Assembly (NCBI RefSeq): GCF_002994745.2
Contig: NC_037092.1
Coordinates: 73,249,324 to 73,313,323 of the forward strand
Direction of reading: 5' to 3'
DNA: 64,000 bases
Source: Rosa chinensis
Lineage: Eukaryota > Streptophyta > Magnoliopsida > Rosales > Rosaceae
The translations under genes and the position numbers were made by a program. The notes beneath the pieces were generated by a model. The model had not been told where the DNA came from and did not search any database. It saw nothing but the letters and a program-made list of their open reading frames with translations. The first letter of the stretch is position 1; every line of letters begins with the position of its first letter. Positions 1 to 64,000 of the stretch are shown piece after piece.

Positions 1-511
1 GTGTTCAATTTTTCATAATTTTTCTGCAGCTCTAAATGCAATGGAACTATGAAGTCAAAAACTGAATCTCAAAGTACAGAAGAAATATAATACCTGCAGA
101 AGTTTGAGATCTTCTTTGGAAGCTAATTGTGACAAAAATTTTAATCAAAACTATGAAGCATAGTAATAAAGAAAACAGTGACATATAGAGGGAGAATTGT
201 TACATTATATTCATTTGATAAAAGAGTACATGTACATTCTACATTTGTTACACAATTGATTTCCTTTGAAGTCATCCAAAAATTGCTTGATGCACAATAA
301 CGTTAGGCATATCAGCTGCAGCTTTACAAAAAAGCTAGCTGCATAGTCAGATTAGCTATTATAGTTGCAGATTTACAAAAAGATTGTTGCTGCAATCTTG
401 TGAGATTGTGGAGCTTGTTCAAAAACAGTGGTGGTTCCAACTGTACTTGTGATTGCAGCTACACAAAATCGATTACTTCATCAAAACACTGTACACCACA
501 GTTATCCTGCA
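1..511. other. AT-rich 3' flank of the RPA1-like pseudogene
   Basis: This stretch follows the last recognisable codon of the minus-strand RPA1-like gene. It is AT-rich. I see no coding region, repeat or RNA gene; it may hold the 3' untranslated region of that gene. Confidence 0.4.
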
Positions 512-2898
512 TTAAACAGTCTTTTTGTTTTCAGCTGATGACGATGTGGTTTCATCTTCCTCTGCTTCTCTCTCACTGCAGAGTAAATAAAATATAGTAC
601 TTATTTAAATATTGATAAGAATTGATTCATTAAAATGAATTATTAGTACATGTATTATAACGTCCTTTTTTAAAGATAAGAGAATTGTAATATTCAACCA
701 AAATGAATGTGATAAAAATTAGAATGGTATTTTCCAAATAACCAAAATTAAAAAAAAAAAATTTAAAAAGAGAGAAAATATTCAGATCAGTACTACTTAC
801 CTTCTAGATTTCTTGTCTGGTTCAGATATGAATAATCCTCTTTTACTTGTCAGAGAGTTGCTGATTCTTTGAAAAGGAACAGGATCTGGAGTCATAGTTG
901 CTGGGTCGTTTTCAAAAGGTGGTACAGAGGATTCCATATGTGGGAAGACTGCTTTGATTATTAGCTCACTATCTTCCGTTATCTTGAGCTGAAAAAGAAC
1001 TTTTGGCCTCTTGTTTTCTCCATCTCCTCTGGTAATGTTGCTTCTGTTGGGTAGGATCTTTTGCTGACCAAATCTTTGCAATTACTTCCAAACAGTTTCT
1101 CTGCTTGTTTTCCCATTATGATAACCGTTGCCTCGTTTTGACCATCAGTGATAGTCATGTAGACTCTGAAACTATATATAAAGAAGAGACTTTAGTGTTG
1201 TTATTTTGTTTTGTCACATAATATAAAATTTGTCCTCAAAATATAATTTTTTACAGTGTTTACCAAGAATTTCTTGCTTCCCATGATGTGAGCAGCCGAG
1301 TTGATTGTCATGTTCTTGTTCTCTTAATTCTCGATAACAGCAAGGCTTTATACCACCAACCGTCGTGTGTTGCAAATCTGGAAATTGAAGCATTGCAATA
1401 CACCATTTGTTCCTGTAATTGAAAATTAAAAAGGGGTATAAATTATAAAAATGTCAAAGACTTACAATTTATAAATTAGGGCCAAAGTAGCATAATGAAT
1501 CTATAATTTACAAAGTAAAACAATTTACAGAATAAATTATTTAAATTTCAAATACTTACAATTTATAATGTGTAGTTGGAAACAAAAATTGGATTTTATA
1601 CCTTGTATGACAATGGATCCAATATGTTCAATCGAGTCACTGTTTTCATATTGGTTTCCTGGATTTCTTCTGATGTTGGCTGTTTGAATAGTGTTGGAAG
1701 TATTTGCACTCTATCAACCAGTTTTGAGAACCTACAAATTTATAGGCATGTGATGAAACTGTTGATATTTTTTTCTTTCCTTTTTTGTAAAATGATGGTT
1801 TTCTTATAATGAAGGAACTTACTGAAGCCTGTACTTGTTTGTTTCTGGGATCTTTGGATTGATGAAAATACAGGTGTTGCTTGTATTTGATGGGGCAGGT
1901 TTGTCTGCTAGTTACAAAAATAATTAGTTATATATAGTTGTTAGTCATGTTGAAATAATTGATGAATTTTTGAAGGACACTTACTCAAGTACTCTTTGAT
2001 TTTTAAATTGGTTAATGCCATCAGCACTAGTGGAGAAGCTTTTCTAATTGTTTCCATGTTGACTTGTCTAGCAGTGTTGCCCCAGAGTGTAATTCTCAAG
2101 TCCTCTCTTCTGCATTTTATGTTTAGGAAGTTAGTTTTAAATCTCAATTGGATCATATATTGTACTTAAATGTTTAAAGTGTGTAAAAAGTTTACCTTAA
2201 ATTCTGCAAATGGATTTCACATTTTGACTCTCTATCCTTGACAGTTCACAGTTGTCTCATGTGGTGGTACAATCGACTTCAAACAGCCATACACATCTTG
2301 CATTTAACAAAAATAAAAAAATAATAAAAAGTGATTAATCAAAGTTATAAGGAAAAGTATAATGAGGAAGCATTGTTTATTTACAATGTGTACATTTACC
2401 TGTTAGAATTGTATGATCATTCATGCGTGCTTCGAGTTGATCAAATTCTACTAAATAGAATCGATGCTCTGGAATTTCTGGGCAGTTTCCTTCAACTGCT
2501 TCAAAGACAGTCAGTGCATTGAAACAGACTTGACTCCGATGATCAAGAATCTTGTAGTTTTCCTGGTTTTTTTGTGTAAAGAAATTCTGAATGTCATAAA
2601 CCTTGCCTTGTTGTATTTTTTTTTGTGAACTAAAGGGTAGTCAGATTCACTGATAATTGCATGAATAATTGAATAGCGTCACCCTGCATTTCATAAGAGA
2701 AAAATATGTATAAGTGTGCAAATAATTGGACTGATAATTAATTGTTTGTGAGAAAATTACTTTTTCATCAATCAAGACAGAGTGGAGACCATCATTCTTG
2801 TCAGTATTATATTGCTTTGCTCTCCACACTCTCAATATACGAACTCTGATCTTGTATTCCGATTTGTAAGGTTCCATTTCATGAATGAAGACATCCAT
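512..2898 (-). pseudogene. Replication protein A 70-kDa (RPA1)-like gene, degenerate
   Basis: Seen: a multi-exon minus-strand gene starting MDVFIHEMEPYKSEYKIRVR at 2898. Exons in order: 2898-2761 (N-terminal OB-fold, DUF223-like, ending IDEK); a large exon to about 2402 (VYDIQNFF, RFYLVEF); about 2300-2198 (DVYGCLKSIVPP, CEIHLQNL); about 2123-1980 (RITLWGNTARQ, KIKEYL); about 1916-1833 (CIFINPKIPE); about 1733-1602; about 1413-1270 (DGWWYKA, CSHHGKQE); about 1171-797 (RVYMTITDGQNEATVIIMGKQAEKLFG split by family motif, then QLKITEDSELIIKAVFP); last exon to a TAA at 512. Splice sites are GT-AG and most intron phases join correctly. Known: this order matches plant RPA1-like single-stranded DNA-binding proteins, including those spread by Helitrons. 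Odd: frame is lost about five times (near 2667, 2605, 2235, 1340 and 990), twice at A/C homopolymers. I infer a pseudogene; homopolymer sequencing errors could explain only some breaks. Confidence 0.8.
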
Positions 2899-3750
2899 TT
2901 TGTTCTCGCAGCTGCAAGTAATAGCATATATTATTTTTAGATAATAATTTTAAAAAATTGTTTTCATAGACTACATATAACTTCATTTTGTTTGGTTTCA
3001 ATTGTAGAAGCTTCATTCGATGAATGAGAAAATGTCTGTTTGAAAATCTCAAAATGAGTAATGAATAATTGAAAATAAGCTGTTTTGTCACAAAAAGAAT
3101 TCCTTTTTCTGTTTCTTTCTTCAGCATCAGCCTCTATGCACAACTATATATTGAAGACCAAGTTATGATCATAAACTTCGATTGAAAGAAATGTGCTAAA
3201 CCTTGGCAAGTATTTGATGATAAAATTCTGTGGGAATTAAACACACAGTTGGATTGGCTTTGATGAAAAACTGAGGCATAAGAATGTCAATATGAAATAG
3301 GATTATAAATCAAACGCAGTAGCAAATCAAAGAAGCAATTAAGAGCAGTTTTCTGAAAATGAATGGTTTTTAACAATTGAACATAGGCAATGCTGCTATA
3401 TTTTTTTAACAAACCCATAGTCTTTGAAATTATGTTTCATTAAAGCTGATAAAACTCCTTAAAAGTTAAAACTATTAGATGCACAGAACCATTATCATGA
3501 TCTAAAGGCTTAAACTGAAAATTCAAATTCAAGGATCAACATACAATAGAACACCCAGAAACATGACCTCATGAAGGAAACATTTGGTATACAACCCAAC
3601 ACCAGTCAATATTAATCAAACACTGCAAATAACAAAAGGGTAGTTTGAAATTGATTGATTTTGAAAGAGAGAATCAGATCAGTGGTAGTGGAAAACGAAA
3701 AGAAGTTGATGACATTTGATCAAATAGAAAGTGAAACTTGACCGAGTACC
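2899..3750 (-). other. Intron 1 of the RPA1-like gene
   Basis: AT-rich sequence between a donor (CAAACAG|GTACTCG on the minus strand, at 3750) and an acceptor about 20 bp upstream of the start codon at 2898. I see no gene in it. Confidence 0.45.
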
Positions 3751-4095
3751 TGTTTGGATTCATGTCGACGTCAGAGAGGTTGCAACAGCGCAGCAGCGGA
3801 GGTCGGTCTTCACCGATGCTTCCCGAAAGTAGGCGTTGGTTCTTTAGATTATACTTGTAGCAGATCACCAACTGAAGACACAATTATCCTGAGGTCAAAC
3901 ACAATGCAAAATTACTATAGCAAAAGAGAAACCCAACCACTAATGAAGACAAACCCATGCACAAATCTCAATCAGAACACAAAACCCCTCACCGATTGGT
4001 CTAGCACGATTATTCAAAACCCAGCGACACCGAAACCTGATCAAGCCCCTTCAGATGCGTAGAGCCGAGCTAAGAACGAAGAGAGAGAGAGAGGA
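3751..4095 (-). other. Predicted 5' untranslated exon of the RPA1-like gene
   Basis: On the minus strand this begins with a CT-rich tract (4077-4093) typical of plant transcription starts, about 30 bp downstream of a TATA box, and ends in a consensus donor at 3750. It is GC-richer than its surroundings. A short open frame ending MNPNR lies just before the donor but is not needed for the protein start at 2898. Inference from promoter and splice signals only. Confidence 0.4.
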
Positions 4096-4124
4096 AACAC
4101 ATCGCGTTTATCACCCTCAACACC

Positions 4125-4131
4125 TTTTATA
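4125..4131 (-). promoter_or_regulatory. TATA box of the RPA1-like gene
   Basis: TATAAAA on the minus strand within GATATAAAAGG, followed about 30-45 bp downstream by a CTCTCTCTC tract. Position fits a core promoter for the minus-strand RPA1-like gene. Confidence 0.5.
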
Positions 4132-4365
4132 TCTAGGTCAAACAGAATACTGTAATTAAGCAAAGAATGGAGGGCAAAACGGTCATTTCACAGTACCGAC
4201 TCGGCTCGAGCCGGCACTGTTACTAAGCCGATGAACAGTTAACTGAGAATTAGTATATAGTAAATATCAGTTGAGCTGAAAAAGGACCAGTAATTACTCA
4301 AAACTTAATTGGGGTGTGATCGATCAAGTGAAAATTGGTTGTAAAACTTTGGGTTTAGTTATAAG

Positions 4366-5077
4366 CTAAGAAGCACCGAAACGGGTACGAGTTTCCGGAT
4401 ATGATACGATCAGAAACGTGGAAACGGCAAATCTTAAATGTAATAGGAAACGCGTACGTGAAGGAAACGCCAATTAAATATATATATATATATATATATA
4501 TATTGACAATCCACATGTCAATAATGTCAAGTTATCAACCAACAATTATATATATATATATATATTATATATAATTGTTGGTTGATAACTTGACCCATAG
4601 TGTATAGCAGCAACACATCGCATAACAATATCAGAACAAATATTTCGAGCATAAGAGGAACGACCGAACTGGAGATGAGGAACGACCGGACTGAAGAAGA
4701 GGAACGACCGGAACTGGGTCTCGTCCGAGCAGAAGAGAAACGATCTCGATCTGGGTCTCGTTTTTGCAGAAGAGAAACGAGGGTCTCGTTTGCGTCTGAA
4801 GTCGCGTCGTTTGCAATTGTCTGAGGTCGCTTCTCTGGTCTCTCTCTCGATCTGGTCTTTTATTTGTTTGTTTGTTTTTTTTTTTTCAATTTGTGCAGAG
4901 TAAAAAGTCAGTATTACCCCCACGTTTCCTATTTATTTACCTTCTGGCGTTTCCGCATTGGATATGGACGCATCCAAACTGTTTCCAAATCCGGATACGC
5001 GTTTCCGAGGCGTTTCCGACCCGTTTCCAGTTTCAATACGGGATACGCGGGTATTTTCGCGTTTCCATGCATCATAG
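4366..5077. mobile_element. Non-autonomous DNA transposon, Mutator-like, 712 bp
   Basis: Ends CTAAGAAGCACCGAAAC on the left and, read inward from the right, CTATGATGCATGGAAAC. The similarity extends inward about 100 bp on each side as diverged terminal inverted repeats rich in GTTTCC/GGAAAC words. The element is flanked by a perfect 8-bp direct repeat, GTTATAAG, at 4358-4365 and 5078-5085. Long terminal inverted repeats with 8-10 bp duplications are typical of Mutator-like elements; an 8-bp TSD also occurs in hAT, but hAT inverted repeats are short. The interior (4,600-4,860) is CG-richer and has repeated GAACGACCG and CTCGT words, possibly captured sequence. No transposase is present. Confidence 0.7.
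4526..4594. repeat. Near-perfect palindrome inside the 712-bp transposon
   Basis: Arms 4526-4554 and 4566-4594 are exact reverse complements (29 bp each, GTCAAGTTATCAACC outward ends) around an 11-bp AT core. (TA)n tracts lie inside it and just upstream at 4477-4502. It could be a small nested foldback element or a hairpin formed by template switching. Confidence 0.85.
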
Positions 5078-5085
5078 GTTATAAG

Positions 5086-5986
5086 ATCTATGGTGTTGGC
5101 AATAGCAACCTTTTTAGAACAGTAATTAGCTCTACATATTTAAGTAGAATTATGGAGAAATCAGGTAGAATTGGGTGGGGCATATATGGCATTCAGATCA
5201 ATCCTCTTGATCAAATATATAATTATGCAGTTGCCTGCCACAAAGCTGGAATACTGGACTGTTCAAAAGCAAAAGCATGTGAATTCGATTCAGTAAATCT
5301 GTGCATGATCCAATTATATTATGGTCAATTTGTCCAATTAACTCTACAGCTATCATTATGATTGAGTCTGCCAAAAATTGCATGTGATCAGATTATTGCT
5401 ATCACCGTATAGTTATACACATTACTCATGACTAGCTTAACAATAATCATCGAACCAGTACTACTTGAAGCTCAAGTTCATATGCCATATGATTCCCGTG
5501 TATACATTCACTACACACACATATATATGCTACATCATACATATATCTCATATATAAATAATTGTAAGTAACTCTACGTGAACATTAGAACCTATGGTTT
5601 TCATATTAATTATCATGGAAACTAAGTCTGTGAACATTAGAACCTATGTTTTTCAATTTTGATTTTATTAGTTTGTTTTTACTGTCATTTGCCTATGTTT
5701 CATTTGCTCAAGAAAGGAAGTTTAAGTTTTTTACTTCTGTTTGATTTTTTTTGGTTTGGCTTTTGGTATGAAATGGTAGTACGTGGTAGTGTAACTAATT
5801 CAAATGGTTTTAATACAGTCTCTTGGACTATATGTTGATTGGGGGATATAGGCATAATTGGGACCTAGTAAATACTTGGACTACATGCAAGATAAAAAGC
5901 TTATGTAGGTTTCTCTCTGTTATTATTTTTTTTTTCATCTGTACAGCTTTGATATTAAGATTGTTTAACTGTTAATATGTTTCCAG
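5086..5986. other. Non-coding AT-rich stretch with a short direct duplication
   Basis: No gene recognised. A 19-bp word, GTGAACATTAGAACCTATG, occurs at about 5579 and again at about 5633. The word TGTTGATTGGGGGATATAG occurs near 5833 and again near 6422, bracketing the first SF3B2 exon remnant. Confidence 0.5.
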
Positions 5987-6722
5987 GTGTGGGATGCAAC
6001 TGCAGCTGATCCTAAATTGCTGGTCTTTTTGAAATCATACATGAATTTCTTACACATTGAATCTGGTAATTAGATCTACCTAGCTTTTCTAATTCTACTC
6101 TGGTTTAGATTAATCAGTGGTTCATGAATTATGAGATCTGAGCGCATAACATGTTCACGAAGTTATCGAAATGTAGTGTATAGAATTAAAAATGCATAAT
6201 AATATGGGAATATGGGAATGCTAAACTAACACTTTCTATAAGCCGTGGTCGTCTTCTACTACTAACTTTCTTCCAGTTTTATTTAACAAAAGAACATAAA
6301 CCTGCTCACCTGCAGTTCTATGTATTCTGTGAACAAATTGAAAAGCCAGGAATTTCTTACTAGTAATAGGTGTTTGGCAAAAGTCACCCTTGATTGATTT
6401 AGTTTCATATGCATCTGCTAGTGTTGATTGGGGGATATAGACCATATTTGGGGATATACTTAGCATATTGTACAGATTTTATTCATTTTAAAGGTACTAA
6501 TGTATCTGCTTTGAACTTTCAGAGGCCATCCCATAATGCTTAGTGCTCTGGAGTTCATCTATAATTTTAATATAGTAGACTGCTGATTTGAGTGTGGAAC
6601 TATACCATTACTGGTATCTTATCGGGACTTGATTGATTTTGCAGGGTAAACACGGTATCGAGAAACAACCGTTTCAGCTCCCTGATTTCATTACTGCAAC
6701 TGGTACTGAGAAAATTAGACAG
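5987..6722 (+). pseudogene. SF3B2: SF3B2 (splicing factor 3b subunit 2) gene fragment
   Basis: Two exon remnants with intact splice signals. Exon 5987-6065 follows TTCCAG and reads VWDATAADPKLLVFLKSY before diverging. Exon 6645-6722 follows TTTTGCAG and reads GIEKQPFQLPDFITATG then EKIRQ, followed by GTAAAT. Known: both match the conserved central region (DUF382/PSP area) of SF3B2/SAP145, a U2 snRNP subunit, where the two segments are separated by only about 20 residues. Here the end of the first exon (about RNTVPVPRHW) is lost and replaced by unrelated codons. No earlier or later SF3B2 exons are visible, so this is a captured or orphaned genomic fragment, not a retrocopy, because an intron is retained. 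Confidence 0.8.
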
Positions 6723-7400
6723 GTAAATTGGTCATGAGGTTTTTTATTTGGATTATTCTTTGAACACCGCACATAAGTGCTCCTCTTACTATCAATGAGA
6801 ACTCTGACTCTTATGTTTGTACCGGATAGGTCCTGAGGTTAGTATGTTTACTGTAATATCTCATATAGCCTTAGCAGCATACTTGATTCTAAGGAGATGG
6901 GTTATGTGACGCTTCCATCTTTTTATTTTTAGGGGGAATCTGCATTATGGAGACTTGCCTGACACACATTAAATCATCAATGAGGATCACCATGGGGCAC
7001 TCATCCACCACCTCTCTTTAGTTCGCAACAAACGCTGAAGTTGATGAACTGCGTAATGAACTCGCAAATTATGAGGTGAAGAACCTGCTAAAGTTGGGAA
7101 GTGTGTTGGGATGAATCATTGTTGGTCTTTTTTGGGTATATGAAAGGTCTGAAGTGCATTAGGCAAGATGTTGGTCCTTTTTGGGTTGGCCTGAATTGCA
7201 TTTCTTCTATAGATGTGATTATGTACAGATGAGACTATTTTAGTCACATTTGTAGATGTTTTTTTTGTATGAGAGACCCGTAGGTGTGATCTTTTCTATT
7301 TTTTGGATACAATTATCATTATCGGATCCATTTATGGGATTATAACAACTATTTATTATAAGAAAATTATTGATCATTTGGTCAATTTTTGGTTCCAGCT
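6723..7400. other. Non-coding, unassigned
   Basis: I see no gene that I can support. A short plus-strand frame near 7020-7110 reads FATNAEVDELRNELANYE, coiled-coil-like, but it lies among stop codons. Confidence 0.4.
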
Positions 7401-7942
7401 AAATCTGAATCTTGCCATTACCAAATCAAACAACAGTAGGTAAAATGAAAAATATGTCGTCTGATGAGGTTTTTAGGGTGGAATCAAACAAAATTTCTAC
7501 AATTCACACGATGGTTCTTACTGATATCATTGTCGGATGCACACATAGACAACAAGTATTAGCAAAAACTATTGTCTCAAATGTCACAGTACAACGGTTA
7601 GAGTTATATCTGTCGTGCGAAAGCACATACGCACTGAATTTTTAAGTCGTCACACCACATCTATGCTGGAAGAACTATCGTGTGAATACAATTTGCACAA
7701 CATCTTAAAAATAAAACCGTGGTATGAATAAAAGTCACACCACAGAAAATGTTTGTCGACAGATCTGCCGATCCATCAGACGACGAAGTTAGTTGCAAAC
7801 CGTCGACCCAATGCGATGTATACGACGGTTGAAAACCGTCGTCTGATGACGTTTCATCAGACGAAGCCTCGATAGACTACGGAAATGCAAAATGTCAGAC
7901 GACAGTTTTAAACCGTCGTGTGAAGCCTTTTGTGTAGTAGTG
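7400..7942. mobile_element. Terminal part of a CACTA transposon
   Basis: The end at 7942, read on the minus strand, is CACTACTACACAAAAGGCTT, the hallmark of plant CACTA (En/Spm) inverted repeats. Inside it, the subterminal region holds many copies, in both directions, of CGTCGTCTGA/TCAGACGACG-type words (about 7454, 7770, 7828, 7855, 7895), the usual CACTA transposase-binding repeats. The flanking base triplet is TAA. The opposite end was not found to the left, so the element is truncated or extends beyond the window; the inner limit given here is approximate. Confidence 0.7.
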
Positions 7943-7980
7943 TAAGGCCCACAGAATCATCATAAGCCTGTCAAACACAT
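7943..7980 (-). mobile_element. LINE ORF2 fragment stranded between CACTA and the Athila-like LTR
   Basis: The minus strand reads DVFDRLMMILWAL in the same frame that the LINE zf-RVT region has at 20,925-20,960 (HALHLKQDV). Removing the 12.9-kb Athila-like element and one CACAT copy joins them without a gap. So this 38-bp piece belongs to the LINE and dates the CACTA and LTR insertions as later. Confidence 0.75.
7976..7980. repeat. Left TSD (CACAT) of the Athila-like element
   Basis: CACAT directly before the left LTR; the same five bases follow the right LTR at 20925-20929. Confidence 0.9.
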
Positions 7981-9829
7981 TGATTACATGCATTTTTATG
8001 CATGTAATTATATCTAAAATATTAGAAATAAATTAATCCTCAAGTTAATTATTATGTAATTAATCCATTTTCATTTATATTGTAGTAAATAAGCGGAGTT
8101 GTGGATTTTGGAAGAAGTTGTGCGAAATTGAAGCAAAACGGAGTTTCCGACAAAAGGACAAAAGTCAACCAAGTCAACTTGACCCGATAGCATGAAGTTC
8201 AAGGCCCAAGACCAAAGAAGCACAAGTGAAGACCCAAGCCCATCTGTATTACATCTTTGTATTTAAATTTTAAATTCAAAATGGATGTAATGACAATAAT
8301 AATAGTGGACCACACATCACACATGTGGATGAGATATTTATTATTTGTGTTCACACTAAACACATACTCACTTATACTTTTACCCTCCGGTTTTCTTTAT
8401 ATTTTCCAAAATGTTTTCTAATATTCTAATTCTCTACATTTTTATTAGGTTGTTTTAGTCTTTTCATTTTACCCATTTTCTACTTGTTTTTGAGCCCTTG
8501 GATCTAGGGTACAAGTCCAATCTTGACCCTTGAACTCAAAAGAGTATTTAAGCACATTTGCACACACGTTTCACAAGCTTAAGACTCATTTTTCTACCTC
8601 CCCCCAGGCCTTTTGGCCGAATTTAGAGACCTCTCATCCATTTTCCATCTTCTCTCTCATACTCTCTCTCTTCCATTTTTAAATCTCTTATCATTTTCTC
8701 TCAAAATTGGAAGGAGCAATTAAGGGGATTTTCACTTCACATCATCAAGGTTTCATCACCACAAGGGATTTTGGCTTTGGTAAAGAGTGGGGGCTTAATA
8801 TCAAGTTGGGTTCATGTTTGCTTATAGCAAATTGTGAGCTTAATTTGTGTTCCCTCTCTCCTCTATCATTTCTCTAAATTGCTTACGTATTGGATGATGT
8901 ATTTGAGTATGAGTAGTGAGTAGTTCAATTTTCGGAGTTAGGGTTGTGAAGCCCTAACTCATCTTGTATAAATATTGATGCTTTAATTTTAATAAATGCA
9001 ATTTTCATTGTGTATGCTTTAAATCCGAATTTATTGGTCCTTAGAAGCATGTTTCTAGGCTTTGTCAACCTTTGAAATATGTTGTGGGAATTGTGATGAA
9101 TAGATTGATAAAATGACAACTTATTGGTCTTGTTGCATCTAGGATTTAAGTGTGGTAACCATTAGCTAACTTAATTGTATGTAAGTTTGCTTGGATCACT
9201 ATTATCTTGTACTCTAGGCCTCTATCTTAGATATTGCGGCCTTAACCAGCGTAATGCCTAAGTTAGAGAGTTGATTGTGGCCCTAACCGGCATAATCAAT
9301 ACACCGAAATGATAATTGGTTTAGTAGCCTTGACCGCTACTAGATACTGGACTTAACACATATAGGAAATGCATGCATTTGTGAAATTGGCATTGATGTT
9401 TACAAGATAGTTAGTGTGAATCACCGGATACTCCCATGTTTCCATTAATTTGAAATCTGAATTTAATTTCTTGCTTGATAATTAGTTGTTTGCTTTTATT
9501 TTAGTTTGCATTTAATTTAGTTAATTCCCAATTCAAAACTGCCAAACAAAATTCTACCTTCCATTGTGCACGACTCATTTGGGCTACAAGTTAGTGGCTT
9601 TGATTAGGCTTAGAGTGAGCTAAGTCGAGCATTGCCGAGGCTTGGTGCCTTGTGAATATTATTTTACTTTATTTTATTTTTATTTTTCATTGTATGCATT
9701 TGAGTTGTGCTAGTGCCAATTATCTCGGTTAGGTCCAACACCTAATCCCCAAAGTACGATAACTAAGGTCCAAATACTTTCCTTACTTGACCCGATTCGT
9801 ACGCTTGCGAGAGTATATGCATCAAGTCA
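7981..9829 (+). repeat. 5' LTR, 1849 bp
   Basis: Starts TGATTACATGCAT and ends GCATCAAGTCA. CT-rich tracts near 8630-8700 and a putative start of transcription lie in the second quarter. It aligns end to end with 19083-20924. Confidence 0.92.
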
Positions 9830-9830
9830 A

Positions 9831-9845
9831 TGGCGCCGTTGCCGG
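9831..9845 (+). promoter_or_regulatory. Primer binding site
   Basis: TGGCGCCGTTGCCGG, one base after the 5' LTR, the form used by Athila-group elements (tRNA 3'-end complement). Confidence 0.8.
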
Positions 9846-10040
9846 TTTTCGGATCTTAATCCCTTGGTAATTGGCATTTAGGGTCACTTATAGCATACTT
9901 TTATTTTTATTTCTTGTTTCTTTGTTTACTTTTTATTTTTATTTTCCACTTCTTGCTTGTTAGTTTACTCATTTTAATAGTACTTTTTATTTTTCATTCT
10001 CTTCTCACCTCTCTAGTTTATTGTCAATTTTGTAGTAGAT

Positions 10041-10532
10041 ATGGCTGACGAGCGTCAAGTACCACAAGATGAGGAGGAGCTTCCATTGAGTCATTATTCA
10101 TGTCCTAGCATTGTAAATGCTCCATCAGCATTGTAAATGCTCCATCTTGCATTGTGCTTCCTCCAACAAATGCCAACTTTGAGATCAGGGCTAACATGTT
10201 GTCTATTCTACCCACTTTTCATGGCATGGCTAGTGAGAGGGCCATTGAACTAAGTCCCACACTACAACCAAGAGCCATTGGTTTTTAATTCTTCCTCTCC
10301 TTACCAAGTGTTTGCAATTTCTACTCTTGATGAGATAAATATGAATGAGGATCTCGCATTGAGTGAGGAGCAAAAGAATCAAATCAAGACAATAGGGGAG
10401 ATTTGTGGGTCAAAAAAGAAGAAGAAGAAAGGGGATCTTGAGTGGAAAACTCCTGTGAACATCAAGTTTCTTGCACCATCTTGTGGTGGTTCTAGTTCTA
10501 CTAAAGCTTTTGTGGGTGGTGGTGGAAAGTAG
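10041..10532 (+). pseudogene. Remnant gag start of the Athila-like element
   Basis: Opens MADERQVPQDEEELPLSHYS. A 20-bp tandem duplication (10107-10126 and 10127-10146) shifts the frame; without it the reading continues into NFEIRANMLSILPTFHG, the conserved start of Athila-type gag proteins. A later frame at 10278-10532 has a lysine run and ends in TAG at 10530-10532. The catalytic pol region is absent. Confidence 0.65.
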
Positions 10533-13095
10533 GAGCCACCTTGAAGAGACCAAGTTTCATAGAACGGCTTGGGGTCGTTAAAAACAAGCGCTTCTGTGGG
10601 TGGTAGTTTTGAAATTTTCTTGTTTATTTTCCATCAATAAGGCTATTTAGCCATCTTTTTTGGAGGATGGGAGGTGTTCAGAGTTTGAAGTGTGAAGAAA
10701 GCAAGAATGTAGTAGTGTGCAGTTTCTGTCTAGAAAGTTCAGTCAAATTTGGGTGACTATATCTTCTGACTAACTTGGTAATTTGAGCTAAAATTTTTTG
10801 AGACTATTCTCCTATATGTCTATTGTCATGTGCCAAAATTTTAACCCCTTTGAGTTACTGTAACTCTAGTTATTTAATAGTCAATGCACGGAGGTCAGAA
10901 CAGAGACAGCTACTGTAGAGTGACTTTGGGAAACTACACCTTCTACATCCCAAGCAATATGGAGCTAAACTTTTTCAAAGATGTGTCTTCACATGTTCTC
11001 TGTATGTAGGAGAAATATTTTTTGATTTGAACCTTCCTACCTTTATATTTTATGTTCCAAGTGACAGAGGTCAGAAACACGGCACAGCAGAAACTGCAGA
11101 ACAAATCAGTGAGTTTGGAGGCCAACGATTTTTGACTTAGAATTTGTTTTTCAATGAAATTTTAGTAGAAGGTAAATCCTGGAGTCTAGTTTCATCTGCA
11201 GTTGGTCTCACCCTCTTTTCACCTCTGGAGCTTCAGATATTTCTGTTTTGGTGATTGAGGGTCAGCAAAAGACTTCATGACAGATTAGCAACTTTGACCA
11301 GCTATAGATTTTTCTCGGTTGGAGATAGGTGGCTTATTTAGTTGGATAGAAAGCTCTCTGAGTCTACTTTATATTCCATGAGGTCTCACTTATTTATCTA
11401 TTTCTTAGTTTTAGATATGGGTATTTGAAGACAGAAAGGTCATTGCTGGAAATTTTCTGCACTCACTAGTTTTTGTTCACTCGGGTTAGTTGAACTTCTT
11501 GCACTTCAATTCTTCAATGGAGGTTAATGTATGGGCAGTCTTAGGGTGTGTTGGATGTGATCAAGGCCATGTACTTAATGGAGGACTCTTTTCCTTATTC
11601 TTTAAAGTGATTGTTGTGTGACGCATTGCTCAAGGACATTTATGTTCTAAATGGAGTTGATCTTTTCATGAGCACCTTGAGCTATTATGGAGCACATGTA
11701 AGGAAGTCAAGGCCTTGTGTCTTGAGGTTGGTGTCTCTTATTGGTCCTCTCTGGAGGTCGTGACCAATGGAGGTTCACCACAAGGGGGTTTTCCGTATCT
11801 TTTCTCTACATTTAGATTTTCATTTTCATAGTTAATTTTTGTTCCTTGGCCTGAACTTCACTCTCATGCCTAAATCTGACACAAATTTTAGATTTCGAGC
11901 TCACTTGACAACATTGAGAACAATGTTGGTTTAAAGTGTGGGGGTGAGGGCTCAGGTGCCTTTTAAAATAAAAAAAAATCTTCTTTTTGATAGCTTTTTG
12001 TAATTAGAATTGTGGTTAATGTCTTTTCCAACCCCAATGATGAGTCATGGACTTAACTTGTTATGATTGTGGATAGATTGAGCATGATCTAGGACTATGA
12101 ATTTGTTTTGTGATTAAGTGTATATGTCATCAATGCTTGACTATATGTGTGCACATAGCCTATGGTTAGGTTGGTTCATCATAATTAGATAAGCATATAG
12201 ATGATTTGATTGACTTGCATACCCTTATTTGTGAGCTTTTGTGCCTATATCTATAGTGTAAGCATCGTTCAGTCACTTATTCTTTCATGTGTGTACAATT
12301 TCATGACATTGCATATCTAGAACTTGCTTGAGACCTCTTGAGGCTATATGTTTGCTTATGATGGGATGGAAAGGATTGAGGCATTAGGGTTAATACCACC
12401 ATAGCCAAAGAAGCATGTGCCCTTAGATATTTACCACTAGATTCTCACATTGAGCCGATTTATATATTTAGCCTTTTCGTTCATTCACACCACAAATCCT
12501 TACCTAGTCTATACACTTTTATCCTACCCTTCCATGGTAGTTGGAGAAGCGATTCAAGAGAATGACTTTATGTTTGAGTGAATCAAAAGAAAAGAAAAGT
12601 CAAAAGTGTGAGGTTACAAAACAATAAGTGTGGGGGTGAGTGATTTGTATAGAAAAGAAAGTTCTAAAAAACAAAAAAAAAGTTTGTGAAAATAGAAAGA
12701 AAGTTCAAGGAAAAGAAAAGTAGAAGAAAGAAACAAAAAAAAGAAGAAGAGAGTATTACATAGTATAGTATGGGTTGTACATTGGGATTAGAGTGAGTGA
12801 GTTAGCATTTGAAAGCAAAAGTCATATATCTCTACAAGAAAGAGTTGCTTCCCTGATTTCCATGGACTTTGTATTTCCTTATATATCCTTCATTTCTATT
12901 AACCACTTACCCTTAGCCCCCATTACAACCAAATAAAAGACATCTTGATCTTGAATGTTGTGAGCTACTTAGCGGAGATGAGATCGAAGAGTAATCATAA
13001 GGCAGCGCATGTTGTGAAATTGCTTTTGAGTGAAACACATATAACCCCTAAACACTTTAGCGGTAATATTTAGTGAACCTATGCGAGTTTAGTAG
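10533..13095 (+). other. Non-coding interior of the Athila-like element
   Basis: No gene seen. Two purine-tract-like words, AGTGTGGGGGTGAG, lie near 11935 and 12628, resembling the true polypurine tract at 19072. They suggest internal rearrangement or accumulated 3' ends of related elements. Confidence 0.6.
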
Positions 13096-13305
13096 GTTAT
13101 GTTTAGGCCTCATCAAAAAGCCCGGGGATCAAGTGGGCCTATGGAGGCCCGCCGGCCCTGAGGGCTTTTAGCCAGGCCTGGCCAGTCAAAAAACCCGCAA
13201 AAGCCCGCCTCGGTGGGCCGAGGGCCGGCCCGCCAAAAGCCCGCAAAAACCCGGCCCGGCCCGTAAAAGCCCGCTAGGCCCGGCCCTTAAAAGCCCGTAA
13301 AATAT

Positions 13306-13350
<45 letters not shown>

Positions 13351-13630
13351 TTGTGTAGATATGTGTGTGTGTGTGTGTTTATAAATATATATATATATAT
13401 ATACACACACATACATACACACACACATAGATATATATTTGTGTGTGTGTTTATATATATATATGTGTGTGCGTGTGTGTGTGCGTGTGTGTGTGTGTTT
13501 GTGTTATATATATAGAAAAGATATATATGCATTACCGCATAATAAATATATATATATATATATAGATATATATTATATGTGTGTGTGTGTTTATATATTT
13601 GTATATATATTTATATATGTGTGTGTGTGT

Positions 13631-13678
<48 letters not shown>

Positions 13679-13752
13679 TTATATATATAATATATATATA
13701 GAGATATATATATATATATATATATGTTTGTGTGTGTGTGTGTTTTAGTGTT

Positions 13753-13809
<57 letters not shown>

Positions 13810-13853
13810 GTGTGTGTGGAAGTTCTTATACTTCTATTATTCTATATAGAATA

Positions 13854-13890
<37 letters not shown>
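13306..13890. repeat. TA/TG simple-sequence tracts
   Basis: Alternating (TA)n and (TG)n/(CA)n blocks of 10-40 bp. Every open frame here is low-complexity (CVCVCV, IYIYIY) and is not treated as coding. Confidence 0.95.
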
Positions 13891-13894
13891 TACA

Positions 13895-14570
13895 TATCGG
13901 TTGACCAATTCGATCGGATTCGAAAATATGGTGAAATTGGCTAAATTTTTTACCACACTCATAATTTATTGTAATAAACTCATCCAACGGTCGGTTTTTC
14001 CATTTTCTTTGAATTGATATGGGTTGCTCTTTGGAGTGTATGATATATAAATATAGGTTTATAAGAGTAACTAAGTTTGACCTAGTTGATCGAATTCGAA
14101 ACGATAACCAAATTGGCTGAATTTTCTACAACCACCATAAAACATTACAATCTCTTCATCGAGCGGTTGGTTTCTCTGAATTCATTTTCCACTTCATGGT
14201 TGCTTTAGAATGAACCTAAACAATTTAAATGCAATGTATATGTCATACAACTTTAGGAGTAAAATTGGTATATGCCAATGTGTTTGTAATTAAAATTAAT
14301 TTTTTGTATCTTATGTCCACGCACATCCATAGATGGGATATATACAAACGTGATGTGAAAAAATAAGCACGTTTTGCGGTTGTCACGCCATCGGTCAACC
14401 AAGAAAACATATAAGTGACTACGGTTGACCAATTCGATCGGGTTCAAAACTATGGTGAAATTGACTAAATTTTTAACCACACGCACAATTTATTGTAATA
14501 ATCACATCCAACGATCGGTTTTTCTATTTTCTTTGAATTTATAGAGGTTGCTCTTTGGAGTGTATGTATG
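13895..14570 (+). repeat. Three diverged ~150-bp repeats in the hAT 5' region
   Basis: Copies at about 13895-14045, 14080-14215 and 14420-14570 share GTTGACCAATTCGATCGG, TGGTGAAATTG, TTTATTGTAATAA and TTGCTCTTTGGAGTGTATG. The middle copy is the most diverged. Possibly duplicated promoter or subterminal sequence. Confidence 0.75.
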
Positions 14571-14869
14571 ATATTATGTAAAATACAAAAATTATATATA
14601 TATGTTTTTAGAAATTAGAATGATATAAAAATTACCGTTGGATTTGGAAAGGGAATCCAATGATTCCAATAATAGAATTCTAATTTCCTACCGTTGGATT
14701 TGGAAAATGGAGACCACCTGTCTCACACCAGCCTATTTGACCTAAAATCAAAACCCTATATCGTTATTCACGACTTTTCTCTCTCGACTCAACCGCTGTC
14801 TCCAACTCTCCATTGCCTCCAGCCCTCCATTCTCTCTCGACAGACTCGACCACGGCCTCTTGTCTCAGT

Positions 14870-15290
14870 CTCTCAGATCAACTCTGATCGACCACGGCCA
14901 AGCTCCATCCCTCATCGGCTCATCCTCTTCTCTCAGATCGACCACGGCCTCTTCCTCCAAGAGCAGATCGAGGTTGCGACCACGGCCAAGCTCCATCCCT
15001 CAACCTCTTCTCTCAGATCGACGACGGCCTCTTCCTCCAAGCGCAGATCGAGGTTGCGACCACGGCCAAGCTCCATCCCTCAACCTCTTCTCTCATATCG
15101 ACGATGGCCTCTTCCTCCAAGAGCAGATCGAGGTTGCGACCACGGCCAAGCTCCATCCCTCATCCTCTTCTCTCATATCGATGACGGCCTCTTCCTCCAA
15201 GAGCAGATCGAGGTTGCCTCCAGCTCCAAGCTCCATCCCTCATCCTCTTCCAAGAGCAGATCGACCACGGCCTCTTCCTCCAAGAGTAGG
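14870..15290 (+). repeat. 80-bp minisatellite upstream of the hAT transposase
   Basis: Full units start at about 14935, 15015, 15095 and 15175, an exact 80-bp spacing, with partial units on both sides. The unit is C/T- and GATCGACCACGGCC-rich. Since 80 is not a multiple of 3, two long overlapping frames result; these are artefacts of the repeat, not genes. Confidence 0.9.
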
Positions 15291-15684
15291 TTCAACACTT
15301 ATTATTCTATTCCGTTATAGATTGAAACCCACCTCCTGCAATCTAATTCTTCAACACTTATACATTCTGTGTTGCTTTGATCTGACACTCTGAATCTCTT
15401 ACTCTGGTGAACCATGAATATCAAGACCAAGTCTTTTTCGATTGTAATTCCAGTTTTCAAGTTTATAAATTTTATACGTAAGTGTTGCTTTGATCTGACA
15501 CTTATTAATTTTTATCTAGTTGTTGTACGATTAATTATTTGCTTGTTTTGATTGTGATCTCTTACATTGCAGGATGAGTAAGAGCAAACAAAGGAAATGA
15601 CAGTAGCATCTCTGCGAATAAGTTTTAGCTTGCTCATTCAAAACTCTCAAGTAATATCTTAACTTTGATTATTTCCAGCTAGAA

Positions 15685-17798
15685 ATGGATGATATTAATG
15701 CTGATAACTTGACAGAAGCCGGAGCTTCATCTATTTCTGCATCTTCTAAGAAAACTAGATTCACTAGTAATGTTTGGGAATTTTTTGAAAGGGTTGAAGT
15801 TAATGATCATGGAAGTATGGTACCAAAAAATAAATGTGGGGTTTGTAAGACTTTGCTTAGAGGTGGGGGGAGTGCTGGTACTAGTCATTTAAGAAGGCAT
15901 TTACAAATTCATGAAAGAGGGCAGAAAAGATTAGGTCCTGATAGTTCTGGAAATATCACTAGTTTTGCTTACGATAAGAATGTTGCACGTAGAGAACTTA
16001 TTGATTATGTTATTAGAGCTGAACTGCCTTTTACTTTTGTTGAAAAACATGATTTTAAAGGAATGATTCGTCGAGGATTTTGTCCTCAATATGTAGGAAT
16101 TTCAGCCTCAACATGTAAAAGAGATGTGATGAAGAAATTTACTAAGGGCAAAAATGAGCTTTTGAGTTTTTTTGAAAAGTTTAAAGGAAAAGTTTGTTTG
16201 ACATCTGATGTTTGGTCATCGCGTCAAAAAATGGGTTACATGTCACTTACTGCACATTTTATTGATACAAATTGGTCTTTAAATAAAAGAATAATATGCT
16301 TTAAGATGATTGAGTACCCTCACACGGGAGAGTCACTTGCAAATCATATATTTGAAGAATTGTTGTGTTGGCGCATTCATGATAAAATATTTTCCATCTC
16401 TTTAGACAATGCTACGAATAATGATGTGGCTGCATTTGTTCTTCCCACTTATCTTATGCTTGAGGAAGCGCCTAAAAGATTGTTTCATGTACGTTGTTGT
16501 GCTCATATTTTGAATTTGATTGTGCAAGATGGTTTACACATTTTAGGTCCATCTATTGATAAAATAATCAATGTTGTTCGCAGCATGAATTCTTCTAATA
16601 AGAGACATGAACTGTGGGTGCGTTGTTGTAAGGATTTTGATTTGCCAAAAAAAAATATTGACAATGATGTGCCTCATAGATGGAATTCTACTTATGAACT
16701 TTTAGACCTAGCTATAAAGTATAAGGGGCCGTTGACTAGGTATGCTCAAAAGGTGAATGAAAATAGGTCTTGCAATTTAGATGTTCCATCGGAACAAGAT
16801 TGGTCAATTGCATTTCTAGTTAATGGCTTTTTGGGGATTTTTGCATCTTCAACTAAGATATTTTCTGGTGTCTAATCATGTCGTGTTATTAATCGCTTGA
16901 TAGATATCCATGCAGCATTTGTGGCATATTCTGATTTTTTAGTCTTTAAAGATGCATTGGCTGCAATGAAGGACAAATTTGATAAGTATTGGGGTACATT
17001 TCCCAAAGCTTTCTGTTTTGCTACAATTTTTGATCCTAGATTTAAGTTATTTGCTCTTGGAGAATGGCTAAAATGCATGGGTATTGATCAGCATGATGTT
17101 GATACAAAATTGTTAGAGTTAAGAACCGAATTGCAAGCTCTTTATGAAACATATAAGAAGAATATTGTGTCTAATGTAGCACCTAGGCAATCTGAAAATT
17201 TAGCTTCTTCGACCTCGAGTTTATCTCCGGGTTCTATAGCATTGCCTATTGTTGGTAATTTCTCAATGCAAAGTTTGAAAAGGGCAAAGGTATCATCTTC
17301 TTATACTTCAACTACGAGTTCTAATGATTTACAAATGTATTATGATTTACCAACTATTGAAGTTGATGATGATAATCAATTTAGTGTCTTGTCTTGGTGG
17401 AAATCAAATGAATCATTATACCCTGTGTTTCTCTCATGGTTAGAGATTTGCTAACAATTCCAGCTTCTACTGTAGCTTCGGAGTCATGTTTTAGTGCAGG
17501 AGGTAGGATTGTATCCGAGAGAAGGGCTAGTTTGAGTCCAAATACAATAGAAGCATTGATTTTCTTGAAGGATTGGAGTTTAGCAAAATCAAGGATGCAA
17601 GAGGCTCAGCGTGAAATGCAGCTAGCTGAAGAAAGGAGGCTGATTAGGGAAGGACGACCAGATTGGATGGAAAATAGTGAAGATGAAGCTGGAAGTGAAG
17701 TTGAAAATGAATCTGATAATGATTCTGAAAATGAGTCCCATGAACAAGTATATTGTTTTTGTTACTTCATTGCTTCTATTTTTTTATTTTCAGTTTAG
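15685..17798 (+). pseudogene. hAT transposase, broken by one stop and one frameshift
   Basis: Reads from MDDINADNLTEAG. Residues ~25-75: BED zinc finger (CGVCKTLL, then HLRRHLQIH). Residues ~90-390: the RNase H-like catalytic region with LTSDVWSS, LDNATNND, RCCAHILNLIVQDGL and PHRWNSTYELL, all standard plant hAT landmarks; the Asp in TSDVW and the Asp in SLDNA are catalytic candidates. Frame continues past a TAA at 16873-16875 into the middle region (DIHAAFVAYSDF, FDKYWG, FDPRFKL). Near 17430 the frame shifts by one into the hATC dimerisation domain (IPASTVASESCFSAGGR). The tail is acidic (EDEAGSEVENESDNDSENES). Total about 690 residues, normal for the family. No intron is needed. Confidence 0.9.
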
Positions 17799-18612
17799 CA
17801 AAACATGTTTTCTGGTTTTTTAATTCTTTATTTAAATGGGTAGGTACCAAGATCAGTTGAATCCCATGAATTATCAACCAATCTGCAGCCTTAAATTTTC
17901 AAGGTCAGTAAGTTGCAGTTTATGTTTGAAATAGTAATTGGATCCTTAACAATTCTTAGATGCTTTTACATACAAACTTTATATGAAGTTAGACTATAGT
18001 GGGTAGTTTTAAAAGCTTGAATTGGTTCATTTGAAACTTTGAGTTGCTTGCTTTTACTAAAACTTGCAGATTATATATTTGTAATAAGCATGTTCAACTT
18101 TATGCCCAAGTAGAAATAAAACTGGAGTTTTGGTTATTCTGTGCAGTCCGTGCATTACAAATAAGTGGCTCATTTAAAGAATTTTTTGCAGGGCTGTACA
18201 AATTATGCAGGGCTGCAGGCAGATTCTAAGTGTTAGCCTCAATGATACCAAGTCTGAATGGAAGACAATATGCCTAATTAGATAAACTCAGAAATTGTAT
18301 TAATAATTTGCTTTCGTTCTAAGTTGTAAATTGGGACACTTTGTATTCTGTCTTTTTATTTCAATACATTAAAACGGGCGTGGGGATGAGCCTCCTAGTT
18401 CGGCTAGGTTCCAAACCCCTTAAAACTTTAGAAGGAAATAAATAGCATCCTTAATATGACCTGAGATGATCTAGATTCTAGAAGCAGGATATCTGATATC
18501 CATTTTAGCCAAGACCTTATCAATTAGTTATTAGTTGAATGAGGTTGAGTAAAATTAGTTGTTGTGGACGAAGCTAAATATTGCATAATAAAATGGTTTC
18601 TGAAACTCACAT
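17799..18612 (+). other. 3' non-coding part of the hAT element
   Basis: AT-rich sequence between the transposase and the subterminal GGCCCG array. No gene seen. Confidence 0.6.
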
Positions 18613-18798
18613 TATAGAAAAGCCCGGCCCGGTCCGAAAAATGGTGGGCTACCTGGCCCCGCCCGAAAAAGCCCGCAAGGCCCGCCTTATATTGATGGGC
18701 TTGGATCTTATGATTTATAATGAAGCCCGGCCCGGCCCGGCCCGTCACTATTTAAAAATGTAAGTAGGCCCGGCCCGTTGACGAGGCCTAGTTATGTT

Positions 18799-19082
18799 GG
18801 GTCTTCTATGTGCCTATTTGATTATGGTGGATTGATTTAACAAATGGATATCACATGCATATACTTGAGCATATCTCACATGTGCATCTTAATTTCTTTA
18901 CAAATTTGAAAATCTTATGTTGTGCTTACATCTACTTCATGGTCATTAACATAATTAGTTCTCTGAGGGTTATGGTTGAAAAGGCTAATACTACACCATC
19001 TTTATGTTTGTAAGTTATTAGATTATCGAATTATATTTCATTTAGTTTGCTTGAGGACAAGCAAAATTCAAGTGTGGGGGTG
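18799..19082 (+). promoter_or_regulatory. Athila-like interior 3' end with polypurine tract
   Basis: Resumes the LTR-element interior after the hAT TSD. It ends in AAGTGTGGGGGTG just before the right LTR, the expected polypurine tract. Confidence 0.75.
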
Positions 19083-20924
19083 TGATTACATACATTTTTA
19101 TGCATGTAATTATATCTAAAACATTAGAAATAAATTAATCCTCAAGTTAATTATTATGTAGTTAATCCATTTTCATTTATATTGTAGTAAATAAGCGGCA
19201 AATAAGCGGAGTTGTGGATTTCGGAAGAAGTTGTGCGAAATTGGAGCAAAATGGAGTTTCCAAAAAGGACGAAAAGTCAACCAAGTCAATTTGGCTCGAT
19301 AGCATGAAGTCCAAGGCCTAAGACCAAAGAAGCACAAGCGAAGACCCAAGCTCATTTGTATTACATCTTTGTATTCAAATTTCAAATTCAAAATGGATGT
19401 AATGACAATAATAATAGTGGACCACACCTCACACACATCACACATATGGATGAGATATTTATTTGTATTCACACTAGATACACACTCGGTTTTTTTTTTT
19501 TTTAATTTTCCAAAATGTTTTCTAATCTTCTAATTCTCTACATTTTTATTAGGTTGTTTTAGTCTTTTCATTTCACCCATTTTTTACTTGTTTTTTAGCC
19601 CTTGGATCTAGGGTACAAGTCCAATCTTGACCCTTGAACCCAAAGGGGTATTTAAGCACATTTGCACACACTTCACAGGCTTAAAACCCATTTTTCTACC
19701 CCTAGGCCTTTTGGCCGAATTTAGAGACCTCTCCTCCATTTTCCATCTTCTCTCTCATACTCTCTCTCCTCCATTTTTAAATCTCTTATCATTTTCTCTC
19801 AAAACTGGAAGGATCAATTAGGGGCTTTTCACTTCACATCATCAAGGCTTCATCACCACAAGGGATTTTGGCTTTGGTAAAGAGTGGGGGATTAATATCA
19901 AGTTCGGTTCATGTTTGCTTTTAGAAAATTGTGAGCTTAATTTGTGTTCTCATTCTCCTCTATCATTTCTCTTAATTACTTATGTATTGGATGATGTATT
20001 TGAGTATGGGTAGTGAGTATTTCAATTTTGGGAGTTAGGGTTGTGAAGCCCTAACTCATATTGTATAAATATTGATGCTTTAATTTTAATAAATGCAATT
20101 TTCATTGTATATGCTTTAAATCCGAATTTATTGGTCCTTAGAAGCATGTTTCTAGGCTTTGTCAACCTTTGAAATTATGTTGTGGGCATTTGTGATGAAT
20201 AGATTGATAAATTGACAACTTATTAGTCTTGTTGCATCTAGGATTTAAGTGTGGTAACCATTAGCTAACTTAATTGTAGATAAGCTTGCTTGGGTCTCTA
20301 TTATCTTGCACTCGAGGCCTCTAATTTTAGATATTGCGGCCTTAACTGGCGTAATGCCTAAATTAGAGAGTCGATTGTGCCCCTAACCGGCATAATCGAT
20401 ACATCGAAAGGATAATTGGTTTAGTAGCCTTGATCGGTACTAGATATGGGACACATATAGGAAATGCATGCATGTGTGAAATTGGCATTGATGTTTACAA
20501 GATAGATAGTGTGAATCACCCGACACTCCCATGTTTCAATTAATTTGAAATTCGAATTTAATTTCTTACTTGATAATTAGTTATTTGCTTTTATTTTAGT
20601 TTGCATTTAATTTAGTTAATTCGTAATTCAAAACTCCCAAATAAAATTCTACCTTCCATTGTGCATAACTCATTTGGGCTACAAGTTAGTGGCTTTGATT
20701 AGGCTTAGTGTGAGCTAAGCCGAGCATTGCTGAGGCTTGGTGCCTTGTGAATATTATTTTACTTTATTTTATTTTTATTTTTCATTGTATGCATTTGAGT
20801 TGTCCTAGTGCCAATTATCTCGGTTAGGTCCAACACCTAATCCCCGAGGTACGATAACTAAGGTCCAAATACTTCCCTTACTTGACACGATTCGTACACT
20901 TGCGAGAGTATATGCATCAAGTCA
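19083..20924 (+). repeat. 3' LTR, 1842 bp
   Basis: Starts TGATTACATACAT and ends GCATCAAGTCA, followed by the TSD CACAT (20925-20929). It matches 7981-9829 throughout, with scattered substitutions and small indels. Confidence 0.92.
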
Positions 20925-22533
20925 CACATCCTGCTTTAGATGCAATGCATGATCAAGCAGTCATTCCCTAAAGTCAATGTTAGGGAGCAGACTACGCTCT
21001 AAGTGGAAAGGTGCTATAGTTAGAATTTTAACTGCAATCGGACATTTACATAACACATGACCTATATCTTTAAAAGCATGGGAACATAGAAGACAATGCA
21101 GGTTACCTCTATACCCATTGGTAGAAAGCTTGGCTCTTGTAGGTGGTAAATCAGAGCAAGCCTTCCAGATGTAGATTCTAACCTTTCCCGATACATTGGC
21201 CTTCCAAATACGTTTCCACAGTGCTTAATATGTATTGCCATGAAAGGTGGAAGCAAGACTATTTGCCAGCACATGTGTTCTGGCTCTCCAATAACCAGTT
21301 TTAACTGAGAAAAAGCCTCTCTTTTTTTCAGGACTCTAACATAGTTTGTCAACCATATTACGACGACTTAAAGGGATGCAAAAAAACCTTTTGAACAATG
21401 TCCGATGGGAATATGGCGTAAACTGCAACCGACACCTATTTCCTCGTCCTATGTTCAATCAAGTCTAAAACAAGTTTGAAGACACAATCAGATGGTTTGT
21501 GAAGCAAGTATTGCTGACAATTTGGAATCCATCGATCATTCCAAATGTTAACTTGTGTCCCATCACCAATACACCATTGAACCCTCGCTTTTAGTACCGA
21601 TCTTCCTTGGAGAATGCTTCTCCAAGAAAACGATGGTGAATCACCCAACTCTGCATCCCAAAAGGAATTATTTGGATAGTATCTAGCTTTATAAAGTCTA
21701 GCAATCAATGAGTTTGGGTTAGAAATCAGCCTCCACCCTTGTTTAGCTAGCATGGCCAGGGTGTAAGCAAACACATTTTTGAAACCCATTCCTCCTTCAT
21801 CTTTTGTCCGGCATAATCTAACCCAACTACGCCAGTGAATTTTCTTCTTATCATCTGTGTTTCCCCAAAAAAATGAAGCACATAATTGGTGTATGTCATC
21901 ACAGAGGCTCTTTGATAACAGGTAGCAGTTTATGGCATACAATGGCATGGTTTGGGCCAGTGCCTTGATGATCGAGGATTTCCTTTCCTGCTGCACTTAG
22001 AATTTTTGCTTTCCAATTCACTAGTTTCTTTGTGAGCTTCTCCTTTATGTAAGCAAAAATAGCAGACTTGGATCTTCCTACTTTCATAGGTAGTCCCAGA
22101 TACTTATCATGCTCCTTAAATAAATGAACATTTAAAATTGCCCCCAATTCTTGCTGCTTAGCTTCATTGACATTGTTGCTAAACACTACACTGCTTTTAT
22201 GAAAATTCACCTTCTGTCCCGAGGCTTTTTCATAGATATCATGGATTCTTTTGTAATGCATACATTATTCATTAGTAGCAGAGCCAAAGAATATACTATC
22301 ATCTGCAAAGAAAAGATAATGTAGGATAGGGGCTTGAGGGCACATTTTAAGTCCTTGAATGACTTGATGCTGCACTGCTTATGAGATAAGTGTTGACAAT
22401 CCTTCACTACATAAACTGATACCTCTAGTAGGTGCAATCCTGGGAGATGGCTCACCATAAAGTAGAATAGAATAAGCAATAGATGTTACACACTTCATTA
22501 TGATCTGAATCCAGCAAAACCTTGCTTTGTTAA
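20925..22533 (-). pseudogene. L1-type LINE ORF2, 3' half (RT end, connector, zf-RVT)
   Basis: Minus-strand remnants in N-to-C order: RT palm (IMKCVTSIAYSILLYGEPSPR, then FFADDSIFFGSA with the FADD catalytic pair) at about 22510-22260; thumb/connector (KASGQKVNFHKSS, KYLGLPMKVGRSK, WKAKILSAAGKE) at 22261-21960; SFFWGN, IHWRSWVRLC, GGMGFKN, WCIGDGTQVNIWNDRWIP at 21890-21520; zf-RVT (WKRIWKANVSGKVRIYIWKA, LPPTRAKL, CLLCSHAF) at about 21230-21060; HALHLKQDV at the end. This is the standard order of plant L1-clade ORF2. Frameshifts and stops are frequent. The 5' half lies at 25461-27240. Confidence 0.88.
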
Positions 22534-25460
22534 TGTCACGCCCCGAATTTCAAAAATAAATAATAATACAATTAATCAAATACAGAGCACCGGGCGTGAT
22601 GGTTCGGACACCAATACTAATTAGTTGAGAATTTTTTCCTTTAAACAAGGTACCCAACGATGTCCCGAACTCACAATGTAAATACAGACTTGTTCTTTAG
22701 AGTCACATATTACATTAAGCGAAGTTTACAAATTAAACTAAAACATCAATTCAATAAGTAACTGCACACACAACGCTCATTACACAGCGGAAGACTAGTG
22801 CATAGCACAATTAGGTAATAAACCTACTACTGTAACAGCAAGGAAAATCTACGGCTTCAACCACGTTCACCTCAACCTGCAGGATAAACCCTACACCATG
22901 GAATAGTGTACGAGGTTGCAAACACAAACTCGGTAAACTTTTGCAAGCTTGTATGAGTAAACTCAAAACCAGCAACAACAACAACAACAACATGCTTAGG
23001 TCCTCTCAACCTAACAGTCAATAAACATATTTCACAGCATCAACTCTTATTTCCACTTATTTCAATAGCATGCATCAACAAGGCTACTCATAAAGGAATC
23101 TATATGCTCATGTCTCAATTCAGTATTCAAATCCATGATCATAGTCCAAAACAAAACCCTTCAAGTAATGTTTTGAAATCATATTTGACGCTCAAACGTG
23201 GATTTTCAAATCACGATATCCAAAGTCATGGTAATGCAGCTCAAGAAAGCAACTCACTCAAATGATAAGGAAAACAACTCACACTTTGATTCCTTAACAC
23301 ACAAAATAAATGAGAACAACTCACGCTTTGATTTCCTTTCAAATCGTGATAAAAGAAAGCAATTCACACCTTGATTTCTGTCAACACGAAATAAAGAAAA
23401 CAACTCACACCTTGATTTTTTTCAAATCACAAAATAAAGAAAGCAACTCACACCTTGATTTCTTATAAATCTTCACTCAGGGAAGCAACTTACACCTTGA
23501 TTTCTTATAAATCTTATATAAGGAAAGAAACTCACTCCTTGATTCCTTAAAATACAAACTCATCAGTTAGATATAACCTCGCTCTGTTACCCCATGAATT
23601 ACACTGGACACACTAAACTAAGTAAATGAACCATAAACAACGAGAACTAAACATAAATATCAAGATTAAGAGGCATAACAAAATAGGAAAATATGAGCAC
23701 ATCAGCAGACAGACTAGAGCTCTAAATGAATTGTAACCACTTGTCCGGCCAAAGACGTGATTACTCGATATACTGTCAAAAGCCAACCTGCGACATTAAA
23801 CATTTGGGTCTCTCAGTCCCTCGGAGTAAAAGATTAAAGAAGTTGCACATGACTCAAAATGTTACACAAATCTCAAACATTTGTTTTCCGAAAAGCCACA
23901 ACACAAAACAATAAAAAGCACCATTCATGCATATTGTTTTCATCAATCAACAAAATCCACCAGCACATATATATTTCACGTAAATATATATACACATTGT
24001 CATTCACTCAGGAATTCCTATTAATACCAACTATAGTTTGCAGTTAAATAAATAACTCTCAAAACGATAAAGGTAACTCCGTTTGTAAATGAACATTGTG
24101 AGATTACTCACCTCTGAATCCCGCTGCGTCTTCTCACACAAATCGAGAGAAGCACTAATCACCGCAATCCACTCAACACACTTTCCATGTACCTAATCAC
24201 ATCAATGTCGCATCTTGATACCCCTTGTGGTACGAAAGCATCTAATTTCAAAGCAAGCGATTAAAGTTCGCGTCCCCAAATATAACCACAACCCGAAAGT
24301 AACGCCAAATGAGGCAAAACCTCATCCTAGACCACCCAGAGTCTCCGGAATACATCTATGATCGATATGTCAAAAACACAAGTCGATCGGACGCTCAAAT
24401 CCACATGGATCAAATAATCAAACGTTCTGAAACCGTAAAAATCATAACATATTCATACGATCTCCAAAAATTATGTATTATATATCAAAACACTCAAATT
24501 GACAAGTAGATGATATATAAAACTAGAAACTGTTTCTTACATGGCCGGAACGCCGCCATAGGCGGTGATGCACCGCCACCGGCCAAACTCAAGATCACAA
24601 AAATCAAGCCATCCAAAAATGTTCATCATGAAGAGTTGAGCAACTTTCACATCTGGAGCTAAGCCTAGATCGGTCTAGATCAAGCTTGCAAGATAGACCA
24701 ATCGCTGCCATCTGATCAAGCTCCAGATTTGTTGTGCACCGCTGATTTTCAAACATTGATCTTTCACTCCACACGTAAAATCGTCCTTCAAGGCGGGTAT
24801 GAGGATGATAAAGAGGAGGAGGAGGAGATTCCAAAATCGAGAAGGATCGGTTGAGATGTCACGGGAAAAGTGGATTTCCGATTGGGTCTCGATTGTTTCA
24901 ACTGTTGGATCTCCGATCTCCACTTTCCTATGAACCACCGTGCAAACCACCACTGCAGGGCGACGCACGAGGCTGGTCTGAGTCGGTGTTGGCTTGTCTC
25001 GTCGCCGGAGGTGGCCGGAGTTTGCCTGAAAACTCGGGTCGGGTATGTGGGTACGGGTTGGGTCGGCCAGATTGTAGAGAGAGTTTGGGTTTTTGAATTT
25101 TTTCGGAAACTGACTAGAAAGGAAACTTAGGTTTCATAATTTCCATAAAAATCCAATATATACTAAAATGGAAACTTTTTCCAATGGCAATAACTTCTTC
25201 ATATGAACTCTGACTTCAGTGTTCTATATGTCCACGAACTCGTAACGACGCACTCTACAACTTTCGTGAAGGAAGTTTTCGGAGAAACCCAACGTGTAAA
25301 AAGTCAACCTTTGCACCCCCCTAAAACCATACTTTTCAAATAAAAAATTCGTCCGAAACACTTTCGCTCCATCCACGAACCACATACTCGTACCAACAAC
25401 CACTAAATTAATTTCGAAAAATTCCTCAGAAAATAATAACGAATTTCCGGGGTACTACAA
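22534..25460. mobile_element. Probable solo LTR (~2.9 kb) inserted in the LINE reverse transcriptase
   Basis: Begins TGTCACGCCCCGAATTTC and ends GAATTTCCGGGGTACTACA(A). The flanking LINE coding sequence resumes exactly: SAML on one side and TKQGF on the other, sharing TTAA (22530-22533, 25461-25464). If the end is ...CTACA the duplication is GTTAA versus ATTAA, 4 of 5 matching. TG...CA ends, nearly 3 kb length, no transposase and no gag-pol fit a solo LTR, perhaps from a Tekay/Del-like chromovirus, whose LTRs are long and often start TGTCAC. The ends also form a short imperfect inverted repeat, so a non-autonomous DNA element with a TTAA or TTA duplication is the alternative. Confidence 0.6.
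23210..23560. repeat. Imperfect ~50-bp tandem repeats
   Basis: About seven degenerate units around AAGCAACTCACACCTTGATTTC followed by an AT-rich spacer (from about 23240 to 23550). Spacing is irregular. It lies inside the probable solo LTR. Confidence 0.8.
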
Positions 25461-27240
25461 TTAACATTGCAGAAATAAAAGACCATTCAAGTCTGTCATA
25501 GGCTTTACTAATATCAAGCTTTAAAGAGAAGAAACTCTCTTCCTGATACTTGAGTTTGTGCATGAAGTGTGCAGCCTCATTTGCCACTAGAGTATTATCA
25601 GAGATCAGTCTACCTGGGACATAAGCACTTTGCAAGGGAGAGACAATTTCAAGAAGCCAAATCTTAAGTTTGTTTGCCACAACTTTGGAACTAATTCTGC
25701 AAATGACATTGCGCGCATAAAGCTATAGGTCGAAAAAGCATTGCTTCTTTGGGGTCCTGGATCTTCGGGATCAAGCATAGATAGGTATGACTGGAGTGAG
25801 GCCACATATCTCCATGTTCAAGCAAGTTTCTAACTGCTAAGCCAACATCTTCACACACTACATTCCAATATTTTTGATAGAAGAATGGAGACATACCATC
25901 AGGTCCGGGAGTTTTTTATGGATGCATTTGGAAAAGAGCCTTCTTTATCTCCTCATTAGAATATGGAGCAAGTAGTGCTTCATTCATTTGCGGTGTTACA
26001 CGGCAAGGAGTTGCAGCAATAATAATGGTAATAGCCTCCTCATCAATTTGTTCAGGTGAGAAGATGTTCTTGAAATATCTCAAAAGAATTCCTTGTATTT
26101 CTTGTGGTTCATTCTGCCACATACCATGTTCATTCAGAAGTCCCTTTATGAGATTTCAACTTCTTCTGTTACTTTCTTTTCTATGAAAAAAAGCTGTGTT
26201 TCTATCACCCCTCTTCAACCAGAAGGCTCTAGATCTTGGCCTCCAATATGTCTCTTGCAATGACAGTAATTGACTATAACGAACATGAAGATTTCTTTGC
26301 TCCTTATATAGTTGTAGATAATGCGGTTGCCACATGAGGTCATTGAGCTTTTCCTGAACAACTCGCATCTCTGTATGCTGTTGATTAAAATCCGTGCGAT
26401 GATAAAGGCTTAATTTGTCACCAAAAGCCTTTGTTTTGTTTCCTATTTGTTGTAGTGCATTGCCAATCGTAGGCGTGGACCATTGTTGCCGATTCAAACA
26501 CTCCTCTATGCTAAACCAACCTTCCTCAAAGCGAAAAGGCCTGTTGATTTTCTTTCTCACTTGTCTTTCACAAAAGGCTTCAATGAGTAGAAGGCAATGA
26601 TCAGATTCAGTTGGACTGAGAGTAATGACACGATTTAATGGGAACTTGCTGCGCCATTGCACACTTTGAAAACCCCTATCTAACATTTCCTTAGTGTGTT
26701 TGCTGAACCAACTGAATCTACTACCAATAAAACCCAAATCACTGAGTCCACAAGAGGTCATAGTTCTCCTAAACTTCGTCATTGCTGCTAGGGCTCGTGG
26801 AGGGACTCCAGACTTATCCCTTCGTGTCATGACCTCATTAAAATATCCCGCCATCAACCAGGGCAAGAGACAAGCTTGAGCCGCTAAGGTTTTGATTAAA
26901 TTCCAAGTATGGTCTCCTCCTCTTCTTGTAGCAACTCCATGGATTCATGTAAATCTCCATAGGTCCGCATCAATATGATTTCGAGAGTGACTGTGCACAT
27001 CTGCATGTGTGTGCTCCGTCCAGATTATGGCTAGTCCTTGTGAGTTATGTTCTTCTGGAACACAAAAATAGTCTTTGAATCCCATTCTGCGAGTGAGCGA
27101 CTCAATAGTACTCTTCTGTGCTAGAGTTTCAGAGAGGAAAATTAGGATTGGTTTCTTCGCGAGCACGATAACCACTAAGGCTCGTTGTGTTTCATTGTTT
27201 ACTATTCCCCTGCAGTTCCAAAACAAGATGTTGCCTTAAA
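25461..27240 (-). pseudogene. L1-type LINE ORF2, 5' half (endonuclease and RT start)
   Basis: Minus-strand order: endonuclease start FWNCRGIVNNETQRALV with FLSETLAQKS (27226-27100) and GLAIIWTEHTH; then WRFT, a stop, IHGVATRRGGDHTWNLIKTL; PWLMAGYFNEV (normally GDFNE, so the metal-ligand Asp is replaced by Tyr), GLSDLGFIGSRFSWF, SPTESDHCLLL (the S-D-H catalytic end of the exonuclease-endonuclease-phosphatase fold); linker to FWLKRGDRNTAFFHRKESNRR; RT start RPIALC, ISSKVVANKLK, QSAYVPGRLISDN, DISKAYDRLEWSFISAML, where the solo LTR interrupts. Several stops and frameshifts. Its first ~300 bp are reused as the start of the tandem unit to the right. Confidence 0.9.
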
Positions 27241-27494
27241 GCATAGTGCAGATTGGTTGTTTATGAAGACGTAGCAGTTGGGTGGCAGCGCACGGAGAAG
27301 ACGACGGCAGTGCCTTAGGTTTACTTTCCTCTATATATAGCTATGATTGAATTATCTTTACTATTATAAATTGAGTCACTAGACTTCATGATGATAATAG
27401 CTTCGTTATTGTTTTTGTGATTAAAGTTATGACCGTCTTAAATGAAATAAATTAGTCTCGATGTCAATAAATATTTAATTTATATTAATTATGG

Positions 27495-27970
27495 TATTAC
27501 TACCTCAAAGCTCAGGAAGTCAACAAGGAGGCAGTGGTGTTGTATTCAGAAAAACGAAAATGGTGAGTTAATGGTTGGGGCTACAAAGCTGTTTGTGTAG
27601 TTGCCATCACCATTTGATGCAGAGTTGACAGAGCATCAAGAGGATCTCAAAATGGCTACATCACTACAATACACGCAGGTTGTCTTTGAAACTACTTTTT
27701 TGATGTTGGTTCATGCAATAAACCAATGCTCAACTAATTGTTTGACTTTAGGCTTAATCGAGGACGTGAAAATCTCTAATGCGGGATCACCCTGAATTTC
27801 GGATAGTTTTTGTTCAACGCGAGGTCAATGTAGTTGCTCACTTACTTGCTAATCAAGCTTTAGGCACTAGTGATAGTCAAAATTGGTTTGTCATAACTCC
27901 CGAAATTATAAGGGATGTTATTCTAAACGATTGTAGTTGTGTAAATGTTTTAATGAATATTTTAATTTAA
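27495..27970 (+). pseudogene. LINE-type RNase H (RVT_3) remnant, copy 1
   Basis: Reads SSGSQQGGSGVVFRKT, LPSPFDAELTEHQEDLKMA, VVFETTFLMLVHAIN, then after a stop PEFRIVFVQREVNVVAHLLANQAL and ILNDCSC. This matches the plant RVT_3 RNase H domain at the C-terminus of LINEs. It is on the opposite strand to the neighbouring LINE endonuclease, so it comes from another element. The active-site Asp expected in ETD(F)LM is Thr (ACT) here. The N-terminal catalytic segment and continuous frame are lost. Confidence 0.75.
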
Positions 27971-28374
27971 AACATTTGAGTAATGTTAGGTGAACCATCG
28001 TGTTGGTACCACATGCATCCTATCTTATGTGGCTTTGTCACATAACCCAACCTATCAAATAAGTCATTAAATGACATGGTTGAGCCACATCAAAGTGTCA
28101 CAAAAAGTGAGATTCCAGTGATATCCAAAAATGTGGTTAATCTAACATTATCCAGTTTGATTTTTTCGTCCACATAACAGAATTTTTTTAATAAAATTGC
28201 TCTAACAAGAAAATATCATTTAAGTTAAGACTTCAAACACATATTTCATTTTTGGAAACAGTTTATCATGAACACGCACAAAAAGAAGGAAGAGAATTTG
28301 GGACACCCAACTTGGGCTAGCAAAGATGCAAAATCTTTATTCTCAACTTAGTAAAACTATTGTTGCGTTAACAA

Positions 28375-28380
28375 TTTATT
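28375..28380 (-). terminator. Polyadenylation motif of cysteine-rich gene copy 1
   Basis: AATAAA on the minus strand about 40 nt after the stop codon at 28419-28421. The motif is also present downstream of copies 2-4. Confidence 0.5.
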
Positions 28381-28418
28381 TTTTGAGAAGATTTCCTTAT
28401 TGTTTTGGATCCTTGATT

Positions 28419-28758
28419 CTAGTAGAAGCAACAACACACAGTGTCTTCCTCGCATTTAGCATTGTCATCGTACTCGCCAAATACCCTATCGCAGGTTGCC
28501 TTACAAGTGTCTATTATGGTGCTGCAGGGATGCACGGTCCCAAGTCGGCATTGCAATGTACCTTAAAAATATAACAATTTTAGAAACAAACTAATTTAAG
28601 GGAATAATAACAATAATCCATGGAAAATGTAAAAAAAGAAAAAAAACTAAATAAAAATTAGAGCAACATATCCTTAAAGGATGAGGAGAAATTCGTATAC
28701 CAGTAGAGAAAACCAAGAGAAGTAATACTAGCATAGCGAAAATATAGTGGAACTTCAT
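28419..28758 (-). CDS. Defensin-like cysteine-rich secreted peptide, copy 1
   Basis: Two exons: 28758-28701 and 28561-28419, separated by a 139-bp GT-AG intron (28700-28562). Exon 1 encodes the start and a strong signal peptide (MKFHYIFAMLVLLLLVFST); the split Gly codon joins G|GT exactly. Exon 2 gives a 47-residue acidic mature peptide with eight cysteines, spacing C-x7-C-x6-C-x3-C-x12-C-x5-C-C-C, ending CCCFY then TAG. Total 66 residues. Signal-peptide exon, single phase-1 intron, and C-x3-C in a small Cys-rich domain are typical of plant defensin-like (DEFL/LCR) genes, which are secreted for defence or cell signalling. The last three adjacent cysteines are unusual, so another cysteine-rich family is possible. 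No stop or frameshift. Function cannot be read from sequence. Confidence 0.72.
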
Positions 28759-28863
28759 CTTCTTGTGTATTCGAGAACAGGTATACCCACTCGCTCTGTC
28801 AATAACAACCTGAAAATCTCAGCTCTCTCTGTCTATGATTCTGGATGATACCACAAACCACTA

Positions 28864-28870
28864 ATTTATA
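28864..28870 (-). promoter_or_regulatory. TATA box, cysteine-rich gene copy 1
   Basis: TATAAAT on the minus strand, about 106 bp upstream of the start codon, leaving a plausible 5' leader of about 75 bp that includes CT repeats. The same sequence is at 33968-33974 and at the matching place in copies 3 and 4. Confidence 0.55.
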
Positions 28871-29851
28871 ACCCAAGTCCAGTCATCAGTTTCTCAACCT
28901 TAATTATTGAATTAATATCTTCACCTGTTATATTCCTATGTAATTTTGGGTGCTATGTACTTGTATCCAACATGGAATTTGAATCAAGAGGTTGAATCCA
29001 ACATAAAATTAGAAGAATTTTTTTTTTTATTAGAATAAGTTTAATTAGAAGGTTAGTTGTTTTCAATCCTATGTGCATATATACAATACGGTTTTATCCT
29101 CCATTAAATCATTTTTCTTCTCAATCTCACCTAAAAAGTTAACATTAATTTTTGTCAGTCATTTTGATATTTTTGAAGTTTAGACTTTGAAAATGAGACT
29201 TCACTTTATTTTTCTATGCATATCAATGTGATGTGTTATTTTGTTTTTGACACTCCTCTATCGGATTAATCAAGGTATCCTAAAGGCTTCCAATGGCCAA
29301 TGACTAATCAGCTAGGGCCTCAGACAGCCAACACGGCTTTGCAACCCCACCTATATTTACGTTTATAATTCAATAAATAACACTAAACCAACCAGCATTT
29401 GAACGCAGGGCATGGGGGTTTCACATCTCGAACGTTTCGGTGGGAAGACACAGTGGATCCACTAAAACGCTTGCAGTGGTTAAAACGTGTTGTGTTATGA
29501 TTGACCTTAATACAGGTCTTCACCTGATCTACAGTAATTATGAATTTTAAGGTCTCATATCCTTGAATTTATTATCAATGACTTGAATTAAATGACCACC
29601 AAATCTTTAGTCACCCGTGACCAAATGAATGTCACTCGTAAAAGCAGGTCCAATGATCTCCTTAACTGAAATGTTTAGTCAAAATTTGAAGAGAAGATAA
29701 AAATAATCAAATATTGCTCCAATTGCGTTCTCTAGATAGAAAAATCACTAGGATCTCCTAAATTTGATGAGGAGAGAGAAAATGACTCTAGAGACTCCAA
29801 ATGGATTAAATAACCTAATTAATCTATTTTTGTTTTAGTAAATCCGAATCG

Positions 29852-30050
29852 TGTCTAGCCCAAACTCTAGGTTACTTGACCTAGTGGTAATAGGGTTTTA
29901 ATTGGAGATAATCTCGGAGAATATCTTAGATATGATTACCTTTCCTTGTACGATTCAGATTCTATGCATTGTAATCCTCTATATAAAGAGGTCCCTATTA
30001 TCAATGAGAACACACCACAATTCTCTCTCAAATATCGTTTCCCTAAAACA
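29852..30050 (+). repeat. Copia 5' LTR, copy 1, with primer binding site
   Basis: 199 bp from TGTCTAGCCC to CTAAAACA, containing CTATATAAAGAGG (TATA box near 29980) and CACACCACAATTCTCTC, a normal short copia LTR layout. It is followed at once by TGTTATCAGCACGA, the primer-site form of Ale-like copia elements. No matching 3' LTR exists in the unit. Confidence 0.7.
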
Positions 30051-31123
30051 TGTTATCAGCACGAAGCCCTAACCCTGAAACCCTAAATTCGTAGCCTTCA
30101 AACCCTAGCCACCACCGCCTCATATATTGAAGCTCTCAACTCCAGGAGTCTAGAATCGGCGGCGCCACCCCAGGAATCGGCCAGAAAGACACCGAACCGA
30201 CACCGAGAACAACCACAAGATCTCCCGCCAGGTTCACACTTTTTCTGTCCACTAATTACCGTCCAATTCTGTCACTGACTGCAACTATAACCCAGAATCT
30301 GGGAACCGGGAAGAATTTTACTGGAACCGGCCATATACGCCCTCAACCTCCCAGTTGAAGCCCTGAAATTCCGAGCCAGTCAGCCACTGCCAGCCCTTGC
30401 ACTCGCACCACCACCGAGCCCAACCCCAGAAGCCTGCAAGCCCAAAACGAGATAAGCCCAGAAAGGAAAAGGTAAAGAAGCCCACTGACGAAGCCCAATG
30501 CAGAAGCCCACTGACGTAAGCCCAGAGGCCTGCTGACGTCAGCCCAACACGCCATCGTCCACGTCAGCAACGTATTGCCACGTCAGCACCGGCACTGCCG
30601 CGTGACCGCTTCATGTTCAGCGCTACCATGTCAGCAACGGTACTTCCACGTCACCTCAGGCGACTTTTCCGGTGACTTTCTGGCTAAATTTTCATGCGAC
30701 TAATTTCGAGGTAATTTTTACTAAAAGTTCCCCTTTTTGAAGTTTTTATTTCTTTTCTCTTCATTTTCTCGGGGACTTGCAAACTCCCTTCTTCTACTCC
30801 CCTTTCTTCATCATAGGAGAGACCTAATTAAGCTGAACTGTGGGGGTGTAGTGAGCACAAACCCCCACAGTTCAGCTTAGAGTGAGCACTACAATCTTGG
30901 AGCGTGTTGGGATCTCCAAACTTAGAGTTTGTAGAGATTTTATGATCGACCACTCACATCATTGTTTCGATCTAATCCAACCGCTCTTGGAATCGAATTT
31001 CTTGGAAGCGACTACGCTCGGAAATTCCTAATATTTTGGAAGCGACTATGCTAAAAAATTCTATTATTTTCGTGGTAGCCTTTTCGCTTCGAAACTAACC
31101 CTAATCTTTTGTTGTTTTTCAGG
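30051..31123 (+). other. Copia leader, copy 1
   Basis: About 1.07 kb between the primer site and gag. It is C-rich, with repeated AGCCCACTGACG words near 30480-30540 and CACGTCAGCAACG words near 30555-30660. An ORF on the opposite strand here (rich in W and G) is antisense to these repeats and is not credited. It contains the foldback at 30830-30878. Confidence 0.6.
30830..30878. repeat. Foldback (inverted repeat) in copia leader, copy 1
   Basis: Arms AAGCTGAACTGTGGGGGT (30830-30847) and its exact reverse complement (30861-30878) with a 13-bp loop. Also present in units 2 and 3, absent from unit 4, where the loop sequence appears in the opposite orientation. Confidence 0.92.
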
Positions 31124-32025
31124 ATGAGTAACCCGAACAAGTTGTGCTTTGCTCCACTACAGACAACAGGCGCAGGATACCACTAGTGGGTCCGTGATGT
31201 GTACCAGCATCTTAAGGCTGATGGGATTCTTAGTACGATCCAAGATCTAAGTCAGAACGTGCTTACTCCTCAACAAGCTGCTGCTTTTGAAGCGAATAGA
31301 GCTACGAGAGGGGCCAATGAAGTTAAAGCCATAATTCTCATGACAAGGCACATGAATGACGCGCTTCAGAAGGAGTAGCTCAATGAGGAAGACCCCAGCA
31401 AACTATGGGTAGAACTCGAGCAGCGTTTTGGCAACGTTCATGACTCCCTGCTTCCTGATTTAGAAGTGAGATGACATAGCCTCCGCTTCTGTGATTTCAA
31501 GTCTGTACTTGAGTGCAAATTTGAAGCACTTCGTTTCAAGTCTTTGATGGAATTCTGGGGGCAGAAAATCACTGATACAATGTTGATCGAGAAGATTCTC
31601 TCTACCTTCCCCGTCTCTGCATTGATGATAGCCAAGAACTATCGGATTGATGTCAATGCTGGACGCATCACAAGATTTCATGAGCTTATTGGAGCCATGA
31701 ACGTAGCTGAAAAGCACGACAACATACTTGTGAAGAACTATAACTCTAGACCCATGGGAGAAAAGCCAATTCCGGAGTCTAATTATAGTCGCGCCCCTAA
31801 GGGTGGGCCCCAGGAGCGAAACCCAAAGGAAATGGATTATTCTGGACGTTCTGGTCCACACCCTAAAGAGGAAGGAAATAGCCAAGATAGGCGTGCACAG
31901 AACCGTAGAGGTCAACGTGTGAAGAGAGAGAGAGAGGGGCAGAGCCTCCGGCTATGGTGGTGGTGCCACCCAAAGATCATGTAAATCCTCACCGCACTCT
32001 AGGTGCGCCTCGATCAAGGGAGCCT
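31124..32025 (+). pseudogene. Copia gag fragment, copy 1
   Basis: After TTTTTCAGG it starts MSNPNKLCFAPLQTTGAGYH, a TAG, then WVRDVYQHLKADGIL, the conserved start of copia gag (UBN2/DUF4219 type). Stops also follow ALQKE and LPDLEVR. The frame 31544-31984 carries EFWGQKITDTMLIEKILSTF and FHELIGAMNVAEKHDN, then a basic, glycine-rich RNA-binding stretch. It is cut at the unit joint before protease. The same stops are in all copies, so they predate the duplication. Confidence 0.8.
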
Positions 32026-32345
32026 GATTCATGTAAATCTCGATAAGTCCGTACCCAGTTTCCATAGCTCCGCATTAATATGATTTCGAGAGTGACTGTG
32101 CACATCTGCATGTGTGTCCTCCGTCCAGATTATGGCTAGTCCTTGTGAGTTATGTTCTTCTGGAACACAAAAATAGTCTTTGAATCCCATTCTGCGAGTG
32201 AGCGACTCAATAGTACTCTTCTGTGCTAGAGTTTCAGAGAGGAAAATTAGGATTGGTTTCTTCGCGAGCACGATAACCACTAAGGCTCGTTGTGTTTCAT
32301 TGTTTACTATTCCCCTGCAGTTCCAAAGCAAGATGTTGCCTTAAA
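32026..32345 (-). pseudogene. LINE ORF2 start, copy 2 (tandem unit)
   Basis: Repeats the LINE endonuclease start (FWNCRG changed to LWNCRG) as far as the unit joint. It has a 21-bp in-frame insertion (KLGTDLS) compared with unit 1. Only about 100 residues, no catalytic half; a duplicated fragment. Confidence 0.85.
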
Positions 32346-32599
32346 GCATAGTGCAGATTGGTTGTTTATGAAGACGTAGCAGTTGGGTGGCAGCGCACGG
32401 AGAAGACGACGGCAGTGCCTTAGGTTTACTTTCCTCTATATATAGCTATGATGAATTATCTTTACTATTATAAATTGAGTCACTAGACTTCATGATGATA
32501 ATAGCTTCGTTATTGTTTTTGTGATTAAAGTTATGACCGTCTTAAATGAAATAAATTAGTCTCGATGTCAATAAATATTTAATTTATATTAATTATGGT

Positions 32600-33074
32600 A
32601 TTACTACCTCAAAGCTCAGGAAGTCAACAAGGAGGCAGTGGTGTTGTATTCAGAAAAACGAAAATGGTGAGTTAATGGTTGGGGCTACAAAGCTGTTTGT
32701 GCAGTTGCCATCACCATTTGATGCAGAGTTGACAGAGCATCAAGAGGATCTCAAAATGGCTACATCACTACAATACACGCAGGTTGTCTTTGAAACTGCT
32801 TTTTTGATGTTGGTTCATGCAATAAACCAATGCTCAACTAATTGTTTGACTTTAGGCTTAATCGAGGACGTGAAAATCTCTAATGCGGGATCACCCTGAA
32901 TTTCGGATAGTTTTTGTTCAACGCGAGGTCAATGTAGTTGCTCACTTACTTGCTAATCAAGCTTTAGGCACTAGTGATAGTCAAAATTGGTTTGTCATAA
33001 CTCCCGAAATTATAAGGGATGTTATTCTAAACGATTGTAGTTGTGTAAATGTTTTAATGAATATTTTAATTTAA
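32600..33074 (+). pseudogene. LINE-type RNase H remnant, copy 2
   Basis: As copy 1, but the codon at the expected active-site Asp is GCT (Ala), and the TAG before LPSPFDAEL in copy 1 is CAG (Gln), giving a longer frame from MVGATKLFVQ. Confidence 0.75.
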
Positions 33075-33522
33075 AACATTTGAGTAATGTTAGGTGAACC
33101 ATCGTGTTGGTACCACATGCATCCTATCTTATGTGGCTTTGTCACATAACCCAACCTATCAAATAAGTCATTAAATGACATGGTTGAGCCACATCAAAGT
33201 GTCACAAAAAGTGAGATTCCAGTGATATCCAAAAATGTGGTTAATCTAACATTATCCAGTTTGATTTTTTCGTCCACATAACAGAATTTTTTTAATAAAA
33301 TTGCTCTAACAAGCAAATATCATTTAAGTTAAGACTTCAAACACATATTTCATTTTTGGAAACAGTTTATCATGAACACGCACAAAAAGAAGGAAGAGAA
33401 TTTGGGACACCCAACTTGGGCTAGCAAAGATGCAAAATCTTTATTCTCAACTTAGTAAAACTATTGTTGCGTTAACAATTTATTTTTCGAGAAGATTTCC
33501 TTATTGTTTTGGATCCTTGATT

Positions 33523-33862
33523 CTAGTAGAAGCAACAACACACAGTGTCTTCCTCGCATTTAGCATTGTCATCGTACTCGCCAAATACCCTATCGCAGGT
33601 TGCCTTACAAGTGTCTATTATGGTGCTGCAGGGATGCACGGTCCCAAGTCGGCATTGCAATGTACCTTAAAAATATAACAATTTTAGAAACAAACTAATT
33701 TAAGGGAATAATAACAATAATCCATGGAAAATGTAAAAAAAGAAAAAAAACTAAATAAAAATTAGAGCAACATATCCTTAAAGGATGAGGAGAAATTCGT
33801 ATACCAGTAGAGAAAACCAAGAGAAGTAATACTAGCATAGCGAAAATATAGTGGAACTTCAT
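33523..33862 (-). CDS. Defensin-like cysteine-rich secreted peptide, copy 2
   Basis: Exons 33862-33805 and 33665-33523. Coding sequence, splice sites and intron length (139 bp) are identical to copy 1; one leader base differs (GAATAGG against GAACAGG, about 25 bp before the ATG). It lies 5,104 bp from copy 1. Confidence 0.72.
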
Positions 33863-34957
33863 CTTCTTGTGTATTCGAGAATAGGTATACCCACTCGCTC
33901 TGTCAATAACAACCTGAAAATCTCAGCTCTCTCTGTCTATGATTCTGGATGATACCACAAACCACTAATTTATAACCCAAGTCCAGTCATCAGTTTCTCA
34001 ACCTTAATTATTGAATTAATATCTTCACCTGTTATATTCCTATGTAATTTTGGGTGCTATGTACTTGTATCCAACATGGAATTTGAATCAAGAGGTTGAA
34101 TCCAACATAAAATTAGAAGAATTTTTTTTTTTTTATTAGAATAAGTTTAATTAGAAGGTTAGTTGTTTTCAATCCTATGTGCATATATACAATACGGTTT
34201 TATCCTCCATTAAATCATTTTTCTTCTCAATCTCACCTAAAAAGTTAACATTAATTTTTGTCAGTCATTTTGATATTTTTGAAGTTTAGACTTTGAAAAT
34301 GAGACTTCACTTTATTTTTCTATGCATATCAATGTGATGTGTTATTTTGTTTTTGACACTCCTCTATCGGATTAATCAAGGTATCCTAAAGGCTTCCAAT
34401 GGCCAATGACTAATCAGCTAGGGCCTCAGACAGCCAACACGGCTTTGCAACCCCACCTATATTTACGTTTATTATTCAATAAATAACACTAAACCAACCA
34501 GCATTTGAACGCAGGGCATGGGGGTTTCACATCTCGAACGTTTCGGTGGGAAGACACAGTGGATCCACTAAAACGCTTGCAGTGGTTAAAACGTGTTGTG
34601 TTATGATTGACCTTAATACAGGTCTTCACCTGATCTACAGTAATTATGAATTTTAAGGTCTCATATCCTTGAATTTATTATCAATGACTTGAATTAAATG
34701 ACCACCAAATCTTTAGTCACCCGTGACCAAATGAATGTCACTCGTAAAAGTAGGTCCAATGATCTCCTTAACTGAAATGTTTAGTCAAAATTTGAAGAGA
34801 AGATAAAAATAATCAAATATTGCTCCAATTGCGTTCTCTAGATAGAAAAATCACTAGGATCTCCTAAATTTGATGAGGAGAGAGAAAATGACTCTAGAGA
34901 CTCCAAATGGATTAAATAACCTAATTAATCTATTTTTGTTTTAGTAAATCCGAATCG

Positions 34958-35156
34958 TGTCTAGCCCAAACTCTAGGTTACTTGACCTAGTGGTAATAGG
35001 GTTTTAATTGGAGATAATCTCGGAGAATATCTTAGATATGATTACCTTTCCTTGTACGATTCAGATTCTATGCATTGTAATCCTCTATATAAAGAGGTCC
35101 CTATTATCAATGAGAACACACCACAATTCTCTCTCAAATATCGTTTCCCTAAAACA
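34958..35156 (+). repeat. Copia 5' LTR, copy 2
   Basis: Same 199-bp LTR, 5,106 bp from copy 1, followed by the same primer site, leader and foldback (35936-35984). Confidence 0.7.
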
Positions 35157-36229
35157 TGTTATCAGCACGAAGCCCTAACCCTGAAACCCTAAATTCGTAG
35201 CCTTCAAACCCTAGCCACCACCGCCTCATATATTGAAGCTCTCAACTCCAGGAGTCTAGAATCGGCGGCGCCACCCCAGGAATCGGCCAGAAAGACACCG
35301 AACCGACACCGAGAACAACCACAAGATCTCCCGCCAGGTTCACACTTTTTCTGTCCACTAATTACCGTCCAATTCTGTCACTGACTGCAACTATAACCCA
35401 GAATCTGGGAACCGGGAAGAATTTTACTGGAACCGGCCATATACGCCCTCAACCTCCCAGTTGAAGCCCTGAAATTCCGAGCCAGTCAGCCACTGCCAGC
35501 CCTTGCACTCGCACCACCACCGAGCCCAACCCCAGAAGCCTGCAAGCCCAAAACGAGATAAGCCCAGAAAGGAAAAGGTAAAGAAGCCCACTGACGAAGC
35601 CCAATGCAGAAGCCCACTGACGTAAGCCCAGAGGCCTGCTGACGTCAGCCCAACACGCCATCGTCCACGTCAGCAACGTATTGCCACGTCAGCACCGGCA
35701 CTGCCGCGTGACCGCTTCATGTTCAGCGCTACCATGTCAGCAACGGTACTTCCACGTCACCTCAGGCGACTTTTCCGGTGACTTTCTGGCTAAATTTTCA
35801 TGCGACTAATTTCGAGGTAATTTTTACTAAAAGTTCCCCTTTTTGAAGTTTTTATTTCTTTTCTCTTCATTTTCTCGGGGACTTGCAAACTCCCTTCTTC
35901 TACTCCCCTTTCTTCATCATAGGAGAGACCTAATTAAGCTGAACTGTGGGGGTGTAGTGAGCACAAACCCCCACAGTTCAGCTTAGAGTGAGCACTACAA
36001 TCTTGGAGCGTGTTGGGATCTCCAAACTTAGAGTTTGTAGAGATTTTATGATCGACCACTCACATCATTGTTTCGATCTAATCCAACCGCTCTTGGAATC
36101 GAATTTCTTGGAAGCGACTACGCTCGGAAATTCCTAATATTTTGGAAGCGACTATGCTAAAAAATTCTATTATTTTCGTGGTAGCCTTTTCGCTTCGAAA
36201 CTAACCCTAATCTTTTGTTGTTTTTCAGG

Positions 36230-37131
36230 ATGAGTAACCCGAACAAGTTGTGCTTTGCTCCACTACAGACAACAGGCGCAGGATACCACTAGTGGGTCCG
36301 TGATGTGTACCAGCATCTTAAGGCTGATGGGATTCTTAGTACGATCCAAGATCTAAGTCAGAACGTGCTTACTCCTCAACAAGCTGCTGCTTTTGAAGCG
36401 AATAGAGCTACGAGAGGGGCCAATGAAGTTAAAGCCATAATTCTCATGACAAGGCACATGAATGACGCGCTTCAGAAGGAGTAGCTCAATGAGGAAGACC
36501 CCAGCAAACTATGGGTAGAACTCGAGCAGCGTTTTGGCAACGTTCATGACTCCCTGCTTCCTGATTTAGAAGTGAGATGACATAGCCTCCGCTTCTGTGA
36601 TTTCAAGTCTGTACTTGAGTGCAAATTTGAAGCACTTCGTTTCAAGTCTTTGATGGAATTCTGGGGGCAGAAAATCACTGATACAATGTTGATCGAGAAG
36701 ATTCTCTCTACCTTCCCCGTCTCTGCATTGATGATAGCCAAGAACTATCGGATTGATGTCAATGCTGGACGCATCACAAGATTTCATGAGCTTATTGGAG
36801 CCATGAACGTAGCTGAAAAGCACGACAACATACTTGTGAAGAACTATAACTCTAGACCCATGGGAGAAAAGCCAATTCCGGAGTCTAATTATAGTCGCGC
36901 CCCTAAGGGTGGGCCCCAGGAGCGAAACCCAAAGGAAATGGATTATTCTGGACGTTCTGGTCCACACCCTAAAGAGGAAGGAAATAGCCAAGATAGGCGT
37001 GCACAGAACCGTAGAGGTCAACGTGTGAAGAGAGAGAGAGAGGGGCAGAGCCTCCGGCTATGGTGGTGGTGCCACCCAAAGATCATGTAAATCCTCACCG
37101 CACTCTAGGTGCGCCTCGATCAAGGGAGCCT
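36230..37131 (+). pseudogene. Copia gag fragment, copy 2
   Basis: Same start, same internal stops and same joint to LINE sequence as copy 1. Confidence 0.8.
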
Positions 37132-37451
37132 GATTCATGTAAATCTCGATAAGTCCGTACCCAGTTTCCATAGCTCCGCATTAATATGATTTCGAGAGTG
37201 ACTGTGCACATCTACATGTGTGTCCTCCGTCCAGATTATGGCTAGTCCTTGTGAGTTATGTTCTTCTGGAACACAAAAATAGTCTTTGAATCCCATTCTG
37301 CGAGTGAGCGACTCAATAGTACTCTTCTGTGCTAGAGTTTCAGAGAGGAAAATTAGGATTGGTTTCTTCGCGAGCACGATAACCACTAAGGCTCGTTGTG
37401 TTTCATTGTTTACTATTCCCCTGCAGTTCCAAAGCAAGATGTTGCCTTAAA
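37132..37451 (-). pseudogene. LINE ORF2 start, copy 3
   Basis: As copy 2. One substitution changes Ala to Val (THADVH to THVDVH), shared with copy 4 and not with copies 1-2. Confidence 0.85.
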
Positions 37452-37705
37452 GCATAGTGCAGATTGGTTGTTTATGAAGACGTAGCAGTTGGGTGGCAGC
37501 GCACGGAGAAGACGACGGCAGTGCCTTAGGTTTACTTTCCTCTATATATAGCTATGATGAATTATCTTTACTATTATAAATTGAGTCACTAGACTTCATG
37601 ATGATAATAGCTTCGTTATTGTTTTTGTGATTAAAGTTATGACCGTCTTAAATGAAATAAATTAGTCTCGATGTCAATAAATATTTAATTTATATTAATT
37701 ATGGT

Positions 37706-38180
37706 ATTACTACCTCAAAGCTCAGGAAGTCAACAAGGAGGCAGTGGTGTTGTATTCAGAAAAACGAAAATGGTGAGTTAATGGTTGGGGCTACAAAGCT
37801 GTTTGTGCAGTTGCCATCACCATTTGATGCAGAGTTGACAGAGCATCAAGAGGATCTCAAAATGGCTACATCACTACAATACACGCAGGTTGTCTTTGAA
37901 ACTGATTTTTTGATGTTGGTTCATGCAATAAACCAATGCTCAACTAATTGTTTGACTTTAGGCTTAATCGAGGACGTGAAAATCTCTAATGCGGGATCAC
38001 CCTGAATTTCGGATAGTTTTTGTTCAACGCGAGGTCAATGTAGTTGCTCACTTACTTGCTAATCAAGCTTTAGGCACTAGTGATAGTCAAAATTGGTTTG
38101 TCATAACTCCCGAAATTATAAGGGATGTTATTCTAAACGATTGTAGTTGTGTAAATGTTTTAATGAATATTTTAATTTAA
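37706..38180 (+). pseudogene. LINE-type RNase H remnant, copy 3
   Basis: As copy 2, but the active-site position is GAT (Asp), giving ETDFLMLVHAIN, the family consensus. Confidence 0.75.
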
Positions 38181-38628
38181 AACATTTGAGTAATGTTAGG
38201 TGAACCATCGTGTTGGTACCACATGCATCCTATCTTATGTGGCTTTGTCACATAACCCAACCTATCAAATAAGTCATTAAATGACATGGTTGAGCCACAT
38301 CAAAGTGTCACAAAAAGTGAGATTCCAGTGATATCCAAAAATGTGGTTAATCTAACATTATCCAGTTTGATTTTTTCGTCCACATAACAGAATTTTTTTA
38401 ATAAAATTGCTCTAACAAGCAAATATCATTTAAGTTAAGACTTCAAACACATATTTCATTTTTGGAAACAGTTTATCATGAACACGCACAAAAAGAAGGA
38501 AGAGAATTTGGGACACCCAACTTGGGCTATCAAAGATGCAAAATCTTTATTCTCAACTTAGTAAAACTATTGTTGCGTTAACAATTTATTTTTCGAGAAG
38601 ATTTCCTTATTGTTTTGGATCCTTGATT

Positions 38629-38969
38629 CTAGTAGAAGCAACAACACACAGTGTCTTCCTCGCATTTAGCATTGTCATCGTACTCGCCAAATACCCTATC
38701 GCAGGTTGCCTTACAAGTGTCTATTATGGTGCTGCAGGGATGCACGGTCCCAAGTCGGCATTGCAATGTACCTTAAAAATATAACAATTTTAGAAACAAA
38801 CTAATTTAAGGGAATAATAACAATAATCCATGGAAAATGTAAAAAAAGAAAAAAAAACTAAATAAAAATTAGAGCAACATATCCTTAAAGGATGAGGAGA
38901 AATTCGTATACCAGTAGAGAAAACCAAGAGAAGTAATACTAGCATAGCGAAAATATAGTGGAACTTCAT
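38629..38969 (-). CDS. Defensin-like cysteine-rich secreted peptide, copy 3
   Basis: Exons 38969-38912 and 38771-38629. Coding sequence is identical to copies 1, 2 and 4. The intron is one base longer (140 bp) through an A-run in its middle, with no effect on splicing. Confidence 0.72.
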
Positions 38970-40063
38970 CTTCTTGTGTATTCGAGAACAGGTATACCCA
39001 CTCGCTCTGTCAATAACAACCTGAAAATCTCAGCTCTCTCTGTCTATGATTCTGGATGATACCACAAACCACTAATTTATAACCCAAGTCCAGTCATCAG
39101 TTTCTCAACCTTAATTATTGAATTAATATCTTCACCTGTTATATTCCTATGTAATTTTGGGTGCTATGTACTTGTATCCAACATGGAATTTGAATCAAGA
39201 GGTTGAATCCAACATAAAATTAGAAGAATTTTTTTTTTTTATTAGAATAAGTTTAATTAGAAGGTTAGTTGTTTTCAATCCTATGTGCATATATACAATA
39301 CGGTTTTATCCTCCATTAAATCATTTTTCTTCTCAATCTCACCTAAAAAGTTAACATTAATTTTTGTCAGTCATTTTGATATTTTTGAAGTTTAGACTTT
39401 GAAAATGAGACTTCACTTTATTTTTCTATGCATATCAATGTGATGTGTTATTTTGTTTTTGACACTCCTCTATCGGATTAATCAAGGTATCCTAAAGGCT
39501 TCCAATGGCCAATGACTAATCAGCTAGGGCCTCAGACAGCCAACACGGCTTTGCAACCCCACCTATATTTACGTTTATAATTCAATAAATAACACTAAAC
39601 CAACCAGCATTTGAACGCAGGGCATGGGGGTTTCACATCTCGAACGTTTCGGTGGGAAGACACAGTGGATCCACTAAAACGCTTGCAGTGGTTAAAACGT
39701 GTTGTGTTATGATTGACCTTAATACAGGTCTTCACCTGATCTACAGTAATTATGAATTTTAAGGTCTCATATCCTTGAATTTATTATCAATGACTTGAAT
39801 TAAATGACCACCAAATCTTTAGTCACCCGTGACCAAATGAATGTCACTCGTAAAAGCAGGTCCAATGATCTCCTTAACTGAAATGTTTAGTCAAAATTTG
39901 AAGAGAAGATAAAAATAATCAAATATTGCTCCAATTGCGTTCTCTAGATAGAAAAATCACTAGGATCTCCTAAATTTGATGAGGAGAGAGAAAATGACTC
40001 TAGAGACTCCAAATGGATTAAATAACCTAATTAATCTATTTTTGTTTTAGTAAATCCGAATCG

Positions 40064-40262
40064 TGTCTAGCCCAAACTCTAGGTTACTTGACCTAGTGGT
40101 AATAGGGTTTTAATTGGAGATAATCTCGGAGAATATCTTAGATATGATTACCTTTCCTTGTACGATTCAGATTCTATGCATTGTAATCCTCTATATAAAG
40201 AGGTCCCTATTATCAATGAGAACACACCACAATTCTCTCTCAAATATCGTTTCCCTAAAACA
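40064..40262 (+). repeat. Copia 5' LTR, copy 3
   Basis: Same 199-bp LTR with primer site; leader and foldback follow at about 41042-41090. Confidence 0.7.
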
Positions 40263-41335
40263 TGTTATCAGCACGAAGCCCTAACCCTGAAACCCTAAAT
40301 TCGTAGCCTTCAAACCCTAGCCACCACTGCCTCATATATTGAAGCTCTCAACTCCAGGAGTCTAGAATCGGCGGCGCCACCCCAGGAATCGGCCAGAAAG
40401 ACACCGAACCGACACCGAGAACAACCACAAGATCTCCCGCCAGGTTCACACTTTTTCTGTCCACTAATTACCGTCCAATTCTGTCACTGACTGCAACTAT
40501 AACCCAGAATCTGGGAACCGGGAAGAATTTTACTGGAACCGGCCATATACGCCCTCAACCTCCCAGTTGAAGCCCTGAAATTCCGAGCCAGTCAGCCACT
40601 GCCAGCCCTTGCACTCGCACCACCACCGAGCCCAACCCCAGAAGCCTGCAAGCCCAAAACGAGATAAGCCCAGAAAGGAAAAGGTAAAGAAGCCCACTGA
40701 CGAAGCCCAATGCAGAAGCCCACTGACGTAAGCCCAGAGGCCTGCTGACGTCAGCCCAACACGCCATCGTCCACGTCAGCAACGTATTGCCACGTCAGCA
40801 CCGGCACTGCCGCGTGACCGCTTCATGTTCAGCGCTACCATGTCAGCAACGGTACTTCCACGTCACCTCAGGCGACTTTTCCGGTGACTTTCTGGCTAAA
40901 TTTTCCTGCGACTAATTTCGAGGTAATTTTTACTAAAAGTTCCCCTTTTTGAAGTTTTTATTTCTTTTCTCTTCATTTTCTCGGGGACTTGCAAACTCCC
41001 TTCTTCTACTCCCCTTTCTTCATCATAGGAGAGACCTAATTAAGCTGAACTGTGGGGGTGTAGTGAGCACAAACCCCCACAGTTCAGCTTAGAGTGAGCA
41101 CTACAATCTTGGAGCGTGTTGGGATCTCCAAACTTAGAGTTTGTAGAGATTTTATGATCGACCACTCACATCATTGTTTCGATCTAATCCAACCGCTCTT
41201 GGAATCGAATTTCTTGGAAGCGACTACGCTCGGAAATTCCTAATATTTTGGAAGCGACTATGCTAAAAAATTCTATTATTTTCGTGGTAGCCTTTTCGCT
41301 TCGAAACTAACCCTAATCTTTTGTTGTTTTTCAGG

Positions 41336-42237
41336 ATGAGTAACCCGAACAAGTTGTGCTTTGCTCCACTACAGACAACAGGCGCAGGATACCACTAGTG
41401 GGTCCGTGATGTGTACCAGCATCTTAAGGCTGATGGGATTCTTAGTACGATCCAAGATCTAAGTCAGAACGTGCTTACTCCTCAACAAGCTGCTGCTTTT
41501 GAAGCGAATAGAGCTACGAGAGGGGCCAATGAAGTTAAAGCCATAATCCTCATGACAAGGCACATGAATGACGCGCTTCAGAAGGAGTAGCTCAATGAGG
41601 AAGACCCCAGCAAACTATGGGTAGAACTCGAGCAGCGTTTTGGCAACGTTCATGACTCCCTGCTTCCTGATTTAGAAGTGAGATGACATAGCCTCCGCTT
41701 CTGTGATTTCAAGTCTGTACTTGAGTGCAAATTTGAAGCACTTCGTTTCAAGTCTTTGATGGAATTCTGGGGGCAGAAAATCACTGATACAATGTTGATC
41801 GAGAAGATTCTCTCTACCTTCCCCGTCTCTGCATTGATGATAGCCAAGAACTATCGGATTGATGTCAATGCTGGACGCATCACAAGATTTCATGAGCTTA
41901 TTGGAGCCATGAACGTAGCTGAAAAGCACGACAACATACTTGTGAAGAACTATAACTCTAGACCCATGGGAGAAAAGCCAATTCCGGAGTCTAATTATAG
42001 TCGCGCCCCTAAGGGTGGGCCCCAGGAGCGAAACCCAAAGGAAATGGATTATTCTGGACGTTCTGGTCCACACCCTAAAGAGGAAGGAAATAGCCAAGAT
42101 AGGCGTGCACAGAACCGTAGAGGTCAACGTGTGAAGAGAGAGAGAGAGGGGCAGAGCCTCCGGCTATGGTGGTGGTGCCACCCAAAGATCATGTAAATCC
42201 TCACCGCACTCTAGGTGCGCCTCGATCAAGGGAGCCT
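41336..42237 (+). pseudogene. Copia gag fragment, copy 3
   Basis: As copies 1 and 2, same stops and same joint. One silent-type difference (ATAATCCTC for ATAATTCTC) is shared with copy 4. Confidence 0.8.
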
Positions 42238-42557
42238 GATTCATGTAAATCTCGATAAGTCCGTACCCAGTTTCCATAGCTCCGCATTAATATGATTTCG
42301 AGAGTGACTGTGCACATCTACATGTGTGTCCTCCGTCCAGATTATGGCTAGTCCTTGTGAGTTATGTTCTTCTGGAACACAAAAATAGTCTTTGAATCCC
42401 ATTCTGCGAGTGAGCGACTCAATAGTACTCTTCTGTGCTAGAGTTTCAGAGAGGAAAATTAGGATTGGTTTCTTCGCGAGCACGATAACCACTAAGGCTC
42501 GTTGTGTTTCATTGTTTACTATTCCCCTGCAGTTCCAAAGCAAGATGTTGCCTTAAA
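42238..42557 (-). pseudogene. LINE ORF2 start, copy 4
   Basis: As copy 3, including THVDVH. Confidence 0.85.
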
Positions 42558-42811
42558 GCATAGTGCAGATTGGTTGTTTATGAAGACGTAGCAGTTGGGT
42601 GGCAGCGCACGGAGAAGACGACGGCAGTGCCTTAGGTTTACTTTCCTCTATATATAGCTATGATGAATTATCTTTACTATTATAAATTGAGTCACTAGAC
42701 TTCATGATGATAATAGCTTCGTTATTGTTTTTGTGATTAAAGTTATGACCGTCTTAAATGAAATAAATTAGTCTCGATGTCAATAAATATTTAATTTATA
42801 TTAATTATGGT

Positions 42812-43286
42812 ATTACTACCTCAAAGCTCAGGAAGTCAACAAGGAGGCAGTGGTGTTGTATTCAGAAAAACGAAAATGGTGAGTTAATGGTTGGGGCTAC
42901 AAAGCTGTTTGTGCAGTTGCCATCACCATTTGATGCAGAGTTGACAGAGCATCAAGAGGATCTCAAAATGGCTACATCACTACAATACACGCAGGTTGTC
43001 TTTGAAACTGCTTTTTTGATGTTGGTTCATGCAATAAACCAATGCTCAACTAATTGTTTGACTTTAGGCTTAATCGAGGACGTGAAAATCTCTAATGCGG
43101 GATCACCCTGAATTTCGGATAGTTTTTGTTCAACGCGAGGTCAATGTAGTTGCTCACTTACTTGCTAATCAAGCTTTAGGCACTAGTGATAGTCAAAATT
43201 GGTTTGTCATAACTCCCGAAATTATAAGGGATGTTATTCTAAACGATTGTAGTTGTGTAAATGTTTTAATGAATATTTTAATTTAA
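42812..43286 (+). pseudogene. LINE-type RNase H remnant, copy 4
   Basis: As copy 2; the active-site position is GCT (Ala). Confidence 0.75.
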
Positions 43287-43734
43287 AACATTTGAGTAAT
43301 GTTAGGTGAACCATCGTGTTGGTACCACATGCATCCTATCTTATGTGGCTTTGTCACATAACCCAACCTATCAAATAAGTCATTAAATGACATGGTTGAG
43401 CCACATCAAAGTGTCACAAAAAGTGAGATTCCAGTGATATCCAAAAATGTGGTTAATCTAACATTATCCAGTTTGATTTTTTCGTCCACATAACAGAATT
43501 TTTTTAATAAAATTGCTCTAACAAGCAAATATCATTTAAGTTAAGACTTCAAACACATATTTCATTTTTGGAAACAGTTTATCATGAACACGCACAAAAA
43601 GAAGGAAGAGAATTTGGGACACCCAACTTGGGCTAGCAAAGATGCAAAATCTTTATTCTCAACTTAGTAAAACTATTGTTGCGTTAACAATTTATTTTTC
43701 GAGAAGATTTCCTTATTGTTTTGGATCCTTGATT

Positions 43735-44074
43735 CTAGTAGAAGCAACAACACACAGTGTCTTCCTCGCATTTAGCATTGTCATCGTACTCGCCAAATAC
43801 CCTATCGCAGGTTGCCTTACAAGTGTCTATTATGGTGCTGCAGGGATGCACGGTCCCAAGTCGGCATTGCAATGTACCTTAAAAATATAACAATTTTAGA
43901 AACAAACTAATTTAAGGGAATAATAACAATAATCCATGGAAAATGTAAAAAAAGAAAAAAAACTAAATAAAAATTAGAGCAACATATCCTTAAAGGATGA
44001 GGAGAAATTCGTATACCAGTAGAGAAAACCAAGAGAAGTAATACTAGCATAGCGAAAATATAGTGGAACTTCAT
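43735..44074 (-). CDS. Defensin-like cysteine-rich secreted peptide, copy 4
   Basis: Exons 44074-44017 and 43877-43735, with a 139-bp intron. Coding sequence is identical to the other three copies. TATA box, leader and polyadenylation motif are also kept. Confidence 0.72.
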
Positions 44075-45168
44075 CTTCTTGTGTATTCGAGAACAGGTAT
44101 ACCCACTCGCTCTGTCAATAACAACCTGAAAATCTCAGCTCTCTCTGTCTATGATTCTGGATGATACCACAAACCACTAATTTATAACCCAAGTCCAGTC
44201 ATCAGTTTCTCAACCTTAATTATTGAATTAATATCTTCACCTGTTATATTCCTATGTAATTTTGGGTGCTATGTACTTGTATCCAACATGGAATTTGAAT
44301 CAAGAGGTTGAATCCAACATAAAATTAGAAGAATTTTTTTTTTTTATTAGAATAAGTTTAATTAGAAGGTTAGTTGTTTTCAATCCTATGTGCATATATA
44401 CAATACGGTTTTATCCTCCATTAAATCATTTTTCTTCTCAATCTCACCTAAAAAGTTAACATTAATTTTTGTCAGTCATTTTGATATTTTTGAAGTTTAG
44501 ACTTTGAAAATGAGACTTCACTTTATTTTTCTATGCATATCAATGTGATGTGTTATTTTGTTTTTGACACTCCTCTATCGGATTAATCAAGGTATCCTAA
44601 AGGCTTCCAATGGCCAATGACTAATCAGCTAGGGCCTCAGACAGCCAACACGGCTTTGCAACCCCACCTATATTTACGTTTATAATTCAATAAATAACAC
44701 TAAACCAACCAGCATTTGAACGCAGGGCATGGGGGTTTCACATCTCGAACGTTTCGGTGGGAAGACACAGTGGATCCACTAAAACGCTTGCAGTGGTTAA
44801 AACGTGTTGTGTTATGATTGACCTTAATACAGGTCTTCACCTGATCTACAGTAATTATGAATTTTAAGGTCTCATATCCTTGAATTTATTATCAATGACT
44901 TGAATTAAATGACCACCAAATCTTTAGTCACCCGTGACCAAATGAATGTCACTCGTAAAAGCAGGTCCAATGATCTCCTTAACTGAAATGTTTAGTCAAA
45001 ATTTGAAGAGAAGATAAAAATAATCAAATATTGCTCCAATTGCGTTCTCTAGATAGAAAAATCACTAGGATCTCCTAAATTTGATGAGGAGAGAGAAAAT
45101 GACTCTAGAGACTCCAAATGGATTAAATAACCTAATTAATCTATTTTTGTTTTAGTAAATCCGAATCG

Positions 45169-45367
45169 TGTCTAGCCCAAACTCTAGGTTACTTGACCTA
45201 GTGGTAATAGGGTTTTAATTGGAGATAATCTCGGAGAATATCTTAGATATGATTACCTTTCCTTGTACGATTCAGATTCTATGCATTGTAATCCTCTATA
45301 TAAAGAGGTCCCTATTATCAATGAGAACACACCACAATTCTCTCTCAAATATCGTTTCCCTAAAACA
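45169..45367 (+). repeat. Copia 5' LTR, copy 4
   Basis: Same 199-bp LTR with primer site. The leader that follows diverges from the others from about 45787 on: an extra CCCACTGACGTAAG repeat, several substitutions, and no foldback near 46161-46190. Confidence 0.7.
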
Positions 45368-46422
45368 TGTTATCAGCACGAAGCCCTAACCCTGAAACCC
45401 TAAATTCGTAGCCTTCAAACCCTAGCCACCACCGCCTCATATATTGAAGCTCTCAACTCCAGGAGTCTAGAATCGGCGGCGCCACCCCAGGAATCGGCCA
45501 GAAAGACACCGAACCGACACCGAGAACAACCACAAGATCTCCCGCCAGGTTCACACTTTTTCTGTCCACTAATTACCGTCCAATTCTGTCACTGACTGCA
45601 ACTATAACCCAGAATCTGGGAACCGGGAAGAATTTTACTGGAACCGGCCATATACGCCCTCAACCTCCCAGTTGAAGCCCTGAAATTCCGAGCCAGTCAG
45701 CCACTGCCAGCCCTTGCACTCGCACCACCACCGAGCCCAACCCCAGAAGCCTGCAAGCCCAAAACGAGATAAGCCCAGAAAGGAAAAGGAAAAGAAGCCC
45801 ACTGACGAAGCCCAATGCAGAAGCCCACTGACGTAAGCCCACTGACGTAAGCCCAGAGGCCTGCTGACGTCAGCCCAACACGCCATCGTCCACGTCAGCA
45901 ACGTATTGCCACGTTAGCACCGGCACTGCCGCGTGACCGCTTCAGGTTCTGCGCTACCATGTCAGCAACGGTACTGCCACGTCACCTCAGGCGACTTTTC
46001 CGGTGACTTTCTGGCCAAATTTTCCGGCGACTAATTTCGAGGTAATTTTTACTAAAAGTTCCCCTTTTTAAAGTTTTTATTTCTTTTCTCTTCTTTTTCT
46101 CGGGGACTTGCAAACTCCCTTCTTCTACTCCCCTTTCTTCATCATAGGAGAGACCTAATTAAGCTGAACTGTGGGGGTTTGTGCTCACTACAATCTTGGA
46201 GCGTGTTGAGATCTCCAAACTTAGAGTTTGTAGAGATTTTATGATCGACCACTCACATCATTGTTTCGATCTAATCCAACCGCTCTTGGAATCGAATTTC
46301 TTGGAAGCGACTACGCTTGGAAATTTCTAATATTTTGGAAGCGACTATGCTAAAAAATTATATTATTTTCGTGGTAGCCTTTTCACTTCGAAACTAACCC
46401 TAATCTTTTGTTGTTTTTCAGG

Positions 46423-46775
46423 ATGAGTAACCCGAACAAGTTGTGCTTTGCTCCACTACAGACAACAGGCGCAGGATACCACTAGTGGGTCCGTGATGTG
46501 TACCAACATCTTAAGGCTGATGGGATTCTTAGTACGATCCAAGAGCTAAGTTAGAACGTGCTTACTCCTCAACAAGCTGCCGCTTTTGAAGCGAATAGAG
46601 CTACGAGAGAGGCCAATGAAGTTAAAGCCATAATCCTCATGACAAGGCACATGAATGACGCGCTTCATAAGGAGTAGCTCAATGAGGAAGACCCCAGCAA
46701 ACTATGGGTAGAACTCGAGCCGCAGAGTTTTGGCAACGTTCGTGACTCCCTGCTTCCTGATTTAGAAGTGAGATG
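46423..46775 (+). pseudogene. Copia gag fragment, copy 4, truncated
   Basis: Starts MSNPNKLCFAPLQTTGAGYH with the same TAG after it, plus extra changes (a TAG in the LSQNV segment, a 3-base insertion near 46720). It stops at AGATG, where the array ends, about 520 bp earlier than gag in units 1-3. Confidence 0.78.
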
Positions 46776-47345
46776 GCTTTATTTTTTTCATTTTTGATGC
46801 AGTTTCTACATCTACCCATTGTATTCTTTGTTATTATTAATGGAGTTGTTATTTTCTCCCCAAAAAAAAATGATGAAATGTGTTCTTGATGTCAATTAAT
46901 TATGGTATCACTACCTCAACCTCCAGTGGTGTTGTATTTAAAAACGAAAATGGCGAGTTAATGGTTGAGGCTACAGAGCCCTTTGTGCAATTGTCATCAC
47001 CATTTCATGTATAGTTGACTGAACTTCAAGAGGCCTTCTCATAATTGCTACATCACTAGAATACCTGCAGGTAGTCTTTGAAACTGACTTTTTGATGTTG
47101 GTTCATGAAATAAACCAATGCTCAACTGATTGTTCAACTTTGAGTTTTCTGATCAAGGACGTGAAAAGCTCTGATGCATGATCACCCTGAATTTCGGATT
47201 GTTTATGTTCAACGTGAGGCCAATATAGTTGCTCACTTACTTGCTAATCAAGCTTTAGGCACTAGTGATAGCTAAAGTTGGTTTGTCATAGCTCCCGAAA
47301 TTATAAGGGATGCCATTCTAAACATTTGTAGTTGTTAAATTTTTC
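46776..47345 (+). pseudogene. Diverged LINE 3' end with RNase H remnant outside the array
   Basis: After a short AT-rich tail-like stretch (46776-46880), this is an older relative of the RNase H segment in the units: VVFKNENGELMVEAT, ETDFLMLVHEINQCSTD, PEFRIVYVQREANIVAHLLANQAL. The active-site Asp (GAC) is kept. It differs from the unit copies at many positions, while those copies are almost alike. It marks the right edge of the array. Confidence 0.7.
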
Positions 47346-48005
47346 AGTGAATTTTTAATAAATAAATGAAATAAAATAAAATAAACAATGATCCAATAAC
47401 TTGTTCACCTATCCTCATTCCAAATAAACTGTAATTACAAACTGATCGGAATCATAACACCCAATAAAGGACTACAACCTCAACCATAAACAATGATCCA
47501 ATATGTCAGTCGAAATGGAAGACTGATATGTCAATGAATCAAATATCATGGACTAGATTTGGCAACTAATCAAGCCAGATTGATCAAAGTCAGCAATAAT
47601 TAAGTGACCACAATAGTGAAATATTGGGTTGGCTGTCCTAAGGTATCTTAAATAAGTCAGAAAAGGCTGGTATTGGAACACATTGCTATAAGCCGGCAGG
47701 GAATGTTGTATTGACATCGGACCAGCTACCAAAATTTAGATCCACTCCAAAATCAATTGAGACAACCATTAGTCGAAAGAGTATGAATTGAAAATGAAGT
47801 TTTATTCATAATAAAGATAATTACATCACTAAAAATAATAATACACCGTAATCACTATTACCATTTTGCCTAGTGGCGTAAATCTCCCCTATATAAGTAA
47901 GAGGTTCTGAGTTAAACTTATAGACGAGTAATTCAATTGTTTTATGTAAAAAAAAATGCAACATAACCAAAGGATGTAAGAGTTTTGATCAAAACAGCAT
48001 TAGGG
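47346..48005. other. Unassigned AT-rich sequence
   Basis: I see no gene, RNA or element end here. Confidence 0.5.
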
Positions 48006-48960
48006 CACTATGCCAAAAAGGCCTTCAGATGACAGAACTGTTCTGTCATCTGAACGAACAAAAATATGTCGTCTAGTACGGTGTCGTTTCTTGGGGGCAT
48101 CAGACGACAGAAGTGTTATGTCATCTTATTTTTCAGATGACATAAAAAAAAAAAGTCTTGTGTTGTCTGATGAGTTTTGTATTTTGGGAACATTGTGATA
48201 CGTATCTTTAAAGGCATTCAAACAACAGTTTTGTATTGTCTGATAAACAAAACAACCACAGTCTTTTGTAAATACTATTATGTGAAATGTACTTGCAAGT
48301 CAGATATCTAGTTAATTGTGTGGTCTGAATGCCCTTAAGTAAGAAATATGAAGACTCATATGTAGTGTCTTCTAGCATACAACAACAATTAAATGTTGTG
48401 CAAATTGACTTTAAACGACAATTATCTGTGGTCGTACAGTGCATCAGAGGACAATTAAGTGTCATTCTAGGGTAGGTTTATATGACATTTAAGTGTTGTG
48501 CGAAAGGTTTTGAAATTGTACTTATGTGATGTTGGGAAATGGTTTAGATAATAGATATCATATTCTTTCTGTTATGTCAGTCTCATTACAACAACAATTT
48601 ATTGTCGTTTGAGGTTATTAAGACGACAAATATTTGTGGTCTGAATATAAAAAAGACCACTAATAGTACGTGTTTTATATTGCCTGTGATCAAGTCCAAC
48701 CACACTTAGTTGTTGTTGTTATATGCTTTAGCCAACAATTCCATCTAACTTATCTTGTTGTTTTGCCATTTAGACTACAATTTTCTGTCGTCCCAATGCC
48801 AAAAAGACAATAGACTTCCAATTGGTTTTTGTGTTGCTTTTGTGCAGCTGAAACCACACATTCGTGTGCTTTTATTGTAGCTTGCAATTTGAGATAGCAT
48901 ATATTAGTAGTCCTCTGTTACAATTGGTATGTATGCATTTTGGAAATTAAAATTGCTCAT
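48006..48960. mobile_element. CACTA transposon terminus, second family
   Basis: Starts CACTATGCCAAAAAGGCCTT. The next ~900 bp hold many copies of CAGATGACAG, GTCGTCTG, TGTCATCTGA and weaker ACGACAATT/TTGTCGTC words in both directions, the normal CACTA subterminal pattern. The terminus resembles, but is not the same as, the one ending at 7942. The partner end was not found. Confidence 0.6.
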
Positions 48961-49639
48961 TCATGAAACCATAAAATCCATATCCAAAATCATTCATTGC
49001 AATTTCCATTAATCCACCTTCGTGTCATGTACACAAACCTAATCATGAGCATCAGTTTAAAATGGCCCATATATACTAATCTGGAAGTCCAAATGCTTGA
49101 TGAAGGAAGAACTTCTACTAGACACAAGGCAATAAAGGAACTAGCTAGTTGTACTGCTGTACCAGTTTCACGTTCTGATCATGGATGGAATACCCGAATC
49201 ATAGAAGTGGTCATAGAAAACAGAAGGTATTCCGGGGTGCGTGAGCATATATGCATAACCCTGCAGATAATATACGTAGAATGAAGTTATTTGCTAGTGC
49301 TTTTAGTACCTTTATGTCTAGATAACTATCACATTGCTTGAAGTTGCAAGTCTTATTTAACTCAATTTTATGAAGAACTAGACTAGTGGATTAAAATAGT
49401 ATTCAGGACAAGAACACAATAATATCACTACAACAGACCAACAACTAGAACAACATTTTCTTACCTCCATAATATGATTTGAAGGGAATGGCCAGTGAGC
49501 CTGCAGATAAAATGATTGTAAGGAGTGTAAAATTTCTAGTCAAGTGTAGGTTATAATGTTAAATTTCTAGTCAAGTGTAGATTGTGAGGAATAGGTTTAC
49601 CTTGAATGATGAGTAACGTAGTGTTATAGGAAGGAATAG
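48961..49639. other. Unassigned sequence
   Basis: A 95-codon plus-strand frame (48997-49284) has no feature I recognise and no supporting signal. A 21-bp stretch, AAATTTCTAGTCAAGTGTAG, repeats at about 49531 and 49562. Confidence 0.4.
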
Positions 49640-50230
49640 AGCAAAAGCGAAAACACAGAAAAATCAAAAGAGTAGCCAAAACTAAAACCATCTGTAATTC
49701 ACTTAGATCTGTGAGGTAGTAAATCAAAGCCTCAAACTACATATTAGGAGTCTGCAGAAAACACAAAAAAGGCAAGCAGTCAATATCAGATAATATCAAC
49801 TTGGCAAATCCAAATATGTAAGAGAAAGGTACAAAGGAAACTTACTTTTTAGTAACTCTCTTGAGCAAGATCAATGAATTTTCTGCCAAAATATATGTCA
49901 AATGAACAACAATCAGTCAAAGTTTGAGGCTTGTTGAGCAGCTATAATAACCAACTAGAAATGAGTGTATGATTTTCAGAACCATCATTACCTCAAGTAT
50001 GTATGAACAATGGGATTTCCCATTTCAAATTTCAGAGATAGTCAACCTCCATCTTGATCACCTATACAATCACCAAAAAATTACATTTAGTATGAATCCT
50101 ATTTATTACCATGAATAAAGGCTTACTAATTGATTAACTGAGATTCAACCACAAAGAAAAGACCAAATACCTGTTGTTTAGTGAATGTATTTTTAGTTAT
50201 GTCAGAAAGCTCATCCACATTTGGAGAACT
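49640..50230 (-). pseudogene. A-type cyclin gene fragment, several exons
   Basis: Minus-strand exon remnants with splice signals: 50230-50171, SSPNVDELSDITKNTFTKQQ; 50061-49992, VIKMEVDYL then, after a frameshift, KFEMGNPIVHTYLR; 49882-49846, KFIDLAQESY; 49751 to about 49640, TPNM, a stop, FEALIYYLTDLSELQ. Known: plant CYCA proteins read NVEEFCYITDNTYTKQEVLKME, LKFEMGNPT(I/V)KTFLRRF, and (Q/L)FEFL.YYLAELSLLDY in this order around the end of cyclin_N and start of cyclin_C. The frameshift and stop show it is non-functional. Earlier cyclin-box exons were not found. Confidence 0.72.
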
Positions 50231-51261
50231 CAAATATAGAAAAAAGATGCATATGATGATAAAGATAGAAATAGAACTCAATTAGCCACAATAAATAAGG
50301 AGCTCCTGCAGTAAACAAAAAACACCAAATTTGTTCAAAATCCAAGTTTTAGTCTCTTATATTAATTGTTGCTATCATTCCCCTTAAATCTTTACCAGAA
50401 AGAAGAACCCAATCAAGCAATCATTTTAAGCCCAGTTACTAACAATCATTTTGTCTGTACCATACAAATTCTTACTCATAGGAGATCTACCACGTTTTGA
50501 TCAAATAGAACATCAGTGAATGTAAGGAATGCAGAAACGCATAAATACAAAACCCATAACTAGCATCAGGAAATCATTTGAGTCATACGACTATGGTTTA
50601 TTAAACTATTAATGAAAACAGAAAAATAATAGATGGATTAGGAACATTAAATTCCATGAGTATTTGGCAATCTAGCTCCTATTCATCCAGCACCAGTCAT
50701 AAAAGTCCTTACATGAATTTTCTGGTCTCATTACCATGGATTTCATGTGTAGCAAAGTAAACCAGTATCATAAGCGAAAGTATCCAAATAACACTTACTA
50801 TCTACTAACCAAATAACACAACTACCATCTCCAAAATTTGTTTACAAATGAAAATCAATATCCCATTTCTACTTTGCAAATAAGCATAATCCAGGTCTAA
50901 TTTTATATCCAAACATAGCAGTCACAAGCACATCCTTTCTTACAACAAAACAACCTTTAAATCTAAACCTGCAGATTGAGCAAAGAGGTTAACAAGTAGA
51001 GGAAGCTGAATTCTGTTATGCCGGTAAATATGAAACTAGTTACTGATTAGCATTCTCATATAGCAGCATTCACAACAAGTCCAGCAAATTACAATTCACC
51101 ACCGATTTTAGTTTTGCCCAAAGCATGGAGAAGTGTGAAAAGCTAACACTGCACTTAATTCATCCCAAAGAAACTAATGAATCCGAGAAACTTCTGGTTC
51201 CTTACTTCCATACAATTTGTATTTCTTCTTTTGCTTGCAAGAAGGGATAAGAGTGATTTAC
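50231..51261. other. Unassigned AT-rich sequence between two gene fragments
   Basis: No exon that I can assign to either neighbouring fragment. Confidence 0.4.
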
Positions 51262-51468
51262 CTTCGTGTTGAGTAAACCAAGGAAATCATCAGGCACTCC
51301 TTTGAATCTCCAGTAGATTGGAGCAATAATATTGATCATAGCAATCTCCGCAGTCCACACAATCAATCTCAGAGGCCCCAAGTTCTTCTTCGCGTACTTG
51401 TACAGATTCAGCACACACTTCATCATGTAAATCACTGCCATCCCCAAAACATTCAGGTGCTTCAACTC
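51262..51468 (-). pseudogene. REF/SRPP (lipid-droplet associated protein) exon
   Basis: A 207-bp, 69-codon exon with acceptor (GCAAAAG|GAG) and donor (CACGAAG|GTAAAT). It reads ELKHLNVLGMAVIYMMKCV, LYKYAKKNLGPLR, IIAPIYWRFKGVPDDFLGLL. This matches the start of the rubber elongation factor / small rubber particle / LDAP domain (typically LKYLEFVQVAAIY, LYEYAKENSGPLKPGV, VIGPVYEKFHDVP). The consensus VQTVEG is changed to VWTAEI. No convincing first exon with ATG and no later exons were found, so it is an isolated fragment. Confidence 0.7.
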
Positions 51469-51633
51469 CTTTTGCAACAAAATTCAACCAAAGGAAGAGA
51501 ATAAAAACACACAGTTTGGGATATAGAACAATGAAACTAAACCATAATCAATTTCTGGCTGCACAGTTTTTCAGAGACAATAAATCAAATAGTTCATCAT
51601 CAATTTTGGAAAAGGCTCCATTACTAGACTCAC

Positions 51634-52143
51634 TGTTAATGCTCAAAGTCCGGCGGTAGCCGATCTTTCGTTTAACGCGGGTCCGGTGGGCGGACCGCTA
51701 CTCTGAGGATTTGATGGCCTCCGCTAGCTGTCACACGAGAGACAGGGCGTCAGAGGGAGACTGCGTCGAGCGGTCTTCACTTCTCCTATGCCTAAGTCAT
51801 TCAATGCATATAGGCAGCATAATAATAAATGAGTAGTAAAATGCGTAATTAATGAGGAGAGAGGAGAGAACCTTTTATAGGTGAGGAGAAGGTTGATCTT
51901 CTTCTTGTTTTCGATGTGGGACTGATGTGCTTCGATTCCCAGCTTCTGGAGCTTCTGATGCTATCTTGGCGCAGCGCGTGGTGGCGAGTGAGCGGTGATC
52001 TGGGGGCGATCCGGGGCTCAGGCGGTAGCCCGCCTGGCTGTGCCTTCGCAGGTCACTCCTTTGGTGAGAGTCGGTACCTCTGGCGGTACAATGAGCGTGG
52101 CTCATTATAGCTAATTATGCTTGCAAACGCACATGTAGGTACA
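51634..52143 (-). repeat. 3' LTR of the Tat element
   Basis: 510 bp, aligns end to end with 62690-63200. Confidence 0.93.
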
Positions 52144-52753
52144 AGTCCCCCAAGTCCCCAGTCAAGGAGGGAAATCTTGGTTTGGGAGTTGATCGGCGGT
52201 GTGAAGCATTACCTCCGCTAGACTTGCAAAAGCATAATTAGCGTCAGTGCGTTGTCAACCATGGATTTACTGAGCAAACGCTTTATACCCTTTCGGGTGG
52301 GCCCCTGCTAGGCCCGCCAGGGAGTCCCCCACTCCCTAGCCAAGATGGACCTCCGGATGGTCGGCAAATTGTTTTTTTTTTTTTTGAGGGGGAGCTGAAC
52401 AGAGCAGAGGGTGTTGGGTAGCAAGCCCAATCTTTAGTACCCGAGTGACGGGGGTCAACATACCTGATCAGGGCCGTCGTAGACTGTTGACAAGTCCCCG
52501 TGTCCCGTAGGGACGATCTGACAGTAACACCGCGTGGCGGTTGTTGTTAGAGTGAGGCGTACCCTCGAGATTCGCCGCTGGTAGATACCCCCCACTGGTT
52601 GTAGCAGGAAACAGCGTCGCGTAGACGTGCTTGGCGGTATTTGATTGAGCGGTGTTGCGGTCAGCAAAGTACGGGGTTTGCAAGATGGAGAAGGAGCTCT
52701 GCCGGCAGTGTTGCGTGTAGCAGAGGCTGCCTCTCTTGCAAGTTGACGAGTGG

Positions 52754-53036
52754 AAGTTCCGCTAGCGGTGATTCGCTCAGCGGAGACTTCGACACTTGGA
52801 AGGTGACAAGTGAGAAGTTCTGCTAGCGGGGTTTCGCTCAGCAGGGACTTCGACACTTGGAGGGTGACAAGTGAGAAGTTCCGCTAGCGGGGTTTCGCTC
52901 AGCAAGGACTTCGACACTTGGAAGGTGACAAGTGGTAAGTTCCGCTAGCGGGGTTTCGATTTCAACACTTGGAGGGTGACAAGTGAGAAGTTCTGCTAGC
53001 GGGGTTTCGCTCAGCGGATACTTCCGACGATTGGCG
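52754..53036 (+). repeat. 61-bp minisatellite upstream of the antisense ORF
   Basis: Units start at 52754, 52815, 52876, 52937 and 52988, each AAGTTC(C/T)GCTAGCGG... ...GGTGACAAGTG. The first three spacings are exactly 61 bp; the fourth unit lacks 10 bp. It lies in the non-coding stretch between LTR and additional ORF (52144-53804). Confidence 0.92.
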
Positions 53037-53804
53037 TTTTCTTCCCAAGTGGTGACTTCCATCAGACGCTTCGTCTGATGGTAGTTGACACGTGGCTAAC
53101 CCATACAGGGTTAGCGTGTGGAGGCGTATCTCCTCCGCCTAGCCGTCTCCCTGCCATTAATGCTAAGTAATGATGGATTTTGTAACCGAGGCGACGCCTT
53201 GGTTAATCCGGAGAGTAAGTGGAGTCGTGGGACACGTGTACGGCTGGTATTTGATGTTGTTTTTCAGTGGACGGCCTAGAACTGTTTGACGTTGACATAA
53301 AAGGGGGGGAAGTTAGCGAGATTTGACACTTTGCCAAAGCTTCAAACTCCATTCCTCGTCTTCAAGCTCTGTTCGTCTGAGATTCGAGAAGAAAATTGCG
53401 GCAATTTCGTGGAGTTATCATACCCAGAGGGACGACGACCTCCTGCCTTGAGGATAAGTGCTCACGATCTCACCAGAGATTCCATCATTAAGGTTGGTAC
53501 TCTGAACCTTATCCCTGTTTCATTGGATGTCTGGCATGGCCAGTTTCTGGGTTTTGGGTTTTCTTTTTGATATGCTCTTTCTTGACGTGTTGTGAGGGTG
53601 TTAAAGTGAGTTTGGGGATGGGTTATGGTGTTTGGCAGAGTTGGGGCTTTTAGGGATTTGCTAGATGGTCGCATCTGGGTTGAGTGTGTTTGTTCTTGTT
53701 TTGGCATTTTCTGGGTGACTGTTCTTGACGTTCTTGGGTACTAACTGATACAGGGATAGGTTAGATCTTGTGTGAGCTGACTGATTTGGGTTTTAGGGTT
53801 TGGG

Positions 53805-56520
53805 ATGGCCGACATCATAGAGATTTCAAGCAGTGAGGATTCCGGATCTTAAGTGTCATTCAGCACGGCGGATAGAATTTTTATTGACTCGTTGCGTCCG
53901 TCTGCCTGTGCAGGAACCTCACTACCAGAACCGCTAGAGGTTGAGCCGCTACAAACCAGGGACATAGTTATGGGTCGTGCCTCCCGTCCAGAGAGTTCTA
54001 GGGCAAGGGAGGCTGCCGCTACCCACAATATGCGTGAAGAGCGGTTAGCAAGCAATAGTGCAGCCAGTGGTTCTGCTGACGGGGGAGATGTAGCAGGAGA
54101 GGATGCTGAGTCGGCGTGGGTCCTCCAGGACGGCACCCCTGTTGATGAGGAGGGAGGTAGGATGACTGTTGTTGCCGACAACCGGCTGAAACAGATGTTC
54201 CGGTTGCTCGGCGTGGTGAAGCTGCGTCCGCCGACGGTGGAGGGGAAGGCCTCGATCCTGCCAGCGGGCTTTGCCGCCGTGCACGAGGAGATATTCTGCC
54301 AGAGAGTGACCTTCCTGCTGGTGCCAAACCTTCAAATTTTGGTGTGCGAGTTTGGCGTTGCTTTTGGGCAGATCTGCCCCAACATGTGGAGGTTGATGCT
54401 GGCGCTGAACTCGCTATGGTGGTTGTCCGGTTGCGAGGGACCGACTATGGCGGAGGTGCTGCACTTCTACGAACTGGTGTATGTGAAGCGCCAAGGTTGC
54501 AGAGGGCAGGTAAACCTGAGTCGCCGCTAGGGAGCGCCAAAGCTGATCGAGAACCAGAGAGATTCCATGTCCTACTGGCGGGGGACCTTCTGTGTTGCCA
54601 CGACGGGGTGGGAATACCAAGCGGGGTCCAACGAGGGGGAGCCGACGTTTAGGATTAAGTGGGAGTTTCAGCCTATTCGAGGTTGTTTGTCAGTCTCCGC
54701 TGAACATGATTGGCGGGTTTTTTTTTTTTTTTTTTTTTAATTTTATTTTATTTTTTACACAGCCTTGTACTCTGTACTGACAATTACCTTTTTTGTGCAG
54801 CGGGGTTGCGGTATAACCTGACTTGCAAAGAAGAGTGTCGCGTGGCACGTATCAGAGGTTGCTGGCGGAATCGCAACTTGCTAGATTTTCATCTCCTTAC
54901 TGGCTGGGAGTTGTTGGTCGATCAACAACTGACTCGTGCCGTTGGTAAGCACTCTCCGCCATACCGCACCTTTGATGAGATTGTCCCATGCTGACCGGTT
55001 TGTAGTTTTTTTTTTTTAGAAACTCCGCCGGGTAACAAAGCGAGCCGTGACGCCTTTTCCAAAGCCAAGGACCGTGCTGAGATCGACAACTTCTTGGAGA
55101 CCATGTACGCTTCCGGGCTGGCGGCTCAGTAGACGGTTGTGAACCCGGAAACGCTGGCGCTAAGCCCGTCCGAGGTTTCGGTGGTGCTACCCATGCCGCA
55201 CCACTCTCACCTTGGTGGTGACGGGCTGCCTGCTGTTCAGGTAGGGACCGGTGCGGCTAGCGAGGCGGTGCCGCAGAAAGAGAAAGCGCCTGCCACCCGG
55301 CGCGGTGTGCACAAAGAGAAAACAGCGCGCCCAGCGGAGGCTGTCACCGTTACGGGGTCGGAACCGCCGATGAGGGGGTCGAGGCCTGCTCCTGCTAGAA
55401 GCACACCGGTGCTTCAGCGAAAACGCCTCAAAACGACTCTGGCGGGGAAGAGGAGGATGACGTGGAGATCACTGGGGCTTGCTAGCAGAAGAAGGCACGA
55501 CAAGCCCCGCCCAAGGCTCCTGCGGACGGGGCGAAAGAGGTGCCCTCGAGCGACCTAGACTCCTTCGCCGCGCATTCCGAGTTCTTAAATGATGGTGAGC
55601 GGGAGTTTCTTTATCACCTCTGCGAGAGGCTCGGGTTCGGCGGCCTGGAGGGGATTGTGCGCTCGACCGCCGTTGACTAATCGCCCTTCAGCACGACGTT
55701 TGGGCACATCTCTGTTGGACTGCACAAGATGTTTGTGGAGCGTCGAAACAGCCTCGGGTTGAGCGGGAGCTCAAAGAAGAGGTGACGGGTCTTCATAGGG
55801 AGCTGGGGAAAGCCCAGGACAGGTTGGCGGACGTGGAGAGACGCCTGACAAAGGCCGACTGTGATGCAACGGATGCCCGTGGCAAGTTGGCCGTCGCCAA
55901 TGAGCGGGCCCTGGAGCGGAACAATCAATTCTCCAAGCTGGAGCAAGATATGTCCCTACTGCAAGATCGGGTGGCTGCCAAGGATAAGAAGGTTGAAATC
56001 CTTCAGCGGGAGTCTGCAGCCAGGCTGGTCGAGGTTAAACGGTTGGAGGTTGAAGTTGCTTGCCCGGGGGCTGAGGGGAGTAGTGCTGCGGCCGCAGCTG
56101 TGGAGTCATTCAAACAGTCGGCGGAATATAAGAGGCGCTGACTGAGGCGGCGAAGGCCGGTGCCTTAGCCAATGTGGAGATGCTGAAGTAGAAAGGCGCC
56201 ATTGACTGGGCGAAGGCGTCGATGCCGGTCGTGCCGCCAGCAAAGGATGCTCCGCCGGCAAAAGGTACTGCCCCCGCTCAGGTTAAAGGTGCCTGCTCGG
56301 GTAGTGGGGAGAGTGGCGGATGACTCCCAGCGGACTCCTCCTACCCAGTCGGAGGTGTCCCGTGCTGGGTTCTTGGAGGCCCATACCCGGGCGGATGGTA
56401 CAATAGAGACCCCAAGTCCTACTGCCCGAGGGTCCGACCAAACAAGCCGTCTACATCCGCCGCATGCCGCAGGTGGAGATGCTGAAGGTAGCGGAGCCAA
56501 CCCCACCAATCCCTGAGATG
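53805..56520 (+). pseudogene. Additional ORF (aORF), antisense to pol, gypsy-type transposon protein
   Basis: Plus-strand gene-like region opposite to gag-pol. Starts MADIIEISSSEDSGS at 53805, then TAA, and continues in frame through 54530 (TAG) and beyond. Residues ~165-220 contain VCEFGVAFGQICPNMWRLML and LHFYELVYVKRQG, then SYWRGTFCV, matching the domain Pfam calls putative gypsy type transposon (PF04195). Two likely introns: from about 54715 to GTGCAG at about 54800, and 54944 to about 55018 (TTTTTTTAG). Downstream: DAFSKAKDRAEIDNFLETM, a long basic/proline region, and a coiled coil at 55782-56141 (LHRELGKAQDRLADVERRL). Known in Tat-lineage elements; function unknown. Stops and frameshifts make it a pseudogene. 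Confidence 0.75.
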
Positions 56521-56927
56521 GAAGTTAAAATATTTTTTGTAGCCGCTGAGGCGTAACTGTTTGATGTAATTAACTCTTTTGGGTGGGGAACCCCAGCCCT
56601 AAATATATGAAATTTTAGAATTTGGTTTTTTGTGATTATGTCTGTACCGCTAGAGTTTTGACAGTTTTGCTTTTGCCAACGAATGAAACATTAAAGGAAT
56701 TAAAATTGGTCTAAGTGCACAATGTAGCGGACGTGGTCCGCTGACTGGCGTTGCCAGTTGCCCCTAGTGCTAGACTTCGTAACAATGGTTTGAATAATTC
56801 CTCGTTTCATTGATAGCTGCCTGAACAGCGTTTACAAAAGCGGGGTCGTACCCGTTGGGTAGCTTCCCTTAGCTAAATATTGAACAAAAATTTAGCTAAG
56901 TCAAGATGCTCTTGGGTAGTGGAATGA
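56521..56927. other. Spacer between aORF end and integrase end
   Basis: The two opposing genes converge here. I see no coding content. Confidence 0.5.
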
Positions 56928-58110
56928 CTATTTGTAGTAATACCGAAGGTGTTCGGTATTCCAAGGGTGGGTCGTTGTGACGCCATCCTTGTCCATTAAG
57001 TAGAAGGTGCCTGGGCTAACGACTTCTACAATTTTGTATGGATCTTCCCAAGTTGGGCGGAGTTTTGTTGGCGGTGGTATGACTTCCTTCATTACCCAGT
57101 CCCCCAGTTGGAGGTTGCGGGCTTTGACCATGGCGTTGTAGAAACGCGATACCCGTTGCTTGTTCTGGAGGTTGTGCATATGGGCTTTATGTCGTTTTTC
57201 CTCTAGGAGAACCTTGTCAAGGTTGACGCCGTCGCTGTTGGTCTCGGGGCAGTAGCCTTCGACCCAAGCGGTTGGTTGAGTTACCTCGATAGGCAGGACG
57301 GCCTCAGTTCCGAACATCATACAAAAGGGGGTTTCACCAGTGGCGGAAGTTGGGGTCGTTTTGATGGCCCATAGAACTTCCGGGAGTTTCTCCGCCCACA
57401 AACCCTTGGCCTTGTCGAGCTTCTTCTGTCACAGCTTCTTGATTATCTTGTTTGCCGCTTCGACCTGGCCGTTGGTTTGGGGGTGAGCGACGAATGCAAA
57501 ACGCATCTTGGTACCCAGGTTGGCGGTGAAAGAGATGAGTTCCTTGTTATTGAACTGAAAGAGATGAGTTCCTTGTGATTGTATGAAGGACACCGTAGCG
57601 ACAGTAGATGTTCTTCCAGAGGAAGTGAATTACCTTGGCGGTAGTTATTGCCGTCAGGGGCTCCGCCTCTATCCATTTGTTGTTGTAGTCGATAGCAACA
57701 ATGATATATTTGAACTGGCCCTTTGCGGTTTGGAATTTTCCCATCAAGTCCAGGCCCCACGTGGAGTGAATCCATGGACCGATGATGATCGACAGTGGTT
57801 CTGCCGGGGCATGTGGAAGATCAGCATATTGTTGGCATTTGTGACAAGATTTCGATATTTGTCGGGCATCGTCACCGAGTGTAGGCCATAAGTAGCCCTG
57901 TCGCATTGTGCGATTGGCCAAGGATCTGGCACCCGAATGGTTTCCACATTCTCCGCCGTGTATCATTGCCAGCACGACCTTTCCTTCCTCTGGGGTTAGA
58001 CAGCGGAGGCTGGGGTGAGTGAATCCCTGGCGGTAAAGTTTGCCGTTTTGGATGTTGTAGGGGATTGCTCTCCGCTTGAGTTGTCGCGCGTTAACTTTGT
58101 CCTCTGGCAA
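56928..58110 (-). pseudogene. Integrase of the Tat element
   Basis: N-terminal zinc-binding part (GECGNHSGARSLANR, CHKCQQYADLPH), core with GLDLMGKFQTAKGQFKYIIV and AIDYNNKWIEAEPL (first catalytic Asp in GLDLMG), then TNGQVEAANKIIKK (catalytic Glu) and a C-terminal part GDWVMKEVIPPP to HLRYYYK. A partial tandem duplication of TGAAAGAGATGAGTTCCTTGT (plus strand, about 57527-57568) and a stop near 57435 break the frame in the core, around where the second catalytic Asp should lie. Confidence 0.88.
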
Positions 58111-58122
58111 TGTCCCGTTGCG

Positions 58123-58570
58123 TTAGTATTTGATAATCTCGTCCATCCAGCTAGGATTGACCTCAATGTTGAAGATCACCGCCAGGGTTTTTGTGATACT
58201 TGGCCTGTCGAGACACTCTACTCTTGTGTCTGCTGGACTTTGGTGTGGCTGGGTGGTTGCCAGTCTTGCTAGTGAATCAGCCTTGGTGTTCTTTTCCTTG
58301 GGGATTTGTGTGATGGTGTGAAATTTGAATTTTTTAAGCAGTGTCCTGACGTACCCTAAGTGTGCTGCCAACTGCTGGTCCTTGGCCTGAAAGCTGTCGT
58401 TGACCTGATTAACGACTAACTGAGAATCGCTGAATATGTTGACACTGTCGGCCCCTGAATCGATGGCCAGGAGTAGGCCGGAAATGAGTGCTTCATACTC
58501 CGCCATATTGTTGGAAGCCTTGAATTTGAATTTCAACGCGTACTCCGCGTTCAGCCCCCAGGACCTGTCA
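58123..58570 (-). pseudogene. Second (Tat-type) RNase H domain
   Basis: With the end of the preceding frame: WNLHVDGSSSAKASGAGVIL (Asp1), NNMAEYEALISGLLLA (Glu), VNIFSDSQLVVNQVN (Asp), NTKADSLARLA (Asp). All four catalytic acids are present. A frameshift at about 58545 separates the first Asp from the others. A second RNase H after the gypsy RT-RNase H is diagnostic of the Tat lineage. Confidence 0.88.
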
Positions 58571-59897
58571 AGATGACTCCAGCGCCGCTGGCCTTGGCGC
58601 TAGAGGAGCCGTCCACATGCAGGTTCCAGTCTGACTGCTGGGGAGCTGGCTTTTCAGCGGTCACCATTTCCGTTGCGGGTGGTGCATCGGTTTTGGATTG
58701 ACGCTCGGTGAGCTCAGCAATAAAGTCTGCCACCGCCTGGCCCTTCATGGCGGTTCTTGGTTTGTAATTGATGTCAAACTCGCTGAGCTCAATGGCCCAC
58801 TTGCTGAGGCGCCCCGAATGTTCAGGGTTCTGCATTACTTGTCTCAGCGGTTGATTGGTTAACACATGGATTGTGTGGGCTTGGAAGTACTGGCGGAGGC
58901 GTCTGGCGGCAACGATGAGTGTGAGAGCAAGTTGCTCCAAGGGAGGATACCGTGTGAACACTCCATTCATGCCTCTGCCGGCATAGAACACTAGGAGCTC
59001 GTCCTGGTTCTCCCGCCTGACGATGGCGCAGCTTACCGCTGATTGCGATACCGCTAGGTATATGTATAGTGTCTCGCCTTGCACAGGAATGGAAATGAGT
59101 GGAACTGCCGCCAGGTACTCCTTCAAGCCCTGGAACGCCGCCTGGCACTCTGGGTTCCAGTCGATGACTTTCTTGTGGGTTGTTTTAAGGATTTTGAAAA
59201 ATGGGGCGCACCTGTCGGTCGGTCTGGAGATGAATCGAGACAGGGTGGTTTGCTTGCCCTGGAGGCATTGGACGTGCACCTTCCATTCTGGGTCCTTCAA
59301 GTCGACGATGGCTTGCACCTTATCAGGGTTAGCCTCGATGCCTCGTTCACTGACAATGTAACCTAGAAATTTGCTGGCGGTGACGCCAAAGAAACATTTT
59401 TCTGGGTTGAGGCGCATACCGTAGGCCAAGAGGATGGTTATTATGATTTTGAGATTTGCCACATGTCCGCTAGCTTTTATACTCTTGACCAACATGTCGT
59501 CTAAGTAGACCTCGATTATTTTGCCCAGATGTTCCGCGAACATGGCGTTCATCAGTCGCTGATAAGTTGCTCCTGCGTTCTTCAGACCGAAGGGCATAAC
59601 ATTGTAACAATACAGGCCTTTGTCGGTGGTGAAGGTGGTGCATTCCCGGTCGCCGGGATGCATCTTGATCTGATTATAGCCGGAGAAAGCATCCATCGTG
59701 CTGAGGAGCTCGTGTCCAGCGGTTGCATCGACCAGTTGATCAATTCGGGGTAGTGGGAAACTATCCTTTGGGCATGCCTTGTTAAGATTTTTGAAGTCGA
59801 CACACATCCACCACCTGCCGCTAGGCTTTTTGACCATAACCAGGTTGGAAATCCACTGGGGATAGATGACTTGGCGGATGAACCCAATGCTCTGCAA
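58551..59897 (-). pseudogene. Reverse transcriptase and first RNase H of the Tat element
   Basis: IRQVIYPQWISNLVMVKKPSG split by family motif, then WWMCVDFKNLNKACPKDSFP, MDAFSGYNQIKM (catalytic Asp), MPFGLKNAGATYQRLM, EVYLDDMLVKS (YLDD, catalytic pair), LNPEKCFFGV, FLGYIVSERGIEANP, then the connection and gypsy RNase H (PLISIPVQGETLYIYLAV, with Leu-rich changes; YPPLEQLALTLIVAARRLRQYF). This 448-residue frame is the longest in the window. It is cut off from protease by a frameshift at about 59930. Confidence 0.92.
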
Positions 59898-59934
59898 CTT
59901 GGCAACTTCTTCTCCTATAGCACGGTATTTCTCT

Positions 59935-60594
59935 TCATCGAAGGCTCTGCGCTTCTGCTTGATGGGATAGAATGATGGTGCTCAGCTTGTGCGTGATGAT
60001 TTCAGGGGAGATACCTGGCATGTCTGCATATGACCAGGCAAAGACCGTAGCGTTGTCACGTAGGAACTGAGTGAGTTCCGCCGCCAGCTCTGGGTCTAAT
60101 TGAGCGCCTATGCGGATTGTCCGCTCAGGGTGCTCGTCAGAGATGCTGACAACCTTTAATGAGGTTTCTGGGTTGACCGACTCCTTCTTTACGTACTTCT
60201 TTTCATCATCCTTGGGATCCTCAAAGATATTTGGTGGCGGTACCTGACTCCCTACCACTAGGATCTCATGGCAGCGGGTTGATCGTGCTATAGTAGTTGA
60301 ATAACATTCGCGTGCCAACTGCTGACTTCCCCTGACACAACCTGTGCCGTTGGGTGTGGGGAACTTCATGAGCAGCATATATCCGGCGATGATGCACTTG
60401 AGTTTGTTGTGTGCTGGCCGACCAATGATGGCGTTATATGAGCTGAAACAATCGACAATTATGAACTCCGTATGTATCTCCGCCATACATGGACTAGTAC
60501 CGATCACTAGCCGCATATAGTCAGAACCCAACGGTTGCGTGACGTCACCAGAGAAGCTGAGCAGTGGTTCATGATCTTGGAGTAGTTTTCTGTT
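59935..60594 (-). pseudogene. Protease to RT linker of the Tat element
   Basis: Same frame as gag-protease after a stop at 60595-60597. Reads GSDYMRLVIGT, FIIVDCFSSYNAIIGRPAHNK (split by motif; the usual end of the retropepsin fold, IIGRP), then DPELAAELTQFLRDNATVFAWSYADMPGI, the conserved lead-in to gypsy RT. Confidence 0.85.
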
Positions 60595-62636
60595 TCACTT
60601 AAGGTCGTTGTAACAACCACTGAATATGATGTTGACCGCGGATCCGCTATCTACCAGGATTCTTCCGACTGACATTCTGCCGAGAATGGCCTTGATCAAG
60701 AATGGGTCGTCATGGGGCAGATGTACTCCGCGTTCCTTCTCCTCTGAGAAGGTAATGGGCTCCCAACCAGACTTTGGGAGTTTTGTGGATCTTTCGTAGC
60801 GGATGTTGTAGACTTCCTTTGGGTGATTAGCTCGTGCATAACGCTTTCTTGCCCTGTGAGACATGTTGGTGATTGGAGCACCCCCGTCGATGGTGTTGAT
60901 GTGGCCTAAGGGCTCAATGTCGGCGATCACAGGTGGCGGTTGGCGCACCTTGAATTGCTCCATCTTTCCATCACGGTAGAAGGTCTCAATGGCCGTTTTG
61001 AGAGCATTGCAGCTGTTGGTATTGTGACCGCTGTACTCGTGGTATTTGCACCACCTGCCGGTGTTTCTTGGTTTGCCCGCTTTTGGGTATCTTCCCGGGG
61101 GCGGCGGTGGGATCTGATCCTTGCACTGATTGTATATTTGCTCATACGAGGCTGTGAGGACCGTAAATATTGCATACTGCTGAGAGGACTCCGTCTGTTT
61201 GTTGCGGTTGTCCCCATGGGATGGGCGGTTTCCCTTGTAGTGTTGGTCCTTCTGCCGCTTGTTCTGGTACTGGCCCTGCTGCCACTCCCTCTTTTTGTTA
61301 GTTGGCGGTGTGTTGGGGGTTTTGTTAGCGGTCCCCTGCTGACTGGAGGAGGGTTGTGTTGATTTTGCTAGTATTGCTGGTGGCGGTGGGGTTTCTCCAT
61401 ATGTGATGAATTCTGCTTGGGCATGAATGACCGCCTCACTCATGAGGTGGTCGTATACCGCATTTGGATGATTGTAGTTGAGGTGATAGAGGAATGGCCC
61501 CTTGAGGAGTCCTTGCTTAAAAGCCGCCGAAGCCATTGTTTTATCAAGATCGCGGCACTGAGATGCCGCCGCCCGCCACCTTGTGATGAACGCCTTGAGT
61601 GTTTCCTCCGTATCCTGCTTGATGTTAAACAGTTGGCTTGTATTGTGGTGTCCAGCGGACAGTAGGATGAACCGAGAAAGGAAAGCGTGTGACAATGCCT
61701 GGAATGAGTCAATGGATCCCCACGGGCATTCAAAGAACCAATTCATTGCCTCATTATCCAGCATTTCGCTGAACAAGTGGCATAGGGTGGCGTTATCGAA
61801 TCCTTTGTTGTTGGCGACCTTCTTGAAGGTGTCCATATGGATGAAGGGGTTAGTCTTACCGCTGTAATGTGACATTTTTAGAGTCTTTGCGTACGCCGGC
61901 CTAACAGCCTGCAGAATTGCAGCAGTGAATGGTCCTGGCCTGGATGCGAAAAGTGGATTTGAAATTGGCGTTGGGGTGCTTGATTCCGCTCGGATTAACC
62001 TTTGCTCCAACTGCTGCATCCTTTCCAGTATTTGAGCGGTTGCATCGCCGGCAGGGCCTGGCCAGGCACTCCGCTGGACTGATCCTCGCCTAGGAGCGGG
62101 TGGGTTTCCCTCAGTTCTTGCCCCTGGTCTCGAGCGGTGGGGTTGCAGCGATGATTCTGCCTCCCGCTCTAACATTAACTGGGGCACGGGGGCGGCCCCA
62201 TTCCCAATAGCTCTGGTGGGTCCAGCAGGACCTGCATATGCACGACTGGTGTTGGTATCAATGCGCCGGTACTAGGTCGGATGTGCCTGGTGCTCCGTGA
62301 TTGTTCGCTCCATGCCGGGTTGGCGGTTGCCTCCAGCGTTCTTCTTAGTTCATCAAAACGTGACACCAATGTGGCCACCTGCTTTTGGGGCTCGGCCTTT
62401 TCTTTGCGCTCTTGTTCACGTTCTCTATTTGCCGTATGAAGATCCGCCAATGCCAGCTCGTATAGAGAGGTGAGGTCTTAGCCTGGTGGGCGGCTGCTAA
62501 CTGGGTTTGTCTCACCGCCAGGGTTTACCGGGGTGCTGAATAGTGCGCGGTTGATGTTTACCGCCGGGTTGGTATGTTGGGGAATGGCTGACTGGTCTGC
62601 CTGCGCTTCAGCGTTTCCCCCGCTACCGTTAGTCAT
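60595..62636 (-). pseudogene. Gag and protease start of the Tat element
   Basis: Starts MTNGSGGNAEAQADQ at 62636, then a TAA (about 62480) and a frameshift near 62180, after which a 530-residue frame runs to 60595. It holds the retrotransposon gag domain (YSGKTNPFIHMDTFKKV, WFFECPWGSIDSFQALSHAF, LFNIKQDTEETLKAFITRW), a basic linker, a zinc-knuckle-like motif (CKYHEYSGHNTNSC) and the protease active site VGRILVDSGSAVNIIF. It ends in an in-frame TAA right after the active site. Confidence 0.9.
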
Positions 62637-62670
62637 GGTGATTGTGGCGGGATGACCTTTTGTTCAAGGG

Positions 62671-62689
62671 TTCCCACAGACGGCGCCAA
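62671..62689 (-). promoter_or_regulatory. Primer binding site of the Tat element
   Basis: TTGGCGCCGTCTGTGGGAA on the minus strand, directly inside the 5' LTR; common in Tat-lineage elements. Confidence 0.85.
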
Positions 62690-63200
62690 TGTTAATGCTC
62701 AAAGTCAGGCGGTAGCCGATCTTTCGTTTAACACGGGTCCGGTGGGCGGACCGCTACTCTGAGGATTTGATGGCCTCCGCTAGCTGTCACATGAGAGACA
62801 GGGTGTCAGAGGGAGACCGCGTTGGGCGGTCTTCACTTCTCTGATGCCTAAGTCAGTCAATGCATATAGGCAGCATAACAATAAATGAGTAGTAAAATGC
62901 GTAATTAATGAGGAGAGAGGAGAGAACCTTTTATAGGTGAGAAAAAAGGTTGATCTTCTTCTTGTTTTTGATGTGGGACTGATGTGCTTCGATTCCCAGC
63001 GTCTGGAGCTTCTGACGCTATCTTGGCGCGGCGCTTGGCTGCGCGTCAGCGGTGATCTGGGGGCGATCCGGGGCTCAGGTGGTAGCCCGCCTGGCTGTGC
63101 CTTCGCATGTCACTCCTTTGGTGAGAGTCGGTACCTCTGGCGGTACAATGAGCGTGGCTCATTATAGCTAATTATGCTTGCAAACGCACATGTAGGTACA
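62690..63200 (-). repeat. 5' LTR of the Tat element
   Basis: 511 bp, near-identical to 51634-52143; followed by the TSD CTCAC. Confidence 0.93.
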
Positions 63201-63213
63201 CTCACCTTAGCTC

Positions 63214-63370
63214 TAGGCCTCATCAAAAAGCCCGCGGATCAAGTGGGCCGATGGAGGCCCGCCGACCCGCAGGGCTTTTGGCCCGGCCCGACCCGTTAAA
63301 AAACCCGCAAAAGCCCGCCTTGGTGGGCCGATGGAGGCCCGCAAAAAAGCCCGCAAAAACCCGGCCCGGC
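63214..63370 (+). mobile_element. Second copy of the hAT 5' end, truncated
   Basis: Starts TAGGCCTCATCAAAAAGCCC and aligns with 13104-13262 with many differences in the GGCCCG array. It is cut at ACCCGGCCCGGC by the start of another LTR. It lies 8 bp from the Tat element's TSD. Confidence 0.85.
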
Positions 63371-64000
63371 TGATAGGAGCATTTAAATGTGGTATTTTAA
63401 TAGTTAATTCCTCACATTTTGCTTAGTTAATTCCTTAACGAATCGATTTTTAACTCAATTTCTATTTTTTAGGTACATTGGAGTAGATGATGATGAAATG
63501 AGCTGTTTGGCCCCAAAATGAGCATTTTGGCCTGACAAAGCGTGTCTTGGAGAAATTGAGCCAATGAGAAAGCGAGCTAGACAAGAAATGAGGAGTGGCA
63601 GACTAACCATCCGAACTCCAAATGAGTTGAAACTTTCCAGATTCATTCTAGAAAGCCCAAGGATCATTTCTTATGAAGAGTGCCAGAGCTAATTTTGAGT
63701 GGAAGGCCTTCAAACAATCAGTCCAATTTTCAGCAGAAGCAAAACTGGAAAACTGGACCTGTAAGAGGTCCAGCAGCATTTTCGGCCCAACCGCATGGAA
63801 TAAAGCTCTGAAAATTTGTCAGAATGATCTACACTCATAGTGGAACATTTCTTATGAAGAAGTCGAAGGCTCATTCTGAAGTCTTGTTGGAGAAATAATT
63901 GAAGGAATAAAGGGGCAGAAACTGACCTAAAACCAGCTCAATATTCACATGTTCATGTTTCCTACCCACATGAAGAAAGCTAGATGCTTTTCTCTTTTTC
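63371..64000 (+). mobile_element. Start of another LTR retrotransposon (Athila-like LTR), cut by window end
   Basis: Starts TGATAGGAGCATTTAAATG exactly where the hAT sequence stops. The content (CCAAATGAGTTGAAACTTTCC, CTAGAAAGCCCAAGG, ATTTCTTATGAAG repeats) resembles LTRs of Athila-group elements as I remember them. No second LTR is in view, so the assignment is tentative. Confidence 0.55.

Follow-up and report, generated by a model that had tools for sequence, protein, structure and literature searches.

Four intact copies of a predicted group 2 defensin-like gene in a tandem array of Rosa chinensis

In the window, i.e. the whole 64,000-nt stretch of Rosa chinensis DNA that was analysed, we found a tandem array of four units. 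Each unit holds one gene of two exons on the minus strand, and all four genes encode an identical peptide of 66 residues containing 8 cysteines. We consider it probable that these genes belong to a fast-evolving family of group 2 defensin-like (DEFL) peptides local to this locus, most likely acting as an extracellular recognition peptide, and we hold with high confidence that the family is a real coding one. The gene models confirmed an earlier note on this DNA, which had claimed four intact genes for an identical peptide in units of ~5.1 kb. The coding spans, all on the minus strand, are 28758-28419, 33862-33523, 38969-38629 and 44074-43735; in every copy exon 1 is 58 nt long (19 codons plus G) and exon 2 is 143 nt long including the stop, and the introns of copies 1-4 measure 139, 139, 140 and 139 bp. 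The gene features are the following:

28701..28758, minus: copy 1 exon 1, encoding the leader in 19 codons plus G (gene model)
28562..28700, minus: copy 1 intron of 139 bp in phase 1, with GT-AG ends (model; homologous intron in paralogue A)
28419..28561, minus: copy 1 exon 2, encoding the mature peptide of 46 residues with 8 Cys, and the stop (model, homologue A, predicted fold)
28865..28870, minus: TATAAA, starting 112 nt 5' of the copy 1 ATG (motif)
28375..28380, minus: AATAAA, 39 nt 3' of the copy 1 stop, with a counterpart where the 3' flank of paralogue A aligns
33805..33862, minus: copy 2 exon 1 (gene model)
33523..33665, minus: copy 2 exon 2 (gene model)
38912..38969, minus: copy 3 exon 1, its intron being 140 bp (gene model)
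38629..38771, minus: copy 3 exon 2 (gene model)
44017..44074, minus: copy 4 exon 1 (gene model)
43735..43877, minus: copy 4 exon 2 (gene model)

The donor G/GTATAC and the acceptor AAG/GT (slash at the joint) are identical in 4/4 copies, in agreement with the conserved splice joint reported earlier. Exon 1 codes for a hydrophobic leader (best 10-residue Kyte-Doolittle mean 3.42), with the phase-1 intron at its end, and exon 2 an acidic mature peptide of 46 residues (pI of the array peptide 4.45). We read each copy as an entire gene that encodes a DEFL precursor, from which a small peptide is probably secreted, and we infer both this secretion and the transcription of the gene. The secondary structure predicted by a model for the mature peptide is strand-helix-strand-strand, the CS-alpha-beta order; two core bridges would join the helix C-x3-C to the outer two Cys of CCC, a third would link Cys2 with Cys5, and a fourth would pair Cys1 with the central residue of that triplet. 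Foldseek gave no significant match for the predicted structure.

A protein search over a limited length range returned no database protein matching the intact copies. With the array peptide as query, Pfam-A gave 0 families at E <= 10 and the PDB sequence search one match only (E 2.1); Rfam and tRNA scans found none. The cysteine pattern occurred in 12 stretches of viral and 122 of prokaryotic contigs, none of them confirmed. We saw no MYB98-type or GCC-box sites in the 1 kb upstream of the gene, and W-box-like TTGACY only at -924 and -748.

Searches of the whole genome turned up one diverged paralogue, A, ~109 kb off, and a half-gene, B, cut in the intron; there are also two further flank fragments without the gene. 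Paralogue A carries the annotated gene RchiOBHm_Chr5g0067121 (hypothetical protein, Rosa chinensis), a locus tag not found in a literature search, whose exon 2 begins at an acceptor homologous to that of the array. This gene shares with the array gene a homologous exon 2, intron (116/136 identical) and 3' flank; its exon 2 is open and differs in length from the array by codon-sized changes. Unlike the array gene, it is truncated at the 5' end (at codon 3), and the annotated first exon is unrelated and without an obvious leader. Both have 8 Cys in the same framework with CCC, spaced 8,4,3,11,5,CCC in paralogue A versus 7,6,3,12,5,CCC in the array; the earlier note had asked for a homologue with the same cysteine spacing in related species, and paralogue A, in rose, has the framework with a different spacing. 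The exon 2 product of A is basic (pI 8.17), and its loops mostly differ from those of the array peptide. Homologue A thus indicates that the gene is real on evidence independent of the array. Another candidate exon 2, near L007:3015 (weak TLHCRPNTL match), was rejected, as it had no open Cys-rich frame and consisted of a 3' flank fragment only. The four intact genes are apparently unannotated in the rose gene set searched, yet a broken relative is annotated, and expression or association studies built on that gene set would therefore not see the array copies.

We compared exon 2 of the array and of paralogue A in a cysteine-anchored alignment. Precisely, 8/8 Cys codons are unchanged, whereas 43% of the other exon-2 bases differ, versus 16% in the intron and 3' flank. 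This points to a local chromosome 5 family in which the cysteine scaffold is kept while the loops change fast, and a fixed scaffold with fast loops would suit an extracellular recognition peptide with a changing partner. It could also be that the fast loops do not reflect diversifying selection, i.e. that exon 2 comes from more distant paralogues, gene conversion having rejuvenated the intron and flanks, an explanation that we take seriously without preferring it. The raised dS of exon 2 (0.58, versus ~0.16 in the intron by Jukes-Cantor from 20/136) and a dN/dS of 0.76 (interval 0.30-2.03) accord with it, but where array and A agree in the aligned residue, 18 of 20 codons, counted by hand, are identical at all three bases, which is unexpected for a far older split, although conditioning on identical residues favours such a result. 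The strongest version of the recognition reading, a rose locus whose loops diversify faster than neutral DNA and whose sole surviving lineage was very recently re-amplified to four identical genes for a LURE- or SCR-like discriminating peptide, seems to us rather improbable.

The array and its surroundings comprise the following features:

26956..46775, no strand: tandem array of four units (self-comparison and four-way alignment)
31474..32060, no strand: 587-bp segment lying between the first two units, holding the 'copia gag' of the earlier note
45790..46775, no strand: unit 4 tail (counted from the four-way alignment)
46886..47359, plus: copy of unit offset 520-1011, diverged (82-86%) and without the gene, just past the array

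Three units are full (~5.1 kb; 26956-32060, 32061-37166 and 37167-42272), and unit 4 (42273-46775) is shorter, without the last ~590 bp. The 587-bp segment recurs after units 2 and 3 and is missing after unit 4; it is either a junction filler or was lost from unit 4. Counting only columns up to 4505 of the four-way alignment, the homogenised core has ~9 variants (7 substitutions) in ~2776 columns among the four units, and the unit 4 tail has as private changes 25 substitutions, 14-bp and 3-bp insertions and a 32-bp deletion; we read this tail as the older, unhomogenised array edge. The array does lie among decayed sequence, as previously described, but for the LINE and copia gag labels given to it Pfam returned nothing at E <= 10, also for the ORF of the 587-bp segment, and the RNase H label corresponds to a sub-threshold RVT_3 match only (E 0.0014).

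At ~9 variants in 2776 core columns, a CDS of 201 bases should be free of variants in about half of all cases without selection (P 0.51); the coding identity of the copies, previously taken as a sign of constraint, is therefore uninformative on selection. The array might be a silent passenger, that is a once-functional DEFL gene, untranscribed now and intact only through recent copying with repeat-rich DNA. The older relatives found are broken (A at codon 3, B in the intron, two flank fragments without the gene), no database protein matches the intact copies, and with a core divergence as tiny as 7 substitutions in ~2776 columns the decay of the copies would not show yet. We regard this as somewhat unlikely, since the amplified lineage still has an unbroken frame together with its TATA box, splice sites and poly(A) motif, and before amplification had held its frame and cysteines while the loops changed. 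That the amplification was selected because it raises the dose of a peptide acting in defence or signalling we consider unlikely: all four copies are intact and every one has an upstream region of its own, but the CDS identity is expected without selection, and the array edges with scattered older copies nearby look like repeated recombination with decay. Recombination in repeat-rich DNA accounts for the array equally well. In the reading we prefer, that of a fast-evolving local family, the old copies (A, B and the fragments) are decayed and a single lineage has recently been re-amplified to four identical ones, probably by unequal recombination. The locus illustrates the turnover of a peptide family in repeat-rich DNA within ~130 kb, with broken A and B, a fresh amplification, fixed cysteines and fast loops.

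We considered as a generic model any hydrophobic N-terminus with one GT-AG intron and >=8 Cys in the last exon. Such models were found in 7/1000 dinucleotide shuffles of one unit and in 14/100 shuffles of non-array DNA (at least one each), and the scan of real non-array DNA gave 4 last exons, 3 in a TG repeat and 1 spurious, so that the generic model alone is only moderately significant. The exon 2 pattern C..CxxxC..C..CxC was found in 1/400 unit shuffles and 0 frames of real non-array DNA, and >=8 Cys in 46 residues in 5/400 and 7, respectively. The group 2 DEFL motif, searched in the six frames of 263 kb including the window, gave exactly 5 matches, the four copies and paralogue A. Outside the array, TATAAA lies 55-150 nt 5' of 82/1686 ATGs and AATAAA within 57 nt past 280/4737 stop triplets; both motifs are kept in the amplified lineage, as the earlier note had it, and either is weak by itself. 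A chance open frame, for which the short exons and the generic models in shuffles and, once besides the TG repeat, in real flanks could speak, is hardly credible against homologue A, which shares the framework, has an open exon 2 differing in length by codon-sized steps, and is annotated with an acceptor homologous to that of the array.

The array gene may well still be functional. A recognition or signalling role is a tentative assignment, and the commonest site of Arabidopsis DEFLs is reproductive tissue. A defence role, proposed earlier, is doubtful: the acidic pI speaks against it, since the cited part of PMC11050963 gives basic charge as typical of the antimicrobial DEFLs of a different member of the Rosaceae, and on the other side all wheat group 2 members are predicted antimicrobial by the AMP predictor of PMC6329339, in the part cited here.

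The array peptide and paralogue A both match the group 2 DEFL motif CX{3,21}CX{2,12}CX{3,4}CX{3,15}CX{4,23}CCC, so that the cysteine spacing, once thought unusual for DEFL, fits a published motif. A leader precedes the mature peptide, as judged by hydrophobicity only, which bears out the proposed defensin-like peptide with a secretory-type leader, and the array gene has the two-exon DEFL layout, with the intron between signal and mature peptide, described in the cited part of PMC3924332. The group 1 (classical 8-Cys) motif CX{4,25}CX{2,12}CX{3,4}CX{3,17}CX{4,32}CXCX{1,6}C, as given in the cited parts of PMC11050963 and PMC6329339, is not matched, there being no Cys after C-x-C, and the 6-Cys group 3 motif CX{2,14}CX{3,5}CX{3,16}CX{4,28}CXC matches only if X may be Cys; by motif, group 2 is the closer fit. 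Like classical 8-Cys plant defensins, the array peptide contains C-x3-C and C-x-C (in the form C-C-C) and is predicted to follow the CS-alpha-beta order; unlike them, it is acidic, with an extra Cys inside C-x-C and none after.

Group 2 DEFLs are known from wheat (Triticum kiharae) and Leymus arenarius, and the cited part of PMC6329339 describes them for two cereals and a fungus; there they are an example of DEFLs non-responsive to treatments, with non-defensive functions left possible. Compared by motif and not by sequence, the array peptide resembles the wheat members in matching the motif, in having a precursor with a leader and in not being basic, and differs in being acidic (pI 4.45) where they are neutral (pI 6.37-7.10, same source). 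Its gene is, on this motif-based comparison, a further member of a known plant peptide kind, and brings a eudicot example to the group 2 DEFLs with their CCC end. As for clusters, the cited part of PMC3525529 describes the AtLURE1 cluster (CRP810_1) of Arabidopsis as species-specific DEFLs that arose by local duplication and/or gene conversion, with one pseudogene, a function in pollen-tube attraction and no evidence of positive selection. AtLURE1 and the rose family, in different genera, are both local DEFL clusters with broken members.

The earlier note had proposed a two-exon gene for a cysteine-rich peptide in each array unit, and all four copies bore this model out. A generic scan for two-exon, cysteine-rich models with a hydrophobic start was run on the unit, on non-array DNA and on shuffles. 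It recovered the array gene in the unit, plus alternative forms with the same last exon; comparable models appeared in 7 of 1000 shuffles. The last exons found in real non-array DNA were three from a TG repeat and one spurious, and at least one model was present in 14 of 100 shuffles of this DNA. By itself the scan leaves doubt about the gene, most of which is removed because relatives exist, namely a diverged paralogue (A) and a half-gene (B).

Features of the locus (C5, contig coordinates of chromosome 5; plain positions, window coordinates)
C5:73249324-73313323, the window
26956 to 46775, the array, unit about 5105 bp, genes on the minus strand
C5:73168402-73168851, A (73%, genome-wide DNA search)
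C5:73177180-73177447, B (79%, genome-wide DNA search)
C5:73127013-73128622, unit fragments, two pieces
C5:73166404-73166781, unit fragment
C5:73188354-73188784, unit fragment
C5:73245054-73245168, unit fragment
14919-15286, minisatellite, 80-bp unit x 4.6
52735-53015, minisatellite, 61-bp unit x 4.8

The genome-wide searches, covering the 515-Mb genome in 53 contigs, gave six DNA matches: the four array copies, A and B. As protein queries, the second exons of the array gene and of A returned an identical set of five exon-2 loci (E ≤ 10), with no sixth locus at that threshold among the best candidates scored. A retains exon 1 from codon 3 onward and the intron, lacks promoter and start, and has an exon 2 that is open over 50 codons and ends in CCC plus one residue. 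RchiOBHm_Chr5g0067121, located at 4298-4990 of L007, the chromosome 5 stretch containing A (C5:73168297-73168989), is 100% identical to A across both annotated exons, the first of which is unrelated sequence; the gene looks like a 5'-truncated, promoter-less relative to which annotation supplied this exon. B retains the 5' UTR, the start and the leader exon, and is broken off about 30 bp into the intron, with an altered TATA box. We read the history of the locus as repeated duplication and decay.

Between the array and A, identity was 85.3% in the intron and 82.3% in the 3' flank, and 40 of 51 positions of the leader exon were identical. In a Cys-anchored alignment, all 24 bases of the Cys codons of exon 2 were identical, and 44 of the 102 remaining bases differed, compared with 53 of 322 for intron and flank together; MAFFT paired seven cysteines, with 48 of 108 bases differing in exon 2 and 28 of 69 from IDTC onward. 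The exon-2 length changes (+7, +1, -2, -1, -1 in the Cys-anchored alignment) were all of whole codons, a result that hinges on codon alignment, because base alignment without this constraint split some gaps into non-triplets (net change 12 bases). The nonsynonymous sites of exon 2 exceeded the intron in divergence (P 0.0009), an excess visible only against non-coding neighbours, since NG86 gave dN 0.44, dS 0.58 and a ratio of 0.76 (bootstrap interval 0.30-2.03, the ratio exceeding 1 in 28% of replicates). When neutral drift was simulated at the rate of intron and flank, the frame stayed open and the Cys pattern intact in 2.6% of the runs without indels and in 0.15-1.3% of those with indels. 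From these comparisons we read a Cys scaffold that would have been retained while the loops changed fast; a viable alternative to this reading is that intron and flanks underwent conversion.

In a four-way alignment of the units, counted by hand, private substitutions numbered 6 in the head of unit 1 (first 740 columns) and 25 in the tail of unit 4, where two insertions (14 bp and 3 bp) and a 32-bp deletion were also seen. In the core, which spans columns 745 to 3520, there were 7 substitutions, along with three indel columns of 1 bp each. A homogenised core with older edges is expected from unequal crossing over or from conversion. The probability that a 201-base CDS carries no change, given 9 events across 2776 columns, is 0.51. 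Unit 4 ends at offset 4517 and, unlike units 1, 2 and 3, is not followed by a 587-bp segment; the segment is therefore either filler at junctions or was lost from unit 4. The 16-bp sequence GATTCATGTAAATCTC is common to the left flank (26942-26957) and the unit junctions (32026-32041), where about 20 extra bases follow it, and the actual left boundary of the duplication may be near 26942. A short way beyond the array, 46886-47359 is an 82-86% identical copy of the unit part bearing RNase H, and could be either a dispersed repeat or what is left of a fifth, older unit.

Elsewhere in the window, two direct repeats of 1.85 kb (7981-9829 and 19083-20924), 91.5% identical and about 9 kb apart, enclose fragments of hAT transposase (15655-17798, with BED finger and hAT domains); they may be an ancient pair of LTRs, the hAT being nested between them. 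A hAT ORF in the window has 94% identity to a Rosa chinensis protein. A minus-strand Ty3/gypsy-type element (51631-63200; gag 60595-62271, RT/RNase H 58551-59981) is flanked by 95% identical direct repeats (51631-52143 and 62687-63200), probably its LTRs.

The four intact array genes appear to be unannotated, because the protein database searched, which contains Rosa and Prunus proteins including annotated A, gave no protein of 0.55-1.75 times the length of the array peptide that had three 5-residue words in common with it. A joint query of array peptide and A returned A's protein only, out of 15 candidates. This type of search is blind to distant relatives and to models fused into much longer proteins.

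AF2 on the single sequence gave a helix followed by two strands (pLDDT 65.3); with the sequence P0121 added, the best model (74.8) was strand-helix-strand-strand, the others scoring as low as 61.2. Foldseek found no significant match with the predicted models as queries. For the first model, a second comparison by VIA gave 16 rows, all of which we take, partly by title, to be defensins or scorpion-type toxins; for the second model it gave 27, mostly of the defensin or scorpion-toxin kind, with five plainly unrelated. Since every Z was at most 4.0, a defensin-type fold is likely rather than established; a putative pairing of the disulfide bridges was deduced from the predicted order of structure elements.

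Small peptide genes of one or two exons are often overlooked by gene finders, and where the peptide is cysteine-rich an intron usually lies between signal and mature exons (PMC3924332). In Arabidopsis, reproductive tissue is where most detected defensin-like genes (DEFLs) are expressed (210 of 234 DEFLs and MEGs detected; PMC3601123); DEFL evolution there is described as largely neutral, LUREs being exceptional as species-specific duplicates (PMC5731061). The string CCC is absent at word starts from the main text of a Rosaceae survey (Filipendula). An eight-cysteine framework ending in CCC defines the group 2 DEFLs of wheat and Leymus, and is also reported in a Fusarium protein; all group 2 members in the wheat paper were predicted antimicrobial, and the group is given there as an example of DEFLs unresponsive to treatments, with non-defensive functions not excluded (PMC6329339). 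The array peptide has this same CCC-ending framework of wheat and Leymus, and we file its gene as an addition to an already known kind of peptide, the group 2 DEFLs.
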